DNA from: Sandaracinaceae bacterium | Lineage (GTDB): Bacteria; Myxococcota_A; Polyangia; Polyangiales; Sandaracinaceae | DNA: 64,000 bases | Assembly (NCBI GenBank): GCA_040218145.1 | Contig: JAVJQK010000074.1 | Location: forward strand, 1-64,000 | Direction of reading: 5' to 3' | Shown: piece after piece, positions 1-64,000 of the stretch | Position numbering within the stretch: position 1 is the first letter of the stretch | How the letters are laid out: every line of letters starts with the position of its first letter | Notes under the pieces: generated by a model | What the model was told of the DNA's origin: nothing | Seen by the model: the letters and a program-made list of their open reading frames with translations, nothing else | The model's database searches: none | Translations under genes and position numbers: made by a program

Positions 1-24
1 AAGCCGGAGCCACCCTCGCTTGGC

Positions 25-351
25 TCACCCGCGATGCATCAACTTCCACATCGTCGCGCGCGCCTTGTCCGCCCAGTCCGCAGGCCCTTCGACCGCCTCG
101 TCGCTCACGTACCCCAGCGCCGCCGCGGAGAGCAGCCACACCCGGGTCTCGCCCGCCGAGCCGTAGGCCGTCCCGAACCGCTCGCGCTCATGTCCGCCGA
201 CCCGTTTCTCACCTTCGGCCAGGTTCCCCACCACGCTCGCCGCGCTGTCCCGCATCTGCCGAGCGAGGTTCTTGTCGTGCTTCGCCACCTCTTCCCAGAT
301 CGGCTTCATCGAGCGCAGCCAGACGATCGACTCTTCGGTAATTCGGAGCAT
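25..351 (-). CDS. Four-helix bundle protein, S23/IVP-like
   Basis: A 108-residue all-helical protein that resembles the four-helix bundle (23S rRNA intervening-sequence, S23) family. The family hallmark is visible: a basic helix with LARQMRDSAASVVGNLAEGE, followed by a region like the usual AxGSAxE segment (AYGSAGETRVWLLSAAALGY). The ATG at 351 gives the usual short N-terminus (MLRITEES). A GTG at 393 would add 14 residues and is less likely, because that extension is basic and non-conserved in character. The family folds into a homopentamer in known structures; no enzymatic role is established. The gene stands alone, near the window edge. Family assignment is fairly secure; function is unknown. 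Confidence 0.8.
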   Translation of the reverse strand: MLRITEESIVWLRSMKPIWEEVAKHDKNLARQMRDSAASVVGNLAEGEKRVGGHERERFGTAYGSAGETRVWLLSAAALGYVSDEAVEGPADWADKARATMWKLMHRG

Positions 352-604
352 GTGCTCATCCGCTCTGAGGCGACCCAGATGTCGACCTGACACCCTTCGT
401 CCTCACACCGCCGGGCGCAGGGCGCGGGTGGGCTAGTCAAGGACGAGGGACCGAAGGTCCCGAAGCCAGCCGAAGGCTGGGGCCGCAGGCCTCCTTTACT
501 CGCCCGCCCGCGTCCGGCACCGTCGATGGTGGAGGACGAGTGCCATCCACATTGCGTGGTGTGGAGCGCGGAGCCGCCGTCCCAGCAGACGGGCGCGAGG
601 CTGC

Positions 605-970
605 GAAGCGGGAGCGGGAGCGGACTCGGGAGCGGGAGCGGGAGCGGACGCGGCGGGGGACGCGGGAGCGGACTCGGGAGCGGAGGCGGAGGCGGGCGCG
701 GAAGCGGATGCGGGCGCGGTAGCGGTAGCCGTAGCGGTAGCGGTAGCGGTAGCGGTAGCGGTAGCGGTAGCGGTAGCGGTAGCGGTAGCGGATGCGGTAG
801 CGGGCTCGGGAGCGGATGCGGATGCGGATGCGGATGCGGTAGCGGATGCGGATGCGGTAGCGGTAGCGGACTCGGGAGCGGAGGCGGAGGCGGGCGCGGT
901 AGCGGAAGCGGACTCGGGAGCGGGAGCGGAGGCGGGAGCGATACGGAGGCGGGAGCGATACGGAGGCGGG
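605..970. repeat. Hexanucleotide simple-repeat tract
   Basis: About 365 bp of degenerate 6-bp repeats. Units are AGCGGT (about eleven consecutive copies at 721-786, one with a C variant), GGATGC (around 815-860), and GGGAGC/GGAGGC. Because the period is divisible by three and lacks stops, every frame stays open across it (for example Gly-Ser on the plus strand and Arg-Tyr or Ala-Thr on the minus strand), so the long open frames here are not evidence of a gene. The tract fills most of the gene-free stretch 352-1054. I see no other feature in that stretch. Confidence 0.85.
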
Positions 971-1054
971 AGTCCCCCCCTTGCCAAGGATGCTCTTCAT
1001 CCCTCCCATCGCCCCAGCCCTTCCCGCCCGCGCCACGCGCAGTATCGTGTCGTC

Positions 1055-1600
1055 GTGTTCGTCCCCTTGGAGCGCCTCTTCCCCTCCCGCCTCGACCGCG
1101 CCCGGGCAAAGGAGCTGCGCAGCCTCCGCGCGCGCTTCACGGCGCAAGCCCCACGCTGGGACACCGACCACACCGCGCGCGCCCTCGCCCACCGCATCCT
1201 CGAGCTCAAGCGCGCGCTCGCGAGCGCGTTCTCCGACGTGACCGCTTGCGCCACTTGCGCCCGGGGCTGCGCGCCGCCCGCCGGGGCCTTCGAAGGCGGC
1301 CGCTGCTGTGGCACCTCGACGCTGACCGTCTTCAGCCCCGTGGAGGTCCGGGCGCTCCGCCTCGCGGGCGTCGACGCGCCGAGCGAGCCCGCGGAGGGAG
1401 GTCACGCGGACGCCGGGTGCCTCTTTCGGGGCCCCTCTGGCTGCTCCCTCTCTCCCGCCGCACGGCCGAGCGTCTGCGCCGTGTACGTCTGCCTCGACCT
1501 CGGCGACGAGCTCGACCGCCGCGACGACGCCCCCTCGATCGCCGCCCTCCGCCGCGAGCTCGCCGAGACCTTCTCTCGCTTCGCCGCGCTGCCTCCCTGA
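1055..1600 (+). CDS. YkgJ-like cysteine-cluster protein
   Basis: A 181-residue protein with a GTG start. A helical N-terminal third is followed by a Cys cluster: CATCARGC, then GRCCGTSTL, then GCLFRGPSGCSL, then SVCAVYVCLDL. This spacing resembles the YkgJ-family zinc- or iron-chelating Cys-cluster fold (CCxxC, CxFL, GxCSIYxxRP). The family's biochemical role is poorly known; metal binding is inferred from the cysteines. There is no signal peptide, so it is probably cytoplasmic. It lies just after the repeat tract and 67 bp before the pectate-lyase-like gene. The YkgJ relationship is by motif pattern only. Confidence 0.65.
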   Translation: MFVPLERLFPSRLDRARAKELRSLRARFTAQAPRWDTDHTARALAHRILELKRALASAFSDVTACATCARGCAPPAGAFEGGRCCGTSTLTVFSPVEVRALRLAGVDAPSEPAEGGHADAGCLFRGPSGCSLSPAARPSVCAVYVCLDLGDELDRRDDAPSIAALRRELAETFSRFAALPP

Positions 1601-1667
1601 GTGCGTCCACCGTACGCCGTACGATTCGCGTCCGCGCCCAGGGTCGGCCCTCCCCTACGCTCGTTCG

Positions 1668-3260
1668 GTGACACTCTCACTCCCGACGCGTGTTCGTCCC
1701 CTCCTGGTCTCGCTCGCCCTCGTCGCCTCGGCGCCGAGCTGCAACGGAGAGGACGCCAGCTGCGTCCCGAACGAGACCCGCGTGTGCGCTTGTGCCCCCG
1801 GACGCGATGGCGTCCAGGTGTGCGCCGCCACGGGCGACGCCTACTCTTCGTGCGATTGCGGAGCTCCCCCGGACGGTTCGCTCGCGGACGGCGGGCCACC
1901 CCCGACGGACACGGACGCGCGGGTCCCCGAAGGCGACGCCGGCGTGCTCCGGTGCCGCGACTTCGGACCCGTGCGCGCGTTCCCCGGCGCGGTCGGCTTC
2001 GGCGCGGGCGCGGTCGGCGGTCGCGGTGGGCAGGTCCTCATCGTCGACACGCTGGCAGACGACGGACCGGGATCGCTGCGCGAGGCGCTCGAGGCGAGCG
2101 GGCCGCGCACCGTGGTGTTCGAGGTGGCTGGCACCATCGTGCTCCAGAGCAGCCTGCGCATCTCGGAGGGCAACGTGACCGTGGCCGGCCAGAGCGCGCC
2201 GGGAGGCGGCGTCGCGCTCCGCACCGCCGAGCACGTGACCAGCCCGGCCATCCTGTCCAGCGCCGACGAGGTGGTGATCCGCTACCTGCGCGTGCGCCCC
2301 GGCCCGTCGACGGAGCTGTCGAATTCGGTCGACGCCATCACCGTCTCGGGCGGGCAGAACATCGTGCTCGCCAACAACAGCTTCAGCTGGGCCGTCGATG
2401 AGAACATCAACCTCTGGTACGACGCGAGCGACATCACCGTGCAGGACAACCTCATCTCCGAGGCCCTCTTCATGTCCACCCACACCTACGGCGCGCCGCA
2501 CTCCAAGGGCTTCATCGCGGGACCGGACAACGCGCGCATCAGCTTGGTGCGCAACGTCTTCGCGTCGAACGACGACCGGAACCCGCTGATGGGGTGCGGG
2601 GCGCCGTACGAGCTGATCAACAACATCGGCTACAACGGCTACCAGGTCGGCGCGAGCATGGCGCTCCGCGAGGGCACGCGCGTCAACTTCATCGGCAACG
2701 TCTATCTCGCGGGTCCCATGCACCGCCCGTCGCGCTACCAGGTGATCGTCTACGGCGCCGACGACGGACCGCTCGTCCCGGAGTCCATCTTCGTCCGGGA
2801 CAACCTCACGCCGCGCGCCGACCCGAGCGACGACTGGGCGGTCATGGGCTGGGGCGGGATCCACGGCGGCGACTACAACGGCTCGCCCCTCCCCGAGACC
2901 GTCCGCGCGGCGACGCCGTTCGAGATGAGCGACGCGCCGGCCGCTCCCATCCCGGCGGCCGAGCTGGTCGACCGGCTGCTGCCCACCGTCGGCGCCAGCC
3001 TCCCCCAGCGTGACGCGGTCGACGCGCGCGTGGTGGAAGACATCCGCAATGGCACCGGGGGCCTGATCGACGATCCGTCGGAGGTCGGCGGCTGGCCCGA
3101 GCTCGCCGCGGGGACGGCGCCCGCCGACGCCGACCGAGACGGTATGCCCGACGCCTGGGAGATGGCCCGCGGCCTCGACCCGAGCGATCCCGGCGACGCG
3201 ATCGAGGACCGAGACGGCGACGGCTACACGAACCTCGAGGAGCGCCTCGAGTGCCCGTGA
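1668..3260 (+). CDS. Secreted pectate lyase-like lipoprotein with calcium-type C-terminal repeats
   Basis: A 530-residue exported protein with a GTG start. The N-terminal hydrophobic segment ends at SAPSC, a possible lipobox (Cys25). A Cys-rich linker (about 25-70) leads to a right-handed beta-helix domain (about 95-400) with the features of polysaccharide lyase family 1: AFPGAVGFG, GSLREAL, TIVLQSSLRI, a VVIRYLRVRPG strand, and the DAITVSGGQNIVLANNS rung. The C-terminus has Asp-rich repeats (ADRDGMPDAWEMARGLDP and DRDGDGYTNLEE) of thrombospondin-3/dockerin-like type, which usually bind calcium. A role in degrading plant or algal polysaccharide is inferred from the family; the substrate cannot be read. 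The gene converges on the minus-strand lipoprotein with a 1-bp gap. Confidence 0.8.
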   Translation: MTLSLPTRVRPLLVSLALVASAPSCNGEDASCVPNETRVCACAPGRDGVQVCAATGDAYSSCDCGAPPDGSLADGGPPPTDTDARVPEGDAGVLRCRDFGPVRAFPGAVGFGAGAVGGRGGQVLIVDTLADDGPGSLREALEASGPRTVVFEVAGTIVLQSSLRISEGNVTVAGQSAPGGGVALRTAEHVTSPAILSSADEVVIRYLRVRPGPSTELSNSVDAITVSGGQNIVLANNSFSWAVDENINLWYDASDITVQDNLISEALFMSTHTYGAPHSKGFIAGPDNARISLVRNVFASNDDRNPLMGCGAPYELINNIGYNGYQVGASMALREGTRVNFIGNVYLAGPMHRPSRYQVIVYGADDGPLVPESIFVRDNLTPRADPSDDWAVMGWGGIHGGDYNGSPLPETVRAATPFEMSDAPAAPIPAAELVDRLLPTVGASLPQRDAVDARVVEDIRNGTGGLIDDPSEVGGWPELAAGTAPADADRDGMPDAWEMARGLDPSDPGDAIEDRDGDGYTNLEERLECP

Positions 3261-3261
3261 C

Positions 3262-4301
<1,040 letters not shown>

Positions 4302-4302
<1 letters not shown>

Positions 4303-5996
4303 CAGCGGGTCATGTAGGGGTTGGTCTCGAGCGTCGGGCCGGTCGGCGCCGACGGGGCGGGCTCGCTCGGAGGACGGGGACGGCGGACGCGAGGCGTGGG
4401 GCGGCGCTCCGGCTCCGCCTCGAGCGGGCGCTCCGGCTCCGCTTCCGGTGCGGGGTCGGTGGGCGCTGCCTCTTCTTCCTCGTCTTGCTCTTGGGCCTCC
4501 GCCTCGAGCTCGGCGACCGCGGACGGCTCGCCTCCCTCCGGCTCCGCCTCGGGCTCTTCGGGGACGATCGGGCTCGGCTCGGGCGTGTCTCCGGCCGCGC
4601 GGGGAGCAGGCTCCTCGGTGGGAGCCCAGGGCCGGAGCGCGAGCCACCCGCCGATCATCGCGAGCAGCGCGACACCCACCGCGATCCAGAGCCAGCGGGG
4701 CGGGGACGACTTCGCCGGAGAAGGCGCCGCGAGCGCGGGCTTTTCGGCGGCTTCCTCGAGGCGTGACGGCCGCCCTGGTCGGGTCTCCGCCGCGGGCGGC
4801 GGCGCGCTCACGCCCGTGCGCGCGTGCGGGTCGACGTCGCGCACGCCGCTCTGGGTCTCTCGCGTGACCCCGGAGCGCGGCGACGGTGACAGATCGTGGA
4901 GCTTCGGGACGAGGTGCAGCTGCCCCGGCTCGAGCGGCTTCGGCTCACCGATGGAGCTCGACAGGTGGTGGCGGATGGCCTCGCGCTTGGCCGCGATCCG
5001 CTCCTCGAAGAGCTCCGAGAGCGCGTCGGCCACCTCGTGGGTGGTCGCGATGAGCCCCGCCGCGCTCGCCGCCGCCTCGAGCTCCGCCGCGAGCGAGCGC
5101 GCGTCTCCGTAGCGGGCCGAGAGGTCGCGCTGGAGCGCCTTCATCGCCACCGCCTCCATCGCCTCCGTGCACAGGGGCTGCTCGCTCGAGGGAGGCGGGA
5201 TCTCCGCCGTCATCACCTGGAGCAAGGTCGCGACGTCCATCTCCGCCTGGAAGAGGCGTCGCCCGCAGAGGATCTCCCAGAGGATGATGCCGAGCGTGAA
5301 CACGTCGGCGCGGGCGTCACAGGACTCGCTCTGCGCCTGCTCGGGCGCCATGTAAGAAGGCTTGCCCTTGAGCACGCCGGGGCGCGAGGCGGCGATGCGC
5401 GAGGCCGCGAGCGCGATGCCGAAGTCGACGATGCGCCCGACGCCGTCGAGGCCGACGAGCACGTTCTGCGGCGAGACGTCGCGGTGCACGATCTCGAGCG
5501 CCTCTCCGCGCGCGTTCTTCGTGGTGTGGGCGGCGTGGAGGCCGTGGCACGCGTCGACGAGGCATCGGAGGCCATAGCGGATGCGGTCGCGATCGCTCAG
5601 CTCGGGGTGACCCACGAGGTCGGCGAGGGTGAAGCCCTCGACGTAGCTCATCACCAGGTAGTAGCCGAGCGGGCTCTCGGCCACGTCGACGATGCCCACC
5701 GCGTTCGGGTGATGGATGTTCGCGGCGGTGCGCGCTTCGTCGAGCAGCATCGTCACGAAGGCCTGGTCCTCCGCGAGGTGCTCGTGCATGAGCTTGATGG
5801 CCATCAGGCGCTCGAAGCCGCCGGCCCCGGCGAGCCGCGCGAGGAGCACGGTCCCCATGCCGCCGCGCGCGATCTCGGCCACGATCTCGTAGCGGTCGAG
5901 CATGCGGCGCGGGTGTTCGACGGCCTCTTCCACGATGGGCTCCTCGCCGGAGGAGGCTTCGTCCACGGGCGCCGCTTCGTCCTCGAGCGCGGTCAT
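4302..5996 (-). CDS. Transmembrane Ser/Thr protein kinase (Hanks type)
   Basis: A 564-residue protein kinase. The kinase domain is about 36-310: glycine loop IARGGMG, ATP-anchoring Lys68 in MAIKL, catalytic loop HRDVSPQN (Asp173), DFG at 191-193, and the activation segment ending SYMAPEQ. Ser replaces the usual Lys in HRDxKPxN, a substitution I associate with many myxobacterial kinases. A linker leads to one membrane helix (about 435-454) and a Pro/Glu-rich tail of about 110 residues outside the membrane. The ATG at 5996 overlaps the upstream stop as ATGA. The upstream open frame to 6491 belongs to no recognisable domain. It sits between the TPR-like gene and the lipoprotein gene, and all three are translationally coupled. 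Confidence 0.9.
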
Positions 5997-6952
5997 GGGT
6001 CGAGCTCCAGACGCAGGCTCGCGAAGGCGCCGCCCGGGCCCACCGTCAGGGAGACATCGGCGCTGTCGTCGTCCCAGTCGGTGAAGATGGCGAGGACCGC
6101 GGTGACGGCGGCCAGCCCCAGGGTGGAGAAGAAGAGCACGTTGGTGCGCGTCTCGAGCGCGGTGCCGTTCTCGTAGCCTGCCCGGGTGGGGTTCTCGACG
6201 TACGCGTCGCGGGCCGACAGCGTGTCGAGCCCGGACCAGATCGAGAGGCCGCCGGCGAGCGCGGTCAGCCCTGCGCCCACGAAGAAGAGGACGGGCGTGA
6301 CGCCGCCGCCGTCCGCGGCCGGGGCGGGGACGGGAGCCGGGGCCTCGGGCTCCACCTCCACCTCGGGCTCGGGCTCGGGCTCGACCGCGGGCTCGGGCTC
6401 CGGCTCGGGCACGACGCCCTCGAAGGACACGCGGGCCGACTCCCCCGCGGCGAGCGTCACGCGCTGGGTCGGGGCCTCGCGGTCGGTCCACGTCGCGCGG
6501 AGCTCGCGCGGGCCGGGATCCAGATAGAGCACGATCTCGTCCCGCGGCTCCACGACCGCCGCGCGGCCGTCGAGGGTGAGGTTGCAGGCCGGCGCGCAGC
6601 GCACGGAGAGCCGACCCACCGAGGACTCCGCCGCGGCCAGCGTCTCCTCCGCGAGCGCGCGGGTCGCGTCGTCGTCCGGGTAGCGCTCGAGCGCGCGGGC
6701 CGACAGCGTCGCGGCGCGGGCCAGCTGCGTCGCCTGGGCGTGGTTGCGGATCGCGCTGCGGAGCGCCTCCGGGCTCGGAGCGGACTGATCGGCGAGCTCG
6801 AACAGCTCGGCCGCCCGGGCGTGGTCACCCCGGAGCTGGGCGCGTTGCCCCTGCGCGAACGCCGCCGCCGCCGCTTGGACGTCCTGCGCCGAAGCGCTCG
6901 CCGCCAGCGCGAGGCTCGCCAGCCCTGCCAGAATCCGCCAGGTCCACCGCAC
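5993..6952 (-). CDS. Exported TPR-like/PEGA-like membrane protein
   Basis: A 319-residue protein with a GTG start that gives a clean signal peptide (ending ASASA, about residue 22). Residues about 25-115 form a helical repeat region of TPR type (FAQGQRAQLRGDHARAAELFELAD). It is followed by a beta domain (about 120-175; LSVRCAPACNLTLDGRAAVV, then a REL-x-ATW strand) typical of PEGA-like surface domains. Then come a Pro/Glu-rich linker and two hydrophobic helices (about 222-245 and 275-295). This architecture is common next to myxobacterial kinases. Its stop overlaps the kinase start (ATGA). It heads the minus-strand operon, with its promoter presumably in 6953-7259. Confidence 0.75.
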   Translation of the reverse strand: MRWTWRILAGLASLALAASASAQDVQAAAAAFAQGQRAQLRGDHARAAELFELADQSAPSPEALRSAIRNHAQATQLARAATLSARALERYPDDDATRALAEETLAAAESSVGRLSVRCAPACNLTLDGRAAVVEPRDEIVLYLDPGPRELRATWTDREAPTQRVTLAAGESARVSFEGVVPEPEPEPAVEPEPEPEVEVEPEAPAPVPAPAADGGGVTPVLFFVGAGLTALAGGLSIWSGLDTLSARDAYVENPTRAGYENGTALETRTNVLFFSTLGLAAVTAVLAIFTDWDDDSADVSLTVGPGGAFASLRLELDP

Positions 6953-7107
6953 GCGCGGAGTATGCCGCAAACCGCCGGGAGATTCAGGAAGACGCGAAAG
7001 ATGTGGGAGCGTGACAGTCCGCGGATGGGGGCGTGACATTCGGCACAGCAGGGTGAGACCGTGAGGGATCTCTTCACCTCGCCCCCCGTAGTTGGCGGTA
7101 GCGTCGG

Positions 7108-7124
7108 CTGGCACCCCTGCTGCT
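7108..7124 (+). promoter_or_regulatory. Possible sigma-54 promoter
   Basis: CTGGCAC-N5-CTGCT matches the -24/-12 consensus YTGGCAC-N5-TTGCW at all but one core base. It would start transcription near 7135, about 125 bp before the lipoprotein ATG at 7260. It lies in the 307-bp divergent stretch 6953-7259, where I see no gene. Sequence match only; no enhancer site was identified. Confidence 0.35.
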
Positions 7125-7259
7125 GTGTGCTGGGGACACACGGCCGACGCCGTGATTGATGACGGAGACCCGGCGCGAGCTGGTAGCCTCCGTCGCGTTC
7201 GGCTTGGGGGAAGCGCCGCTTCGGTGGTCGAGCCCCGTCGAGACAACCGAGGAGATGGA

Positions 7260-8063
7260 ATGAAGACGAAGCTGATCAAGGCCACCCGCATGCTGTCGGC
7301 GTTCGCGCTGCTCGGCGCGATCATCGCGTGCGGAGGGGACGACGACGATTCCGACGAGAGCACGACCGAAGCGCAGGGCGTCGCGGCCGCGCAGCCCACC
7401 GCGGCAGGCGCCGCGCCCGGCAACCTCCAGCTCGGGCAGCCGCCCGCCTCGCTGCAGGTGCCGATCCCGCCGAGCATGAACTTCGTGGTCGCGGAGAACG
7501 GCGAGTACCAGATCGATGTGACCGCGGGCATGGGCGCGGATCCGAAGCTCTACGTCTACCAGGGCGAGACCCTGGTGGATCAGGACGACGACGGCGGCGA
7601 CGGGCTCAACGCGCGCATGATCCGCTTCCTCGAGCCGGGGACCTACTCGGTGCGCGTGACGGACATCCGCGCGCGGCCCTTCACGGCGCAGGTCGCGGCG
7701 CAGCGCCTCCAGGCGCTCACCCCGGTCGGCGCGATCACGCTCGGCACCCCCTCGGTCGTGACCATCCCGGACTTCCCCATCATGGAGCGCCCGCGCAACG
7801 ATCGTGACGCCTCCCGCGCGCTCACCCTCAACGTCGCGGCGGCCGGGCAGTACACCTGCACCGCGTCGGCCGACAACAACAAGGACCCGAAGATGGCGCT
7901 GATCCAGAACGGTCAGCTCCTCGAGGAGGACGACGACAGCGGCCCCGGCCGCAACGACGCGTCGATCACCCGTCAGCTCCAGCCCGGCACCTACGTGATC
8001 CGCGTCTGGGATTGGCTGCACCGCGGCGACCACCGCATCACGGTCAACTGCCGCCAGGGCTGA
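7260..8063 (+). CDS. Lipoprotein with two PPC-like beta domains
   Basis: A 267-residue lipoprotein. The lipobox AIIAC places the mature N-terminus at about Cys24. It is followed by an acidic, low-complexity stretch (GGDDDDSDES). Two similar beta-sandwich units follow: about 75-155 (ENGEYQIDVTA, DPKLYVYQGE, DDDGGDGLNA, EPGTYSVRV) and about 180-265 (AAGQYTCTAS, DPKMALIQNG, DDDSGPGRND, QPGTYVIRV). Both match the PPC pattern of a strand, an acidic turn and a PGTYxxRV strand. A Shine-Dalgarno GGAG precedes the ATG at 7260. No catalytic domain is present; surface binding is a guess. The same fold recurs five times in the metacaspase at 40309-43125. Confidence 0.75.
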   Translation: MKTKLIKATRMLSAFALLGAIIACGGDDDDSDESTTEAQGVAAAQPTAAGAAPGNLQLGQPPASLQVPIPPSMNFVVAENGEYQIDVTAGMGADPKLYVYQGETLVDQDDDGGDGLNARMIRFLEPGTYSVRVTDIRARPFTAQVAAQRLQALTPVGAITLGTPSVVTIPDFPIMERPRNDRDASRALTLNVAAAGQYTCTASADNNKDPKMALIQNGQLLEEDDDSGPGRNDASITRQLQPGTYVIRVWDWLHRGDHRITVNCRQG

Positions 8064-8083
8064 GCCGCCCCCCAGGCTCGATG

Positions 8084-8116
8084 ACGACCGCCCGGGCTCT
8101 GGCCCGCGGCGGTCGT
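8084..8116 (+). terminator. Hairpin terminator candidate
   Basis: Left arm ACGACCGCCCGGGC (8084-8097) pairs with GCCCGCGGCGGTCGT (8102-8116) through a TCTG loop with a single bulge. It lies 20 bp after the lipoprotein stop. The following run TCTCGTT is only weakly T-rich. Confidence 0.5.
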
Positions 8117-8145
8117 TCTCGTTCCGTCCGGAATGCGCCGCCGAC

Positions 8146-8238
8146 TCGACCGTGATCACGCCGCGCTACAGCCCCGGACACCACGACCACCTCCACGTCG
8201 ATCTGCGCCCCGAGGATCCCCGCGGCTTCCTGCGCTGA
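8146..8238 (+). pseudogene. Remnant of a metallopeptidase (MepA/extensin-like) C-terminus
   Basis: The frame ending in TGA at 8236-8238 encodes TVITPRYSPGHHDHLHVDLR followed by PEDPRGFLR. The GHHDHLHVDL segment looks like the zinc-site end of LAS-type peptidases (MepA GHDDHxH, extensin-like C-terminus HHDHFHLDL). No plausible start codon or N-terminal domain lies upstream, because the preceding 80 bp hold the end of the lipoprotein gene and a hairpin. It reads as the surviving tail of a deleted gene. The length is too short for certainty. Confidence 0.45.
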
Positions 8239-8304
8239 ACACGAGTCGGCGCGCGGACGCGCAACATCGCCTTTCGGGCGTCCTCTTCGTGTAATGTCAC
8301 CCGC

Positions 8305-9585
8305 GTGAAACGCGGGTCTCTCCTCGCGCTGCTCGTGCTGGCCTCGGCGAGCACGGCGCACGCCTCCCCTCAGGATCTCTTCGGCTTCGGCGGCCGAACG
8401 CCCGGCATGGCGATGACCGGCGCGTCGTACGCCGAGGGCTACGAGGCGGTCTTCAGCAACCCGGCGGGCCTCGCGCCCGTTCGTACCCGGGGGCTCCACC
8501 TCGGCATCCAGGGGGGGAACTTCCAGCTCACCCTGGACGGGCAGCGCTCACCGATCACGCCCGGCCGCGGCATCGTCATCGGCTTTCACCTGCCGCTCCC
8601 CTTCGGCGACATCCTCGAGGACCGCCTGGTGTTCGGCGGCGGCTTCTACACGCCGGCCGAGGTCCTGCTCCGCGGCAACGTGACCTTCCCCGAGGTGCCG
8701 CAGTGGACGGTCCTCGACCGCGCCCAGGTGCTCGCCATCCAGGTCGGCCTCGGTCTCGATCTCCACGGCCTCGTCGACGGCCTCTCGCTCGGCTTCGGGT
8801 TCAGCGCGCTCGCCAACGTCTTCGGCGTGCTCGACGTGCGGCTCGACGAGACGAACGCCTTCAGCTCGGTCGTCGAGACCCAGCTGCTGACGACCTTCGC
8901 CCCCATCGTGGGCGCCCGGTATGTGCAGCCGGAGTGGGGCGTGGGGCTGACCTACCGGCACGAGCTGCGCGCGGTGACGGATCTCCAGATCGCGACCGCG
9001 GATCTGCCGGTCGTGCTCCCCGTGCTGCGCGTGGGCGGCGTGGTGCAGTACGACCCGCCGACGATCATCGCCGAGGGTCACTACAAGCCCATCCCGAACT
9101 TGATGCTGGTGGCCAACGTCACCACGCAGATCTGGACCGAGTACCCCGGCGCGCAGATCCCGACGACCGCGATGGGGCTCAACGCGCCCGCGCCCGAGTT
9201 CTCGGTGGTGGTCAGCCCGCGCGTCGCGGTCGAGGGCACCCACCGCGACGGCCCCTTCACCTTCTCGTTCCGCGGCGGGTACGCGCTGCAGCTCTCCCCC
9301 GCGCCGCCCGCCCGCATGGCCAACCGCCGCACGGCGTCGGGCGGGGAGATCGACCAGATGGTGCCCTTCCGGGTCCTGGACAACGATCGCCACATCCTGT
9401 CGGCGGGTCTGGGCTGGACGATCCACCTCGGTGAGCGCGGCGAGAAGCTCGTGCTCGACGCCTACGGTCAAGCGCACATCCTCATGGACCGCACGCACGA
9501 GATCGGACGCACCGACGGCGCGCCACCGATGCAGACCGGGGGATACGGGCTCGTGGGCGGCTGGACCCTGGGAGCGGAGTTCTGA
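8305..9585 (+). CDS. FadL/OmpP1-type outer-membrane transport protein (first of two)
   Basis: A 426-residue outer-membrane beta-barrel protein with a GTG start. The signal peptide ends STAHA (about residue 20). The N-terminus has the FadL hallmark FGFGGRTPGMAMTGASYA, then EAVFSNPAGLAP (the NPAGL motif). The rest shows alternating amphipathic strands. FadL proteins pass hydrophobic molecules such as fatty acids or aromatics across the outer membrane; the ligand cannot be read from sequence. Its stop codon overlaps the next start (TGATG), so it is the lead gene of a three-gene unit with a second FadL-like barrel and a beta-propeller lipoprotein. Confidence 0.85.
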   Translation: MKRGSLLALLVLASASTAHASPQDLFGFGGRTPGMAMTGASYAEGYEAVFSNPAGLAPVRTRGLHLGIQGGNFQLTLDGQRSPITPGRGIVIGFHLPLPFGDILEDRLVFGGGFYTPAEVLLRGNVTFPEVPQWTVLDRAQVLAIQVGLGLDLHGLVDGLSLGFGFSALANVFGVLDVRLDETNAFSSVVETQLLTTFAPIVGARYVQPEWGVGLTYRHELRAVTDLQIATADLPVVLPVLRVGGVVQYDPPTIIAEGHYKPIPNLMLVANVTTQIWTEYPGAQIPTTAMGLNAPAPEFSVVVSPRVAVEGTHRDGPFTFSFRGGYALQLSPAPPARMANRRTASGGEIDQMVPFRVLDNDRHILSAGLGWTIHLGERGEKLVLDAYGQAHILMDRTHEIGRTDGAPPMQTGGYGLVGGWTLGAEF

Positions 9586-10967
9586 TGCGTACGCTCTTCC
9601 TCATCCTGCTCGGCGCGCTCTTCGCCGCCCCCGCCGCAGCGCAGCCGATGGACACCTACGGCATGGGGTCGCGCTCGATCGCGCTCGGCGGCGCGGTCAC
9701 CGCGGACGTCGAAGACTTCAGCGCCAACTACTACAACCCGGCCGGCCTCGTCCGGAGCGGCGAGCTGCGGGTGGGCGTGGGCTGGTTCGGCGCCCACCAC
9801 ATGTTCGAGGTCGACGGCCTCGACTCCAACGTCGACCCCGTGCACGGGATCGTGCTCGGCGTGAACGTGCCGGGTCGCATCGACGACTTCCGGTTCGCGT
9901 TCGGGCTCGGCGTGCACCTCAACGACCAGCGGGTCTCGCGCACGCGCACCCTGCCGCGAGAACGCCCGCGCTGGGAGCTCTACGACAACCGCGGCCAGCG
10001 CACCTACCTCTCGACGCACCTGTCGATCCAGCCCGTGGAGTGGCTGCGGATCGGCGGCGGCATCGCGTTCCTCAGCTACTCGAAGAACAACCTGCTCATC
10101 CGCGGCGACATCGACTTCGCCTCTCCGAGCATCAACTCGCGGCTCGAGCACCAGCTCACGGCCGAGCTGATCACCATCCGCTACCCGCAGGTCGGCGTGC
10201 AGGTGCAGCCCACCGACTGGCTGAACTTCGGGCTCGTCTACCGAGGCGAGTACGCGCTCGACAACACGCTCGTGGCGGAGGTCGGCACGCTGGACCCGAA
10301 CGGCCGGCCGAGCATCTCGGCGCGGGACGCGACGCGCATCGTCGTCGGCGAGGTCGTGATCCCCGGCTACCTCTCGCTCCTGTCCCAGTCGGTCAACGCC
10401 TACGTGCCGCACCAGATCAGCTTCGGCGCGAGCGTCGACCCGATCCCGGGGCTGCACATCTCGCTCGAGGCGACCTACCTCTTCTGGTCGCTCTACCAGA
10501 GCCCCATCGGCTCGAGCGCGATCGACCTGCGCATCGAGGTGCCGCCCGAGCTGCGGGACACGATCATGGTCCCCGACTCGCTGACGCAGGGCATCCCCGC
10601 GGACGCCAACTTCTCGGACCGCATCGTGCCGCGCATCGGCGTGGAGTACACGGCGGTGACCAACACCGACCTCGTGTTCCAGGTGCGCGCCGGCTACTTC
10701 TACGAGAACAGCCCGGCCCCCAACCAGTCCGGCGCGTTCAACCTGATCGACACCGACCGACACGCCTGGAGCGTGGGCGCGGGGCTCGAATTGCTCCAGC
10801 TCCGGCCCGTCCTGCCCGGCTCGCTCGCGCTGGACGTGCACTTCCAGTACGCGTGGCTGCCGTCGCGCACCATGACCAAGGACTCGCCGATCGACCCCAT
10901 CGGTGACTACACCGCCGGGGGCCACATGATCGCCGGCGGCGCGACGATCGAAGCGAGGTTCGAATGA
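9585..10967 (+). CDS. FadL/OmpP1-type outer-membrane transport protein (second of two)
   Basis: A 460-residue beta-barrel protein. The signal peptide ends PAAAQ (about residue 20). FadL signatures follow: YGMGSRSIALGGAVTA and SANYYNPAGLV. The barrel has long loops and ends in a strand with terminal Phe-Glu (EARFE). It is divergent in sequence from the barrel just upstream, so the pair is not a recent duplication. Its start is coupled to the upstream gene (TGATG) and its end overlaps the next gene (ATGA). Substrate unknown. Confidence 0.85.
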   Translation: MRTLFLILLGALFAAPAAAQPMDTYGMGSRSIALGGAVTADVEDFSANYYNPAGLVRSGELRVGVGWFGAHHMFEVDGLDSNVDPVHGIVLGVNVPGRIDDFRFAFGLGVHLNDQRVSRTRTLPRERPRWELYDNRGQRTYLSTHLSIQPVEWLRIGGGIAFLSYSKNNLLIRGDIDFASPSINSRLEHQLTAELITIRYPQVGVQVQPTDWLNFGLVYRGEYALDNTLVAEVGTLDPNGRPSISARDATRIVVGEVVIPGYLSLLSQSVNAYVPHQISFGASVDPIPGLHISLEATYLFWSLYQSPIGSSAIDLRIEVPPELRDTIMVPDSLTQGIPADANFSDRIVPRIGVEYTAVTNTDLVFQVRAGYFYENSPAPNQSGAFNLIDTDRHAWSVGAGLELLQLRPVLPGSLALDVHFQYAWLPSRTMTKDSPIDPIGDYTAGGHMIAGGATIEARFE

Positions 10968-12046
10968 AGCGCGCGCTCCTCTGTGTCGTCAGCCTCCTCG
11001 CGCTCGGGCTCATCGCGCCCGCGTGCAGCACCATCGGTGATCCGGGCGGCATGCCCGACGGATTGCCGCACGGCGGCACGGGCGCGTTCCGGCTGCTGGA
11101 CAACGAGGAGACGGGCATCAGCGGCTCGCCGGGCGCCGCGATGTTCCTCTTCGAGCCCGCGTTCGAGAACGCGATGGTGCAAGGAGACTTCGTGTTCTTC
11201 ACCGCGGCGCCGCCCCTCGACGAGCCGCCGATGCCCCCCGAGGACTTCCCGCGCAACGAGATCTACTGGGAGGCGTTCCAGCCGCGCCGCATCCAGCGCG
11301 GGGTCCGGCGCGAGGAGGGCTTCGCCGCCTTCGATCCCGCGGACGAGGTGCTGACCGCGAGCGAGCCGTGGGAGGGCGAGGAGATCTTCGACCCCTGGGT
11401 GGTCGAGGACGGCGGGACCTTCCGCATGTACTACGCGGGCGACGGCGGCATCGGCGTCGCGGAGGCGTCGGCGCTCGATGGAACTTTCACCCGCGTCGCG
11501 GGCCCGGTGCTCGGCCCCGGCGACGCCGCGAGCGGCTCCCCGCGCCGCCCGAGCGTGGTGCGCGGGCCCGAGGGCGACTGGCTCATGTACTACGACGCGG
11601 GCGGCGAGATCCGCCTGGCCCGCTCCAGCGACGGAGTGGCGTTCAGCCCGGTCGGCGCGATCAGCCTCGAGGGTGAGGATCTGGGCGAGTCGCCCGAGGT
11701 CGAGGCGCGAAACCCCGGCGCCATCACCGTGACGACGTCCGCGGGGCGCAGCATCGTGCGCGTCTACTTCGAGTCGATCCGCGAGGACGGGACCCACCGC
11801 ATCTACGTGGCGGGCAGCTTCGACGGCGTCGAATTCGAGCGTCACGAGCTGCAGCTGTTCGAGTCGGTGGACCTGCGATTCCCGGCCCCGCTCACGGTCG
11901 ACACGCGGGTCACCCTGCTCTACGCCAGCCTCCCCGCGTTCTCGCGCGGTCGCATCTCCCGCAACCTCCAGGTCCGCGCCCTCGTGGTCGGCGCCGCCCC
12001 CGCGGGCGAGAGCTTCCTCCCCGAGTCCGAGGCGCCCGCGGAGTAG
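10964..12046 (+). CDS. Beta-propeller lipoprotein (GH43/GH32-like fold)
   Basis: A 360-residue exported protein. The N-terminal signal ends near IAPAC (Cys21), a slightly atypical lipobox. The body has repeated propeller-blade strands: DPWVVEDGGTFRMYYAGDG, then RPSVVRGPEGDWLMYYDAGG, then SIVRVYFESIREDGTHRIYV. These resemble five-bladed propellers of glycoside hydrolase clans F/J, but I cannot assign catalytic carboxylates. The ATG overlaps the preceding FadL stop by four bases, so the protein is probably made with the two barrels and may act as a periplasmic or surface partner of them (inference). Confidence 0.7.
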   Translation: MKRALLCVVSLLALGLIAPACSTIGDPGGMPDGLPHGGTGAFRLLDNEETGISGSPGAAMFLFEPAFENAMVQGDFVFFTAAPPLDEPPMPPEDFPRNEIYWEAFQPRRIQRGVRREEGFAAFDPADEVLTASEPWEGEEIFDPWVVEDGGTFRMYYAGDGGIGVAEASALDGTFTRVAGPVLGPGDAASGSPRRPSVVRGPEGDWLMYYDAGGEIRLARSSDGVAFSPVGAISLEGEDLGESPEVEARNPGAITVTTSAGRSIVRVYFESIREDGTHRIYVAGSFDGVEFERHELQLFESVDLRFPAPLTVDTRVTLLYASLPAFSRGRISRNLQVRALVVGAAPAGESFLPESEAPAE

Positions 12047-12055
12047 CGCGGCCGT

Positions 12056-12799
12056 TCAGCCCGGGAAGTCCCGCACGGTGAGCAGGTGCCAGGCCGCCGC
12101 CATCGGGCGGTCGGGGAGCTTCGCGAAGTACGCCATCGCGTTCGGGAGCGTGCCGAAGCAGCGCTCGATGCGTTGCCACTTCGGATCTTTCGCGATGTTG
12201 TCGCGGAGCGGCGCGTCGGCGTCGCGGGTCTCTCGGTAGGCGCGCACGTAGGCCAGCAGGCGCCCGTGGTAGTCGGGCTCCTCCACCACCGCGCCGATGC
12301 TCGCGCGGCGCGGGTGCGTTCCGTCGAGCATCTGGATCACCTGCGCCTCCAGCGCCTCGAGCCCTCCCTCGTGGCTCTCGAGCAGCTGCAGATCGTAGGC
12401 GGGGTTGGCGTGCACGACCTGCATCAGGTGACCGATGATCGCGTCCTGCGTGCTGAGAAACCCGGTCGGGTCGACCATGGAGGCGGGATCATCGAGCACG
12501 CGCAGGACCTGATGAAAGCCGAAGGAGATGCCCCTCTCCTCGTAGTACTCGGCCGCCGCGGGGGTGATCCAGAAGCGGAGCATGTCGATCGAGCCGACCA
12601 CGAGCTGCAGCCGCGACGGCGTCTTCTCCAGGTAGCCCAGCGCCTCCAGCCGCCGCAGCCGGGCGTCGAGCGCGGGGCCGTCGGCGTAGGCCCGCAGCGC
12701 CCTCGCGAGCCCACGCGCCTTTCCCGCCAGCTGGGCCGGGCTGCCCGCCGCCTGCTTCAGCAGCGAGAGAGGAGACGCGGTGAGTCGAGAGGTCTGCAT
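12056..12799 (-). CDS. Hypothetical protein, family not recognised
   Basis: A 247-residue soluble, largely helical protein with no signal peptide or membrane segment. Visible features: a helical N-terminus (ARALRAYADGPALDARLRRL) that looks like a small winged-helix or helical module (LRRLEALGYLEKTPSRLQLV), and a longer alpha/beta body with DPTGFLSTQDAIIGHLMQVV and a conserved-looking C-terminus (PMAAAWHLLTVRDFPG). I do not recognise the family and give it no function. It converges on the propeller lipoprotein gene with a 9-bp gap and is divergent from the frameshifted DUF1566 gene. The intergenic stretch 12800-12990 holds nothing I can name. Confidence 0.7.
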   Translation of the reverse strand: MQTSRLTASPLSLLKQAAGSPAQLAGKARGLARALRAYADGPALDARLRRLEALGYLEKTPSRLQLVVGSIDMLRFWITPAAAEYYEERGISFGFHQVLRVLDDPASMVDPTGFLSTQDAIIGHLMQVVHANPAYDLQLLESHEGGLEALEAQVIQMLDGTHPRRASIGAVVEEPDYHGRLLAYVRAYRETRDADAPLRDNIAKDPKWQRIERCFGTLPNAMAYFAKLPDRPMAAAWHLLTVRDFPG

Positions 12800-12990
12800 G
12801 TCGCTCCCGGCAGACTTTCAGGATTCTCTGTCGAGATCCACGCCCGAGCTGGGCACCGCAAGCCTCCTTGCAAACGCGGAGATCAGTCGAGAGGGGAGCT
12901 TTCCCCTGAGGTGGTTCTTCGTGGGATACCGCACGCGATGGAGGGAGATGTGGGAGAGGGTCCCGTAGGCTCGTCGCGAAAGGACGCGCC

Positions 12991-13493
12991 ATGAAACACC
13001 TCACCGTCGCCCTGCTCTCCCTCACCTTCTCGGCTTGCGCAGGCGAGGCGCTCCCCCCGACGCCCGACGGCGAGCCCGGGCTCGCGCAGGACGAGGCGCT
13101 CCACGAGGGCACCGGGCTCGTCTGGCGTCGCTGCCCGGTGGGCATGGACTGGGACGGCGCGGACTGCATGGGCGTCGCGTCCGAGCTGAGCTTCGTGGAC
13201 GGCGCGAGCGCGTGCGCGGAGCTCCACCCGGACTACCGCATGCCGACGCTGCGCGAGCTGGGCGACCTCATCGGCGCGTGCACGGAGGGCGAGGCCGAGG
13301 CCCGCTGCGTTCCGTGCGCCGACAGCGTCGACTGCGCGGCGACCCTGGGCGCCGAGGACGTCACCGACTGGACGTGGACGGCCAGCGAGGCGGGGACGAG
13401 GCGGCGTTCGTCGTCGACCTGACCCACGGCAGCATCGCCTTCGAGGAGAAGGCCCGCCCCGACGTGCACGCGCTCTGCGTCCGCGCGCGCTGA
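12991..13493 (+). pseudogene. DUF1566-like lipoprotein, frameshifted near its 3' end
   Basis: The reading frame from 12991 gives a lipoprotein (lipobox LTFSAC, Cys16) with a DUF1566/Lcl-type domain: GLVWRRCPVGMDWDGADC, FVDGASACAEL, YRMPTLRELGDLI and WTWTASEAG. It then runs into a premature TGA at 13420-13422. Shifting frame at the GGGG run (13392-13395) restores the expected ending (DEAAFVVDL, then ARPDVHALCVRAR) down to the TGA at 13491-13493. One lost base, most simply a G in that run, explains this; the repaired protein would be 167 residues. It may be a true mutation or a homopolymer sequencing error. The gene ends 4 bp before the permease stop. Confidence 0.75.
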
Positions 13494-13497
13494 CCGC

Positions 13498-14982
13498 TCA
13501 CGCGCCGTCTTCGGCCTGCGCCGCCTCGATCTGCGCGGCGTGCTCGGCGAAATCCTCCTCGGGCGAGTAGACGAGCTGCTTGCGGGCGTGCACCGCGAAG
13601 TACACGAGCCCGAGCGCGTACCAGATGGCGGCGCCGATCACGACGAGCCGGTAGACCGGGTCGACGATGAACAGCGTCACCAGCGTGATCGTCGCGATCA
13701 CCAGCGCGACGACCGCGCCCGGCACCCCGAGCGGGCTGCGATAGGGCCGCGGCAGCTTGGGGAAGCGAAACCGCAGCACGATGAACGAGAGCATCTGCAG
13801 CACGTAGGAGATCACCGCGCCGAAGACGGCCATGTTGAGCAGCACCGCGCCGACCGGGTGGTCGGTGCCGACGAAGTGCAGGACCAGCGCGACCGCGAAC
13901 CCGAGGGTGGCGCCCGCGATCAGCGCGACGTGCGGGGTCTTGCGGACGGGGTGGGTCTTGCTGAGCCAGCGGGGGAAGTAGCCCGCGCGCGAGAGCGAGT
14001 AGATCTGCCGGCCGTAGGCGAAGACGATCGTGTGGAAGCTCGCGACGAGCCCCGCCACCGCGAAGAGCGCCAGCCACGAGGCCACGCCCTCGCCGAGCGT
14101 GGTCTGGAGGCCGACCAGGAGCGGCTCCTCGCTCGCGGCGATGGCGTTGGCCCCGGGCGCGATCGCGGTGTTCATCACCAGGGTCAGGAACGCCGCGATC
14201 ACGAGCGTGAGCAGCCCGAGCAGGATGCCCTTCGGCATGTCCCTCACCGGGTCGTGCGCCTCCTCGGCCGCGAGCGGGAGCTCCTCGATCGCGAGGTAGA
14301 ACCAGATCGCGAAGGGGAGCGCGCCGAGCACGCCGCCCCAGCCCTGCGGGAACCACGCGTCGCCGCCCTCGGCGGCCGGGATGTCGAGCGCGCGCGACAG
14401 GTCGAAGTGCGGGATGGCCGTGACGTAGAAGAGCACGAGGATGCCGAGCGCCACGAAGGTGATCACCACCGTGAAGCGGAAGCTCGCCTCGACGCCGAAG
14501 ACGTTGAGCCCGACGAAGACCCCGTACGCCAGGAGCCACCACAGCGGGTCGAGGTGGTCCGGCGTGCCGAAGATGGCGCCGAGGTAGCTGCCGATGGCCA
14601 CGACGATGACGGCCGGCGTCAGGATGTACTCCATGTTCTCGGCGAGCCCGGTGACGAACGCGCCCCAGGGGCCCATCGCGGTGCGCGCGAAGGAGTAGGC
14701 GCCGCCGGTGTGGGGCAGCGCGGGGGACATCTCCGCGATCGAGAAGCAGAGCCCCGCGTACATCACGGTGATGATCCCGGTGGCCACGAGCATCCCGCCG
14801 AAGCCGCCGGAGGCGAGGCCGAAGTTCCACCCGAAGAAGTCGCCGCTGATCACCGCGCCGACGCCGAGCGCCCAGAGCGACCAGACGCGCGCGTAGCGCT
14901 TCAATCCGCGCTCGGCGAAGTACGCCGCGTCGACCTTCTCGTAGCTGACCCCTCGCTCATCGTGCTCCACGGCGCCGAGCAT
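13498..14982 (-). CDS. Ethanolamine-type APC family permease
   Basis: A 494-residue inner-membrane transporter of the amino acid-polyamine-organocation superfamily with about 12 membrane helices. The N-terminal motif GVGAVISGDFFGWNFGL is characteristic of ethanolamine permeases (TC 2.A.3.5 type). Other conserved stretches are CFSIAEMSPALPHTGGAYSF, FGVEASFRFTVVITF and AIEELPLAAEEA. Ethanolamine or a similar small amine is the likely substrate; no eut genes are in the window, so this is by family only. The start at 14982 leaves 17 bp to the divergent gene at 15000; a shorter start within the first 12 residues (GTG) is possible. Confidence 0.85.
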   Translation of the reverse strand: MLGAVEHDERGVSYEKVDAAYFAERGLKRYARVWSLWALGVGAVISGDFFGWNFGLASGGFGGMLVATGIITVMYAGLCFSIAEMSPALPHTGGAYSFARTAMGPWGAFVTGLAENMEYILTPAVIVVAIGSYLGAIFGTPDHLDPLWWLLAYGVFVGLNVFGVEASFRFTVVITFVALGILVLFYVTAIPHFDLSRALDIPAAEGGDAWFPQGWGGVLGALPFAIWFYLAIEELPLAAEEAHDPVRDMPKGILLGLLTLVIAAFLTLVMNTAIAPGANAIAASEEPLLVGLQTTLGEGVASWLALFAVAGLVASFHTIVFAYGRQIYSLSRAGYFPRWLSKTHPVRKTPHVALIAGATLGFAVALVLHFVGTDHPVGAVLLNMAVFGAVISYVLQMLSFIVLRFRFPKLPRPYRSPLGVPGAVVALVIATITLVTLFIVDPVYRLVVIGAAIWYALGLVYFAVHARKQLVYSPEEDFAEHAAQIEAAQAEDGA

Positions 14983-14999
14983 ACTGGTACCGTCCGCGC

Positions 15000-15554
15000 A
15001 TGACCCGCGTGTGCATCGCGTCCCTCGTGTGGCTGTCGGCGAGCCTCGCCTCCGCCGACGCGCTGCCGCCCCCAGAGCACATCGAGTGCCGGGAGGGCGA
15101 GTCGATCCAGCACGATCACTCGGGGACGCACTGCGAGCTGCCCTTCTGTCAGACCGACGCCGACTGCCCCGATGACGCCCGCTGTCCGGAGCTCCGCTGC
15201 GTGGCCTACGTGCCCAACACGTCCGAGTACTGCACGGGCGGCGGGCGCAAGGAGCCGCCCGATCCGTGCGCGCCCGTGCCCGAAGATCGCGGCCCGTGCC
15301 GCCCGGAAGCGCCCCGCTGCGACGGCGACGCGCGCTGCCAGCACAGTCAATGCGTCTGGACGAGTCCGCCTCCGCGCCAGGCCCAGGCGGCCACCGAAGC
15401 GGAGCGGCGGCCGAGCGCGCCGGGTGACGCGCCGCCGCAGACGACGGGCGGGAGCGGCTGCTGCGGCGCGAGCGGCGCCCGCGCGCGGGGGGTCGGGCTG
15501 CCGCTCTCGCTGATCCTCTTCGGCGGGGCGCTGCTCTTCAGGCGAGAGCGCTGA
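15000..15554 (+). CDS. Cys-rich exported protein with MYXO-CTERM-like anchor
   Basis: A 184-residue protein. The signal peptide ends SLASA (about residue 19). The mature region is Cys-rich (CELPFCQTDADCPDDARC, RCDGDARCQHSQC). The tail reads GSGCCGASGARARGVGLPLS, then a hydrophobic helix, then RRER. A Cys pair followed by a helix and an Arg cluster is the pattern of the MYXO-CTERM sorting signal of Myxococcota, which is cleaved and lipid-anchored for surface display in known cases. Function of the body is unknown. Its promoter must overlap the 5' end of the divergent permease gene, because only 17 bp separate the two. Confidence 0.7.
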   Translation: MTRVCIASLVWLSASLASADALPPPEHIECREGESIQHDHSGTHCELPFCQTDADCPDDARCPELRCVAYVPNTSEYCTGGGRKEPPDPCAPVPEDRGPCRPEAPRCDGDARCQHSQCVWTSPPPRQAQAATEAERRPSAPGDAPPQTTGGSGCCGASGARARGVGLPLSLILFGGALLFRRER

Positions 15555-15605
15555 CGCCCTTTCATCGGCCTCGACGGCGACGCGGCCTCTCGTCTAGCCT
15601 GAGGC

Positions 15606-16757
15606 ATGCATCGCCTCGCTTTCGGTTGCTCACTCCTCGCCGCTCTGTCCCTCTCCGCGTGCGACTCCGGCGGCGGTCGGATCCCCACCCGTGACACCGG
15701 GGTGAACCCGGACGGGGCGCGGGTGATCCCGGACAGCGGGCCACCTCCGGGCGACTGCTTCGACGGGCGGATCAACGGCGACGAGACCGATCGCGACTGC
15801 GGCGGCTCGTGCCCGGGCTGCATGGACGGCGACGACTGCGCCGAGGACACGGACTGCCTCTCGGGCGCGTGCACGGGCGGCGTGTGCGGTGAGCCCACGT
15901 GCGACGACGGCTCGCGCAACCAGGGCGAGACCGACATCGACTGCGGCGGCACCGTCTGCGCGGCCTGCTCGGAGGGGCGCGGCTGCCAGCGGAACGACGA
16001 CTGCGAGAGCGACGTCTGCCGCGGAGGGACGTGCGCGGAGGCGTCGTGTGAGGACGGCCGCGCCAACGGCAACGAGACGGACGTCGACTGCGGCGGCGGC
16101 TGCCCCGGCTGCATCGCGGGCGCCGACTGCACGCGCGGCCCGGACTGCCAGAGCATGGTGTGCATCGACGCGGTCTGCGCGGACCCGACGTGCGAGGACG
16201 GATTCCTCAACGGCGACGAGACCGACCGCGACTGCGGCGGGCCCGTCTGCCGCGGCTGCCGCGACCGTCAGATGTGCGGCATCGCCGCGGACTGCGGGAG
16301 CGACGTCTGCGACGCGGGCCGCTGCGTGGGAGACGGAGACTTCATCGACGACTTCGAGGGCGGCGTCTTCGATCCCGCCTGGCGCAACACGAGCGCGTCG
16401 CCGTGGACGATCGAGACGAGCACCCCGCTCACCGGCACGGCGAGCGCGCGCAGCGGGCGCATCACCCACTCCCAGTCGACCGACCTCGAGGTCGACGTGA
16501 CCTGCGGCGCGGGCGCGATGGTCTCGTTCACGTACCGCGTGAGCAGCGAGAGCTGCTGCGACGACCTCTTCTTCTACATCGACGCGGCGGAGCGAGGATC
16601 GTGGGCCGGCACCATGGGGCCCACGACCGTCAGCTTCCCGCTCACCGCGGGCGCCCACACCCTGCGCTGGCGCTACGCGAAGGACGGCAGCGTCAACACG
16701 GGCCTGGACGCGGCGTTCATCGACGACGTCACGGTGACCGGCTGCGCGCCCTCCTGA
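15606..16757 (+). CDS. Lipoprotein with four Cys-rich repeats and a jelly-roll-like domain
   Basis: A 383-residue lipoprotein (lipobox LSAC, Cys19). Four tandem units of about 54 residues each begin with the pattern C-x-DG-xx-N-x-x-ETD-x-DCGG (for example CFDGRINGDETDRDCGG and CEDGFLNGDETDRDCGG). Each unit continues through paired cysteines in a disulfide-rich module repeatedly seen in secreted myxobacterial proteins. The C-terminal 140 residues (from FIDDFEGGVFDPAWRN) form a beta-sandwich, MAM- or carbohydrate-binding-module-like in pattern (HTLRWRYAKDGSVNTGLDAA, FIDDVTVTG). No catalytic motif is visible; surface adhesion or glycan binding is inference. The gene abuts the DUF6940 gene with no gap. 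Confidence 0.75.
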   Translation: MHRLAFGCSLLAALSLSACDSGGGRIPTRDTGVNPDGARVIPDSGPPPGDCFDGRINGDETDRDCGGSCPGCMDGDDCAEDTDCLSGACTGGVCGEPTCDDGSRNQGETDIDCGGTVCAACSEGRGCQRNDDCESDVCRGGTCAEASCEDGRANGNETDVDCGGGCPGCIAGADCTRGPDCQSMVCIDAVCADPTCEDGFLNGDETDRDCGGPVCRGCRDRQMCGIAADCGSDVCDAGRCVGDGDFIDDFEGGVFDPAWRNTSASPWTIETSTPLTGTASARSGRITHSQSTDLEVDVTCGAGAMVSFTYRVSSESCCDDLFFYIDAAERGSWAGTMGPTTVSFPLTAGAHTLRWRYAKDGSVNTGLDAAFIDDVTVTGCAPS

Positions 16758-17330
16758 TCAAGCGCGCGCAGGGCCCGTCCGATAGGGCGCGTGCGTGTAG
16801 TACTTCGGGCGCGCGTCCAGCCGCACGTGGATCCAGGGCACGCCGAGCCCCGACGTGCTCAGCCAGGTCGGCGCGTCCCCGAGCCGCTCCATCATCGCCA
16901 GCGCGACGGCGGGCCAGAGCGCGTCCCGCTGCGCCGCGGGCGCCTCGCGCAGGAAGCGCGCGAGGTGCGCGTAGCTCGGATCGGACGATCGGGGGGCTGG
17001 CACGACGAGGAGCGCGTCGCCTCCGAGGTTCTCGAAGGAGGTGATCGGCGCCGCGCCGAAGCGCGCCTCGAACGCCGACGGATCGGCGCGCAGCGAGGCG
17101 ACCGCGGCGCTCTCCTTCAAGACGTGCTCGTACGGAGCGTCGAGCCCCTCGAGCGTCCAGGCCGGCGTCTCCCAGAAGAGCCCGTCGAAGGGCGCCTCGG
17201 CGATGACGCCCGTGAAGGACGCGCGGAACGACGCGTCCTCGCGCCAGCCCCGCAGCACCTCCCCGAAGGAGAGGCCGCAGCGCTGACGCAGGGTGCGCTC
17301 GTCGAGCCGCTCGGACTCCCAGGCGATCAC
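16758..17330 (-). CDS. DUF6940 family protein
   Basis: A 190-residue cytoplasmic protein. The GTG start at 17330 overlaps the upstream stop as GTGA. It matches what I know of DUF6940 over its full length: FRASFTGVIAEAPFDGLFWE, then a PYEHVL segment, then ENLGGDALLVVPAPRS, AHLARFLREAP and the end motif GLGVPWIHVRLDARPKYYTH. The many conserved aromatic, His and Arg residues at the C-terminus suggest an enzyme or binding pocket, but no activity is known for the family. It is the second gene of a coupled pair with the P-domain lipoprotein. Confidence 0.75.
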   Translation of the reverse strand: MIAWESERLDERTLRQRCGLSFGEVLRGWREDASFRASFTGVIAEAPFDGLFWETPAWTLEGLDAPYEHVLKESAAVASLRADPSAFEARFGAAPITSFENLGGDALLVVPAPRSSDPSYAHLARFLREAPAAQRDALWPAVALAMMERLGDAPTWLSTSGLGVPWIHVRLDARPKYYTHAPYRTGPARA

Positions 17331-19222
17331 TGCGCCAGGACGTTGAAGAAGCGCAGGACGCCGCGGTCCTGGCTCGCCCGGTCGCTCACGTGCAGCGTCC
17401 AGGTCCCGATCGCGTCGGCCACCTCGAGCACGCGGTCGTCGACGAAGTCGTCGGCGGAGCGACCCTCGCGGTTCGTCAGCACGTGGCGCGTGCCGTCGGG
17501 CGCGTCCAGCCACACGACGAGATCTCCGCGCCAGGTGTGGTCGATCTGGACCTGCACGCGCGCGCGCGTCGAGCCCGCCGGGGCGAGCACGTCGATGGTG
17601 CGCGTGATCCCGTCCACGTCGGCGTCGGGGATGGCCACGTCCACCGTGCACGCGCCGTCGTGGGCCCAGGGGGCCATGCCGATGCGCGCGCAGTCGTTGG
17701 TGAAGGTCTGCCCGGTGCACGTGCAGACCGGCGCGTAGTCGGCCGGGCAGAGGCGCGCGGCCGGCCCGGGCTCGCACACGCCAGGCTGGCTCGAGACGCA
17801 GCTCGGCCCCTCGGTGCGGCCGCGGTCACAGCTGAGCCCCGCGTCGCAGGTCTCGCCCGCGCCGCAGCTCGAGCCGGGGCCGCCGACCGGCGGGCAGAAG
17901 CGCTCGGTGCAGGCCCAGCGACCGCCCGAACAGGTGCACGTGTTGCAGCCGTCGTCGGTCACGTCGCCTTCGGTGCACTCGATCGGCGTGGTGTCGCAGC
18001 GCCAGCCGCAGGTGGCGGCCTCACAGGTCGGGCCGCCGATGCAGAGCGGGTGGATCCAGCTGTTGCCGGGCAGGTTGCAGTCGTCGACCACGTCGCAGCT
18101 CCCTTGCGCCATGCACGCGCCGCCCGTGCCGCAGAACAGGCCCTCGCCGCAGTCCGCGTCGGCCCCGCAGGCGTCTCCCTCGCCGCCGGGCGCGCTCGGC
18201 ACGCAGCTCAGGAAGCAGGGGTGGCGGATGCAGCGCACGACCTCGGTCGGGCACTGGTAGCCGTCGCCGCAGTCGGCGTCCTCGAGGCAGCCGAGGCCGA
18301 AGACCTCCACCCAGTCGGCCGCGAAGCCCCAGCCGGTCACCGAGCCATCGGTCACGAGCCGCACGCCGAGATCGCCCGTCGGGTACTCGCCCGTGCTCAG
18401 CTCCCCGAGGTCGCCGGTGAAGCGATCGAGCACCTCGCCCGTGGTGAGGTTCAGGACCTCGACGAAGTCGTAGCCGCGCTCGACGTCGAGCCGCGCGAAG
18501 TGCAGGCGCGCGCGCGTGGCGCCACCCGAGAGCGGGCGGAGGTCCCAGGTCTGCGCGAGGTCGTTCGCGTAGGGGTGCGCGCTCTCGGTCGAGGGGAGCA
18601 CGAGGCGGCTCCACACCCCGCGGCCGGGCTCGGGCGTCGGGGCGGCGTCCACGAAGTCGAACTCGAGGCGCCACGTGGCGATGCGGCCCGTGTCGCGGCG
18701 GGCGTGGTCGCTGACGACGAGCGTCCAGGCGCCGACCGCGCTCTCACCGTCGAAGGTCTCGGTCACGTCGGTGGTGAGCGACAGATCGTCCTCGCTGCCG
18801 CCGGTCTGATCGTGGAGCACGCGCTCGGTGCCGCTGGGCGAGCGCAGCACCACGCGGAGATCTCCCCGCCACGTGTGGCGGATCGTGGCGCTGACGTGGA
18901 GCCGCGCGACGTTCGAGGCGGGGCGGTCGACGACGATCGTGCGCGCGACGCCGGCCGGATCCGCGTCGGGGATCGGCGTGCTCTCGTTGTCGTAGAAGCG
19001 CGTCTCGGCGCGGCAGGCGCCGCGCGCGGGGCACGGGCCACGCTCGGGGATGCACAGGATGCGGTCGCAGTACTCCCAGCCGTCGCACTGCGCGTCCTCG
19101 GTGCAAGGCGCGCCCTCGAGGGCCTCCTGCTTGGCGTCGACGTCGTCCGCGGTCGGCGCCGGCGTCTGCGCGGCGCAGCCGGTCAACAACGCCAGGCTCA
19201 GGATCCAGCTTCGCTCGATCAT
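17327..19222 (-). CDS. Lipoprotein with two P-domains, CUB-like and Kazal-like modules
   Basis: A 631-residue lipoprotein; the ATG at 19222 gives the lipobox LLTGC (Cys17). Module order: Cys-rich segment (40-80); proprotein-convertase P-domain (about 90-205: IRHTWRGDLRVVLRSPSGTE, VGAWTLVVSDHA); CUB-like domain (about 215-330); further Cys-rich segments (335-470) including a VWC-like CNTCTCSGGRWACTERFC; a Kazal-type module (CPADYAPVCTC, then NDCARIGMAPWAHDGAC); and a second P-domain (about 530-628: IDHTWRGDLVVWLDAPDGT, IGTWTLHVSDRA). P-domains usually accompany subtilases, but no protease domain is present, so this is an orphan protein-binding assembly. It is coupled to the downstream DUF6940 gene. 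Confidence 0.8.
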   Translation of the reverse strand: MIERSWILSLALLTGCAAQTPAPTADDVDAKQEALEGAPCTEDAQCDGWEYCDRILCIPERGPCPARGACRAETRFYDNESTPIPDADPAGVARTIVVDRPASNVARLHVSATIRHTWRGDLRVVLRSPSGTERVLHDQTGGSEDDLSLTTDVTETFDGESAVGAWTLVVSDHARRDTGRIATWRLEFDFVDAAPTPEPGRGVWSRLVLPSTESAHPYANDLAQTWDLRPLSGGATRARLHFARLDVERGYDFVEVLNLTTGEVLDRFTGDLGELSTGEYPTGDLGVRLVTDGSVTGWGFAADWVEVFGLGCLEDADCGDGYQCPTEVVRCIRHPCFLSCVPSAPGGEGDACGADADCGEGLFCGTGGACMAQGSCDVVDDCNLPGNSWIHPLCIGGPTCEAATCGWRCDTTPIECTEGDVTDDGCNTCTCSGGRWACTERFCPPVGGPGSSCGAGETCDAGLSCDRGRTEGPSCVSSQPGVCEPGPAARLCPADYAPVCTCTGQTFTNDCARIGMAPWAHDGACTVDVAIPDADVDGITRTIDVLAPAGSTRARVQVQIDHTWRGDLVVWLDAPDGTRHVLTNREGRSADDFVDDRVLEVADAIGTWTLHVSDRASQDRGVLRFFNVLAQ

Positions 19223-19365
19223 CTCGTCGGTCTCCCCCGTTTCGGGTCGTAGAACGGCCGCGTACCTCCTACATGGGCCGACACTCCGCAACACCGGTTG
19301 AGAGAAAGCTCTCAGCGACGCACTCCCGACCCGATCCTGGTAACGTGCGGCCCCGGGAGGTGGAG

Positions 19366-19908
19366 ATGCGCTTTTCACGAGCTTGGACGACCCTTCTCGC
19401 GTTGGCCTTCGGGGGCGCCGTCGGCTGCACCAGCGGCTACGACAGCGGCGCGCCCGACGACAAGCAGGCCTCGGACCTCGAGCCCGCGGAGGCGCAGACG
19501 GCCTGCGAGAGCTACGTCGCCTACATCGACGCCAAGATCGGCGCCGCGGAGCGAGCGGAGCGCGCGTGCGTGATCCGCGCCCTGGGAAGGACGACCAGCC
19601 CGGAGGACTGCGAAGCGAACGTGACCTCGTGCCTGGCGGACCCGCCGCTCGACGGCTTCTACATCAACTGCAACGACCCCTTCGTGAGCCCCTTCTGCCA
19701 GGCCACCGTGCGCCAGGTGGAGGCGTGCGTGACCGCGGACACCGAGCTCTACCTCGACTTCATCCGCGCCCCGACGTGCGCCGCGGCCGGCAACCTCCCG
19801 GAGCTCGAGCGCCTCGCCGAGGTCCCGCCGGCCCCGATGGAGTGCGAGATCTTGCGCTCGGTCTGCCCGAGCCTCGGCGACGGCTTCTACTTTTTCGGCG
19901 CTCGGTGA
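19366..19908 (+). CDS. Cys-rich lipoprotein, function unknown
   Basis: A 180-residue lipoprotein. The ATG at 19366 follows a Shine-Dalgarno GGGAGG; the lipobox GAVGC places Cys21 at the mature end. The mature protein has about ten cysteines spread through a helical body (ACESYVAYIDAKIGAAERAE, NVTSCLADPP, CQATVRQVEACVTADTELY). This pattern recurs in small secreted lipoproteins of Myxococcota but has no named family known to me. It is divergent from the P-domain lipoprotein gene (143 bp between starts) and is followed by yggX after 70 bp. Confidence 0.7.
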   Translation: MRFSRAWTTLLALAFGGAVGCTSGYDSGAPDDKQASDLEPAEAQTACESYVAYIDAKIGAAERAERACVIRALGRTTSPEDCEANVTSCLADPPLDGFYINCNDPFVSPFCQATVRQVEACVTADTELYLDFIRAPTCAAAGNLPELERLAEVPPAPMECEILRSVCPSLGDGFYFFGAR

Positions 19909-19978
19909 CGACGGGCCCCTTCCCTTGCGGGTAGCGGGTCCGAGACCTACGCTCGCCGGCCCAGGGAGACGCTCACCG

Positions 19979-20272
19979 ATGGCCGATACCGTGTTCTGCG
20001 TGAAGACTCAGAAAGAGGGAGAGAAGCTCCCCCGCCCCCCGTTCCCGAACGAGCTGGGGCAGCGCATCCACGACAGCATCTCTCAAGATGGCTGGCGGCT
20101 CTGGATCGCGCACTCGACGATGCTGATCAACGAATTCCGCATCGACGTCAGCTCGAAGCAGGGCACCGAGTTCCTCCTCAAGCAGTGTGAGGAGTTCTTC
20201 TTCGGCGAGGGCTCCGAGCTGCCGCCCGACTTCAAGCCGGCCGACGCCAGCGAGGATGGCGAAGGGTCGTGA
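19979..20272 (+). CDS. yggX: Probable Fe(2+)-trafficking protein
   Basis: A 97-residue protein matching the YggX family throughout: DTVFCVKTQKEGEKLPRPPF at the start (conserved FCVK-x-x-x-E), GQRIHDSISQDGWRLWIAH, and TMLINEFRIDV. The single conserved Cys is present. YggX protects Fe-S proteins and influences oxidative-stress resistance in enterobacteria. The ATG at 19979 gives the family length. It overlaps the downstream MutS-like GTG start (GTGA), so the two are probably co-translated, an unusual pairing. Confidence 0.92.
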   Translation: MADTVFCVKTQKEGEKLPRPPFPNELGQRIHDSISQDGWRLWIAHSTMLINEFRIDVSSKQGTEFLLKQCEEFFFGEGSELPPDFKPADASEDGEGS

Positions 20273-22158
20273 GCGAAGCGCGCGAGGGCGCCCCATCCAG
20301 CCCCCTCTCCCAGCACCAGGCGCTCCGCGACCGCTTCGAGAAGGAGCGCGCGGAGCAGGATCAGACCGACCAGCGCTTCAGCGTCGTGCAGCTGACGCTC
20401 TTCGGCCTCGCCTCCGTGCTCGCGGGCTCCGGGCTCTTTCGCGGCGACTGGCTCCTCGCGGCGGGAGGCGGCGGCGCCTTCCTCGTCTTCCTGATCGTGC
20501 GCGCGTTCCAGAGCCGCACCATCGCCAACCGGGACCGCGCGACGACCCGCCGCGACCTCCACATGCGGCACGTGCAGCGCATGACGGGCCAGTGGGACGC
20601 GCTGCCCGAGCCGTACGCGACGATCCCGCCCGGGCACCCCTACGCCTCCGACCTCGACATCGTGGGCAAGGCGTCGCTGCTCCAGCGCATCGACACCACC
20701 CACACCGCGGCGGGCGCCAAGACGCTCACCGGCTGGCTGGCGTCCCCCGCCACGCGCGAGGACATCGCGGCGCGGCAGGCCTCGGTGCTGGAGCTGGCGC
20801 CGCTCGTCGACTTCCGCGCGGACCTCGAGGGCGCGGTGCTCGACACCGGGCGCGAGCGGCTCGACGCGGGGCCCTTCGTCGAGATGATGGACAAGAAGGG
20901 CATCTACGAGACCAAGCCGTGGCTGAAGCTCGTCGCCCCCACCCTCCCGCTCGTCACCGTCGGCCTGCTCATCGCGGGCAACTACGTGCCCGGCTTCCCC
21001 GGCTGGGCCTTCTTGATCCCGCTCGCCATCCAGATCGGCATCGTCCGCTCCACCGAGGCGCGCGCCCGCGAGATCTACGAGGCGATGGGCTCGAAGAAGG
21101 GCTTCGTCGACGCCTACGCGAACCTCTTCGAGGCCGTCGAGGGGCACGCCTTCACGTCGAGCCTGCTGCGGAGCGCGAAGGAGCGGCTCCAGATCGAGGG
21201 CGCGCCTCCGTCGAAGCAGATGCGCCGGCTCGACCGCTGGGTGAGCTGGTACGAGCTGCGCGAGCAGGGCATCGTCTGGATCGTCGTCAACCCGCTGCTG
21301 CTCTGGGACCTGAACTGCCTGATCGGCATCGAGCGCTGGATCCGGGTGGTCGGGCGCAAGTGTGGCGAGTGGTTCGAGGTCATCGGGCAGATCGAGGCGC
21401 TGGCCAGCCTCTCGGTGCTCAAGCACCAGGATCTCTCGGCCACGATGCCCGAGGTCACCGAGGTCGACGGCGGGCTCGTGGCGGAGCAGATCGCCCACCC
21501 GCTGCTCCCGGCCCACGAGCGCGTGACGAACGACGTGTCGATCGACGGCCCGGGCCACTGCCTGATCGTCACCGGCTCGAACATGGCGGGCAAGAGCACC
21601 CTCTTGCGCGCGGTGGGCGTGAACATCGCGCTCGCGCTCGCGGGCGGCCCGGTCATCGCGCGCTCCATGAAGGTGCCGCGCGTCCGGTTGCGGGCGAGCA
21701 TGCGCATCGCCGACTCGCTCCAGACGGGCGCGAGCTACTTCCAGGCGGAGCTGGCCCGGCTGCGCCTCGTGGTGAGCCAGGCCGAGCGTCGGCCGCCGGT
21801 GTTCTTCCTGCTCGACGAGCTGCTGCGGGGCACCAACGCCAAGGCGCGCCACCTCGGGGCCCGCGCGGTCGTCCGTCACCTCCTCGATCGCGACGCGATG
21901 GGCTTCGTCGCCACCCACGACGTGGCCCTGAGCGAGCTCGAGCAGGAGCGCCCCGGCGACGTGGCGAACGTGCACTTCACGGACGTGATCGACGACGGCG
22001 TGATGACCTTCGACTACCGGCTGCGGCCGGGCGTGGTGAAGACGAGCAACGCGCTGCGGCTGCTCGCCCAGGTGGGCATCGAGGTCGACGACGAGGAGCT
22101 GGTCCTGACGCCGGCGCTGGACCTCGCGGCGCAGGACCGGGAGAGCGTGCCCGGCTGA
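20269..22158 (+). CDS. Membrane-anchored MutS-family ATPase
   Basis: A 629-residue protein with a GTG start. Two hydrophobic helices near the N-terminus (about 41-80) and two more mid-protein (about 227-266) flank a MutS core/lever-like region (KASLLQRIDTTHTAAGAKTL, GWLASPATREDIAARQ). The C-terminal ATPase domain has Walker A TGSNMAGKST (about 435-444), the DSLQTGASYFQAEL signature, Walker B FFLLDELLRGTN and the ATHD switch. It lacks the mismatch-recognition domain I. It is therefore unlikely to be the mismatch-repair MutS; related membrane MutS-like proteins exist but their role is unclear. It is coupled to yggX upstream. Confidence 0.85.
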   Translation: MSEAREGAPSSPLSQHQALRDRFEKERAEQDQTDQRFSVVQLTLFGLASVLAGSGLFRGDWLLAAGGGGAFLVFLIVRAFQSRTIANRDRATTRRDLHMRHVQRMTGQWDALPEPYATIPPGHPYASDLDIVGKASLLQRIDTTHTAAGAKTLTGWLASPATREDIAARQASVLELAPLVDFRADLEGAVLDTGRERLDAGPFVEMMDKKGIYETKPWLKLVAPTLPLVTVGLLIAGNYVPGFPGWAFLIPLAIQIGIVRSTEARAREIYEAMGSKKGFVDAYANLFEAVEGHAFTSSLLRSAKERLQIEGAPPSKQMRRLDRWVSWYELREQGIVWIVVNPLLLWDLNCLIGIERWIRVVGRKCGEWFEVIGQIEALASLSVLKHQDLSATMPEVTEVDGGLVAEQIAHPLLPAHERVTNDVSIDGPGHCLIVTGSNMAGKSTLLRAVGVNIALALAGGPVIARSMKVPRVRLRASMRIADSLQTGASYFQAELARLRLVVSQAERRPPVFFLLDELLRGTNAKARHLGARAVVRHLLDRDAMGFVATHDVALSELEQERPGDVANVHFTDVIDDGVMTFDYRLRPGVVKTSNALRLLAQVGIEVDDEELVLTPALDLAAQDRESVPG

Positions 22159-22174
22159 GCCGCCGTCGCGCGCT

Positions 22175-22209
22175 CGTTCGAACGCAGTCGTTTCGACGCA
22201 GTCGTTTCA
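22175..22209. repeat. Palindrome plus 14-bp tandem repeat before the large kinase gene
   Basis: CGTTCGAACG (22175-22184) is a perfect palindrome. It overlaps two adjacent copies of ACGCAGTCGTTTC-G/A (22182-22195 and 22196-22209). They lie in the only gap between the MutS-like gene and the kinase gene, so they could be an operator or promoter element. No factor can be named. Confidence 0.4.
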
Positions 22210-22247
22210 ACTCTGGCGCCTCCTACCGTTATGCTGGAGGAAGGTCC

Positions 22248-25200
22248 TTGTCCGACGCCGCTGAACAGCCCTTCCTGCTCTCCCGGCCGCGCGCTCGCCC
22301 CTCTCGCGAGCACGTGGACGGCCTCGCGCGCCTGCACCTGAGCCGCGACGCGGAGGACCGGCGCGCGCTCTGGCGACAGAGCATGGCGAACCTCGCGGCG
22401 GAGGCGGCGGAGCAGAAGCCCGTGCCGCTCGAGGGGCTCGACCCGGACGAGGTGCTCGCGAGCGTGCGCGCGGCCATCGCGAACGGGCTGCTCGACGACC
22501 TCGACTTCCTCACGCCCGCGCACTCCGCCGCCGCCCTGTACGAGGTGGCGTCGGTGCTCCCGATGGGCGAAGAGCGGCGCGAGCTGGGTCGGCGGGTCGC
22601 GCGCATGCTGCACACGGGCGACGCGGCCACCTTCGTCACCCTCGCGACGCGGCTCGCGATGGGCTCGCGGCGCGCGCTGAGCGGCTCCGCGGTCCGGGCG
22701 CGGGTCGCCCTGGCGCTCGACCTCCCCATCGGCTCGGGGACGCGCGCCGACGCGCTCGCGCTCGCGCTGATCTCGCGCCGGGAGCTGGCCGACGAGTGGC
22801 TCAGCGTGCCGTCGACGGGCTCTCTTCCCCAGCGTCGCCTCGCAGCGCGGCTGCTCGAGCGCGCGGCGCGCGAGGCCGCCAGGCGCTGCTCCCAGGGCGA
22901 CGACAGCGTGCTCGGGGTGTTCGCGAACGGCGGCGTGCGGCGGGCGTGGCAGCGCCTGCTCGAGGATCGCGAGCCGCTCGTGTGGCGGCACGTGGCCACC
23001 GCGCGCGGGCTGCTCAGCGAGGACGAGATCGGCTTCGCGGACGAGATCAACGCGGGCTTCGATCCCGACCTGTCGCCCACCGAGTGGCGCCGCGCGGCGG
23101 CCTCGCTCGCGGCCAGCATCGCGGTCAACCCCGGCCAGGCCCTCACGCGCGCGATGAAGCTGCTCGAGGGCCCCATCTTCGAGCAGGACCGCGGGGTCGC
23201 GGCGGCGATGCTCCTCGGTCTGCCGCGCGCGGCCGAGGTGGAGCCCGAGGCGGCGGAGGAGCTGTGCACGGCCATCGTGCGCGCGGGCGGGCTCGACGCG
23301 ACCGAGGGGCTGATCTCGCTCCGTCAGGAGCGCGTCGGCGGCGACTTCGGCGCGTGGGCGGGGCAGATGGCGCGCGCGCGGCTGCGCGAGGACGGGCTGC
23401 TCGACGCCAAGGACGACGGCCTCGCCGCGCTCGCCACCGCGCTCGACCAGGACCTCCGGCCCCCCGAGGAGCGCGAGTGGGCGCCGACCCTCCGCACCCA
23501 CCTCGAAGAGGCGCTGATGGCGTTCGCGGACGAAGGCGCCCGCGCCGCCTTCACCAAGGCCCACGCCGTGCTCGACCGGGTCGACGCGACGCTGCGCAAG
23601 CTCGAGGCCTCGCCGCAGACGACCCCGGTGGGGCGCCGCGAGGCGTTCGTGGCCCTGCGAGAGCTCGACGAGGCGCTGCTCGCCACCAGCACGCTCGCGG
23701 ATCTGCTGACGCTCGGCTCGCGCGGCGACGACGACGCCGCGACGGCGCCCCTCAACGGCTACTTCTCCCGCCTCACCGAGTGGCTCCTCGTTCAGGAGCG
23801 GCTCCCGGTCGAGGACGAGAGCTCGGTCGAGCACCCCTCTCTCCGGCGCCATCGACTCCGGACGCTGCTGCACGCCGTCGACGCGGACGGCAGCTGGAGC
23901 CAGGGCAAGAGCTCCGACCTCGCGCGCCGCCGCCTCCACGTGGTGCGCACGCTGCTGGCCCGGGTCCGCGACGACGCGCCGTCCACCCTCGCGCGCGTGC
24001 TCCGGGCCGCCGCGGCGCGCGCCTGCGACGCGCTCCTGCGCGAGGAGATCGGCGAGCTGAGCGACGTCTTCCTCGCGGTGGTGCGCCACGTCGGCGACGT
24101 CGACGGCTTCGTGACGATGGCCGAGGCGTCGATGGTGCCGGAGATGGAGGCCATCTTCCGCGCCTACGCCAACCTGGTGCGCGTCACCGCCGACGACGTG
24201 CGCTCCACCAAGAGCCGCTCGCGCGCGAGCGTGGACGCGCTGCGCAAGCTGACCCGCGCGTTCCCCGCCGCCAGCTCGCCGCGGGTCGACGCGCTGCACG
24301 CGGCCCTGCTCGCCTTCGGCCGCGCGGTCGAGCGCATGAAGGCGGCGCGGTCGCTCGGAGAGCTCGCCGGGGAGGACGGCGGCGGCTCTCGCATCTCCGA
24401 TCTCGAGAAGTCGGTGCGGCTGCTGATGCGGCTCGTCATCGGCGCCAAGCGTCGGCTCGGCGACGACCCGGGCGACGCGCACCCCGGCTCGGGCGCGGCC
24501 CTCAAGATCGTCGACATCGGCGTCGAGCGCGCCCTCCGCGGCGACGCCGTGGCGCTGCGCGAGTCGATGGGGCCGGCGGTCGACGCCCTGCACGAAGACC
24601 TGCCCTATCATCTCGCGGAGGTGGCGGCGGGCGCGCTGGTGCGGGCGCTGCGGCTCCCCCGTGAGGCCCCGGCGGGTGCCCCGCCTCGCGGCAGCTTCAT
24701 CCCCGCGCCGCCCAAGGACTCTCCGCTCCCGCCCTGGCTCCCGCCGAGCCGCACGTTGGGGGGCTTCTTCGTGCTCCGCGCGCTCGGCTCCGGCGCGGTC
24801 GGCAGCGTCTTCGTCGCGCGCCGCGTCGAGGAGAAGAAGAACGACGACGCGGCCCGCTTCGCGCTCAAGGTCCCGGAATTCACCGGCGCCGCGGCGCGCA
24901 CGTTGAGCGAGGACGAGTTCTTGCGCCTCTTCCGCGAGGAGGCGGGCGCGCTGCTCTCCATCCCCGAGCACCACAACCTCGCGCACCTCGTCACCTTCGA
25001 CGGCGGCGCGCGGCCGAAGCCCATCCTCGTGATGGAGCTGGTCGAGGGCCCGACCCTCGAGCGCGTGGTGGAGACGGGCGCGCTGGACCTGCGGCAGACG
25101 TTCGCCATCCTCGACGGCATCGCGGCCGGGCTCGAGGCGATGCACGGCGTCGGCGTCGGGCACCTCGACGTCAAGCCCTCCAACGTCATCCTGCGTGACG

Positions 25201-25652
25201 CCGACCCCCTCGCGGGCGAGAACGGTACCCCGGTCCTCGTCGACTTCGGCCTCGCGGGCCGGCACCTGCGCCCGGGCTGCGCCACCAGCAACTACGGCGC
25301 GCCCGAGATCTGGGGGCTCCTGCCGAAGGGGCACCAGCCGAGCCCGATCGCGGCGGACATCTACGCGTTCGGCGCGCTCGCGTTCGAGATCCTCACCGGC
25401 CGCACCCTGGTCAACGGCGACAGCGACGTGGCCATCATCACCGCGCACCTCTCGCACGACGGCGACTTCCGCGGCCTCGACTGGCTGACGCGCGATCCGA
25501 ACCTGGCGCAGCTGGCGGAGGTCCTGCGAGGTGCCCTGCGGCAGGATCCGCGCGCGCGCACGCCCATCAGGGAGCTGCGTCAGCAGCTGCGGGACGTGCA
25601 GCCGCTCGTCTCGGTGCGCCGCTGGCCGCTCAACGCGCACGCCGCGGCGTGA
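22248..25652 (+). CDS. Large Ser/Thr protein kinase with helical N-terminal region
   Basis: A 1134-residue protein. The TTG at 22248 is chosen because GGAGG (22236-22240) sits 7 bp before it and the frame upstream overlaps the MutS-like gene. Residues 1-830 are almost entirely helical, without recognisable repeats, and include a His/Arg-rich middle. The kinase domain is about 836-1115: glycine loop ALGSGAVGSV, ATP-anchoring Lys874 (ALKVP), catalytic loop HLDVKPSN (Asp974), DFG at 999-1001, and APEIWG in place of APE-Q. No membrane helix follows. All core catalytic residues are present. The N-terminal region may be a scaffold or sensor; it may have no close homologues outside the group. Confidence 0.85.
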   Translation: MSDAAEQPFLLSRPRARPSREHVDGLARLHLSRDAEDRRALWRQSMANLAAEAAEQKPVPLEGLDPDEVLASVRAAIANGLLDDLDFLTPAHSAAALYEVASVLPMGEERRELGRRVARMLHTGDAATFVTLATRLAMGSRRALSGSAVRARVALALDLPIGSGTRADALALALISRRELADEWLSVPSTGSLPQRRLAARLLERAAREAARRCSQGDDSVLGVFANGGVRRAWQRLLEDREPLVWRHVATARGLLSEDEIGFADEINAGFDPDLSPTEWRRAAASLAASIAVNPGQALTRAMKLLEGPIFEQDRGVAAAMLLGLPRAAEVEPEAAEELCTAIVRAGGLDATEGLISLRQERVGGDFGAWAGQMARARLREDGLLDAKDDGLAALATALDQDLRPPEEREWAPTLRTHLEEALMAFADEGARAAFTKAHAVLDRVDATLRKLEASPQTTPVGRREAFVALRELDEALLATSTLADLLTLGSRGDDDAATAPLNGYFSRLTEWLLVQERLPVEDESSVEHPSLRRHRLRTLLHAVDADGSWSQGKSSDLARRRLHVVRTLLARVRDDAPSTLARVLRAAAARACDALLREEIGELSDVFLAVVRHVGDVDGFVTMAEASMVPEMEAIFRAYANLVRVTADDVRSTKSRSRASVDALRKLTRAFPAASSPRVDALHAALLAFGRAVERMKAARSLGELAGEDGGGSRISDLEKSVRLLMRLVIGAKRRLGDDPGDAHPGSGAALKIVDIGVERALRGDAVALRESMGPAVDALHEDLPYHLAEVAAGALVRALRLPREAPAGAPPRGSFIPAPPKDSPLPPWLPPSRTLGGFFVLRALGSGAVGSVFVARRVEEKKNDDAARFALKVPEFTGAAARTLSEDEFLRLFREEAGALLSIPEHHNLAHLVTFDGGARPKPILVMELVEGPTLERVVETGALDLRQTFAILDGIAAGLEAMHGVGVGHLDVKPSNVILRDADPLAGENGTPVLVDFGLAGRHLRPGCATSNYGAPEIWGLLPKGHQPSPIAADIYAFGALAFEILTGRTLVNGDSDVAIITAHLSHDGDFRGLDWLTRDPNLAQLAEVLRGALRQDPRARTPIRELRQQLRDVQPLVSVRRWPLNAHAAA

Positions 25653-26247
25653 GCGGCAGGCGGTCCACTTCTTCGAGGGACACGTCCTCGAGGGACACGT
25701 CTTCGCCTCCCGGGTCGACCCGGACCTTCGCGTCCACCTGACGCAGCGAGCCTGCGAGCGCCTCGGCGCGGTCGGTCGCGATGATCGTCGTGCGCGGCCC
25801 GTCCCCGCGATCCCAGGTGACCCGCACCGTCTCACTCCGGCCGGCCACGCGGTAGCTCCGCACGCGACCGTCTCGAGACTGCTTGAAGACGCCACGGCCC
25901 ACCATCGCCTCGGTCCAGCGATGCGGCGCGACCTCCACGGAGCGGATCGCGGCGAGCGGCACGCGCTCCACCCGCAGCCCCAGCTGGACGTGGAGCGAAC
26001 GCTCGGTCACGACGATCCGATAGCTCGACAGAGCAAGATCGAGGGCCCCGCCGATCAGGCCGACCACCGCCATGAGCAGCACGGTCGAGGTGTCTACCCC
26101 GAGGATGGCCATCGCCACACAGAGCAGCGGGACCACACAGATCCGCGGAAGCAGATGCGGGGTCCGCTGCCGATCTCGAAACCGCACCGCCCCGTCCGGT
26201 CGAAGGATCTCTCGCTCGAGCTCGTCCGCTTCCATCGACGCCTCCAT
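25630..26247 (-). CDS. Membrane protein with PH-like domain
   Basis: A 205-residue protein. An N-terminal acidic/basic stretch leads to two hydrophobic helices (about 33-49 and 54-71). Then a beta-rich region follows (SSYRIVVTERSLHVQLGLRV, VPLAAIRSVEVAPHRW, VRSYRVAGRSETVRV) that matches the layout of bacterial PH-like domains behind a membrane anchor. Its 3' end overlaps the large kinase gene by 23 bp in a tail-to-tail manner, so the last seven codons of both genes use the same DNA. Function unknown; the PH-like call is by pattern. Confidence 0.65.
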   Translation of the reverse strand: MEASMEADELEREILRPDGAVRFRDRQRTPHLLPRICVVPLLCVAMAILGVDTSTVLLMAVVGLIGGALDLALSSYRIVVTERSLHVQLGLRVERVPLAAIRSVEVAPHRWTEAMVGRGVFKQSRDGRVRSYRVAGRSETVRVTWDRGDGPRTTIIATDRAEALAGSLRQVDAKVRVDPGGEDVSLEDVSLEEVDRLPLTPRRAR

Positions 26248-26289
26248 GTCCCGTGGAGGCCGCGGCGGCGTCGAAGTTCCGCGAAGGTG

Positions 26290-27468
26290 CTACTCGGCCG
26301 GCGGCGGCGTCGGGGCGGTCGGGCTCGGAGACGCGGGCCGATCTGGAGCCGGCCTCACCGGAGCTGGGGTCGGCGCCTCGGTCGAAGGGCCCTCCTCGGG
26401 TGCCTCGGGCGCGGGTGCCTCGGGCGCGGGTGCCTCGGACGCGGGTGCCTCGGACGTGGGCGCCTCTTCAGGCGCGTCCGGCTCGGGCTCCTGGCCGAGG
26501 ACCGTGCGCGCGTCCTCGATGAAGCCGGACGCCACGCTGGTCGGGATCCGCACCCAGCTCCGGGTGGTCTCGGTGCGCACGTAGTAGGCGTCGCGACCGA
26601 CCCGCTGCATCTCCACCTCGCCCAGCGGGCCGTCCTCGCCCCGGATCGCGAGCCGGAGCAGCGGCTCGGGGGCCTCGCTCACGTCGTCGAGGTCCGCGCC
26701 AGGGCGCTGATCCGGTCCGAGGTACTCCTGCACGCGCAGGCGCGGGTAGCGCTGCAGCCAGTTGCCGAAGAGCTCGTTGCGGCGGTCGGGCGCCGAGACG
26801 TCGACCCACTCGGCCCGCTGCGGATCGAGCCGGTTGCGCTGGAGCAGCGTGCGCTCCGCGCCCCAGCCGCTCACGGTCAGCCCCTCCACCTCGCTCCACT
26901 CGAAGGTGTGCAAGGCGCGCTGCATGAGCTGATGCTCCGCCGACTCGAGGGGCTGGACGCGGTCGCGGGCGACCAGGTAGGCCGGCCCGCTCTCGCCCCT
27001 CACGTAGCGGTCGCCGTTGCCGTACGCGCTGGCGCCGATCTGGAAGCTCGCGCTCCGCTCGCCGCAGCGAAGCCGGAGCGCCCCCTCGGGCTCGGCGAGG
27101 CCGACGTCCGCGAGCTGCTCCTCGCTCAGCGCGCCGAGGGAGCGGGTGGCGCGCAGGGGGGCGAGCTGCGCGAGGTAGGTCTCGAGCTCCTCGGAGCCGA
27201 CGAAGACCTGCGTGGTCGCCTCACCCTCCTCGGGGGTGCGGGTGACGGTCACCCACGCGAGGAGCTCATCGCCGTCACGGTTCAGCTCGACGGTGACCTC
27301 ACGCTCGCCGAGCTCGAGCTCGATGCGGCTCAGCTCGTCCGGATCACAGGCGAAGATCGTGACCTCGCCGGGCGCGGGCGCCGCCTCGTCGTCCGTCCAG
27401 ACGAGGTACGCGAGGGTCAGCCCGCCGAGCGCGAGGAGCAGATGGGCCAGAACGCTCTTGGTGTTCAT
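26290..27468 (-). CDS. DUF4340 domain protein of Gld-like ABC operon
   Basis: A 392-residue protein. A single N-terminal membrane helix (about 7-24) precedes a periplasmic DUF4340 region (about 35-335): FACDPDELSRIELELGEREV, TYLAQLAPLRATRSLGAL, FQIGASAYGNGDRYVR and SWVRIPTSVASGF. A Pro/Ala/Glu repeat tail (about 335-392) ends the protein. DUF4340 proteins are typically encoded after GldG-like proteins and the ABC permease and ATPase. The ATG at 27468 is 2 bp after the gldG-like stop, so this is the last gene of that operon. Confidence 0.85.
   Translation of the reverse strand: MNTKSVLAHLLLALGGLTLAYLVWTDDEAAPAPGEVTIFACDPDELSRIELELGEREVTVELNRDGDELLAWVTVTRTPEEGEATTQVFVGSEELETYLAQLAPLRATRSLGALSEEQLADVGLAEPEGALRLRCGERSASFQIGASAYGNGDRYVRGESGPAYLVARDRVQPLESAEHQLMQRALHTFEWSEVEGLTVSGWGAERTLLQRNRLDPQRAEWVDVSAPDRRNELFGNWLQRYPRLRVQEYLGPDQRPGADLDDVSEAPEPLLRLAIRGEDGPLGEVEMQRVGRDAYYVRTETTRSWVRIPTSVASGFIEDARTVLGQEPEPDAPEEAPTSEAPASEAPAPEAPAPEAPEEGPSTEAPTPAPVRPAPDRPASPSPTAPTPPPAE
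26401..26460. repeat. Four 15-bp tandem repeats in the DUF4340 tail
   Basis: Four consecutive units of TGCCTCGGGCGCGGG (the last two carry GGAC and GGACGT variants) encode the minus-strand pentapeptide repeat APxxA/E-P-E-A type. The array is a candidate for length variation between strains. Confidence 0.8.
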
Positions 27469-27470
27469 GA

Positions 27471-29573
27471 CTACTCCTCTTCCTCTTCGTCCTTGGCCGC
27501 CGCCGCCGGCTCCGGAGGCGCTGGAGGCGCGGGCCGCTTCTGCGGCGCCGGCTCCCGACCACCGCGGCGCGAGCGGCGCGTCATCCAGATGCCGGCGAGC
27601 AGCAGCGGCAAGGGCGCGCCGAAGCTCGTCGCGTAGAACCACGCCTCGTCTTCGTCGCGCGTGTGCTGGATGGGCACGTCCTCCTCGGTCTGGGTGGGCC
27701 CGAAGACCTCGTCCTCGCCGACGAGCCAGTTGAGCGCGTCCATCAGGACGAAGGCGTTGCCCTGGTTGCCGATCCACGCGTCGGTGATGAAGTCGCCATC
27801 CGCGACCACGACCGCGCGGCCCTCTTCGCCCTCGGCGTTGGGCACCGTCACCGCGGCCATCAGCTGGAACCGCGGATCGCTCGGCTCGCCCTGGTCCTGC
27901 GCGTGGTTGCCGTCCTGGTCGAGCCAGAACCCCGCCGCGGTGCGGATCGGGAAGGTGACCTCGACGCCCGCGAGCTGCGCCTCGCTCTCCGCCCGCTCGA
28001 GCGCGCCCGCCCCGTCGAAGATGCTCGCGACGCGCGCGCGGAAGCGGTTGGCGAGGGTCACGGTCGGGTGCGCGGAGTAGTGGTTCGAGTAGATGACCTG
28101 CCGATCGGCCTCGGTGCGCGTCCGCCGCACGTAGCTCTGCGTGCTGTGCAGCACCCCCTCCCGGAGGGAGAGCCCGAGCCCGGCCAGCAGCGGCGCGAGC
28201 TGGTGGTCGGCGTCCGGGTCGACGAAGACGAGCAGCCGCCCACCCCCTTCGACATATTGCAAGAGGCTCTGCGCCTCCTCCGGGAGGAACGGCTCGCGGG
28301 GACCGATCACGGCCACGGCGCGCGCGTCCTCGGGGACCTGGTTGGCGAGCCCCTGCGCGAGGCCGAGATCGCGCTTCTGGATGTTGCTGCGCCGGAGCGC
28401 CGCGGAGAGCTCGCTGAGGCGCGTCGGCGCCGGATCCCCGCTGCTCACGTCGGTGCTGCGCTCGCGGTGCCCGGTGGTGACGTGCAGGTCGCGGGGGCGG
28501 GTCGTCAGCTGGGCGAAGCGCTCCTGGAAGCGTCCGTCGAGCGTGCGGAGCCGGCTGCGCGCCGCCTCGAGGTCTTCGCCGATCTCGAAGCTCTCGGCCT
28601 GCTGGCCCTCGCCCTCCCCTCGCAGCAGCAGCACGAAGCCGTTGCCGCGCACGCGGTGCTCCCGCACCAGCTCGGGCGCCAGCGCGTGGTCCTTCACCTC
28701 GACGCTGAGCGCCTCCGACGCCGCGTCCAGCTCCGCGAAGTACGGGCGCAGCTGCTCGAGCACCTCGCTCACCTCGGGGTAGAGCAGCACCACCCGCACC
28801 GGCTCGTCGAGCCGCTCGACCAGCCGGACGGACGTCTCGGAGGGCCGCGTGGTCTTGAAGTAGGACAGGTCCCAGCGCTGCTCGCGCTCGTTCGTGACGA
28901 AGGCGAGGCTGACCACGAACACGAGCGACAGCGCGAGGCTCAGCCCGGTGCCGGCCGCGGCGCTGACGCGTCGGAGCTCGATCGCCTCCTCGATGGGCAT
29001 CAGCCGGTAGGCGCCCTCCATCGCGAAGAGCGCGCTCCCGCTGACCACGAGGAGCGCGACCCAGAGCGCGCCGAGGGCGCCGCCGGTCCGCTCGGCCGCC
29101 TCGGCCTCGAGGCCCATCCACGCGAGGCCCGCGTCGGTGCTCAAAGCGTAGAGCCCGAGCGCGGCGAGCACGCCGCCGGTCGCGATCGCGAGGCGGGTCT
29201 CGACCTGTCGCTGGTTGCCCTTCGAGCGCGCGAGCTGATGGCCGCGCCAGCCGGCCGCCGCCGCGAGGCATGCCAGGGCCAGCCCGCGCCACCACCAGAG
29301 CTGCTCGTCGGCGTCGCTGACGACGCGCTCCGCCACGAACAAGAGCGCGAGCCCCGCCGGCAGGAGGAGGCCGACCCAGAAGCTGCGCCGCACCTCGATG
29401 CGCGGCTGCTCGGGCTCCGCGCCCCAGCCGAGCACCTCCCAGCCTCCGTAGAGGAGGAGCATCAGCAGCAGATACGCCGCCGCGCCGAGCACGCCGAAGA
29501 GGCGCGAGACGAGCACGAAGCCGATCAGCGCGGGCGCGCCGACCAGCGCCTGGAGCTTTCGTCGACGATTCAT
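27471..29573 (-). CDS. GldG-like ABC transporter auxiliary protein
   Basis: A 700-residue membrane protein. Several N-terminal helices (about 10-230) are followed by a large periplasmic domain (about 235-655) of the GldG/ABC-type_uncharacterised family: EREQRWDLSYFKTTRPSETS, VRVVLLYPEVSEVLEQLRPY, VAVIGPREPFLPEEAQSLLQ, GGRLLVFVDPDAD and VVADGDFITDAWIGNQGNAF. A last helix and a Pro/Glu tail end the protein. The start at 29573 overlaps the permease stop as TGATG. GldG is needed for gliding in Bacteroidota; here only the family likeness is claimed, and no gliding role can be inferred. Confidence 0.85.
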   Translation of the reverse strand: MNRRRKLQALVGAPALIGFVLVSRLFGVLGAAAYLLLMLLLYGGWEVLGWGAEPEQPRIEVRRSFWVGLLLPAGLALLFVAERVVSDADEQLWWWRGLALACLAAAAGWRGHQLARSKGNQRQVETRLAIATGGVLAALGLYALSTDAGLAWMGLEAEAAERTGGALGALWVALLVVSGSALFAMEGAYRLMPIEEAIELRRVSAAAGTGLSLALSLVFVVSLAFVTNEREQRWDLSYFKTTRPSETSVRLVERLDEPVRVVLLYPEVSEVLEQLRPYFAELDAASEALSVEVKDHALAPELVREHRVRGNGFVLLLRGEGEGQQAESFEIGEDLEAARSRLRTLDGRFQERFAQLTTRPRDLHVTTGHRERSTDVSSGDPAPTRLSELSAALRRSNIQKRDLGLAQGLANQVPEDARAVAVIGPREPFLPEEAQSLLQYVEGGGRLLVFVDPDADHQLAPLLAGLGLSLREGVLHSTQSYVRRTRTEADRQVIYSNHYSAHPTVTLANRFRARVASIFDGAGALERAESEAQLAGVEVTFPIRTAAGFWLDQDGNHAQDQGEPSDPRFQLMAAVTVPNAEGEEGRAVVVADGDFITDAWIGNQGNAFVLMDALNWLVGEDEVFGPTQTEEDVPIQHTRDEDEAWFYATSFGAPLPLLLAGIWMTRRSRRGGREPAPQKRPAPPAPPEPAAAAKDEEEEE

Positions 29574-30294
29574 CAGCGCCACCTCTGGCCGGCGAGCACC
29601 TTCGTCGCCGCGAGCAGCGAGAGGTAGATGACGCCGAGGTAGAAGACCACGTCGCTCAGCTGCAGCAGCCCGCGCTGGAACGGCGTGAAGTGCTTGGTGT
29701 GGAGCGCCACGTAGGAGAGCACCTCCGTCAGCGGCGGATCGGCGATCTGCCCGAGCGGCCAGCAGAGCTCGAGCAGCCCGACGAAGAGCCCGCTCAGGAG
29801 CACGGCCAGGAACGGGTTCTTGGTGAGCGCGGAGGCGAAGGTCCCGACCGCCAGCGTGCTCGCGCCGAGCAGGATCATGCCGAGGTAGCCCGCGCCGATG
29901 TGTCCCCAGCTGACCTTGCCGTTGACGAAGATCAACGCGGGCAGATAGAGCGACATCAGGGTCAGCACGGTCAGGAAGATCAGCGCCGAGAGGTACTTGC
30001 CGAGCACGACCTCGCCCTCGCGGATCGGCGAGGTGAAGAGCAAGACGTCGGTCCCCGTCCAGCGCTCCTCGGCGAGCAGCCGCATCGAGAAGACGACGCC
30101 GCCGAGCATGGTCACGATGCCCGCCCAGTAGAAGAAGATGCGCAGGACGTCGCTCGAGAGCTGCGGCTCCTCGCCGATGGCGAAGGCGTTGAAGAGCAGC
30201 CCGTTCAGGAGCAGCACGCCCGCGGCGATGAAGTAGCCGCTCGGGGTGCGCAGGTAGCTCCCGAGCTCGCGCCTGATGATGAGGCCGACGTTGC

Positions 30295-30298
<4 letters not shown>
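29573..30298 (-). CDS. ABC-2 type permease (GldF-like)
   Basis: A 241-residue protein with six hydrophobic helices. It matches ABC-2/GldF-type permeases: IIRRELGSYLRTPSGYFIAA at the N-terminus, EERWTGTDVLLFTSPIREGE, and a VVLGKYLSALIFLTVLTL helix. It pairs with the ATPase upstream (ATGA overlap) and the GldG-like protein downstream (TGATG overlap). Confidence 0.9.
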
Positions 30299-31302
<1,004 letters not shown>

Positions 31303-31345
31303 GGGCTCCCCAACAAGACGAATCGTGCCGAAGATGGCGGTTAAT

Positions 31346-31382
31346 CACTCGCGGCGGACGGGTCAACCGTCCGCCGCGAGTG
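31346..31382 (-). terminator. Perfect 16-bp inverted repeat after the M23 gene
   Basis: CACTCGCGGCGGACGG and its exact complement are separated by GTCAA. The hairpin lies 40 bp after the M23 stop and 44 bp before the ABC ATPase start, both on the minus strand. There is no T-tract on the minus strand (ATTAACC follows), so it may be a terminator of the GC-rich type or an operator. Confidence 0.5.
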
Positions 31383-31422
31383 CTCGGTACCACGTTCTCC
31401 GGCTCGAGGGGAGCGCGTCGCC

Positions 31423-32337
31423 TCAGCGGCAGTCGGGCGCGACCCGGCTGTCGGAGCCGGTGTAGACGTAGGCGTCGCTCACGTAGCCGCTGCCGATGAA
31501 GTCCCAGATCCGCGTCGTGCCGTAGGTGCCGCGGATCCGCTGCCCGATCTTCTGGCATCGGATGCGCACGCGGGCGCCGTCTCGCACCGAGCCCACGGCG
31601 CGGTAACCGGTGCCGGGGCCCGCACGCACGGTCAGGGGCGCGCCGGCGGTGTTGACGCGACCGGGATGGCCGGTGGTGCCGCCGCCGCCCCCGCCGCCGC
31701 AGCGGTTCTGGCTGCGGTAGTTGCGGGTGCCGAAGAAGTGCGCGGTGCGGCCGTCGAAGACCGGGCTGATCGCGATGCCGTTGCGGCGCAGCTCGTAGTG
31801 GAGGTGCGGGCCCGACGAGCCTCCGGTGTCGCCCACCGTGCCGATGCGCTGACCCTGGCTGACCCGGGCGCCCACGCTCACCGCCTGCGAGCGAAGGTGC
31901 GCGTAGCGGGTGCGGTAGCCGTTGCCGTGGTCGATCTCGATCCAGCGGCCGTAGCTGCGGTTGCCGAGGTTCTCGCTCCGCGTCACCCGGCCGGCCGCCG
32001 CCGCGACGACGGGGTCGCCGATGTCGTTGCTGCGGTTGAAGTCGATGGAGCGGAGGGGGCTGTGGTTGGTGCGCGTCTGCCCCGCCCAGGTCTGCCCACA
32101 GGGGAAAGGCAGCTGGAAACGCGGCGCGCCGCCGAGCTCGAAAGACGCGGTCTCGGTGTCCTCCTCGCCTTCGGGCGCGTCGGCGGACGGCTCGTCGGCC
32201 GGCGGACCTTCGTCCCACCAGTCCTCGTCGGCGAGGCTGGTGGCCGGATCCGGGTCGTGCTCACCCACGGGCACGGCGCAGCCGGCGTAGGCGAGGGTCA
32301 GAGCGAGGGACGCGGTGAGGGTGTGGGTGCGAAGCAT
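31423..32337 (-). CDS. M23 family peptidase lipoprotein with SH3-like domain
   Basis: A 304-residue lipoprotein (lipobox AYAGC, Cys20). An acidic linker precedes an M23 peptidase domain (about 75-200): zinc ligands are suggested by NHSPLRSIDFNRSN (His, Asp) and GPHLHYELRRNG (His-x-His), with DIGDPVVAAAAGRVTRSEN between. After a Gly-run linker (GGGGGGG) comes a bacterial SH3-like domain (about 225-304; LTVRAGPGTGYRAVGSVRDG, then YVSDAYVYTGSD). This layout fits a cell-wall-binding endopeptidase that cuts peptidoglycan crosslinks. The ATG at 32337 gives the signal peptide; the frame continues upstream without coding character. Confidence 0.88.
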   Translation of the reverse strand: MLRTHTLTASLALTLAYAGCAVPVGEHDPDPATSLADEDWWDEGPPADEPSADAPEGEEDTETASFELGGAPRFQLPFPCGQTWAGQTRTNHSPLRSIDFNRSNDIGDPVVAAAAGRVTRSENLGNRSYGRWIEIDHGNGYRTRYAHLRSQAVSVGARVSQGQRIGTVGDTGGSSGPHLHYELRRNGIAISPVFDGRTAHFFGTRNYRSQNRCGGGGGGGTTGHPGRVNTAGAPLTVRAGPGTGYRAVGSVRDGARVRIRCQKIGQRIRGTYGTTRIWDFIGSGYVSDAYVYTGSDSRVAPDCR

Positions 32338-32407
32338 GTCCCTGCCCTCTGCAAGACCCGTGGCAACAGCGCGAATCGCGCCCGCGGGCCCGTCCGCCCC
32401 CGATTTG

Positions 32408-32497
32408 TGCGGACTCGAGCCCGCATCGGGTCTCGGCCCGGATCGGGGCGCGCGGGGCCGCGACCGGGTTCTGGACGGATGCGATCTGGAGTCCGCA
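32408..32497. other. Nested long hairpin between divergent genes
   Basis: The outer arms TGCGGACTCGAG (32408-32419) and CTGGAGTCCGCA (32486-32497) pair at 11 of 12 positions. Inside them CGCATC pairs with GATGCG, and GGTCTCGGCCC pairs with GGGCCGCGACC allowing one internal mismatch. The structure fills much of the 237-bp gap between the M23 gene (minus) and the barrel gene (plus). It could be a structured RNA, attenuator or cruciform. Confidence 0.45.
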
Positions 32498-32574
32498 GTC
32501 GGGGCCGAAGACCCGGCGCACGCGCGGCGCCGCTTCCCGCACGAGACGCTCCGTGGGAGGATGGGCCGGCCTCG

Positions 32575-33342
32575 ATGAACCGCCGGCTCGCGCTCCACGG
32601 TCTGATGGCCCTCGCTGCGCTGCTCGCCCGGCCGACGGAGGCGCGCGCCTATCTGATCGACCTGAACGACGCGCGGGTGGTCGAGCACGGCACGATGGAG
32701 CTGGAGCTGCAGCCGGTCGGCTACTGGCAGACCGTCGTGGGCGAGGAGGAGCACTACCTGGTCGCCCCCTCGGCCCAGATCTACTGGGGCTTCGGCGAGG
32801 GCTGGGACCTCCTCTTGTTGACGCGGGGCTGGGCGCTGCTCGACGACGTGCCCGACCAGAGTCGCTACGCGCTCCAGGAGCAGATGATCGCGACCCGCAC
32901 CCTGCTGGTCGACGGCGGCTACTCGAGCGAAGGCGAGCGCGACGGGATCAGCCTCGCGCTGCAGACCGGCCTGCTGCTGCCCGGCGTCGAGGCGGAGACG
33001 GGCTTCGGCGCGAGCCTCGCGCTCCTGTTCGCGCAGCGCTGGGACGCGGGCACGCTGCACCTCAACGTCTGGACCAACTTCACCCAGGAGCGGACCTTCG
33101 AGCTGTTCGTGGCCGCGGTCATGGAGGGCCCGGACGCGTGGCCGGTCGTGCCGACGATCGAGGTCTGGTTCGATCTCGACGACGGCGTGCCCATGCTCAG
33201 CGGGCTGGTCGGCGCGCTCATCCCCATCGGCGACGAGTTCGCGCTGCAAGGCGGCGTGCGCATGGGCGGATGGGAGGGCTGGCTCGACCTCGAGGTGCGC
33301 GTCTCGACGTGGATCTACTGGGACGTCTTCGACGCGTCCTGA
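32575..33342 (+). CDS. Outer-membrane beta-barrel-like protein, family not recognised
   Basis: A 255-residue exported protein; the signal peptide ends EARAY (about residue 25). The mature part is built of alternating aromatic and polar strands (HGTMELELQPVGYWQTVVGE, PSAQIYWGFGEGWDLLLLTR, AGTLHLNVWTNFTQERTFEL, WEGWLDLEVRVSTWIYWDVF), typical of an outer-membrane barrel without a plug. The start at 32575 is preferred over the out-of-frame ATG at 32561. No named family; transport or structural roles are unassigned. Confidence 0.65.
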   Translation: MNRRLALHGLMALAALLARPTEARAYLIDLNDARVVEHGTMELELQPVGYWQTVVGEEEHYLVAPSAQIYWGFGEGWDLLLLTRGWALLDDVPDQSRYALQEQMIATRTLLVDGGYSSEGERDGISLALQTGLLLPGVEAETGFGASLALLFAQRWDAGTLHLNVWTNFTQERTFELFVAAVMEGPDAWPVVPTIEVWFDLDDGVPMLSGLVGALIPIGDEFALQGGVRMGGWEGWLDLEVRVSTWIYWDVFDAS

Positions 33343-33423
33343 GTCAACGCACGGCCCCGCGGACCCCGCTCGCTATGCTCCCTCCTCAACCACGATCCCG
33401 CTCCATCGACGACGAGGAACCCC

Positions 33424-35040
33424 ATGGCGAACATCCCGACCCCCGTGAACGAGCCCGTCTACGGCTACGCCCCCGGATCGCCCGAGCGCGCCGAGCTGAA
33501 GAAGGCGCTCGAGGCGGTGGCCTCCGAGCAGATCGAGATCCCGATCGTGGCCGGCGCCGAGGAGATCCGGAGCGGCGAGACCGTCGACGTGGTGATGCCG
33601 CACGACCACCAGCACGTGCTGGCCAAGGCGCACGTGGCCAAGCGCGAGCACGTGCAGAAGGCCATCGACGCCTCGCAGAAGGTGGCCAAGAGCTGGGCCG
33701 AGACGCCCTTCGCGGATCGCGCGGCCATCTTCCTTCGCGCCGCGGACATGCTGACGGGGACCTGGCGCCAGAAGGTCAACGCCGTGTGCATGCTCGGGCA
33801 GAGCAAGACCGCGCACCAGTCCGAGATCGACGCGGTCTGCGAGCTCGCCGACTTCTGGCGTTTCAACGTCGCCTTCGCGGAGAAGATCTACGCCGACCAG
33901 CCCATCAGCGTGCGCGGCCAGTGGAACCGGATGGACCACCGCCCGCTCGAGGGCTTCGTGCTCGCGGTCAGCCCGTTCAACTTCCTCTCCATCTGCGCCA
34001 ACCTCCCGACGGCGGCCATCCTCATGGGCAACGTCGCGCTCTGGAAGCCGGCGAGCACCTCGCTCCGCGGCTGCTGGACGATGGTGGAGCTGCTCCGGGA
34101 GGCCGGCCTGCCCGACGGCGTGCTCGGCTTCATCCCGGGGCCGGGCCCCGAGCAGGGTGAGGCCGCGCTCGACAGCCCCCACCTCGCGGGCATCCACTTC
34201 ACGGGCAGCACCCCCACCTTCCACACGCTCTGGAAGGGCGTGGCGGAGCGCCTCGATACGTACCGCAGCTACCCGCGCATCGTGGGCGAGACGGGCGGCA
34301 AGGACTTCATCGTCGCGCACCCGAGCGCGGACCCGATGCAGCTGGCCACCGCGATCAGCCGCGGCGCCTTCGAGTTCCAGGGCCAGAAGTGCTCGGCCGT
34401 CAGCCGGGTCTACATCCCGAAGAGCCTCTGGAAGACGGTGAGCGAGCGCGTCGCGGCCGACATGGAGGGCATGAAGTACGGCGACGTGCGCGACTTCAGC
34501 AACTTCGGCGGCGCGGTGATCGACGAGCGCGCGTTCGACAAGATCACCGGCTACATCGGCGTCGCCAAAGAAACGGCGACGGTGGTGGCGGGCGGCGCGT
34601 CCGACAAGTCCAAGGGCTGGTTCGTGCACCCGACCCTCGTGCGCGTCGACGACCCGAAGCACCGCCTGATGCGGGAGGAGATCTTCGGCCCGGTCGTCAC
34701 CGCGTACGTCTACGACGACGCCACGCCGTGGTCCGAGGTGCTGGAGCTGGTCGACTCGACGTCTCCTTACGGGCTGACCGGCGCGGTCTTCTCACGCGAC
34801 CGCGAGGCGGTGCGCGAGGCCCTCGTCGGCCTGCGGCAAGCGGCCGGGAACTTCTACGTCAACGACAAGCCGACCGGCGCGGTGGTCAGCCAGCAGCCCT
34901 TCGGTGGCGCGCGCCAGAGCGGCACCAACGACAAGGCCGGGTTCCACTACAACCTGCTCCGCTGGGTCAGCCCGCGCTCCATCAAGGAGAACCTCCTGCC
35001 CCCGACCGACTGGCGCTACCCCTTCCTCGGCGAGGAGTGA
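33424..35040 (+). CDS. pruA: L-glutamate gamma-semialdehyde dehydrogenase (P5C dehydrogenase)
   Basis: A 538-residue enzyme of the aldehyde dehydrogenase superfamily that oxidises glutamate semialdehyde, derived from pyrroline-5-carboxylate, to glutamate with NAD+ in proline breakdown. It resembles the eukaryotic-type group 1 P5C dehydrogenases (ALDH4A1-like) rather than the PutA fusion. Catalytic residues are visible: Glu289 in VGETGGKDF and Cys323 in FQGQKCSAVSR. The cofactor-site and C-terminal segments AVSPFNFLSICANLPTAAIL and QPFGGARQSGTNDKAG are conserved. No proline dehydrogenase gene is adjacent, so the pathway partner must lie elsewhere. The gene converges on the tetraheme cytochrome gene with a 4-bp gap. 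Confidence 0.9.
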   Translation: MANIPTPVNEPVYGYAPGSPERAELKKALEAVASEQIEIPIVAGAEEIRSGETVDVVMPHDHQHVLAKAHVAKREHVQKAIDASQKVAKSWAETPFADRAAIFLRAADMLTGTWRQKVNAVCMLGQSKTAHQSEIDAVCELADFWRFNVAFAEKIYADQPISVRGQWNRMDHRPLEGFVLAVSPFNFLSICANLPTAAILMGNVALWKPASTSLRGCWTMVELLREAGLPDGVLGFIPGPGPEQGEAALDSPHLAGIHFTGSTPTFHTLWKGVAERLDTYRSYPRIVGETGGKDFIVAHPSADPMQLATAISRGAFEFQGQKCSAVSRVYIPKSLWKTVSERVAADMEGMKYGDVRDFSNFGGAVIDERAFDKITGYIGVAKETATVVAGGASDKSKGWFVHPTLVRVDDPKHRLMREEIFGPVVTAYVYDDATPWSEVLELVDSTSPYGLTGAVFSRDREAVREALVGLRQAAGNFYVNDKPTGAVVSQQPFGGARQSGTNDKAGFHYNLLRWVSPRSIKENLLPPTDWRYPFLGEE

Positions 35041-35044
35041 CGCG

Positions 35045-36223
35045 TCAATCGGGCGCGCCCTGGAGCGCCCAGGCATAGAGGAGGCGGATCTCCTCCGACG
35101 CGAGCGGCGGGAGGCCGAGCGGCATGCCGGGCGGCGCGTCGCTCGGCGGCGCCATGGCCGGCGCGAGTGGATCGGCCAGCACGCCGTTGACGTCGCGCGC
35201 CGCCTCCTCGTGCCGCCGCATCAGCCGCCACACGAGCGGCGGCAGCCCGCTGTCGTCGGGCGTGATCACCGAGCGGTGGGTTCCGTCGGGGAGGGTCACG
35301 CCGGCCCGCACCCCGTCGGGGCTCGAGAGGTCGAGCGAGCTGGGCGCGAAGCCGAAGGTGGCGTTCGCCTGGCCGTCCGTGTGCGCGTGGCAGTGGATGC
35401 ACGAGCGATCGAAGAGCCGGCGCACCTCGGCGTAGCGGACCGGCCGGCCGAGCGGCTCGAGCGCGCTCGCGTTCACCGTGCGCGGCGCCGAGACCGGGCG
35501 GCCCGGCTCGACCAGGAACAGGAAGTCGCGAATGAGGAGCGACTCCTCGTCGCTCAGCTGCGGGTGGGGCATCTCCGTGTTCGGGTCGAGACGCCGCGGG
35601 TCCCGGATCCACGCGAGCGCCACGTCGGGCGTCATGCGGTCACGGACGAAGCGCAGGTTCGGCGCCTCGAAGGCGGCGTCGCCGATCCGTCGGAGCGCGA
35701 CGGGCGGCAGGTGCACCCCGAAGTCGAGGTTGCCCAGCTCGTGGCAGGTCATGCAGCCCGCGCGCTCGAAGCTCGCGCGCCCCGCGGCCACGTTGCTCCG
35801 GGAGGGAGCGGGGGAGCGCGGCACCTCGACCTCTCCCGCGCGCTCACGCAGGAAGCCCACGATGAGGCGCGCGTCGGCCTCGGTGACGGGCAGCCGCGGC
35901 ATCGTCTCCTCCATGCGCGGCCGGACGTCGTGCGGGTTCTGCAGGTACGACACCAGGTAGTCCTCGCGGAGCCGGCGGGTGACGTGGCGGAGATCCGGGA
36001 CGTGGAGGTAGTGCTCGACGCGCGGCGCTCGCCCGAGCCCGCTGCGCTGCGCGCCCACCACCCGCTCGTGGCACCCGACGCAGCTCTGGCGACGGCTCAC
36101 GCGGACCCCGGGCACGACGTGGCAGCTCGCGCAGCCGTAGCGCTCGACGGCGGCGCGGCCGTCCTGCGCCGCGGCGGGCGTCGCGGACGCGAGCGCCAGG
36201 AGCGCGATGAAGAGGGCGCGCAT
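35045..36223 (-). CDS. Exported tetraheme c-type cytochrome
   Basis: A 392-residue periplasmic protein (signal peptide ending TPAAAQ, about residue 20) with four CXXCH heme-attachment motifs: CASCH, CVGCH, CMTCH and CIHCH. The spacing gives two N-terminal hemes close together and two further ones in separate modules, with NPHDVRPRMEETMPRLPVTE and WIRDPRRLDPNTEMPHPQLS resembling class I cytochrome c domains (PxMP-type distal Met regions). It may carry electrons in a respiratory or peroxidase-like chain; the partner is not in the window. It is co-transcribed with the TPR protein upstream (1-bp gap). Confidence 0.85.
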   Translation of the reverse strand: MRALFIALLALASATPAAAQDGRAAVERYGCASCHVVPGVRVSRRQSCVGCHERVVGAQRSGLGRAPRVEHYLHVPDLRHVTRRLREDYLVSYLQNPHDVRPRMEETMPRLPVTEADARLIVGFLRERAGEVEVPRSPAPSRSNVAAGRASFERAGCMTCHELGNLDFGVHLPPVALRRIGDAAFEAPNLRFVRDRMTPDVALAWIRDPRRLDPNTEMPHPQLSDEESLLIRDFLFLVEPGRPVSAPRTVNASALEPLGRPVRYAEVRRLFDRSCIHCHAHTDGQANATFGFAPSSLDLSSPDGVRAGVTLPDGTHRSVITPDDSGLPPLVWRLMRRHEEAARDVNGVLADPLAPAMAPPSDAPPGMPLGLPPLASEEIRLLYAWALQGAPD

Positions 36224-36224
36224 C

Positions 36225-36890
36225 TCAGCTGACCGGCGGGGTGGTCCGCAGACCCAGCGTGTAGTCGAGCGCGTCGAAGCTCGGCGCGAGGTTGGCGTGG
36301 GCGTCTCGCATCGCGTGGGCGTCGCTCGCGGCGCGGGAGCGCTCGTCGTCGTCCCGGCTCGTGCGCGCGACGATCTGCTGCGCCCCGTAGCAGGCCACCT
36401 GCGCCCAGCGATCGGCGCAGACCTCCTCCGCGACCGCGCGGGCGGTCTCGTACGCCGCGTTCCGCGAGCCCCGCACGAAGAGCGCGGAGGCGAGCCCGAC
36501 CCGCGCCGCGGCCCCGGTCTGGTCCGGGTAGAGCACGAGCGCCTTGCGATAGTTCACCACCGCGCTCCGCGTCTCGCCGAGCCGGAGCTGCGCCTCGGCG
36601 AGCGTGACGAGCGCGGAGGGGCGCTCCCACTCCTCGACGTCGCCGCGGCGCAACACATCGACGAGCATGTCGCGCGCCCCCTCGGCGTCCCCCGCCTCCA
36701 TCGCGTAGTAGGCCTCGTCGACGACGGACTCCTCGCCGCCGCCACAGAACTCGACCTCCTCGTCGAGGTACTCGTCCTCGAGGTACTCGTCCTCCGTGTC
36801 CAGGGACGCGAGCGCGCCGTCCTCCTGCGCGTAGGCGAGGGGGCTGAAGGCGAGCGTGAAGAAGACGGCGGCGACGAGCAGGCGGGTCAT
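36225..36890 (-). CDS. Exported TPR-repeat protein
   Basis: A 221-residue protein with a signal peptide ending LAYAQ (about residue 22). An acidic stretch (DTEDEYLEDEYLDEEVEFC) is encoded by short DNA repeats (GAGGTACTCGTCCTC) and precedes helical tetratricopeptide-like units (RPSALVTLAEAQLRLGETRS, AVVNYRKALVLYPDQTGAAA). It lies directly upstream of the cytochrome gene and may help assemble or localise it (inference). Confidence 0.7.
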   Translation of the reverse strand: MTRLLVAAVFFTLAFSPLAYAQEDGALASLDTEDEYLEDEYLDEEVEFCGGGEESVVDEAYYAMEAGDAEGARDMLVDVLRRGDVEEWERPSALVTLAEAQLRLGETRSAVVNYRKALVLYPDQTGAAARVGLASALFVRGSRNAAYETARAVAEEVCADRWAQVACYGAQQIVARTSRDDDERSRAASDAHAMRDAHANLAPSFDALDYTLGLRTTPPVS

Positions 36891-36954
36891 GGGCGTTCCT
36901 CCTGCCCGCCTCTATTTCAGGCTCCGTGCCAGCTCACTCAGGTCCGAGAAAGCA

Positions 36955-36977
36955 GGGCCACTCGCGGCTCGTGGCCC
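36955..36977 (-). terminator. Hairpin terminator candidate after the FG-GAP lipoprotein gene
   Basis: GGGCCAC (36955-36961) and GTGGCCC (36971-36977) form a 7-bp stem with a 9-base loop. Read on the minus strand it is followed by TGCTTTCTC, a modest T-rich run, 54 bp after the stop codon at 37031. Confidence 0.45.
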
Positions 36978-37030
36978 CGTCGCCGTGGGCAGCGCGCCGC
37001 GCCCCCCGTGTCCGAACACCCACGCACCCG

Positions 37031-40000
37031 TCAGCGGAGCGCGCGGCCGAAGCTCCGGTTGCGCACCGTGCCGCGCAGGACCTGAGACGCGCCCGCGGTG
37101 TCCCGGATGCCCGTCGGCGTGCCCGAGAAGAGCCAGACGCTCTCCCAGGTCGCGGGCATCGGGGCGTCGGGGGCGGAGACGAACACGTCGTCCAGCCCGT
37201 CCGCCTCGACGTCGCCGACCACCGTGAGGATCTCGCCGAAGTCGTGCTCCCCGCTCCGCGTGACGGTGCTCGCGAGGGTCAGGGACGGCCCCCAGTAGAG
37301 CCACACGGTCTCCGTCGCGGGATCGCCCACCAGGACGTCGTCGAAGCCGTCCCCGTTCAGGTCGCCGGGGATCGTCACGTCCCAGCCGAACTGGCTCGCG
37401 CCCGCGGGCTCGGCGCGCGTGCGGTCCGCGACGGCGCTCGGCCCGGCGGGGCCGCCGTGGAAGAGATGGATGGCCGTGAAGTCCCCGACCACGACGTCGG
37501 CGTAGCCGTCGCCGTTGACGTCCCCGCCCGCCTGCGCGCCGATGTTGCCCGTCGTCAGGTAGCTCCAGCCCGGCGTCACCGCGAGGCCCGTCGGGCCGCC
37601 GAAGTACAGGAAGACGTCCCCGTCGCAACCAAACGCGAAGCGCGAGCAGTTCGTCACGAGCACGTCCGCGTACCCGTCCCCGTCGACGTCGCCGGCCGGG
37701 GAGACGCTCCCGCGCGACGACGTGAACAGGGAGATCGTCTGGCTCGGGCTCGTGGGCAGCGCGGGGCCTCCGCGGAAGAAGTGCAGGGACGAGCCGCTCG
37801 AGATGGAGATCGCGCCGAAGTCCGCGTACCCGTCGCCATCGACGTCACCGAGCCCCGCGACGTCGCGCGCGGACGAGACGCGCGGGCGGGCCGCGTGCGT
37901 CATCGCGAGCCCGGTGGCGCCGCCGAGGTAGATGCGCACGCCGCTCGAGTCGAGGACCAGCGCGTCTCCGAAGCCGTCGCCGTTCACGTCGCCCGCGGCG
38001 TCGACGTCGCCGAGCCCGAAGATGCCCGTCAGATCGAAGCGATGCAGGAGCCCCGCCGTGTTGCCCTCGTAGTAGCGGAGCAGCCGGTCGGGGCTCTGGG
38101 TGATGATGGCGTCGGCGTGGAAGTCGCCGTTCACGTCGAAGGGCTGGCTCCAGCTCGTGAACGCGGCGCGGCTGCCCGCGGCCACCGTGACCTGCCAGAC
38201 CGGGCTCGCGCTCGGGCTGAGCGTGCCGCCGCAGCGCCCGAAGGCGCGCCAGTAGTAGTTGCCCGCAGGCAACGTCGAGGCGGGCGTGGCGCTCGCCCCC
38301 GTCGCGTCGATCGTCTCGAGGACGCTCGCGCAAGCGCGGTCCGCGCAGATCTCGACCCGCGCGCCCTCGTGGCCTGCGGGCAGGGCCCACGCGAAGGGCA
38401 CGTCCCCGTTCGTCACCCGGCTGGTCGAGAGCGGCGACGTCGGGCGCGGGGCCTCGGGCGCCGCGCAAGGCCCGTCGAGCCCCGGCGAGGGCGTGGAGAC
38501 CGCGAAGTCGTCCACGTTTCGATCCGTGTCGGTGTGCATCGCGTCGCGGCTGAGCGACTCCCCGGCGGAGACCGCGGCCACGGCCGGCGCCTCGCCCGCG
38601 AAGGTCGCGCTCGAGAAGTCGCCGTATCCGAGCGCGTCCACCACGACGGTGGCGAAGCGGACCTGCACCGAGTCCGGGCCGTTCTGCAGATCCGCGCCCG
38701 CGTGGAGGAGGTCCGCGATCGAGCGGAGCGGCTCGACCGCGCCGGTGTGCGCGATGACGAAGAGGCCGTCCGCGGGGATCGTGCCCGAGAGCGGGATGGT
38801 CGCGTAGTCACCCGCGCCCGAGCCGTTGACGCCCACCACGGCGTAGCCGCTCAGGTCCGTCCCGGGCGGCCCGTGGAGCTCGATGAACGCTCCATCCGCG
38901 TCCGCTCCGACCGCATCGTAGAGCACCTCGTTGACGAGCACGACGGCGGGCGGCGCCGGGGTGCAGTCGTCGTCACGCCCGAAGTCGCACCCGGCGGGGC
39001 AGCACCCGTCGCCGTCGGCGCACGCGCTGATCGGCGTGAAGGGGCACATCGCCGAGCAGCTCGAGGCCGATCCGACCAGCGTGTCCTGCGTGCAGGCCAT
39101 CATGTCGTCGCAGGCCCCGGGGCAGTCGCCGTCGCAGGTCTCGGGCGGCTCCGTCACCCCGTTGCCGCAGCTCGGGGAGCAGTCGTCGTCGCGCGTCGCG
39201 TCGCAGCCGGGCGCGCAACATCCGTCGCCGTCAACGCACGCGCTGATGGGAGAGAAGGAGCACGTCGCGGAGCAGGACGAGGCCGATCCGACCAGCGTGT
39301 CGCGCGTGCACGCGAGCATGTCGTCGCAGCTCGCGGGGCAGTCGCCGTCGCAGAGCTCGGGCGGCTCCGTCACCCCGTTGCCGCAGCTCGGGGAGCAGTC
39401 GGCGTCGCGCGTCGCGTCGCACCCCGGCGCGCAGCAGCCGTCGCCGTCCACGCACGCGCTGATGGGGGAGAACGAGCAGCTGGCCGAGCAGGTCGACGCG
39501 GAGCCGACCAGCGTGTCCGTGGTGCACGCGAGCCCGTCCGAGCAGGACGTCGGGCAGTCTCCGTCGCACGTCTCGGGCGGCTCGACGACGCCGTTGCCGC
39601 AGCTGGCCGAGCAGTCGTCGTCGCGCGTGGCGTCGCACCCGGGCGCACAGCAGCCGTCTCCGCTCACGCACGCGTCGATGGGTACGAACGAGCAGCTCGC
39701 CGAGCAGCTCGACGCGGACCCGACCAGCGCGTCGGCGGTACACGCGACCCCGTCGTCGCACGCGCTCGGGCAGTCGCCGTCGCAGGTCTCGGGCGGCTGC
39801 ACCACGCCGTCGCCGCAGGACGCCGAGCAGTCGTCGTCGGTCGTGACGTCGCAGCCGTCGGCGCAGCAGCCGTCGCCGTCCACGCACGCCTCGATCGGCG
39901 CCGAGGCACAGCGGGCGTCGCAGGTCGCGGCCGCGCCCACGAGCGTGTCGAGCGTGCAGGCCACGCCGTCGTCGCACGCGATCGGGCAGTCGCCGTCGCA

Positions 40001-40147
40001 GCGCTCCCCTTCATCGACGATCCCGTCTCCGCAGACGCCGACCTGCGCGTCCAGGGCGGCGTCGAGGGCGGCGGCGTCGAGGGGCCCCGACTCGCCACCA
40101 CAGGCGGAGAGCAGGCAGAGGGCGAGGAGAGCGGCTCGGGTGTGCAT
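37031..40147 (-). CDS. Giant FG-GAP beta-propeller lipoprotein with Cys-rich repeats
   Basis: A 1038-residue lipoprotein (lipobox LLSAC, Cys16). Five tandem 72-residue Cys-rich units (residues 39-398) each begin CG-D/N-GVxxPPExCDGDCP and end C-CAPGCDATRDDDC. A lamin-tail-like domain follows (about 402-520; VNEVLYDAVGADADGAFIEL, YAVVGVNGSGAGDYATIPLS). A fibronectin-like segment leads to about six FG-GAP units (about 640-1030; DVNGDGFGDALVLDS, DVDGDGYADVLVTN, DLNGDGFDDVLVGD), which fold as an integrin-alpha-like propeller with Asp-rich calcium loops. The architecture suggests a surface adhesin or matrix protein. The ATG at 40147 is chosen for the lipobox. Confidence 0.85.
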   Translation of the reverse strand: MHTRAALLALCLLSACGGESGPLDAAALDAALDAQVGVCGDGIVDEGERCDGDCPIACDDGVACTLDTLVGAAATCDARCASAPIEACVDGDGCCADGCDVTTDDDCSASCGDGVVQPPETCDGDCPSACDDGVACTADALVGSASSCSASCSFVPIDACVSGDGCCAPGCDATRDDDCSASCGNGVVEPPETCDGDCPTSCSDGLACTTDTLVGSASTCSASCSFSPISACVDGDGCCAPGCDATRDADCSPSCGNGVTEPPELCDGDCPASCDDMLACTRDTLVGSASSCSATCSFSPISACVDGDGCCAPGCDATRDDDCSPSCGNGVTEPPETCDGDCPGACDDMMACTQDTLVGSASSCSAMCPFTPISACADGDGCCPAGCDFGRDDDCTPAPPAVVLVNEVLYDAVGADADGAFIELHGPPGTDLSGYAVVGVNGSGAGDYATIPLSGTIPADGLFVIAHTGAVEPLRSIADLLHAGADLQNGPDSVQVRFATVVVDALGYGDFSSATFAGEAPAVAAVSAGESLSRDAMHTDTDRNVDDFAVSTPSPGLDGPCAAPEAPRPTSPLSTSRVTNGDVPFAWALPAGHEGARVEICADRACASVLETIDATGASATPASTLPAGNYYWRAFGRCGGTLSPSASPVWQVTVAAGSRAAFTSWSQPFDVNGDFHADAIITQSPDRLLRYYEGNTAGLLHRFDLTGIFGLGDVDAAGDVNGDGFGDALVLDSSGVRIYLGGATGLAMTHAARPRVSSARDVAGLGDVDGDGYADFGAISISSGSSLHFFRGGPALPTSPSQTISLFTSSRGSVSPAGDVDGDGYADVLVTNCSRFAFGCDGDVFLYFGGPTGLAVTPGWSYLTTGNIGAQAGGDVNGDGYADVVVGDFTAIHLFHGGPAGPSAVADRTRAEPAGASQFGWDVTIPGDLNGDGFDDVLVGDPATETVWLYWGPSLTLASTVTRSGEHDFGEILTVVGDVEADGLDDVFVSAPDAPMPATWESVWLFSGTPTGIRDTAGASQVLRGTVRNRSFGRALR
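38954..40033. repeat. Five 216-bp tandem repeats coding for Cys-rich units
   Basis: Five in-frame copies of a 216-bp unit (72 codons each) sit within the FG-GAP lipoprotein gene. The inner copies are nearly identical in stretches such as the LVGSAS-SCSA-C segment, implying recent duplication or gene conversion; the outermost copies have drifted more. Confidence 0.85.
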
Positions 40148-40308
40148 GGGGGTTGGTTCTCGCGGACTACGGGCAGGCGTTGGTGGCGTGGCCCGCCACT
40201 CCTCCATCGCCGCGCTCCTGATCGTCGGTGAGAAGTACGGTTCCGCCCGGCAGAGCCCCCTCGCTGGCGTGATTCGCGGGATGGATGGCGCGATGTGTCG
40301 CAACGCGC

Positions 40309-43125
40309 TCAGCGGCGCGACGCCCAGAGCACCTCGCTCGTCTGCACGGCGCCCCGGTCGACGACCAGGTGCTGGTAGCCCATCGACATGCGCACGTCGG
40401 ACGCGTGCTGGCCGAACTGCCGCCAGGTGTAGTGGGTCAGCTCGCCCACGGTGAGGATGGCGTTGTGCGGATCGTTGTCGGCCTCGCCGTTGATGCCGAG
40501 CCGCAGGAAGTGCGAGAGGTAGCCGCCCGCCTGGAAGCGCCCCGCGACCGCGCTCGTCACGTCCTCCTCGCTCGAGAACATGCCGACGCGGCCGGGCCGG
40601 GTGATGACGTCCTTCGCGAAGCCGCCCGCGAAGCAGGCGTCGATGGCCACCAGCGCGACGCGCGCGTTCAGCCCGTCGAAGAGCCGGCCCAGCTCGTCGT
40701 CCATCATGCGCCCATCGTGCATCAGCAGGTACTCGTCCTGCCGGTCGAGCTCGCGCGGGTCGCTCGAGGAGTCGGTCTGGCCGCCGTGGCCCGAGTAGAA
40801 GAACACGAGCACGTCGTCGGGGCGGATGCGCTGCGTGATGGTCTGCATCGCCTGGCGCAGGTTCGCCGTCGTCGCCTGCGCGTCGGTGAACAAGAACTCC
40901 TGGCTCTGCGGCATGTTGCCCTGGTTGCGCACCGCCTCGGCCAGCTTGCGCGCGTCGTTCGCGCACTCGGGGAGATCGTTGACGCTCCCCGGGTAGTCGG
41001 TGATGCCCGCGAAGAGCCCCCACACGCGCCCGGCCTCGCCCGGGCTGGCGGCCGGCGTCCCGGGCGCGCTCGGCGCGCTGGGCGGCGCGACCACGCTCGG
41101 GCCTTCCGTCACCACGAGCCGGTAGCTCCCCGTCTCCCCGGGCCGGTAGCTCGTGACCGTGATCGTGTAGTCCCCCGGCTCGGCCACCGGCAGGTCGAGC
41201 CCGCTGTTCAGCGACTGCCCAGCCGCGAAGTCGTCGTTGTCCTCCTGGTGCCCGCTCGGCGAGCGCACGATCAGATAGGTGTCGAAGTCGCTCGACTCGA
41301 GCCGGATCTGGACCGCGCTCTGCGGCGTGAAGGACATGGTGAAGGCGTCGGCGAACTCGCCGCTCTCGAGCGTTCGATCGCCCTGGGCGAGCGTGCCCGT
41401 CTCCGTGCGCGCCCCAGCCGGCGCCGCGGCCGGTGTGGGGCTGGGCGTCGGTGTCGGCGTCGGTGTGGGGGTCGCGCCGCTCCCGTTCGCCTGGGGGGGC
41501 GCGGTCGGCGTCGTCGCGGGCGCGCCCCGGACGACCAGCGCGTAGCTCCCCGTCTCGCCCGGCTGATAGCTCGTGACGATCACGCGATAGGTCCCGCCCT
41601 GATCGACCTGGAGATCCAGCCCCGCGTCGAGCGACTGCCCCGGCCGGAGATCGTCGTTGTCCCGCTGCGGACCGCTGGGCGGGTGCACGATCAGGTAGCT
41701 GTCGAAGTCACTCGACTGCGCCTCGATGTGCACGCGCGTCCCCGCCGGCCACTCGAAGCGGTGCTCGTCCATGAACTCCCCGCTCTGCAGCGTCGTGTCG
41801 CCCTGCGCGAGGCTCCCTTCGATGCGCTGCTCGGGCCCGCCGCTCGGGGCGGCCGCGGCCTGGGGATCGCCGCGCTGGGTGAGCAGCTTCAGCTCGTACG
41901 GCCCGACCTCGCCCGCGCGGTAGCTGGTGGCCACGATCCGGTAGGTGCCCGGCGTGGTCAGCGGCATCGACAGGCGCGAGTTGAGGGTGCCGGCGTGGTC
42001 GTCGTTCTCCCAGTGCTGCCCGCCCGGACCGTCCACGCGGAGGAACGTGTCGAAGCTGCTCGACTCGAGCTCGATCGCGACCTCCGTGTCCATCGGCTGC
42101 GCGACCGTCAGCTCGTAGACGTCGTAGCGCTCGCCGCTCGGCAGCGTGGGATCGTTCTGCGCGAGGTTGCCGTGCAGGCGATCACCGATGCGGATGGGCA
42201 GCGCGCGCGGCTGCGGAGAGTCGGGCGAAGGAGCGGGCGCCGTCCCCGCCGCCTGGGCCGGCTGCACGGGCGGAGGCGAGTCGGCGTCGCGCCCCGCGCC
42301 ACGGAGCCGATCGAGCAGCTCGCTGAACTGATGGTGCGCCCGCGCGAGGAGCGGCGCCGACTCCGCGTCGGCCGCCTCCGCCGACACCGTGTAGGCGACG
42401 CCCTGGCGCCCGATGACCTGCACGTTGTAGTTGCCGGCGTTCGGCGCGCGGTAGACGTCGCCCTCCCCCGCCAGCGTCAGCCCGTTCGGCGCCACCACCG
42501 AGGTGCGCACCTCGCCGTCGCCGCGCGCGCGGACGCGGATGCGGCCCGGCTCGCTCAACCGGACCACGTAGGCGTCGAAGAGCTCCCCGCCGCTGAGCGT
42601 GTGATCGCCCTGGGCCAGCTCTCCGCTCGCGCTCTGCCCCGCGTTGATCACGGGGATGGACTGGCCCTCCTCGCCCACGCGCCGCGCGACCAGGCGGTAG
42701 GCGCCCTCACCCTGATCGGCGTAGGCGCGGACCTCGATCTTCATCTGGCCCGCCGCGGGCGCGATCAGCTCGAGCTGGGACCGGGTGCGATCGCCCTGCC
42801 AGTCGTCGTTGACCAGCGCGCCGCTCCCGGGCGGGGTGGCCTCGAGGAAGGGGTCGAAGGCGTCGCTCGTCAGCTCGATGAGCACCCGCTCGCCCGCCGC
42901 GACCTGCACGAAGTAGCGGTCGTAGCGCCCGCGCCCATCGCGCGCGTCGTCCGCCGCGAGCGTGCCCGCCTGCTCGAGCAGCGGCCCCGCGGGCGCCGCC
43001 GCCTCCGGCTCGACCGCGGCCGCGCCCTCCTCCGTGGACGAGGACGTCTCCTCCTCATCATCACCGCACGCCCAGAGGAGCCCCGCCAGCGCCACGCACA
43101 CCACCCACCCGAGCCTGGTTCTCAT
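40309..43125 (-). CDS. Metacaspase-type peptidase (C14) lipoprotein with five PPC-like domains
   Basis: A 938-residue lipoprotein (lipobox LLWAC, Cys20). Four clear and one degenerate PPC-like beta-sandwich units precede the enzyme; they carry the repeating pattern GxLAQGDxTLxSGE, SSDFDTYLIVxxPSG, NDDxxxGQSL and PGTYRIxxTSYxPGETG. A Pro-Thr linker (PTPTPTPTPSPTP) separates the last two. The C-terminal caspase-like domain starts near residue 699: AGITDYPGSVNDLPECANDA, the catalytic His motif FFYSGHGGQTD (about 782) and the catalytic Cys motif AIDACFAGG (about 830). Metacaspases cut after Arg/Lys in known members. Lipoprotein export plus PPC modules suggests an extracytoplasmic regulated protease. 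The ATG at 43125 gives the lipobox. Confidence 0.9.
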   Translation of the reverse strand: MRTRLGWVVCVALAGLLWACGDDEEETSSSTEEGAAAVEPEAAAPAGPLLEQAGTLAADDARDGRGRYDRYFVQVAAGERVLIELTSDAFDPFLEATPPGSGALVNDDWQGDRTRSQLELIAPAAGQMKIEVRAYADQGEGAYRLVARRVGEEGQSIPVINAGQSASGELAQGDHTLSGGELFDAYVVRLSEPGRIRVRARGDGEVRTSVVAPNGLTLAGEGDVYRAPNAGNYNVQVIGRQGVAYTVSAEAADAESAPLLARAHHQFSELLDRLRGAGRDADSPPPVQPAQAAGTAPAPSPDSPQPRALPIRIGDRLHGNLAQNDPTLPSGERYDVYELTVAQPMDTEVAIELESSSFDTFLRVDGPGGQHWENDDHAGTLNSRLSMPLTTPGTYRIVATSYRAGEVGPYELKLLTQRGDPQAAAAPSGGPEQRIEGSLAQGDTTLQSGEFMDEHRFEWPAGTRVHIEAQSSDFDSYLIVHPPSGPQRDNDDLRPGQSLDAGLDLQVDQGGTYRVIVTSYQPGETGSYALVVRGAPATTPTAPPQANGSGATPTPTPTPTPSPTPAAAPAGARTETGTLAQGDRTLESGEFADAFTMSFTPQSAVQIRLESSDFDTYLIVRSPSGHQEDNDDFAAGQSLNSGLDLPVAEPGDYTITVTSYRPGETGSYRLVVTEGPSVVAPPSAPSAPGTPAASPGEAGRVWGLFAGITDYPGSVNDLPECANDARKLAEAVRNQGNMPQSQEFLFTDAQATTANLRQAMQTITQRIRPDDVLVFFYSGHGGQTDSSSDPRELDRQDEYLLMHDGRMMDDELGRLFDGLNARVALVAIDACFAGGFAKDVITRPGRVGMFSSEEDVTSAVAGRFQAGGYLSHFLRLGINGEADNDPHNAILTVGELTHYTWRQFGQHASDVRMSMGYQHLVVDRGAVQTSEVLWASRR

Positions 43126-43188
43126 GGGCCGAACCATACCCGCAACGGCTTGACAGGGCCTAGTCGTCACCGGATGGTCCCCAGCCAA

Positions 43189-45255
43189 ATGACGAGCGCC
43201 GCCGCGAACCAGCCGACCCTCTTCGGTCACCCGACCGGTCTGTTCCAGCTCTTCTTCGCCGAGATGTGGGAGCGCTTCTCCTACTACGGCATGCGGGCGC
43301 TGCTCTTGTTCTACATGATCAAGGGCTTCCTCGGGCTCAACGACGGAGAGGCCTACGGCGTCTACGGCGCGTACACCGCGCTGGTCTACATGACGCCCTA
43401 CTTCGGCGGCATGCTGGCCGATCGGCTGCTCGGGCGAAGGCGGGCGGTGGTCGTGGGCGGCTTGCTGATGGCGGCGGGTCACCTCCTGATGACCATCGAG
43501 AACCGCTACGCATTCTTCGGCGCCCTCGCGTTGCTGATCGCGGGCAACGGCTTCTTCAAGCCGAACATCTCCACCATCGTGGGCGAGCTGTACCCGAAGA
43601 CCAGCGACAAGAAGGACGCGGGCTTCACGATCTTCTACATGGGGATCAACCTCGGCGCGGCGATGAGCCCCATCATCTGCGGCTACGTCGGGGAGACCTA
43701 CGGCTGGCACTACGGCTTCGGCCTCGCCACGGCGGGCATGCTGATCGGCGTCGCCGTCTTCGTCGCCCCCACCCTGCTCACGCAGGTCCTGATCGGCGTC
43801 GGCGTGCTGGCCACGTCGCTCGCGATGCCCTTCCTCCAGGACTCGCTCCTCCAGCTCGGCGTGCGGCTCCTGCTCGCGATCATGCTGCTCATCGCGGGCG
43901 TCGTGGCCATCCGCGCGCTCGGCAAGGGCCCTCTCGCGAAGGAGGCGGGCGCGCCGCCGGACCCCGAGGCCCTGAAGAAGAAGCTCTTCGGCTTCCTGCC
44001 CGCCGAGTACGCGGTCTATCTGGGCACCGGCGCCGCGGTGATCGCCTTCACCTTCATCGTGCAGGACGGCTCGGCCGCGGGCTGGGTGCTGAACATCACC
44101 GGGGTGATCTTCTTCATCTACGTCATCTACGACATGGTGACGAAGTGCACGCGCGTCGAGCGCCACAGGCTGATGGTCGTCTTGACGATCTTCTTCTTCA
44201 ACATGTTCTTCTGGGCCTGCTTCGAGCAGGCCGGCACCAGCCTCAACAACTGGACCGACCGCAACATCGACCGGGTGAGCGAGAGCGCGCAGGTCGAGGC
44301 GGGACAGGTCGGCGAGTCGATCCGCTTCCGGGTCTCCCCCGGCACCACCGACGCGGCGCTCACCGCCCTGCCGCTCCTGTCGCAGGAGCAGCTGGGCAAG
44401 GTCAACGGCGACGCCGGCATGGGGGAGCTGATCGCGCGCGCCGTCGGCGCGGTCGAGCGGCACCGCAACGAGACGCGGGACCCGGCTTCGCAGGCGAGCG
44501 AGGAGGACATCGCGGGGCTCCAGGCGCGGGTGCGCGAGAGCGACGTGCTGACGATGACGGGCCTGACCTATCTGCGCGCCGCGGCCGCGGCCGACGTGGC
44601 CCTGGACGGCGCCGACGTCGTGGAGTGGCGGGTGGTCGAGGAGAACGTGGGCATGGGCCTCGGCGACTCCGAGATCCCGGCCAGCGAGTTCCAGGCCGCC
44701 AACCCCGTCTACATCATCATCTTCGGGCTCCCGCTCAGCGCGCTCTGGGCCTTCCTCGCCGCGCGGCGGCGGGACCCGAGCACGCCGGTGAAGTTCGCGC
44801 TCGGCATCGCGCAGCTCGGCCTCGGCTTCCTCGTCTTCTACTGGGGCGCGGAGCACGCGAACGAGCGCGGCATGTCGTCGATGGCCTACCTGCTCATAGG
44901 CTGGCTCTTCGTGACCACGGGGGAGCTGTTCTCGTCCCCGGTCGGGCTCTCGATGGTGACCAAGCTCTCCCCCGGCCGGCTCGTGAGCAGCATCATGGGC
45001 GGCTGGTTCCTGGCCACCGCCTTCTCGAACTACCTCGCCGCGGTCATCGCGACCTTCACCGGCGTCTCGCACGGTGAAGAAGGCTTGCAGTTCATCCCCT
45101 CGCCGATGGAGACGGCCGAGACCTACGGCGACGTCTTCGGCATCATCGGCGTGACCGCGCTCGGCGCGGCGGTGGTGCTGCTCGCGCTCGCGCCGCTCCT
45201 CAAGCGCGGCATGCACCCGGGCCACGAGGACACGGCGCAGCCGACCGAGTTCTGA
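43189..45255 (+). CDS. POT/PTR2-family proton-dependent peptide transporter
   Basis: A 688-residue inner-membrane transporter. The start at 43189 gives the usual TLFGHPTGLFQLFF N-terminus; an ATG at 43174 would add five residues. Signature motifs: EMWERFSYYGMRALLLFYM, GNGFFKPNISTIVGELYPKT and FYMGINLGAAMSPIICGYVG. A long loop insertion of about 130 residues between helices (about 360-490) is beyond the usual POT length but occurs in some related peptide transporters. It imports di- and tripeptides coupled to protons (family knowledge). It is divergent from the metacaspase gene (63 bp) and followed within 7 bp by an unknown membrane protein gene. Confidence 0.9.
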   Translation: MTSAAANQPTLFGHPTGLFQLFFAEMWERFSYYGMRALLLFYMIKGFLGLNDGEAYGVYGAYTALVYMTPYFGGMLADRLLGRRRAVVVGGLLMAAGHLLMTIENRYAFFGALALLIAGNGFFKPNISTIVGELYPKTSDKKDAGFTIFYMGINLGAAMSPIICGYVGETYGWHYGFGLATAGMLIGVAVFVAPTLLTQVLIGVGVLATSLAMPFLQDSLLQLGVRLLLAIMLLIAGVVAIRALGKGPLAKEAGAPPDPEALKKKLFGFLPAEYAVYLGTGAAVIAFTFIVQDGSAAGWVLNITGVIFFIYVIYDMVTKCTRVERHRLMVVLTIFFFNMFFWACFEQAGTSLNNWTDRNIDRVSESAQVEAGQVGESIRFRVSPGTTDAALTALPLLSQEQLGKVNGDAGMGELIARAVGAVERHRNETRDPASQASEEDIAGLQARVRESDVLTMTGLTYLRAAAAADVALDGADVVEWRVVEENVGMGLGDSEIPASEFQAANPVYIIIFGLPLSALWAFLAARRRDPSTPVKFALGIAQLGLGFLVFYWGAEHANERGMSSMAYLLIGWLFVTTGELFSSPVGLSMVTKLSPGRLVSSIMGGWFLATAFSNYLAAVIATFTGVSHGEEGLQFIPSPMETAETYGDVFGIIGVTALGAAVVLLALAPLLKRGMHPGHEDTAQPTEF

Positions 45256-45262
45256 GCGTGAC

Positions 45263-47449
45263 GTGAGCGCGCGCCGCGGACAGATCGCGTTCTCGAGCTC
45301 GCTCGTCCTCGCCGTCTTCGCGCTCGGGGGCGCGGTCGCCGCGTTCTTCGTCGCGTCGTCGGCCGCGCTCGCGGTGCTCGGCGGGTCCGCGTGCGTCGCC
45401 TTCGTCGCGCTGGTGTTCGGCTTCGTCTCGCTCCGGGGCGACCGCTTCCGCCGCTCGCTCGGCGCCATCCTCGCCAGCCTCCTCGTGCTGACGGGCATCG
45501 GCGTCGCGTTCGCGGTGACGAGCGTGCGCGGCTTCCTCGCCGCGGTGGAGGCGGCGCAGGGCCCCCAGCCGGTCGTGGACGAGGAGTTCCAGTTCCGGCT
45601 CACGCCGCCGAGCGACGACGCGGAGATGTTCGGGCTCGACCGGGCGACCGAGCTGCACCCCAGGGCGCGCGCCGGCTTCCAGGTCCACGGCTGGAGCGAG
45701 GAGGACCTGCCGGATCTCGAGGCGGCCGTGTTCGTCGAGCCGAGCTACGGGCTCTCGCTCGAGGAGGCGGCGGCGCTCCAGCTCCCGCGCATCGCCGACG
45801 CCGAGCCGTCGTGGCGCTCGGAGGCCATCGAGGCCGAGGTCCTCGACCGGCCCGCGCTGCGGTTCCGGCAACAGACCGCGACTGACGGGGGCGCGTGGTG
45901 GCAGGAGATCACCTTCTTCACCGACGCCGATCACCTCTACGCGCTGTCGGCGCGCAGTCATCGGCTCGGCACCCACCCCGACGGAGATCCCTGGTACCCC
46001 TCCCTCGAGGCGGCCTTCTCCCTGCTCGGCGGTGAGATCGCGTACGGCGAATACCACGACCCGCTCACGCGGAGCGGCGCGGGATGGGAGGTGGAGCGGG
46101 GCCGCTTCTCGAGCCGGGTCTGGGGTCTGACGGTCGACGCCACGGACGAGCGCTGGGAGATGCGCGCCGGCCACGCCGCGTGCGAGCGCGAAGACGGCTC
46201 GCTGCTCACGCTCACGCGTCGCCGGCCCGAGGTCGCGCTGCGCGTGGTCCCGCTGTCCGTGTCGGGCCGCAGCCGGGCGGAGGTGGAGTCGTCGGTCCTG
46301 TACCCCGACGACCCCGCGCTCGACGCGCCCCCGATCACCCTGGCGCTCGCCGGCCAGGACGTCGCGTTCGAGGCGGTGCGGGCCCACGGCGAGCCACCGC
46401 GGGTCGGCCGGCGCGGGCTGTGGATCGACGACACACGCGCGCTGGTGTTCGTCGTGATGGGCCCCACGCTCGCGGTGGCGGACGCGGAGCTGCGCGAGCT
46501 CGCGCCGCGCGTCTCCGTCGGGCCCGCGGAGCCCGACGCGCCGCTGTCGCCGTGGGAGTATCTGGAGCCGGATCACTGGGCGCGGGGCGGGGCGCTGCAC
46601 CTCGCCTACGAGCCGCTGCGGTGGCGTCGCCCGAGCTCCGCCTGGCGCGCGTGCGGCCTACCGGGCGTGCCGCTGGCGCAGGTCACCCCGAGCCGACGGG
46701 CGCAGCTGATGTGGCTCGAGGCGCCGTCGCTCGGGCTGACGGGCGTCGTGCGCGTGGGTGACGCCCCGGAGCCGCTCCTGCTCGCGGAGCCCGGGGACGT
46801 CGTGCAGGTCGGAGGCGGTCGACTCCTGCGGAGCGGGCCGATCGAGGGGCGCGCGAGCGGGGAGTGGGTCGCCACCTGGGTGCGTCAGACGCAGACCGAT
46901 CAGCTCCTGGTCGAGATCTGGGGCAGCGCGCGCGACGTGGAGCGACACGCGAGCGAGATCGAAGCCGCCATCGCCGGGCTCGAGGTGCTCGACGCGCCGC
47001 CCTTCGCCGGCATCGACGACGACGGCGTCTACCGCGACGCGCGGCTGGGCTTCGAGTTCGCGCCGCCGTGGCCCCTCGACGACGTCTACGTCCCCAACGA
47101 CGACCCGGGCGCGGTCTGGCTCGAGGCGCAGGAGGGCGCCCACCTCATGGCCCTGTTCGCTGCGCCTCGACGCACGGAGCGCACCGTCGAAGCGCAGGCG
47201 CACGACTTGCTCGACGACCTGTACCCACGCGCGCCGCACTTCGGGCGCCTGCGCGAGGGTCCCCTCGGCGACTGCGCGGGCGGCGAGATCGTGCAGCGAG
47301 ACGCGCCGATGGGGCTGGGGGGCGCGAGCCTCTACCGCTGCGTCTCGGACGACGTCCTCTTCGTGCTCTACGTGCAGCGCGGCCCGAACGGGCCCGATCC
47401 CCAGCGCATCGCCGACGGGCTGACCTTGTCTGCGCGGGCCGCTCAGTAG
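45263..47449 (+). CDS. Membrane protein, function unknown
   Basis: A 728-residue protein with a GTG start 7 bp after the transporter stop. Three hydrophobic helices at the N-terminus (about 10-33, 36-57 and 67-95) are followed by about 630 residues of soluble domain with no recognisable family. It contains repeated beta-rich units (DEEFQFRLTPPSDD, ARLGFEFAPPWPLDD) that resemble each other, and acidic and aromatic residues throughout. Probably anchored with its large domain outside the cytoplasm. It overlaps the Trx-like gene on the other strand by 7 bp. I do not recognise it. Confidence 0.7.
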   Translation: MSARRGQIAFSSSLVLAVFALGGAVAAFFVASSAALAVLGGSACVAFVALVFGFVSLRGDRFRRSLGAILASLLVLTGIGVAFAVTSVRGFLAAVEAAQGPQPVVDEEFQFRLTPPSDDAEMFGLDRATELHPRARAGFQVHGWSEEDLPDLEAAVFVEPSYGLSLEEAAALQLPRIADAEPSWRSEAIEAEVLDRPALRFRQQTATDGGAWWQEITFFTDADHLYALSARSHRLGTHPDGDPWYPSLEAAFSLLGGEIAYGEYHDPLTRSGAGWEVERGRFSSRVWGLTVDATDERWEMRAGHAACEREDGSLLTLTRRRPEVALRVVPLSVSGRSRAEVESSVLYPDDPALDAPPITLALAGQDVAFEAVRAHGEPPRVGRRGLWIDDTRALVFVVMGPTLAVADAELRELAPRVSVGPAEPDAPLSPWEYLEPDHWARGGALHLAYEPLRWRRPSSAWRACGLPGVPLAQVTPSRRAQLMWLEAPSLGLTGVVRVGDAPEPLLLAEPGDVVQVGGGRLLRSGPIEGRASGEWVATWVRQTQTDQLLVEIWGSARDVERHASEIEAAIAGLEVLDAPPFAGIDDDGVYRDARLGFEFAPPWPLDDVYVPNDDPGAVWLEAQEGAHLMALFAAPRRTERTVEAQAHDLLDDLYPRAPHFGRLREGPLGDCAGGEIVQRDAPMGLGGASLYRCVSDDVLFVLYVQRGPNGPDPQRIADGLTLSARAAQ

Positions 47450-48024
47450 ACGAGGCCGAGCGGGTCGACCTGGTCCTGGAGCGCCGGGCTGACCGCGCAG
47501 CCGTAGATGGGCAGCGGCTCCACGGGCTCGTGGGCCGCGACCGCGCGCGCGATCGCCTCGTCGCGCGGGCTCACGGCCGCGGGGACCGCGTAGTAGCCGC
47601 CCACGTAGTCGAGCTCGGCCGACGCGAGCACGAGGAGCGGCGCGGCGTCGACGCCGAGGGTGTCCGAGAGGGACCTCGGATCCGTCCGGCGGAAGCGATA
47701 GCCCCGCCGGCGCGCTTCTCGGGCGCGCTCTGCGTCGTCGCCGACATAGAGGACGAGCTCGTCGACCCCGCGCGCGGCGCCGCGCTCCATCAGGTGCGCC
47801 CACAGCGAGCGGGTGCAGGAGCAGTCCTCGTAGATCACGTGCAGCCGCAGCGGCGCGTCCAGGAGGCGCAGCGCCGCGACCCCTTCGCGCAAGCGGTCTT
47901 CGTCCGACGGAGACGGCATCGCCACCACGTGGCTCACCATCAGGAAGGCGAGCACGGTCACCGTGACCGGCAGCCACGCGGCCAGCGCGACCTTCCCCAA
48001 GCGATCTCTGGCGACGGGGCTCAC
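47443..48024 (-). CDS. Membrane-anchored thioredoxin-like protein
   Basis: A 193-residue protein. An N-terminal membrane helix (about 12-36) precedes an alpha/beta domain with the motif LHVIYEDCSCTRSLWAHLM (Cys68 and Cys70, a C-x-C) and a third Cys near the end (IYGCAV). The strand-C-x-C-helix arrangement suggests a thioredoxin-like fold with a noncanonical redox or metal site. It overlaps the SCO gene by 4 bp (ATGA) and so is likely its functional partner, possibly in copper delivery or cysteine reduction for cytochrome oxidase (inference). Confidence 0.65.
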   Translation of the reverse strand: MSPVARDRLGKVALAAWLPVTVTVLAFLMVSHVVAMPSPSDEDRLREGVAALRLLDAPLRLHVIYEDCSCTRSLWAHLMERGAARGVDELVLYVGDDAERAREARRRGYRFRRTDPRSLSDTLGVDAAPLLVLASAELDYVGGYYAVPAAVSPRDEAIARAVAAHEPVEPLPIYGCAVSPALQDQVDPLGLVY

Positions 48025-48653
48025 CGCGACTCCCGACGGGCTCGCGCGAGCTCGCGGAGGACGCGGCTCGGGCTGCTCGGCCGGAGCAGGGTGGCCACCA
48101 CCCGCGCGCGGTGGTCGACCACGAAGAGGCTCGTCGGATGATCGAGCCGCGTCCCCTCGCCGACCGCCATGCGTCCTCCGAGCGCGGCCGTGAACGACTC
48201 GAGGGCCGCGCGCTCGCCCGTCACGCCGACCAGGCGTGGATGAAACGCCGACACGTACTCGCCCATGCGCGCGACGTCGTCGTGCTCCGGGTCGACGCTC
48301 ACGAAGATGACTTGCGAATCTTCGGGCAGACGATCGAGCACGGGCGCGAGCACGCTCAGCGTGGTCGGGCAGACGTCGGGGCAGCGCGTGTAGCCGAGGA
48401 ACACGAGGCTGAAGTGGCCTCGGAGCCGCGCGGCGTCGAAGACCTCACCCCGATGATCGAGGAGCGCCACCGCGCCGAGCGGCCGCGGCGGATCCATCGC
48501 GACGTAGGTGCGCCGCGCCGCGTCGAGCGCGTCCGAGCCGCGGGCCGGCGCGCGGCTCGTCCAGAGCGCCGCCGCGGCGCCTCCGACGAGCGCGCAACCG
48601 AGCCAAAGCTGCCAGGGTCTGACCACGAGGGTGATCAACGGAGCGAATCCCAT
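48021..48653 (-). CDS. SCO family copper chaperone-like protein
   Basis: A 210-residue protein with one N-terminal membrane helix (about 14-33) and a SCO/thioredoxin-like domain. The metal ligands of Sco proteins are all present: the CPDVC motif (Cys91 and Cys95) and His172 in RLDHPTSLFVV. SCO proteins deliver copper to the CuA centre of cytochrome c oxidase or act as redox sensors. No oxidase subunits are in the window. It is the first gene of a coupled pair with the C-x-C protein. Confidence 0.9.
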   Translation of the reverse strand: MGFAPLITLVVRPWQLWLGCALVGGAAAALWTSRAPARGSDALDAARRTYVAMDPPRPLGAVALLDHRGEVFDAARLRGHFSLVFLGYTRCPDVCPTTLSVLAPVLDRLPEDSQVIFVSVDPEHDDVARMGEYVSAFHPRLVGVTGERAALESFTAALGGRMAVGEGTRLDHPTSLFVVDHRARVVATLLRPSSPSRVLRELARARRESR

Positions 48654-48707
48654 CGAATTGAGACCGAGCGCCTCAAGCCGACCGCGCCGTGTCCGTTGCC
48701 GGATCGC

Positions 48708-49742
48708 ATGAGCCAGAGCGCGAGCGAGCGGTCGGGGGGCCTACGCGCCCTCTGGAACTACCTGAAGCTGCCCGACGAGGTCACCGACTTCGAGCGCGAC
48801 TACCTGCGCAAGGTGAACAAGGTCGGGCTGCTGTTCTTCCTCGCCCACCCCCCGGTGTTCGTGGCCCTCGCGTACTTCAACGACACCGGGCCGCTCGACG
48901 CGATCTGGCTGTCCGCGCTGGTGCTGAGCGGCCCCGTGATCGCGCACCGCACCCTGAGTCACCCGCGCGCGCACGCCGTCGTCTTCGGCGTGACCGCGAT
49001 GCTGATGGGCGGCCTCCTCGTGCACTTCGGCCAGGGGCCGGTGCAGATCGAGATGCACTTCTACTTCTTCGTGCTCCTCGCGCTGCTCGCCCTCTACGGC
49101 AACCCGATGTCGATCGTGGCCGCGGCGGTCACCGTCGCCGCGCACCACGCCATCCTCTGGCTCGTGCTGCCGAGCAGCGTCTTCAACTACGACGCGCCCT
49201 TCTGGGTGGTGGCGATTCACGCGGCCTTCGTCGTGCTCGAGAGCACCGCGGCCTGCTTCGTGGCGCGCAGCTTCTTCGACAACGTCATCGGCCTCGAGAA
49301 GATCGTCTCGGCCCGCACCGAGGCGCTCAACGACCGCAACGCGGCCATGAAGCTGGTCCTCGACAACGTCGAGCAGGGCTTCGTGACGATGAACCGCGAC
49401 GCGGTGATGTCGGCGGAGCACTCCAAGGTGCTCGAGACCTGGTTCGACGACGTCGAGGGAGGCACGCCCTTCGCGGCCCTCCTGCGGCAGGCCTCGCCCG
49501 AGACGGCGACCTGGTTCGAGCTGGGATGGGACGAGGTGCTCGCGGGCTTCATGCCGCTCGAGCTGACGCTCCATCAGCTCCCCAAGTCGATGAAGGTCGG
49601 CGGGCGCGACCTCGAGATCGACTACCAGCCGATCGGCGGCGAGGACTTCGAGCGCATGCTGGTCGTCATCACCGACGCCACCGCCCGGGTGGCCCGTGAG
49701 CGGGCCGAGCAGATCGAGCGAGAGCTGTTCTCGCTGTTCTAG
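48708..49742 (+). CDS. Sensor kinase N-terminal part, truncated by in-frame TAG
   Basis: A 344-residue protein: an N-terminal soluble segment, then six or so membrane helices (about 40-200), then a coiled linker (EKIVSARTEALNDRNAAMKL) and a PAS-like domain (about 225-340). The frame stops at TAG (49740-49742), immediately after LFSLF. The next codons continue, in the same frame, into Hpt and HATPase domains (49743-50693). A CAG-to-TAG change of one codon would explain this; the intact protein would be 661 residues. Homologous sensor kinases run without interruption across this point. If translation really ends here, this part alone lacks a kinase domain. Confidence 0.8.
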   Translation: MSQSASERSGGLRALWNYLKLPDEVTDFERDYLRKVNKVGLLFFLAHPPVFVALAYFNDTGPLDAIWLSALVLSGPVIAHRTLSHPRAHAVVFGVTAMLMGGLLVHFGQGPVQIEMHFYFFVLLALLALYGNPMSIVAAAVTVAAHHAILWLVLPSSVFNYDAPFWVVAIHAAFVVLESTAACFVARSFFDNVIGLEKIVSARTEALNDRNAAMKLVLDNVEQGFVTMNRDAVMSAEHSKVLETWFDDVEGGTPFAALLRQASPETATWFELGWDEVLAGFMPLELTLHQLPKSMKVGGRDLEIDYQPIGGEDFERMLVVITDATARVARERAEQIERELFSLF

Positions 49743-49769
49743 AAGATCGTCGAGGACAAGGCCGGCGTC

Positions 49770-50693
49770 GTGGAGTTCTACCTCGAGGCGCGTGAGCTGG
49801 TGGCGCACATCACGAGCGCTGACGAGGCCAACCCGGCCGTGCTCAAGCGCTGGATCCACACCCTCAAGGGCAACGCCGGCATCTACGGCCTATCGTCCAT
49901 CGCGGACACTTGCCACGACATCGAGACCCGGATGGCGGAGGAGAGCGTGCTGCCCTCCGAGCGCGAGCTGACGGATCTGAGCGCCCGCTGGGACGAGATC
50001 AGCAGCCGCCTGGCGTCGCTGCTGGGCGAGCAGAAGCAGCGCATCGAGCTCGACGACGAGGACTACCACGGCTTCCTCCAGGCGGTCGTCGCGGGCGCGC
50101 CGCACGAGGAGCTCGCCGAGCGGGTCGCGTCGTGGAAGTACGAGCCCACCCGCCAGCGCCTCGCGCGGATCGCGGAGCAGGCGAAGGGCATCGCGGAGCG
50201 CCTCGGCAAGGGGGTCGACGTGGAGCTCGAGCCGAACGACGTCCGGCTGCCGGCCGATCGGTACTCGACCTTCTGGAGCGCCTTCGTGCACGTGGTCCGC
50301 AACGCGGTGGACCATGGCATCGAGCCGGCGAACGACCGCGAGGGCAGCGGCAAGTCAGCGACCGGGCACCTGAAGCTGGTGACCCGCCAGGAGGAGGGCC
50401 GGGTCCTCGTCGAGATCTCGGACGACGGCCGCGGCATCGACTGGGACGAGGTGCGCCGCGTCGCGGCGCTCGGCGGCGTGCCCGCGAACTCGCAGGACGA
50501 GCTCCGCGCGGCCATCTTCGCCGACGGGGTCACGACCCGCGAGGCGGTGAGCGACCTGTCCGGCCGGGGCGTGGGCATGGGCGCCGTGCTCGCCGCGACC
50601 GAGGAGCTCGGAGGCCGGGTCAGCATCGACACGGCCACCGGCGAGGGCACGGTGGTGCGCTTCAGCCTCCCGGCCCCGCGGGTCCAGGCCTGA
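49770..50693 (+). CDS. CheA-like Hpt-HATPase part, downstream of the in-frame TAG
   Basis: In the same frame as the upstream sensor part. The first possible start after the TAG is the GTG at 49770, which has only a weak Shine-Dalgarno (GAGG, 14 bp before). Reading from it gives 307 residues: an Hpt-like helix with phospho-acceptor His in RWIHTLKGNAGIYGL (about residue 35), a helical linker, and a HATPase domain with N-box HVVRNAVDHGIEPAND, G1 SDDGRGIDW and G2 SGRGVGMGAVLAATEEL. There is no CheW-like domain, so this is CheA-like in its kinase but not a chemotaxis CheA. Alone it would lose its sensor and membrane anchor. Confidence 0.8.
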   Translation: MEFYLEARELVAHITSADEANPAVLKRWIHTLKGNAGIYGLSSIADTCHDIETRMAEESVLPSERELTDLSARWDEISSRLASLLGEQKQRIELDDEDYHGFLQAVVAGAPHEELAERVASWKYEPTRQRLARIAEQAKGIAERLGKGVDVELEPNDVRLPADRYSTFWSAFVHVVRNAVDHGIEPANDREGSGKSATGHLKLVTRQEEGRVLVEISDDGRGIDWDEVRRVAALGGVPANSQDELRAAIFADGVTTREAVSDLSGRGVGMGAVLAATEELGGRVSIDTATGEGTVVRFSLPAPRVQA

Positions 50694-50696
50694 CGC

Positions 50697-52235
50697 TCAG
50701 ACCAGCTTGTCGAGGAGCGCGCGGTCGCCCTGGATGGCGCAGCGCTGCATGTAGAAACGCAAGCCGCGCTCGCCGCCCAGCTCCTCGCCGCCGCCGGCGC
50801 GACCGGGGCCGCCGTGCACGCAGCTCGGGAGCACGAGCCCGGGGCTGATCGCCTGGTCGGCGACCTTCTTGGTGCCCATCAGGATGCGCCCGCTGTAGGG
50901 CGCGAGCGAGAGCACCAGCTCGGCGGTGAGCTTGCGGTCGTCGCCGTAGACGCTGGCCACCAGGCCGCCGCCGCCGCGCGCGACGAGCTCCACCACCTCG
51001 TCGACCTCGGTCCAGGGCATCAGGGTGGTGCAGGGCCCGAAGACCTCGTGCGCGTGCACCGCCGCCGCCTCCGCCGGCGCGTCCGCGCGGAGCAGGGTCG
51101 GCGCGACGAAGTAGCCCTTGGACGCGTCGGCGTCGATGAGGCTCGGCGCGCCGCCGCCGTAGACGACCTTCGCGCCGGCGGCCTTCAGCTTCTCGACGCC
51201 GGCCAGGAAGTCCGCGTGCTGCTGCTTCGTCGCGAGCGGGCCCATGCGGACCTCCTTGCTCGCCGGGTTCCCGATGGTGATCTGGTCGAGCCGCTCGCCG
51301 AGGTCCTCGATCACGCGGTCGATGCGGCTGGCGTGCACGAAGACGCGGCGCGTCGCCGTGCACTTCTGCCCGGCCTTCTGGGTCATCTCGGTGACCACGT
51401 CGCGCAGGAACATCTGGTAGGTGTCGTCGTCGACGTCCTCCGCGAGCACGGCCGCGTTGAGGCTGTCCGCCTCGACGTTCACCCGGGTCGAGCGGGCGAG
51501 CACGTTCTCGAGGCCGCGGAGCTTCAGCCCGGTGTCCGCCGAGCCGGTGAACGCGAGCGCGTCCTGCTCGCCGAGGTGGCTGAGCAGGTCGCCGGTGGAG
51601 CCGCAGACGAGCTGCACGGCGCCGCGCGGGATCTCGCCCGTCTCGACCATCTTCTCCATGACGCGGAAGGCGAGGAGCGAGGTCGAGGTCGCGGGCTTGG
51701 TGATCACCGGCACGCCGGCCAGGAGCGCGACCGCGAGCTTCTCCGCCAGCCCCCACGCCGGGAAGTTGAACGCGTTGATGTGCACCGCCACGCCCCGCAG
51801 CGGCACCCAGACGTGCTTGCCGAAGAAGCGGGCGCTCTGGGTGAGCTGCTCGCTCTCCTCGCCCAGCGCCTTCGCGTCGCCGAGCTTCTTGCCGAGCCCC
51901 GCGTAGAACGCGAGGGTCGCGCTCGCGCCGTCGATGTCGAACTTCGCGTCGCCGCGCGTGGTGCCGCCGCTGACGATCGAGGCCTCGATGAGCTCCTCGC
52001 GCGCGGCGTGAATCGCCTTCGAGAGGGCCTTGAGCACCTTGCCGCGCTCACCGAAGGTCATCGCGCGCAGCGCGGGCCCGCCGACCTCGCGCGCGTGCCG
52101 CACGACCTCGCCGAAATCGACGCCTCCGGTGCCGGTGCGCGCAATTTCTTCGCCGGTGGTCGGGTCGACGAGGGTCGCCATCTCGGACTGACCTTCGACC
52201 CACTCGCCTCGCAGGTAGCTCTTCAGCGTGATCAT
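50697..52235 (-). CDS. Aldehyde dehydrogenase of the BoxD/PaaZ type
   Basis: A 512-residue enzyme resembling the dehydrogenase of the box (aerobic benzoyl-CoA) and phenylacetate pathways, which oxidises CoA-bound semialdehydes. The general base Glu255 (NVEADSLN) and nucleophile Cys292 ([11 protein letters not shown]) are present. It lacks the C-terminal MaoC hydratase domain of PaaZ, so BoxD (3,4-dehydroadipyl-CoA semialdehyde dehydrogenase) is the closer match. [20 protein letters not shown] and [20 protein letters not shown] are typical of the group. No other box or paa genes are near. Convergent with the sensor kinase gene, 3-bp gap. Confidence 0.8.
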
Positions 52236-52402
52236 GGAGCGCAGCCTAGCCCGGGCCTCGCGCGAGCCACGTGATGTTCCGCAGACGGGTCGATGTGTGC
52301 CGAATCGCACGGAGCCGGGCGGCGATGTCCGGCGGTCGAGCTTTCTGCGACCTGGCCATTCCCAAGGGAACGGTTGGCCCCTATCCTGCACCGCGAATCG
52401 AC

Positions 52403-52954
52403 ATGCGTGGGGGGACCTGGACGATCGGCGCGCTCTCGGCTGGCGCGCTCTTGATGGCGGCGCTGGCGGCGCCCGCGGCGCGCTCTCAGACCGCGGCGCT
52501 CGAGGACTTCTCCGGCGCGTGGCGCCTGGACGGCACGCGTCAGGTGCAGCGCATGGACGACGCGATCGACCGGGTCGTCGACCAGATGAACCTGCTCATC
52601 CGGGAGATCGCGCGCGGCGAGATCCACCGGCGCATCGACCCAGAGCACCGGGTCGTCATCCGCGTCGACGACGAGCAGCACGTGCGGCTCGGCTACGACG
52701 ACTGGGGGCCCCAGCGCCTCCGGCTCGGCGGCGCGGCCGTCGCGACCCGGGGCCCGGACGGAAACGACATCCGCATGTCGCTCCGCTTCGAGCGGGGCCG
52801 GCTCATCGCCCGGCAGAACGCGGGAGAAGGCCGGCGCACCAACATCTTCAGCCTCTCCGCCGACGGCAGCCGCCTGACGATGTCCAGCCGCATCGGCGCT
52901 CCTCAGCTGCCGGCGGACATCCGCTACCGGCTGAGCTACCGCCGCGCCCGCTGA
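52403..52954 (+). CDS. Secreted protein, function unknown
   Basis: A 183-residue exported protein; the signal peptide ends PAARSQ (about residue 28). The mature part starts with EDFSGAWRLDGTRQVQRMDDAIDRVVDQMNLL (a helix), then beta strands (VVIRVDDEQHVRLGYDDW, IFSLSADGSRLTMSSRI). It looks like a lipocalin-like small beta domain, but no family can be assigned. Its 3' end overlaps the hybrid kinase gene by 19 bp tail-to-tail. Confidence 0.65.
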   Translation: MRGGTWTIGALSAGALLMAALAAPAARSQTAALEDFSGAWRLDGTRQVQRMDDAIDRVVDQMNLLIREIARGEIHRRIDPEHRVVIRVDDEQHVRLGYDDWGPQRLRLGGAAVATRGPDGNDIRMSLRFERGRLIARQNAGEGRRTNIFSLSADGSRLTMSSRIGAPQLPADIRYRLSYRRAR

Positions 52955-55008
52955 GGCGGGGCCGCCGCCGCCTCCAGCCTTCCGAGGCACGCTTCCAGGC
53001 GCTCGAGCGGCTCGCCGGCCGTCGTCGCCTCCTCGAGGGCCCGCGCCGCCTCACCGAGCGCCGGGAAGCCGAAGCTCCCGGCCGCGCCCGCGAGCTTGTG
53101 CGACGCGTGCGCGAGGCCCGCGCGGTCTCCCGCGTCGAGCAGGGCGCGCAGCTCCTCGAGGCGTTCGGGCACACGGCGCGCGTAGCCCTCGCGCAGGGCG
53201 CGGAGCTTCGCGGGCACGGCGTCCTCGTCCGACCCGGGCGCGTCCGCGCTCGAGTCCACCGCCGCGAGTGCCTCTTCGGCCCTGCGTTCCCCGAGCGTGC
53301 CCTCCTCCGCCCGGGGCTCGCGGCTCGTGAGGCGGGCGATGGTGGCGAGCAGGGACGCGAAGTCGACCGGCTTGCCGAGATACGCGTCGCACCCCGCCTC
53401 GAGGCAGCGTTCCCGGTCGCCGCGCATCGCGAACGCGGTCAGCGCGATCACCGGCGTGTGCACGCCCCGCGCGCGCAGGCGCCGCGTGGCGGTCAGGCCG
53501 TCCACCCGCGGCATGTCCACGTCCATCAGGATCAAGTCGTGAGGCGAGGACGCGGCGAGCTCGAGCGCCTCCTGGCCGTCGCTCGCCGCGTCGACGGCCG
53601 CCCCCCGCCGCTCGAGCTCGAACGTGAGCAGCGTGCGGAGATCGGCGCTGTCCTCGGCGAGGAGGAACCGCAGGCCGTCCAGGCGCCCGTCGACTCGCGC
53701 GCTGGGCTGCGACACGCGGACCGGCTCGACCGGCCCCGGTGGCCGGAGCGGGACCTCCGCGTGCGAGGGGAGCGAGAAGACGAAGCGCGCGCCCGGCCCC
53801 TCGCGCGGGACGAACCGCAGCCCTCCGTCCATGAGGCCCGCGAGGTGCCGGCAGAGCATCAGGCCGAGGCCCGTGCCCTTCTTGGCCGCCTTGCCCGCCG
53901 TGCCCTGCCAGAACGCGTCGAAGAGTCGATCGACCTCGTCTTCGGGGACCCCGGGGCCGTCGTCGTCGACGATGAGCTCGAGCCACCCTTCGCGCGCGGC
54001 CACGGTCAAGGTCACTTGCCGCTCGGCGAATTTCGCCGCGTTCGTCAGCAGGTTGAGGAGCACCTGGCGGGCGCGGCGCGGATCGGTCTCGACGCGAGAA
54101 GGCCAGGGCGTGCTCGCCTCCGCGCGGATCTCGATCTCGTCGCCCGCCTCGGGGCGCGCCGACAGGGCGTCGACGGCGTCGCACACCAGCTCCGCCACGT
54201 CGACGTCCTCGACCGCGATGGACAGCGCCCCCGCCTCGACCTTCGACAGGTCGAGCAGGTCGTCGAGGAGCGCGAGCAGGTGCCGACCGTTGCGCGCGAC
54301 GACGGCCGCGTGCGCGCGCTGGGTCGCGTCGTCGACGTCGGGGAGCTGCAGCAGGTCGGCGTACCCCAGGATCGCCGCCGCGGGCGTCCGGAGCTCATGG
54401 CTCATGGTGGCGAGGAAGCGCGTCTTGGCGTCGCTGGAGGCCTCGCCCGCCTCCGCCCGCTCGGTCGCGGCCTGCGTGGCCGCGCTCAGCGTACGCGCGA
54501 ACCAGGCCGCCCCCGCCACCACGGTCAACACCGACACCGTGAGCACGAAGCCGAACTGAGGCGTGCCCTCGAGCCCTTCGATCGGAGGGCCGAACGGGAG
54601 CGCGTGGGCGAAGACGAGCAGCCCCAGGTTCAGCGCGGTCGCCGTGAGCGAGGCGAGGAGGAGCGCGCGCTCTTCCCAGGCGATCATGATGAACGCCAAG
54701 GAGCCGCCGACCACGACGAGCGGCGCGGCGGTGCGGATCCCCAGCACGTAGAGCGACGCGATCGTCAGCCCGTGCACGATGAGCATGAACCACGCGCGCG
54801 CCGCGGGGCCGGTGCTGCCACGGAGCGCGGCCGGCGCGAGGAGCGCGAGGGTGAGCGCCGGAGGCACCCACACCCACGGAGGCGAGACCACGAGGTCCCG
54901 CGCCACCGCGAGCGCCGCCAGGAGGCAGGCCCCGCGATACACGCCTCGCGTGACGCGCGCGCGCGCGGCGGCTTGCACGCTGGGTCGCGAAGCGTCCGGC
55001 CCGGACAT
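52936..55008 (-). CDS. Hybrid sensor histidine kinase with REC and Hpt domains
   Basis: A 690-residue signalling protein. About six membrane helices (20-170) are followed by a HisKA domain (His204 in TMSHELRTP), a HATPase domain (N-box LLNLLTNAAKFA, DDDGPGVPED, GTGLGLML), a receiver domain (Asp496 in LILMDVDMPRVDG, Lys546 in GKPVDF) and a C-terminal Hpt domain (His637 in HASHKLAGAAGSFGF). The full relay within one chain suggests phosphotransfer to a separate response regulator. The ATG at 55008 is chosen; an upstream GTG at 55014 would add two residues. No REC-output gene is adjacent. Confidence 0.92.
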   Translation of the reverse strand: MSGPDASRPSVQAAARARVTRGVYRGACLLAALAVARDLVVSPPWVWVPPALTLALLAPAALRGSTGPAARAWFMLIVHGLTIASLYVLGIRTAAPLVVVGGSLAFIMIAWEERALLLASLTATALNLGLLVFAHALPFGPPIEGLEGTPQFGFVLTVSVLTVVAGAAWFARTLSAATQAATERAEAGEASSDAKTRFLATMSHELRTPAAAILGYADLLQLPDVDDATQRAHAAVVARNGRHLLALLDDLLDLSKVEAGALSIAVEDVDVAELVCDAVDALSARPEAGDEIEIRAEASTPWPSRVETDPRRARQVLLNLLTNAAKFAERQVTLTVAAREGWLELIVDDDGPGVPEDEVDRLFDAFWQGTAGKAAKKGTGLGLMLCRHLAGLMDGGLRFVPREGPGARFVFSLPSHAEVPLRPPGPVEPVRVSQPSARVDGRLDGLRFLLAEDSADLRTLLTFELERRGAAVDAASDGQEALELAASSPHDLILMDVDMPRVDGLTATRRLRARGVHTPVIALTAFAMRGDRERCLEAGCDAYLGKPVDFASLLATIARLTSREPRAEEGTLGERRAEEALAAVDSSADAPGSDEDAVPAKLRALREGYARRVPERLEELRALLDAGDRAGLAHASHKLAGAAGSFGFPALGEAARALEEATTAGEPLERLEACLGRLEAAAAPPQRARR

Positions 55009-55030
55009 TCCCACACGATACCGCAGCGAC

Positions 55031-55047
55031 CAGCCCGCAACGGGCTG
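55031..55047. promoter_or_regulatory. Small inverted repeat between divergent kinase and oxygenase genes
   Basis: CAGCCCG and CGGGCTG form a perfect 7-bp dyad with a CAA loop in the 75-bp gap between the starts at 55008 (minus) and 55084 (plus). A second GCTACC/GGTAGC dyad follows. Both may act as operators for either gene. Confidence 0.3.
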
Positions 55048-55083
55048 CTACCGCCAGGGCCTCCGATCTGGTAGCCCGAACGG

Positions 55084-56472
55084 GTGGACCATCCGTACCT
55101 GAGCGGGCCCTACGCGCCCATCGACACCGAGATCGACGTCACACTCGAGGTGGTCGAGGGCGAAGTGCCGCGTGATCTCTTCGGTGCCTACGTGCGCAAC
55201 GGCCCCAACCCGAAGCGCGCGCCGCTCGGCGCCCACCACTGGTTCGACGGCGACGGCATGCTGCACGCGGTGCACGCAGAGGACGGGACGCTGCGATACC
55301 GAAACCGCTTCGTCTCGACGGAGGCGACGCGGCGCGAGGACGAGGCGGGCCGGCCGCTGTGGCGCGGGCTGATGGAGTCCACCGCGGACAACCCGAAAGG
55401 TCAGCCCTACAAGGACACCGGCAACACCGACGTGGTCTTCCACAACGGGGAGCTGCTCACGCTCTGGTACATCTGCGGCGGCGCGCACCGGGCGGACGCG
55501 CGGACCCTCGAGAGCCGCGGCGCGCACTCCTTCGGGGGCGAGCGCCCGATGAAGCTCTCGGCCCACGCGAAGGTCGACGCCCGGAACGGCGAGCTGCTCT
55601 GGTTCGACTACGGGCCGCGCCCGCCCTTCATGCGCTACGGCGTCGTCGACGCGCAGGGCCAGCTCGCCCACGCCACGGACATCGATCTGCCGGGCCCGCG
55701 CCTCCCGCACGACATGGCGTTCACCGAGAACCACGCGATCCTCATGGACCTGCCGGTGTGGTTCCGCCCCGAGGCGCTGAAGGAGCGCAAGTGGATGGTC
55801 GACTACCACCGTGACGTGCCCGCGCGCTTCGGCGTGATCCCGCGCCGCGGGCAGGGCGCGGAGATCCGCTGGTTCGAGGCCGAGCCCTGCTACATCTACC
55901 ACTCGGTCAACGCGTGGGAGGAGGACGGCGCGATCGTCATGATCGGCTGCCGCTGCGACGATCCGATGCCGACGCCGAACCCGGAGGACGGCCGCTTCGC
56001 CCGCGCGCTGGCGAACCTGCGCCTGAGCGCGCGCCTGCACCGGTGGCGCTTCGACCTCGAGACCGGCGCGTGCACCGAGGAGGCCCTCGACGACCGCAAC
56101 GCGGAGTTCCCGTCGATCAACGCGCGCTTCGGCGGCCGCCCGTCGAAGTTCAGCTACCACATGGCCATCCCCGAGGCGCGCACGCTCTTCTTCGACGGGA
56201 TCGTCAAGTATGGCCCTCGAGGAGAGCTGTCGCGCCACACGTTCGGGCCCGGCGTCTTCGGGAGCGAGGCGCCGTTCGCGCCGCGCGAGGGAGCGACCGA
56301 GGAGGACGACGGCTACCTGCTGAGCTTCGTCCAGGACACCGCTCGCGATGTCTCGGAGCTCTGGATCTACGACGCGCGCGCGCTCGAGGAGGGTCCGCGC
56401 TGCAAGGCGGTGATCCCGCAGCGCGTCCCGCTCGGGTTCCACGCGACCTGGGTCGAGGGAGCGCAGCTGTGA
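55084..56472 (+). CDS. Carotenoid oxygenase (RPE65/CCD/lignostilbene dioxygenase family)
   Basis: A 462-residue non-heme iron enzyme; GTG start. The four iron-binding histidines are recognisable: His161 (LSAHAKVD), His209 (LPHDMAFTENH), His273 (IYHSVNAWEEDG) and His453 (GFHATW). The family N-terminus is present (YAPIDTEIDVTLEVVEGEVP, GAYVRNGPNP). These enzymes split C=C bonds in carotenoids or stilbenes to give aldehydes. The stop overlaps the first thiolase start (GTGA), an unexpected partner. Substrate not readable. Confidence 0.9.
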   Translation: MDHPYLSGPYAPIDTEIDVTLEVVEGEVPRDLFGAYVRNGPNPKRAPLGAHHWFDGDGMLHAVHAEDGTLRYRNRFVSTEATRREDEAGRPLWRGLMESTADNPKGQPYKDTGNTDVVFHNGELLTLWYICGGAHRADARTLESRGAHSFGGERPMKLSAHAKVDARNGELLWFDYGPRPPFMRYGVVDAQGQLAHATDIDLPGPRLPHDMAFTENHAILMDLPVWFRPEALKERKWMVDYHRDVPARFGVIPRRGQGAEIRWFEAEPCYIYHSVNAWEEDGAIVMIGCRCDDPMPTPNPEDGRFARALANLRLSARLHRWRFDLETGACTEEALDDRNAEFPSINARFGGRPSKFSYHMAIPEARTLFFDGIVKYGPRGELSRHTFGPGVFGSEAPFAPREGATEEDDGYLLSFVQDTARDVSELWIYDARALEEGPRCKAVIPQRVPLGFHATWVEGAQL

Positions 56473-57692
56473 CGGTCTTCGTGCTCGGCGGCGCCCAGAC
56501 CGACTTCGGGCGCAACTACAGCCGCGAGGGACTCGGCGTCGACGCGCTCATGCGAGACGCGGTGGAGGCGGCCCTCGAAGACACGGGCGTGGGACCGGAC
56601 GCGATCGACGCGGCCCACGTCGGCAACTTCACGGCGGAGCTGTTCTCTCGCCAGGGGCAGCTCGGCGGGGTGCTCGCGAGCCTGCACGAAGACCTCGCCG
56701 GCGTCCCCACCGCCCGCCACGAGGCGGCCTGCGCGTCCGGCAGCGTCGCCGCCCTCGCCGCCACGGCGGAGATCGAGGCCGGCCGCTACGACACGGTGCT
56801 CGTGGTGGGCGTCGAGCAGATGCGCAACGTGAAGGGCGACGTGGCGGCCGAGTACCTCGGGTGCGCCGCGTGGACCGGGCGCGAGGCCGAGGACGCGCGC
56901 TACGTCTGGCCCGCGCTCTTCAGCCGGGTCGCGGAGGAGTACGAGGCCCGCTACGGGCTCGACCGCGCGCACCTCGTCGAGGTCGCGCAGATCGATCTCG
57001 ACAACGCGCAGCGAAACCCGGTCGCGCAGACCCGCGGCTGGCAACTCAGCGACGCGATGTACGCGGAGGACGACGAGGCCAACGCCATCGTGGAGGGCCG
57101 CCTGCGCCGACAGGACTGCGGCCGGATCACCGACGGCGCGGCGGCGGTGGTGCTGGCCGGCGAAGAGGCCGCCCGCGCGTGGGCGCAGCGACGCGGGGTG
57201 TCGCTCGACGCCGTGCCGCGCATCCTCGGCTGGGGCCACCGCACCGCCCCGATGGTGCTCGAGGACAAGCTGCGCGCGAGCCGCGAGGGCCCGTGGGTCT
57301 TCCCCCACCTGCGGCAGACCCTCGAGGACGCGTGGCGACGGGCCGGCATGCAGGGCGCGCGCGACGCGGATCTCCTCGAGGTGCACGACTGCTTCTCCAT
57401 CACCGGCTACGCCATCGTCGATCACCTCGGGCTCGCCCCGCCGGGGGAAGCCTTCCGCCCGCTCGAGGAGGGCGTCTTCCGACGAGATGGCGCGCTGCCG
57501 ATGAACCCGAGCGGCGGCCTGATCGGGCTCGGCCACCCCGTCGGCGCGACCGGCGTGCGCATGCTGCTCGACGGCGCGAAGCAGGTGCGCGGCGAGGCGG
57601 GCGCGATCCAGGTCGAGGGCGCGAAGCGCGCGCAGACGCTCAACCTCGGCGGGAGCGCGACCACCACCGTCAGCTTCGTCGTGGGCGTGTGA
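56469..57692 (+). CDS. Thiolase family protein (SCP-x/acetyl-CoA acetyltransferase-like)
   Basis: A 407-residue thiolase-fold enzyme; GTG start coupled to the upstream oxygenase stop. Active-site residues: nucleophile Cys88 in HEAACASGSVAAL, a HDCFSITGYAIVDHLGL motif (His and Cys near 300), and the GGLIGLGHPVGATGVRML signature with its catalytic His. Of the two, it is the one most like SCP-x/acetyltransferase thiolases, which act in lipid or sterol side-chain breakdown. Substrate unknown. The stop overlaps the next thiolase start. Confidence 0.88.
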   Translation: MTVFVLGGAQTDFGRNYSREGLGVDALMRDAVEAALEDTGVGPDAIDAAHVGNFTAELFSRQGQLGGVLASLHEDLAGVPTARHEAACASGSVAALAATAEIEAGRYDTVLVVGVEQMRNVKGDVAAEYLGCAAWTGREAEDARYVWPALFSRVAEEYEARYGLDRAHLVEVAQIDLDNAQRNPVAQTRGWQLSDAMYAEDDEANAIVEGRLRRQDCGRITDGAAAVVLAGEEAARAWAQRRGVSLDAVPRILGWGHRTAPMVLEDKLRASREGPWVFPHLRQTLEDAWRRAGMQGARDADLLEVHDCFSITGYAIVDHLGLAPPGEAFRPLEEGVFRRDGALPMNPSGGLIGLGHPVGATGVRMLLDGAKQVRGEAGAIQVEGAKRAQTLNLGGSATTTVSFVVGV

Positions 57693-58855
57693 GCGCCTGG
57701 ATCGTCGACGGCGTGCGCACCCCACGCGGGCGAGGGCGCGAGGGCGGCGAGCTCTCGTCGATCCCCCCGGTGAGGCTCCTGGCCGATCTCCTCTCCACGC
57801 TCCGCGAGCGCACGGGCCACGGCGCGGTGGACGACGTCGTCATCGGCTGCGCGATGCCCACCGCGGAGCAGGGCACGTGCGTGGCGCGCATGGCCGCGCT
57901 GCTGGCCGAGATCGAGAGCGGGGGCACGACGGTGAGCCGCTTCTGCGCAAGCGGGTTGGACGCGATCGCGACCGCCGCGGCCCGCGTCGAGGGCCGGATG
58001 GAGTCGCAGATCATCGCGGGCGGCGTCGAGTCGCTCAGCCGGGTGCCGATGTTCTCCGACCGTGGGCCCTGGAGCTTCGACCCCGAGGTGGCCGAGGCGA
58101 CGGGCTTCATCCACATGGCGGTCGCGGCGGATCTGCTCGCGTCCAGGGCGTCCATCTCTCGCCACGCGCTCGACGCGTACGCGCTGGAGTCCCACCGCCG
58201 CGCGGCCCGCGCCCGCGACGACGGCGCGTTCGACCGGAGCCTCACGCCGACGGCGGGGCTGGCCGCGGACGCGCTGATCCGGGATGGGCTGACGATGGAC
58301 GAGCTCTCGGCGCGACCGGGCGCGTTCGGTGAGCTGCTCGACGACGACGCGCGACGCCGCATCGCGCGGCGCTACCCGGACGTCACGGTCGAGGCGCGAC
58401 ATCACGCGCGGAGCGCGCCGGGCCTGGCCGACGGCGCCGCCGCCTTGCTCCTCGCGGACGACGCGGCGCTCGAGGCGCTCGGCCACGCGCCGCGCGGACG
58501 CGTGATCGCCTGGGCGCACGCGGCGGTCGAGCCGACCCTCATGCTCCACGGGAACGTCGCCGCCACCGAGCTCGCCCTGGCGCGGGCCGGCCTCGCGGTC
58601 TCCGACATCGATCTCTTCGAGGTCAACGAGTCGTTCGCAGCGGTGCCGCTCCACTTCTCCACGGAGCTCGGGGTGCCGCTCGAGCGACTGAACGTGCACG
58701 GCGGCGCGATCGCGATGGGTCATCCCCTCGGCGCGACCGGCGGCGTGCTGACGCTCACCGCCCTCGACGCCCTCGAGCGACGGGGAGAGCGGCGCGCGGT
58801 CGTCTCGATCTGCGGCGGCGCGGGCGTCGCCACCGCGCTGGTCCTCGAGCGCTGA
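57689..58855 (+). CDS. Acetyl-CoA C-acyltransferase (FadA-like thiolase)
   Basis: A 388-residue thiolase; GTG start coupled (GTGA). Nucleophile Cys86 in VSRFCASGLDAIATAA, His in NVHGGAIAMGHPLGATGGVL, and the final Cys in VSICGGAGVATALVLER are all present. The length and NESFAAV motif fit degradative beta-ketothiolases, which release acetyl-CoA or propionyl-CoA. Third gene of the carotenoid oxygenase-thiolase-thiolase unit. It converges on copA with a 22-bp gap. Confidence 0.9.
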   Translation: MSAWIVDGVRTPRGRGREGGELSSIPPVRLLADLLSTLRERTGHGAVDDVVIGCAMPTAEQGTCVARMAALLAEIESGGTTVSRFCASGLDAIATAAARVEGRMESQIIAGGVESLSRVPMFSDRGPWSFDPEVAEATGFIHMAVAADLLASRASISRHALDAYALESHRRAARARDDGAFDRSLTPTAGLAADALIRDGLTMDELSARPGAFGELLDDDARRRIARRYPDVTVEARHHARSAPGLADGAAALLLADDAALEALGHAPRGRVIAWAHAAVEPTLMLHGNVAATELALARAGLAVSDIDLFEVNESFAAVPLHFSTELGVPLERLNVHGGAIAMGHPLGATGGVLTLTALDALERRGERRAVVSICGGAGVATALVLER

Positions 58856-58877
58856 TATCCTCCCGCACGCCTGCAAA

Positions 58878-61406
58878 TCAGGGGCGGAATGAGCGGAGCC
58901 GGAGCGCGTTGCCGATGACCGAGACGCTCGAGAAGCTCATCGCCGCCGCCGCGATCATGGGGCTCAGCAAGAGCCCGAAGACCGGGTAGAGCACGCCCGC
59001 CGCGACGGGCACGCCGAGCGCGTTGTAGCCGAAGGCGAAGACGAGGTTCTGCTTGATGTTGCCGAGCGTCGCGTGGCTCAACGCGATCGCCCGGACCACG
59101 CCGCGCAGATCCCCCTTCACGAGGGTGACGCCCGCGCTCTCCATCGCGACGTCGGTCCCGGTGCCCATCGCGATCCCGACGTCGGCGAGCGCGAGCGCGG
59201 GGGCGTCGTTGATGCCGTCCCCGGCCATCGCGACGACGCGCCCCTCGCCCTTCAGGCGCGCTACCACGTCGCGCTTCTCGTCGGGCCGCACGTCGGCGAT
59301 CACCTCGTCGATGCCGAGCTCCGCGGCCACCGCGCGCGCCGTCGCCTCGGCGTCCCCGGTGAGCATGACGATCCGCAAGCCCTCCTCACGCAGGCGCGCC
59401 AGGGCCTCGGGCGTGCTCTCCTTGATCGGGTCGGCCACCGCGATCAGCCCGACCAGCGCGCCGTCCACCGCGACGTACATCACCGTGCGTCCCTCGGCGC
59501 GCCAGCGCTCCGCCCGCGCCTCGTGAGCGTCGTGCTCCGGCTGCCCCGAGAGCGCGAGCGCCTCCATCATGGCCGCGTTGCCGACGCGCACGTCGTGCGG
59601 CCCGACCTGGGCGCGCGCGCCCTGACCCGTGACGGACTCGAAGTCGCGCGCCGAGGGCACGTCCAGCCCGCGCTCGCGCACTCCGTCGACGATCGCCGCC
59701 GCGAGGGGGTGCTCGCTCTGCGCCTCCACCGCCGCGACCAGCGCCAGCGTCTCGTCGTCCACCGTCACGTCCACGAGCGCGGGGCGCCCTTCGGTGAGCG
59801 TGCCGGTCTTGTCCACCACGAGCGTGTCCACGTCGCGCAGCCGCTCGATGGCCTCCGCGTTGCGGAAGAGCACCCCGAGCGAGGCGCCCTTCCCCGTCGC
59901 GACCATGATGCTCATCGGCGTCGCGAGGCCGAGCGCGCACGGGCACGCGATGATGAGGACCGCGATGGCGTTGACGAGCGCGTAGGCGAGCCGCGGCTCG
60001 GGCCCCACGAGCGACCACACCGCGAAGGTCACGACGGAGGCGGCGATCACGATCGGCACGAACCAGCCGCTGACCCGATCCGCGATGCGCTGGATCGGCG
60101 CCTGGCTGCGCTGCGCCTCCGCGACCATCTGCACGATGCGCGACAGGAGCGTCTCGGTCCCCACCTTGTCCGCGCGGATCAACAGCGCGCCGGTCCCGTT
60201 GACCGTCGCGCCCACCACCTCGTCGCCCTCGCCCTTGTCGACGGGGAGCGGCTCTCCCGTGATCATCGACTCGTCGACCGCGGAGCGCCCCTCGAGCACG
60301 ACGCCGTCCACGGGCACCTTCTCTCCGGGGCGCACCCGCAGGCGATCACCGACCCGCACGCTCTCGAGCGGCACGTCGCGCTCCGCGCCGTCCTCCTCGA
60401 CCCGCCGCGCGGTCTTTGGCGTCATGCCGAGCAGCTGCCGGATGGCGGAGCTGGTCGCGGCGCGCGCGCGCAGCTCCAGCACCTGCCCGAGCAGGATGAG
60501 GGTGACGATGACGCCAGCCGCCTCGAAGTAGACGGCGACCGCGCCGTGGTGGCGGAACGCGGCCGGGAAGATACCGGGCACGAGCGCGGCGACGAGGCTG
60601 TAGCCGTAGGCGACGCCGACCCCCAGGCCGATCAGCGTGAACATGTTGAGGCTGCGGTTGGCGACCGATCGCGCGGCGCGCACGTAGAACGGCCACGCGG
60701 CCCAGAGCGCGATCGGGGTCGCGAGCGCGAGCTCCACGAAGACGCGGCCGCGCGCGCCGAAGAGCGCGGACATCGGCGCCCCGGGCAGCATGTCCCCCAT
60801 CGCGACGACGAGGAGCGGGGCGGCGAGCGCGAGGCTGATCCAGAAGCGCCGGCTCATGTCGGTCAGCTCGGGGTTGTCGGGCGCCTCGGCGCTCAGCACG
60901 CTCACCGGCTCGAGCGCCATCCCGCAGATCGGGCAGTCCCCGGGCTCCGGCTCGACCACCTCGGGGTGCATCGGGCACGTATACTTCGTCACGGTGGAGA
61001 CCGCGCTCACCGGCTCGAGGGCCATGCCGCACTGCCCGCAGTCGGCGGGTCCGACGCTGGTCTCCTCCGGGTGCATGGGGCAGACATGCGGCACGCCCTC
61101 CGCGGCCGGGTCCGGCGCCTGCGGCGACGTGTAGCGCTCCGGCTCGGCCTCGAACTTCTCGCGACAGCCCGCGCGGCAGAACCAGTGGCGCGTCCCCTCG
61201 TGCTCGGCGCGGTGGGGCGACGCCTTGGTGATCGTCATGCCGCAGACGGGGTCCTTCACCTCGAGGTGCGTCTCGGGATCCGCCTCCGCCTTCTCGCGGC
61301 AGCCCGCCCGGCAGAAGTAGAAGTCCTTGCCGCGGTGCTCGAGGTGATGCGGGGAGGCCTCGGTGACCGACATGCCGCACACGGGATCGCGGAGCTCGGT
61401 GTCCAT
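58878..61406 (-). CDS. copA: Copper-exporting P1B-type ATPase with YHS and heavy-metal-binding N-terminus
   Basis: An 842-residue Cu(+) ATPase. N-terminus: two YHS-type units (about 6-43 and 51-92; each DPVCGM-x-CRAGCREK) and two CPMHPE-C-x-x-CGMALEP heavy-metal-binding units (about 107-133 and 142-168), with no HMA ferredoxin-like domain. Core: about eight membrane helices; [14 protein letters not shown] actuator loop; CPC at 488-490; phosphorylation site DKTGT at 532-536; [10 protein letters not shown]; and the last-helix signature [14 protein letters not shown]. The CPC plus the last-helix motif mark Cu(+) specificity. It shares one base with the csoR stop (TGATG) and follows csoR in the operon. 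Confidence 0.92.
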
Positions 61407-61684
61407 CACGAGGCCATGTACCGCTCGAAGACCTTGGCCAGCTCGGCCGCCTTCGCTTCGCGCTCGGCGGGATCGTGCGACGCGAAGGCATCCGTCACGC
61501 AGGTGTCGACGTGCGAGCGCAGGAGCACGCCGCCCGCCTTGCCGAGCGCGGCTCGCGCTGCGGCGATCTGCATCAACAGGTCGACGCAGTAGCGCTCGTC
61601 CTCGAGCATGCGGAGCACGCCCTCGACCTGTCCCACGGCGCGCTTGAGCCGCGCGCGCACGTCCTTCTTCGTACCTTCGTCCAT
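61406..61684 (-). CDS. csoR: Copper-sensing transcriptional repressor CsoR
   Basis: A 92-residue helical repressor of the CsoR/RcnR family. The Cu(+) ligands Cys33 ([10 protein letters not shown]), His58 and Cys62 (RSHVDTCVT) keep the exact CsoR spacing of 25 and 4 residues. With Cu(+) bound, CsoR leaves its operator and copA is made. It is the first gene of the operon with copA and is preceded by a matching operator. The predicted transcription start lies only about two bases before its ATG, so the mRNA may be leaderless. Confidence 0.92.
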
Positions 61685-61689
61685 CGCGC

Positions 61690-61721
61690 ATACCTATAGG
61701 GGGTAGGGGTACCAGTGGCAA
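61690..61721 (-). promoter_or_regulatory. csoR-copA promoter with CsoR-type operator
   Basis: On the minus strand a -35 box TTGCCA (61721-61716) and a -10 box TATAGG (61698-61693) are separated by 17 bp. The spacer and -10 contain the CsoR-like GC-tract palindrome TACCCCCTATAGGTAT (within 61690-61713), which resembles known CsoR operators of the TACCC-CCTA-GGGTA type. The overlap of the operator with the -10 box fits repression by CsoR. Confidence 0.7.
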
Positions 61722-61736
61722 GGGCTGATCAGCCCT
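61721..61736. promoter_or_regulatory. Perfect palindrome between csoR and the XRE regulator
   Basis: AGGGCTGATCAGCCCT is a perfect 16-bp palindrome just beside the csoR -35 box and 37 bp before the XRE start. It is a candidate operator for the XRE regulator or another dimeric factor. Confidence 0.5.
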
Positions 61737-61773
61737 GATTGCAAAGAGCTTTAGATAGTGCGACCGTCTAGCC

Positions 61774-62223
61774 GTGGACGACGCCATCGGGACACGCATC
61801 GCCGAGGCGCGGGAGCGCGCCGGGCTCAACCGGAACCAGCTCGCGCGCGCGCTCGGCACGTCGTGGCAGCACGTCGATCACTGGGAGAAGGGGCGCACGC
61901 GCCCCACGCTCGAGTCGGTGCGCAAGATCGCCGAGGTGCTCGAGGTCCCGGTCGAGTCCCTCCTGGGTCTCCGCGACATGGCCCCGAACAACGCCTACGA
62001 GCGCTACCTCGAGGAGAAGGCGCCCGCCGACCTCACCGAAGAAGAGGCGAGCTGGCTCGAGGCCGCGCCCTTGCCCGAGGACGTGAGCCCGGACGCCTAC
62101 CATGCGTTGCTCTCGGAGCTGCGTCGCCTCACGCGCGTCCCCCGCTCCGGTACGCGGCGCAAGGTCGACCCGGCGCGCCTCCAGGCCGCCATGGCCGCGC
62201 GCGTGGAGGAGGAGGCGGGATGA
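61774..62223 (+). CDS. XRE family helix-turn-helix regulator
   Basis: A 149-residue protein with a GTG start. The HTH_3 domain occupies residues 4-60 ([20 protein letters not shown], then [16 protein letters not shown], then [16 protein letters not shown]). A helical C-terminal region ([20 protein letters not shown]) has no known ligand domain. It overlaps the response regulator start (ATGA) and is divergent from csoR; the 89-bp gap holds a palindrome. Confidence 0.85.
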
Positions 62224-62693
62224 GCGACGGGGACGAAGGACGCCGCGAGGTCTGGGTCGTCGAAGACGACCGCGCGCTCCTCCAGGGGCTGCTCACCCTC
62301 ATCCGGGACCGGGGCCACCGCGCGCGCGGCTTCAGCGACCCGCGCCGCGCGCTGAAAGAGGCGCTCGCCCGGCCGCCGAAGGTGCTCATCACCGACTATC
62401 AGATGCCCGGCCTGGACGGCGTCGAGCTGGCGAAGACCCTGCGGGAGAAGCTGGGCCCGAAGGTGCCACGCATCTTCCTGGTGAGCGGCTCCCGCATGCG
62501 CCGCGTCGAGCTGACCCAGTTCGACCAGGTGCTCCGCAAGCCGTTCCGCTTCGTCGACCTGCTCGCGATGGTGGAGCGCGCGCTCGAGGGCCCGCGCCGC
62601 CGACGCTCCGGGCAGCGCCTTCGGGCCGTGGATCGGGCCGATCGCGAGGCGTTCGAGAGCCGCTCCAAGCGGCGCGCCGCGTCCGAGGAATGA
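62220..62693 (+). CDS. Response regulator with receiver domain and short basic tail
   Basis: A 157-residue protein: REC domain (about 8-125) with acidic pocket VVEDD, phospho-acceptor Asp in LITDYQMPGLDG, switch Ser (VSGS) and Lys in RKPF. A basic tail of about 30 residues (RRRRSGQRLRAVDRADREAF) has no recognised output domain. It is coupled to both the XRE gene and the downstream kinase gene (ATGA overlaps), so its partner may be that kinase rather than a histidine kinase. Confidence 0.88.
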   Translation: MSDGDEGRREVWVVEDDRALLQGLLTLIRDRGHRARGFSDPRRALKEALARPPKVLITDYQMPGLDGVELAKTLREKLGPKVPRIFLVSGSRMRRVELTQFDQVLRKPFRFVDLLAMVERALEGPRRRRSGQRLRAVDRADREAFESRSKRRAASEE

Positions 62694-64000
62694 GCGACGA
62701 GCGCCCGGATCCGCCGAGCGTGGACCCCTGGCTCGGCCGCGTCGTCGAGGGTCGCTACCGCGTGCTGCGCGCGCTCGGTGGCGGCGGCATGGGCAGCGTC
62801 TACGAGGCCGAGCACGTCGAGCTGGAGAAGCGGGTCGCGCTCAAGGTGATCCGCCCCGAGCTGGTCGCGGACGACGAGATCCGCGCGCGCTTCCTCCGCG
62901 AGGCGAAGGCGACCGCGAAGATCGAGCACCCGCACGTGATCACGGCGATGGACTTCGGGACGCTGCCGGACGGCGGCGCGTTCCTCGTGACCACGCTCGT
63001 GCGCGGCATCTCCCTCCGCGAGCGCCTCTCGGGGGGCGCGATGAGCTGGCGCGAGGCGTGCGCCATCGGGGCCCAGATCGCCGACGCGCTCGCCGCCATC
63101 CACACCCGCGGCTTCGTGCACCGTGACCTGACGCCCGACAACGTGCTGCTCGGTAAACGAGACGACGGATCGCCCTGGGTGCACGTGCTCGACCTCGGGG
63201 TCGTCGGCGTCCTCCACGAGGCAGGCGACCGGCGCCTCACGGCCGAAGGCCACATCGTCGGCACGACCGGATACATGGCCCCCGAGCAGGCGCTCGGGCA
63301 GGCCACCGACGCGCGCGCCGATCTCTACGCGCTCGGCGTGCTGCTGTGGGAGATGTGCGCCGGTCGGCCGCTCTACCGCGAGCGCGAGCTGACGAAGGTC
63401 GTCGCCGCGCAGCTGACCGATCCGCCCGCGCCGCCGACGCCTCCCACCGGCGAGATCCCGGGCCAGCTCGGCGCGATGATCCGTGGCCTGCTCGAGCCGA
63501 CCGCGGCCAGGCGCCCCGAGAGCGCCGCGCACGTCCGGGACGAGCTGACCTCGCTGCGCGCCCTCCCCCGCTCGTACGTGCGCCCCGCCGGATCCTCGCG
63601 CGGCGCGACGCGCTGGATGATCCCGGCCGCGGTGGGCGCCGCGCTCGCGCTGCTCGCGACGGGCGTCGTGCTGACGCTCGCGCTCGGCGGCGACGAGCCA
63701 CGCGTCGCGACCGCCGTCCCCGCGCCGCCGGCCCCGCCCACGCCGACCGTCTCCGCCGCCCCGCGGGCCGAGCCGCTCGCGGAGCCGGAGCGCTCGCTCT
63801 TCGACGTCGTGGCCACCGGCCCCTATCGAGACGCGCGCCGCCGCGCCGCGATGCAGTTGCTGGAGCGCCCGACCCCGATCCCCGCCGGCGTGCGCGCGGC
63901 CGCGGACCTCGAGCTGGCCCGCAACTGCCGCGATCGCCGCGACGCGCTCCAGCGCATCACCGCCGCGCGAGACCCGCGCGCCGCCCCCGTCGTGGCGCGC
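62690..64000 (+). CDS. Transmembrane Ser/Thr protein kinase, truncated by the window end
   Basis: 437 codons are visible, without a stop before the window edge. The ATG at 62690 overlaps the response regulator stop (ATGA). Kinase domain about 23-290: glycine loop LGGGGMGSVYEA, Lys52 (VALKVI), catalytic loop HRDLTPDN (Asp146; Thr in place of the usual Lys), DLG at 168-170 instead of DFG, and GYMAPEQ. One membrane helix (about 310-333) is followed by a Pro/Ala-rich outer linker and the start of an extracytoplasmic domain with helical repeat character. It is the last visible gene of the XRE-REC-kinase operon. Confidence 0.88.
   Translation, partial: MSDERPDPPSVDPWLGRVVEGRYRVLRALGGGGMGSVYEAEHVELEKRVALKVIRPELVADDEIRARFLREAKATAKIEHPHVITAMDFGTLPDGGAFLVTTLVRGISLRERLSGGAMSWREACAIGAQIADALAAIHTRGFVHRDLTPDNVLLGKRDDGSPWVHVLDLGVVGVLHEAGDRRLTAEGHIVGTTGYMAPEQALGQATDARADLYALGVLLWEMCAGRPLYRERELTKVVAAQLTDPPAPPTPPTGEIPGQLGAMIRGLLEPTAARRPESAAHVRDELTSLRALPRSYVRPAGSSRGATRWMIPAAVGAALALLATGVVLTLALGGDEPRVATAVPAPPAPPTPTVSAAPRAEPLAEPERSLFDVVATGPYRDARRRAAMQLLERPTPIPAGVRAAADLELARNCRDRRDALQRITAARDPRAAPVVAR

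Follow-up and report, generated by a model that had tools for sequence, protein, structure and literature searches.

Gene content and reading frame at the kinase locus

The window analysed here (64,000 nucleotides of the genome of a marine myxobacterium of the Sandaracinaceae, contig JAVJQK010000074.1) encodes a CheA-like kinase composed of membrane helices, a PAS-like domain, a linker helix, an Hpt (P1-like) domain and a CheA P4-type ATPase domain (Table 1). The gene occupies a single forward-strand reading frame. From the ATG at 48708-48710 to the TGA at 50691-50693 this frame is interrupted once, by the TAG at 49740-49742 (codon 345), as the first-pass annotation had described. When the TAG is masked, the frame comprises 661 residues and contains no further stop. 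Both parts follow the coding pattern of the genome, with GC fractions at codon positions 1, 2 and 3 of 0.67, 0.39 and 0.98 before the stop and 0.73, 0.46 and 0.97 after it. The upstream extension of the frame to a GTG at 48111 deviates from this pattern (0.85, 0.53 and 0.76), and the ATG start is backed by homologues whose alignments begin at residue 1-3. The open frame across the TAG is not due to chance: homologues align continuously past the stop and the 661-residue frame is intact in another genome of the same species. If translation stops at the TAG, the N-terminal part is the product.

Table 1. Features of the kinase gene and its neighbours in the window
Feature	Coordinates	Strand	Description
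SCO1/SenC protein, divergent, upstream	48021..48653	-	Pfam PF02630, E=2.2e-31
N-terminal part of kinase ORF	48708..49739	+	344 codons; six predicted membrane helices, PAS-like domain, start of linker helix
In-frame TAG, codon 345	49740..49742	+	CAG (Gln) in the same-species genome G038
C-terminal part of kinase ORF	49743..50690	+	remaining linker helix, Hpt (P1-like) domain, CheA P4-type HATPase domain
GTG, proposed second start, residue 355	49770..49772	+	within first helix of Hpt; ribosome-binding signal at background level
TGA, natural stop of full ORF	50691..50693	+	
Aldehyde dehydrogenase family gene, convergent, downstream	50697..52241	-	Pfam PF00171, E=4e-76

A co-directional response regulator gene directly downstream is absent from both the window copy and the collinear copy in the same-species genome. 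In this the window copy differs from several members of its family, in which a response-regulator (REC) ORF adjoins the kinase gene directly downstream on the same strand (L087, L088, L090, L091, L096, L098, L115 and L116) and probably encodes the phosphorylation partner of the kinase.

Domain organisation and predicted structure

Using Pfam, we detected Hpt (E=1.3e-8) and HATPase_c (E=2.9e-14) after the stop and no match in the half before it. Every catalytic motif is located downstream of the stop, namely HTLKG in the Hpt domain, whose histidine is His384, the N box, DDGRGID and SGRGVGM. A profile of the family matched CheA P4 with E about 1e-46 to 1e-50 and CheA P1 with E of 2e-7. The predicted structure of the intact protein from the same-species genome (mean pLDDT 87) has CheA P4 as its best compact structural match (Foldseek, TM-score up to 0.87 by target length). 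The labels "Hpt-HATPase" and "CheA-like", which had been proposed from the letters alone, are correct. The model shows, in order, a helical membrane part in which six helices can be counted, a PAS-like alpha/beta domain, a helix spanning residues 325-369, the Hpt bundle and the ATPase domain. The earlier PAS label is plausible, since a PAS-like fold is predicted and PAS_4 is found in 8 of 43 full-length homologues, but weak, since Pfam recognises no PAS domain in the window protein. Codon 345 lies in the middle of the one unbroken predicted helix 325-369, about where the Hpt matches start, and is therefore not a natural boundary between two proteins.

The kinase shares with CheA an Hpt domain with the HxxKG phospho-site, including the phospho-accepting histidine, and a P4-type ATPase domain. 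It differs from CheA in being membrane anchored and in carrying its own sensor part. A CheW-like P5 domain is lacking in the window protein, and Pfam detected neither a CheW domain nor the P3 dimerisation domain of CheA in any of the 43 full-length homologues, all of which contain Hpt and HATPase_c. In a further difference from CheA, no chemotaxis genes occur among the adjacent genes examined.

Conservation of the frame among homologues

Homologues align without a break over the stop, with 41-54% identity across about 640 residues. If the stop is read through, the window gene resembles its family in this full-length alignment and in its continuous homology over the membrane, PAS-like, Hpt and ATPase parts in the same order; the members are, however, single uninterrupted genes, whereas the window copy is broken at codon 345. 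We found no stop in the column of this codon in the 89 homologues that cover the site (90 distinct alignments); the residues there are Glu (41), Gln (14), Asp (11) and others (23, including Gly, Ser, Lys and Thr). Among about 95 matches in the order, the only one with an internal stop is the window's own. The stop is therefore a derived state, and the relatives show no conserved split. Relatives with a conserved stop and a separate start for the second half, the case that the first-pass annotation had named as counting against its reading, were not found in either set.

We detected no second intact copy in the source genome; the best paralogue there reaches 39% identity across the kinase part. 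A paralogue on contig C127 was considered as a second interrupted kinase on account of one TGA and was rejected, as this TGA is the end of that gene itself. No relatives of the kinase were detected in viral contigs.

Comparison with a genome of the same species

The within-species comparison comprises the window genome and one other, the metagenome-assembled genome Sandaracinaceae bacterium MED-G138 (G038, contig SHBB01000235.1), which originates from a bottle experiment with Mediterranean seawater (PMC6931264). It is collinear with the window over positions 41975-55419 (13.4 kb) at 99.39% identity; the alignment contains 81 substitutions and a single one-base indel, which is intergenic. The kinase gene is present at the same locus, has CAG (Gln) at codon 345 and retains the full 661-residue frame without a stop. 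The original codon had been guessed to be CAG, and the comparison with a sibling genome, which had been proposed along with that guess, bears it out. In total, 11 codons of the kinase gene differ between the two genomes: seven changes are synonymous, three are missense and the remaining one is codon 345.

We screened about 89 kb of one contig against G038 for differences that create stops. Of 835 single-base differences, only the one at 49740 introduces a stop into a frame that carries a coding signature before and after it. It is thus an isolated lesion and not part of general decay. A candidate for a second coding amber difference, at 31423-33249 (TAG in G038, CAG in the window), was rejected because it lies upstream of an M23-peptidase-like gene, in an extension of the frame that is non-coding, and it therefore gives no hint that TAG is read as Gln.

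The same comparison showed that a small lipoprotein-like gene (12991-13422, +) in the window genome lacks one base of a G-run at about 13391 (GGGG, versus GGGGG in G038) and is shortened as a result. The deletion either disrupts a second gene specifically in this strain or is an error in the homopolymer. The two lesions, at 49740 and 13391, are compatible either with ordinary strain variation or with a low residual error rate.

Origin and consequences of the stop codon

Four readings of the stop had been offered: a recent nonsense mutation, a sequencing error, readthrough, and a split into two proteins. The CAG of G038 supports the first two, and it is very likely that the TAG is either a nonsense allele or a sequence error. 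Between these, we regard it as probable that a C-to-T nonsense change arose recently and specifically in this strain, parting the sensor from the kinase and likely abolishing function. The main rival, possible but considerably less probable, is a consensus or assembly error, in which case the organism really has CAG and an intact kinase and the T was miscalled. Such an error would agree with the CAG of the sole same-species comparison genome and with the intactness of the rest of the gene, and the G-run deletion that breaks another gene on the same contig raises the chance of consensus errors. Against this, collinearity holds between the two genomes, one-base indels are few and the substitutions form an ordinary mix, so the assembly does not have the appearance of an error-rich one, and C-to-T is a common natural change.

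A useful split and programmed readthrough are both unlikely, because relatives show no conserved stop or split and because neither a suppressor tRNA nor a convincing start signal was found. A split would yield two useful proteins, the sensor half and a soluble kinase with the Hpt and HATPase domains, the second being made from the GTG at 49770 or another downstream start. The location of all catalytic motifs beyond the stop and the AAGG that sits 8 bases upstream of the GTG fit such an arrangement, and so does the still open distal frame, although an open frame is expected anyway if the change is recent. However, the TAG interrupts one long helix, the GTG lies within the first helix of Hpt, no relative conserves the split, and the anti-Shine-Dalgarno duplex energy at the GTG is ordinary (-5.6, compared with a 25% quantile of -5.8 for the window); we therefore consider an evolved split very unlikely. 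We give a slightly lower rating to a real and tolerated stop with the distal part re-initiated as a soluble, sensor-free Hpt-ATPase kinase, which, if true, would turn a regulated CheA-like kinase into an unregulated one by strain-specific rewiring. That a full-length kinase arises by programmed readthrough or recoding of the TAG is extremely improbable: the frame is open on either side and 14 homologues have Gln at this position, but several called genes in the window terminate in TAG, the sister strain has CAG, the relatives lack a conserved stop and no CUA anticodon was detected among the about 66 tRNA genes of the genome, which is listed as 100% complete.

The source genome also contains 19 tRNA genes within about 7 kb on one strand (contig C126, 106202-112884), many of which score below the scattered tRNAs. 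This cluster resembles the tRNA arrays carried by mobile elements or phages.

Under the nonsense reading, which we prefer, the intact protein would signal from its six-helix membrane domain and PAS-like domain via one long helix to the Hpt domain. There, the CheA P4-type ATPase domain, acting within its own molecule or on a partner, would phosphorylate His384, which would pass the phosphoryl group to a separate response regulator. One C-to-T change, turning CAG into TAG at codon 345, would stop translation within the linker helix; the change may be recent, as no other damage has accumulated in the gene. The likely outcome would be a membrane stub of 344 residues that lacks the catalytic domains. 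The distal part, if translated at all through weak re-initiation at the GTG or another downstream start, would yield a kinase uncoupled from its sensor. Strain-specific nonsense mutations (recent pseudogenes) of bacterial genomes share this pattern, with one substitution to a stop, an otherwise intact gene and an intact copy in a sister strain; apart from read support, no difference from such cases was found. Most likely the window gene is an ordinary loss of function of this kind or a sequence error, and not a new type of split or recoded gene. For annotation, the kinase should be recorded as disrupted in the window genome and intact in G038.

A widespread family of membrane-anchored CheA-like kinases

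Beyond annotation, the stop codon matters little, and the kinase family is the better subject. Full-length homologues occur in Myxococcota, Planctomycetota, Nitrospirota and other lineages, and a literature search for the membrane-PAS-Hpt-HATPase kinase architecture returned nothing. The family, which joins a sensor and CheA P1 and P4 domains in one membrane protein without a CheW domain, is widespread and seems to be uncharacterised. Its membrane part has no Pfam model, yet contains the strongly conserved motifs GQGPVQIEMHFYFF, FNYDAP and ARSFFDNVIGLEKIV (homologues L076-L117). One homologue, in the Nitrospirota MAG OFTM336 (L125, 6001-7750), has decayed independently and has four in-frame stops at aligned residues 97, 306, 337 and 360. 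Similar copies in OFTM211 and OFTM308 are free of stops over the aligned part.
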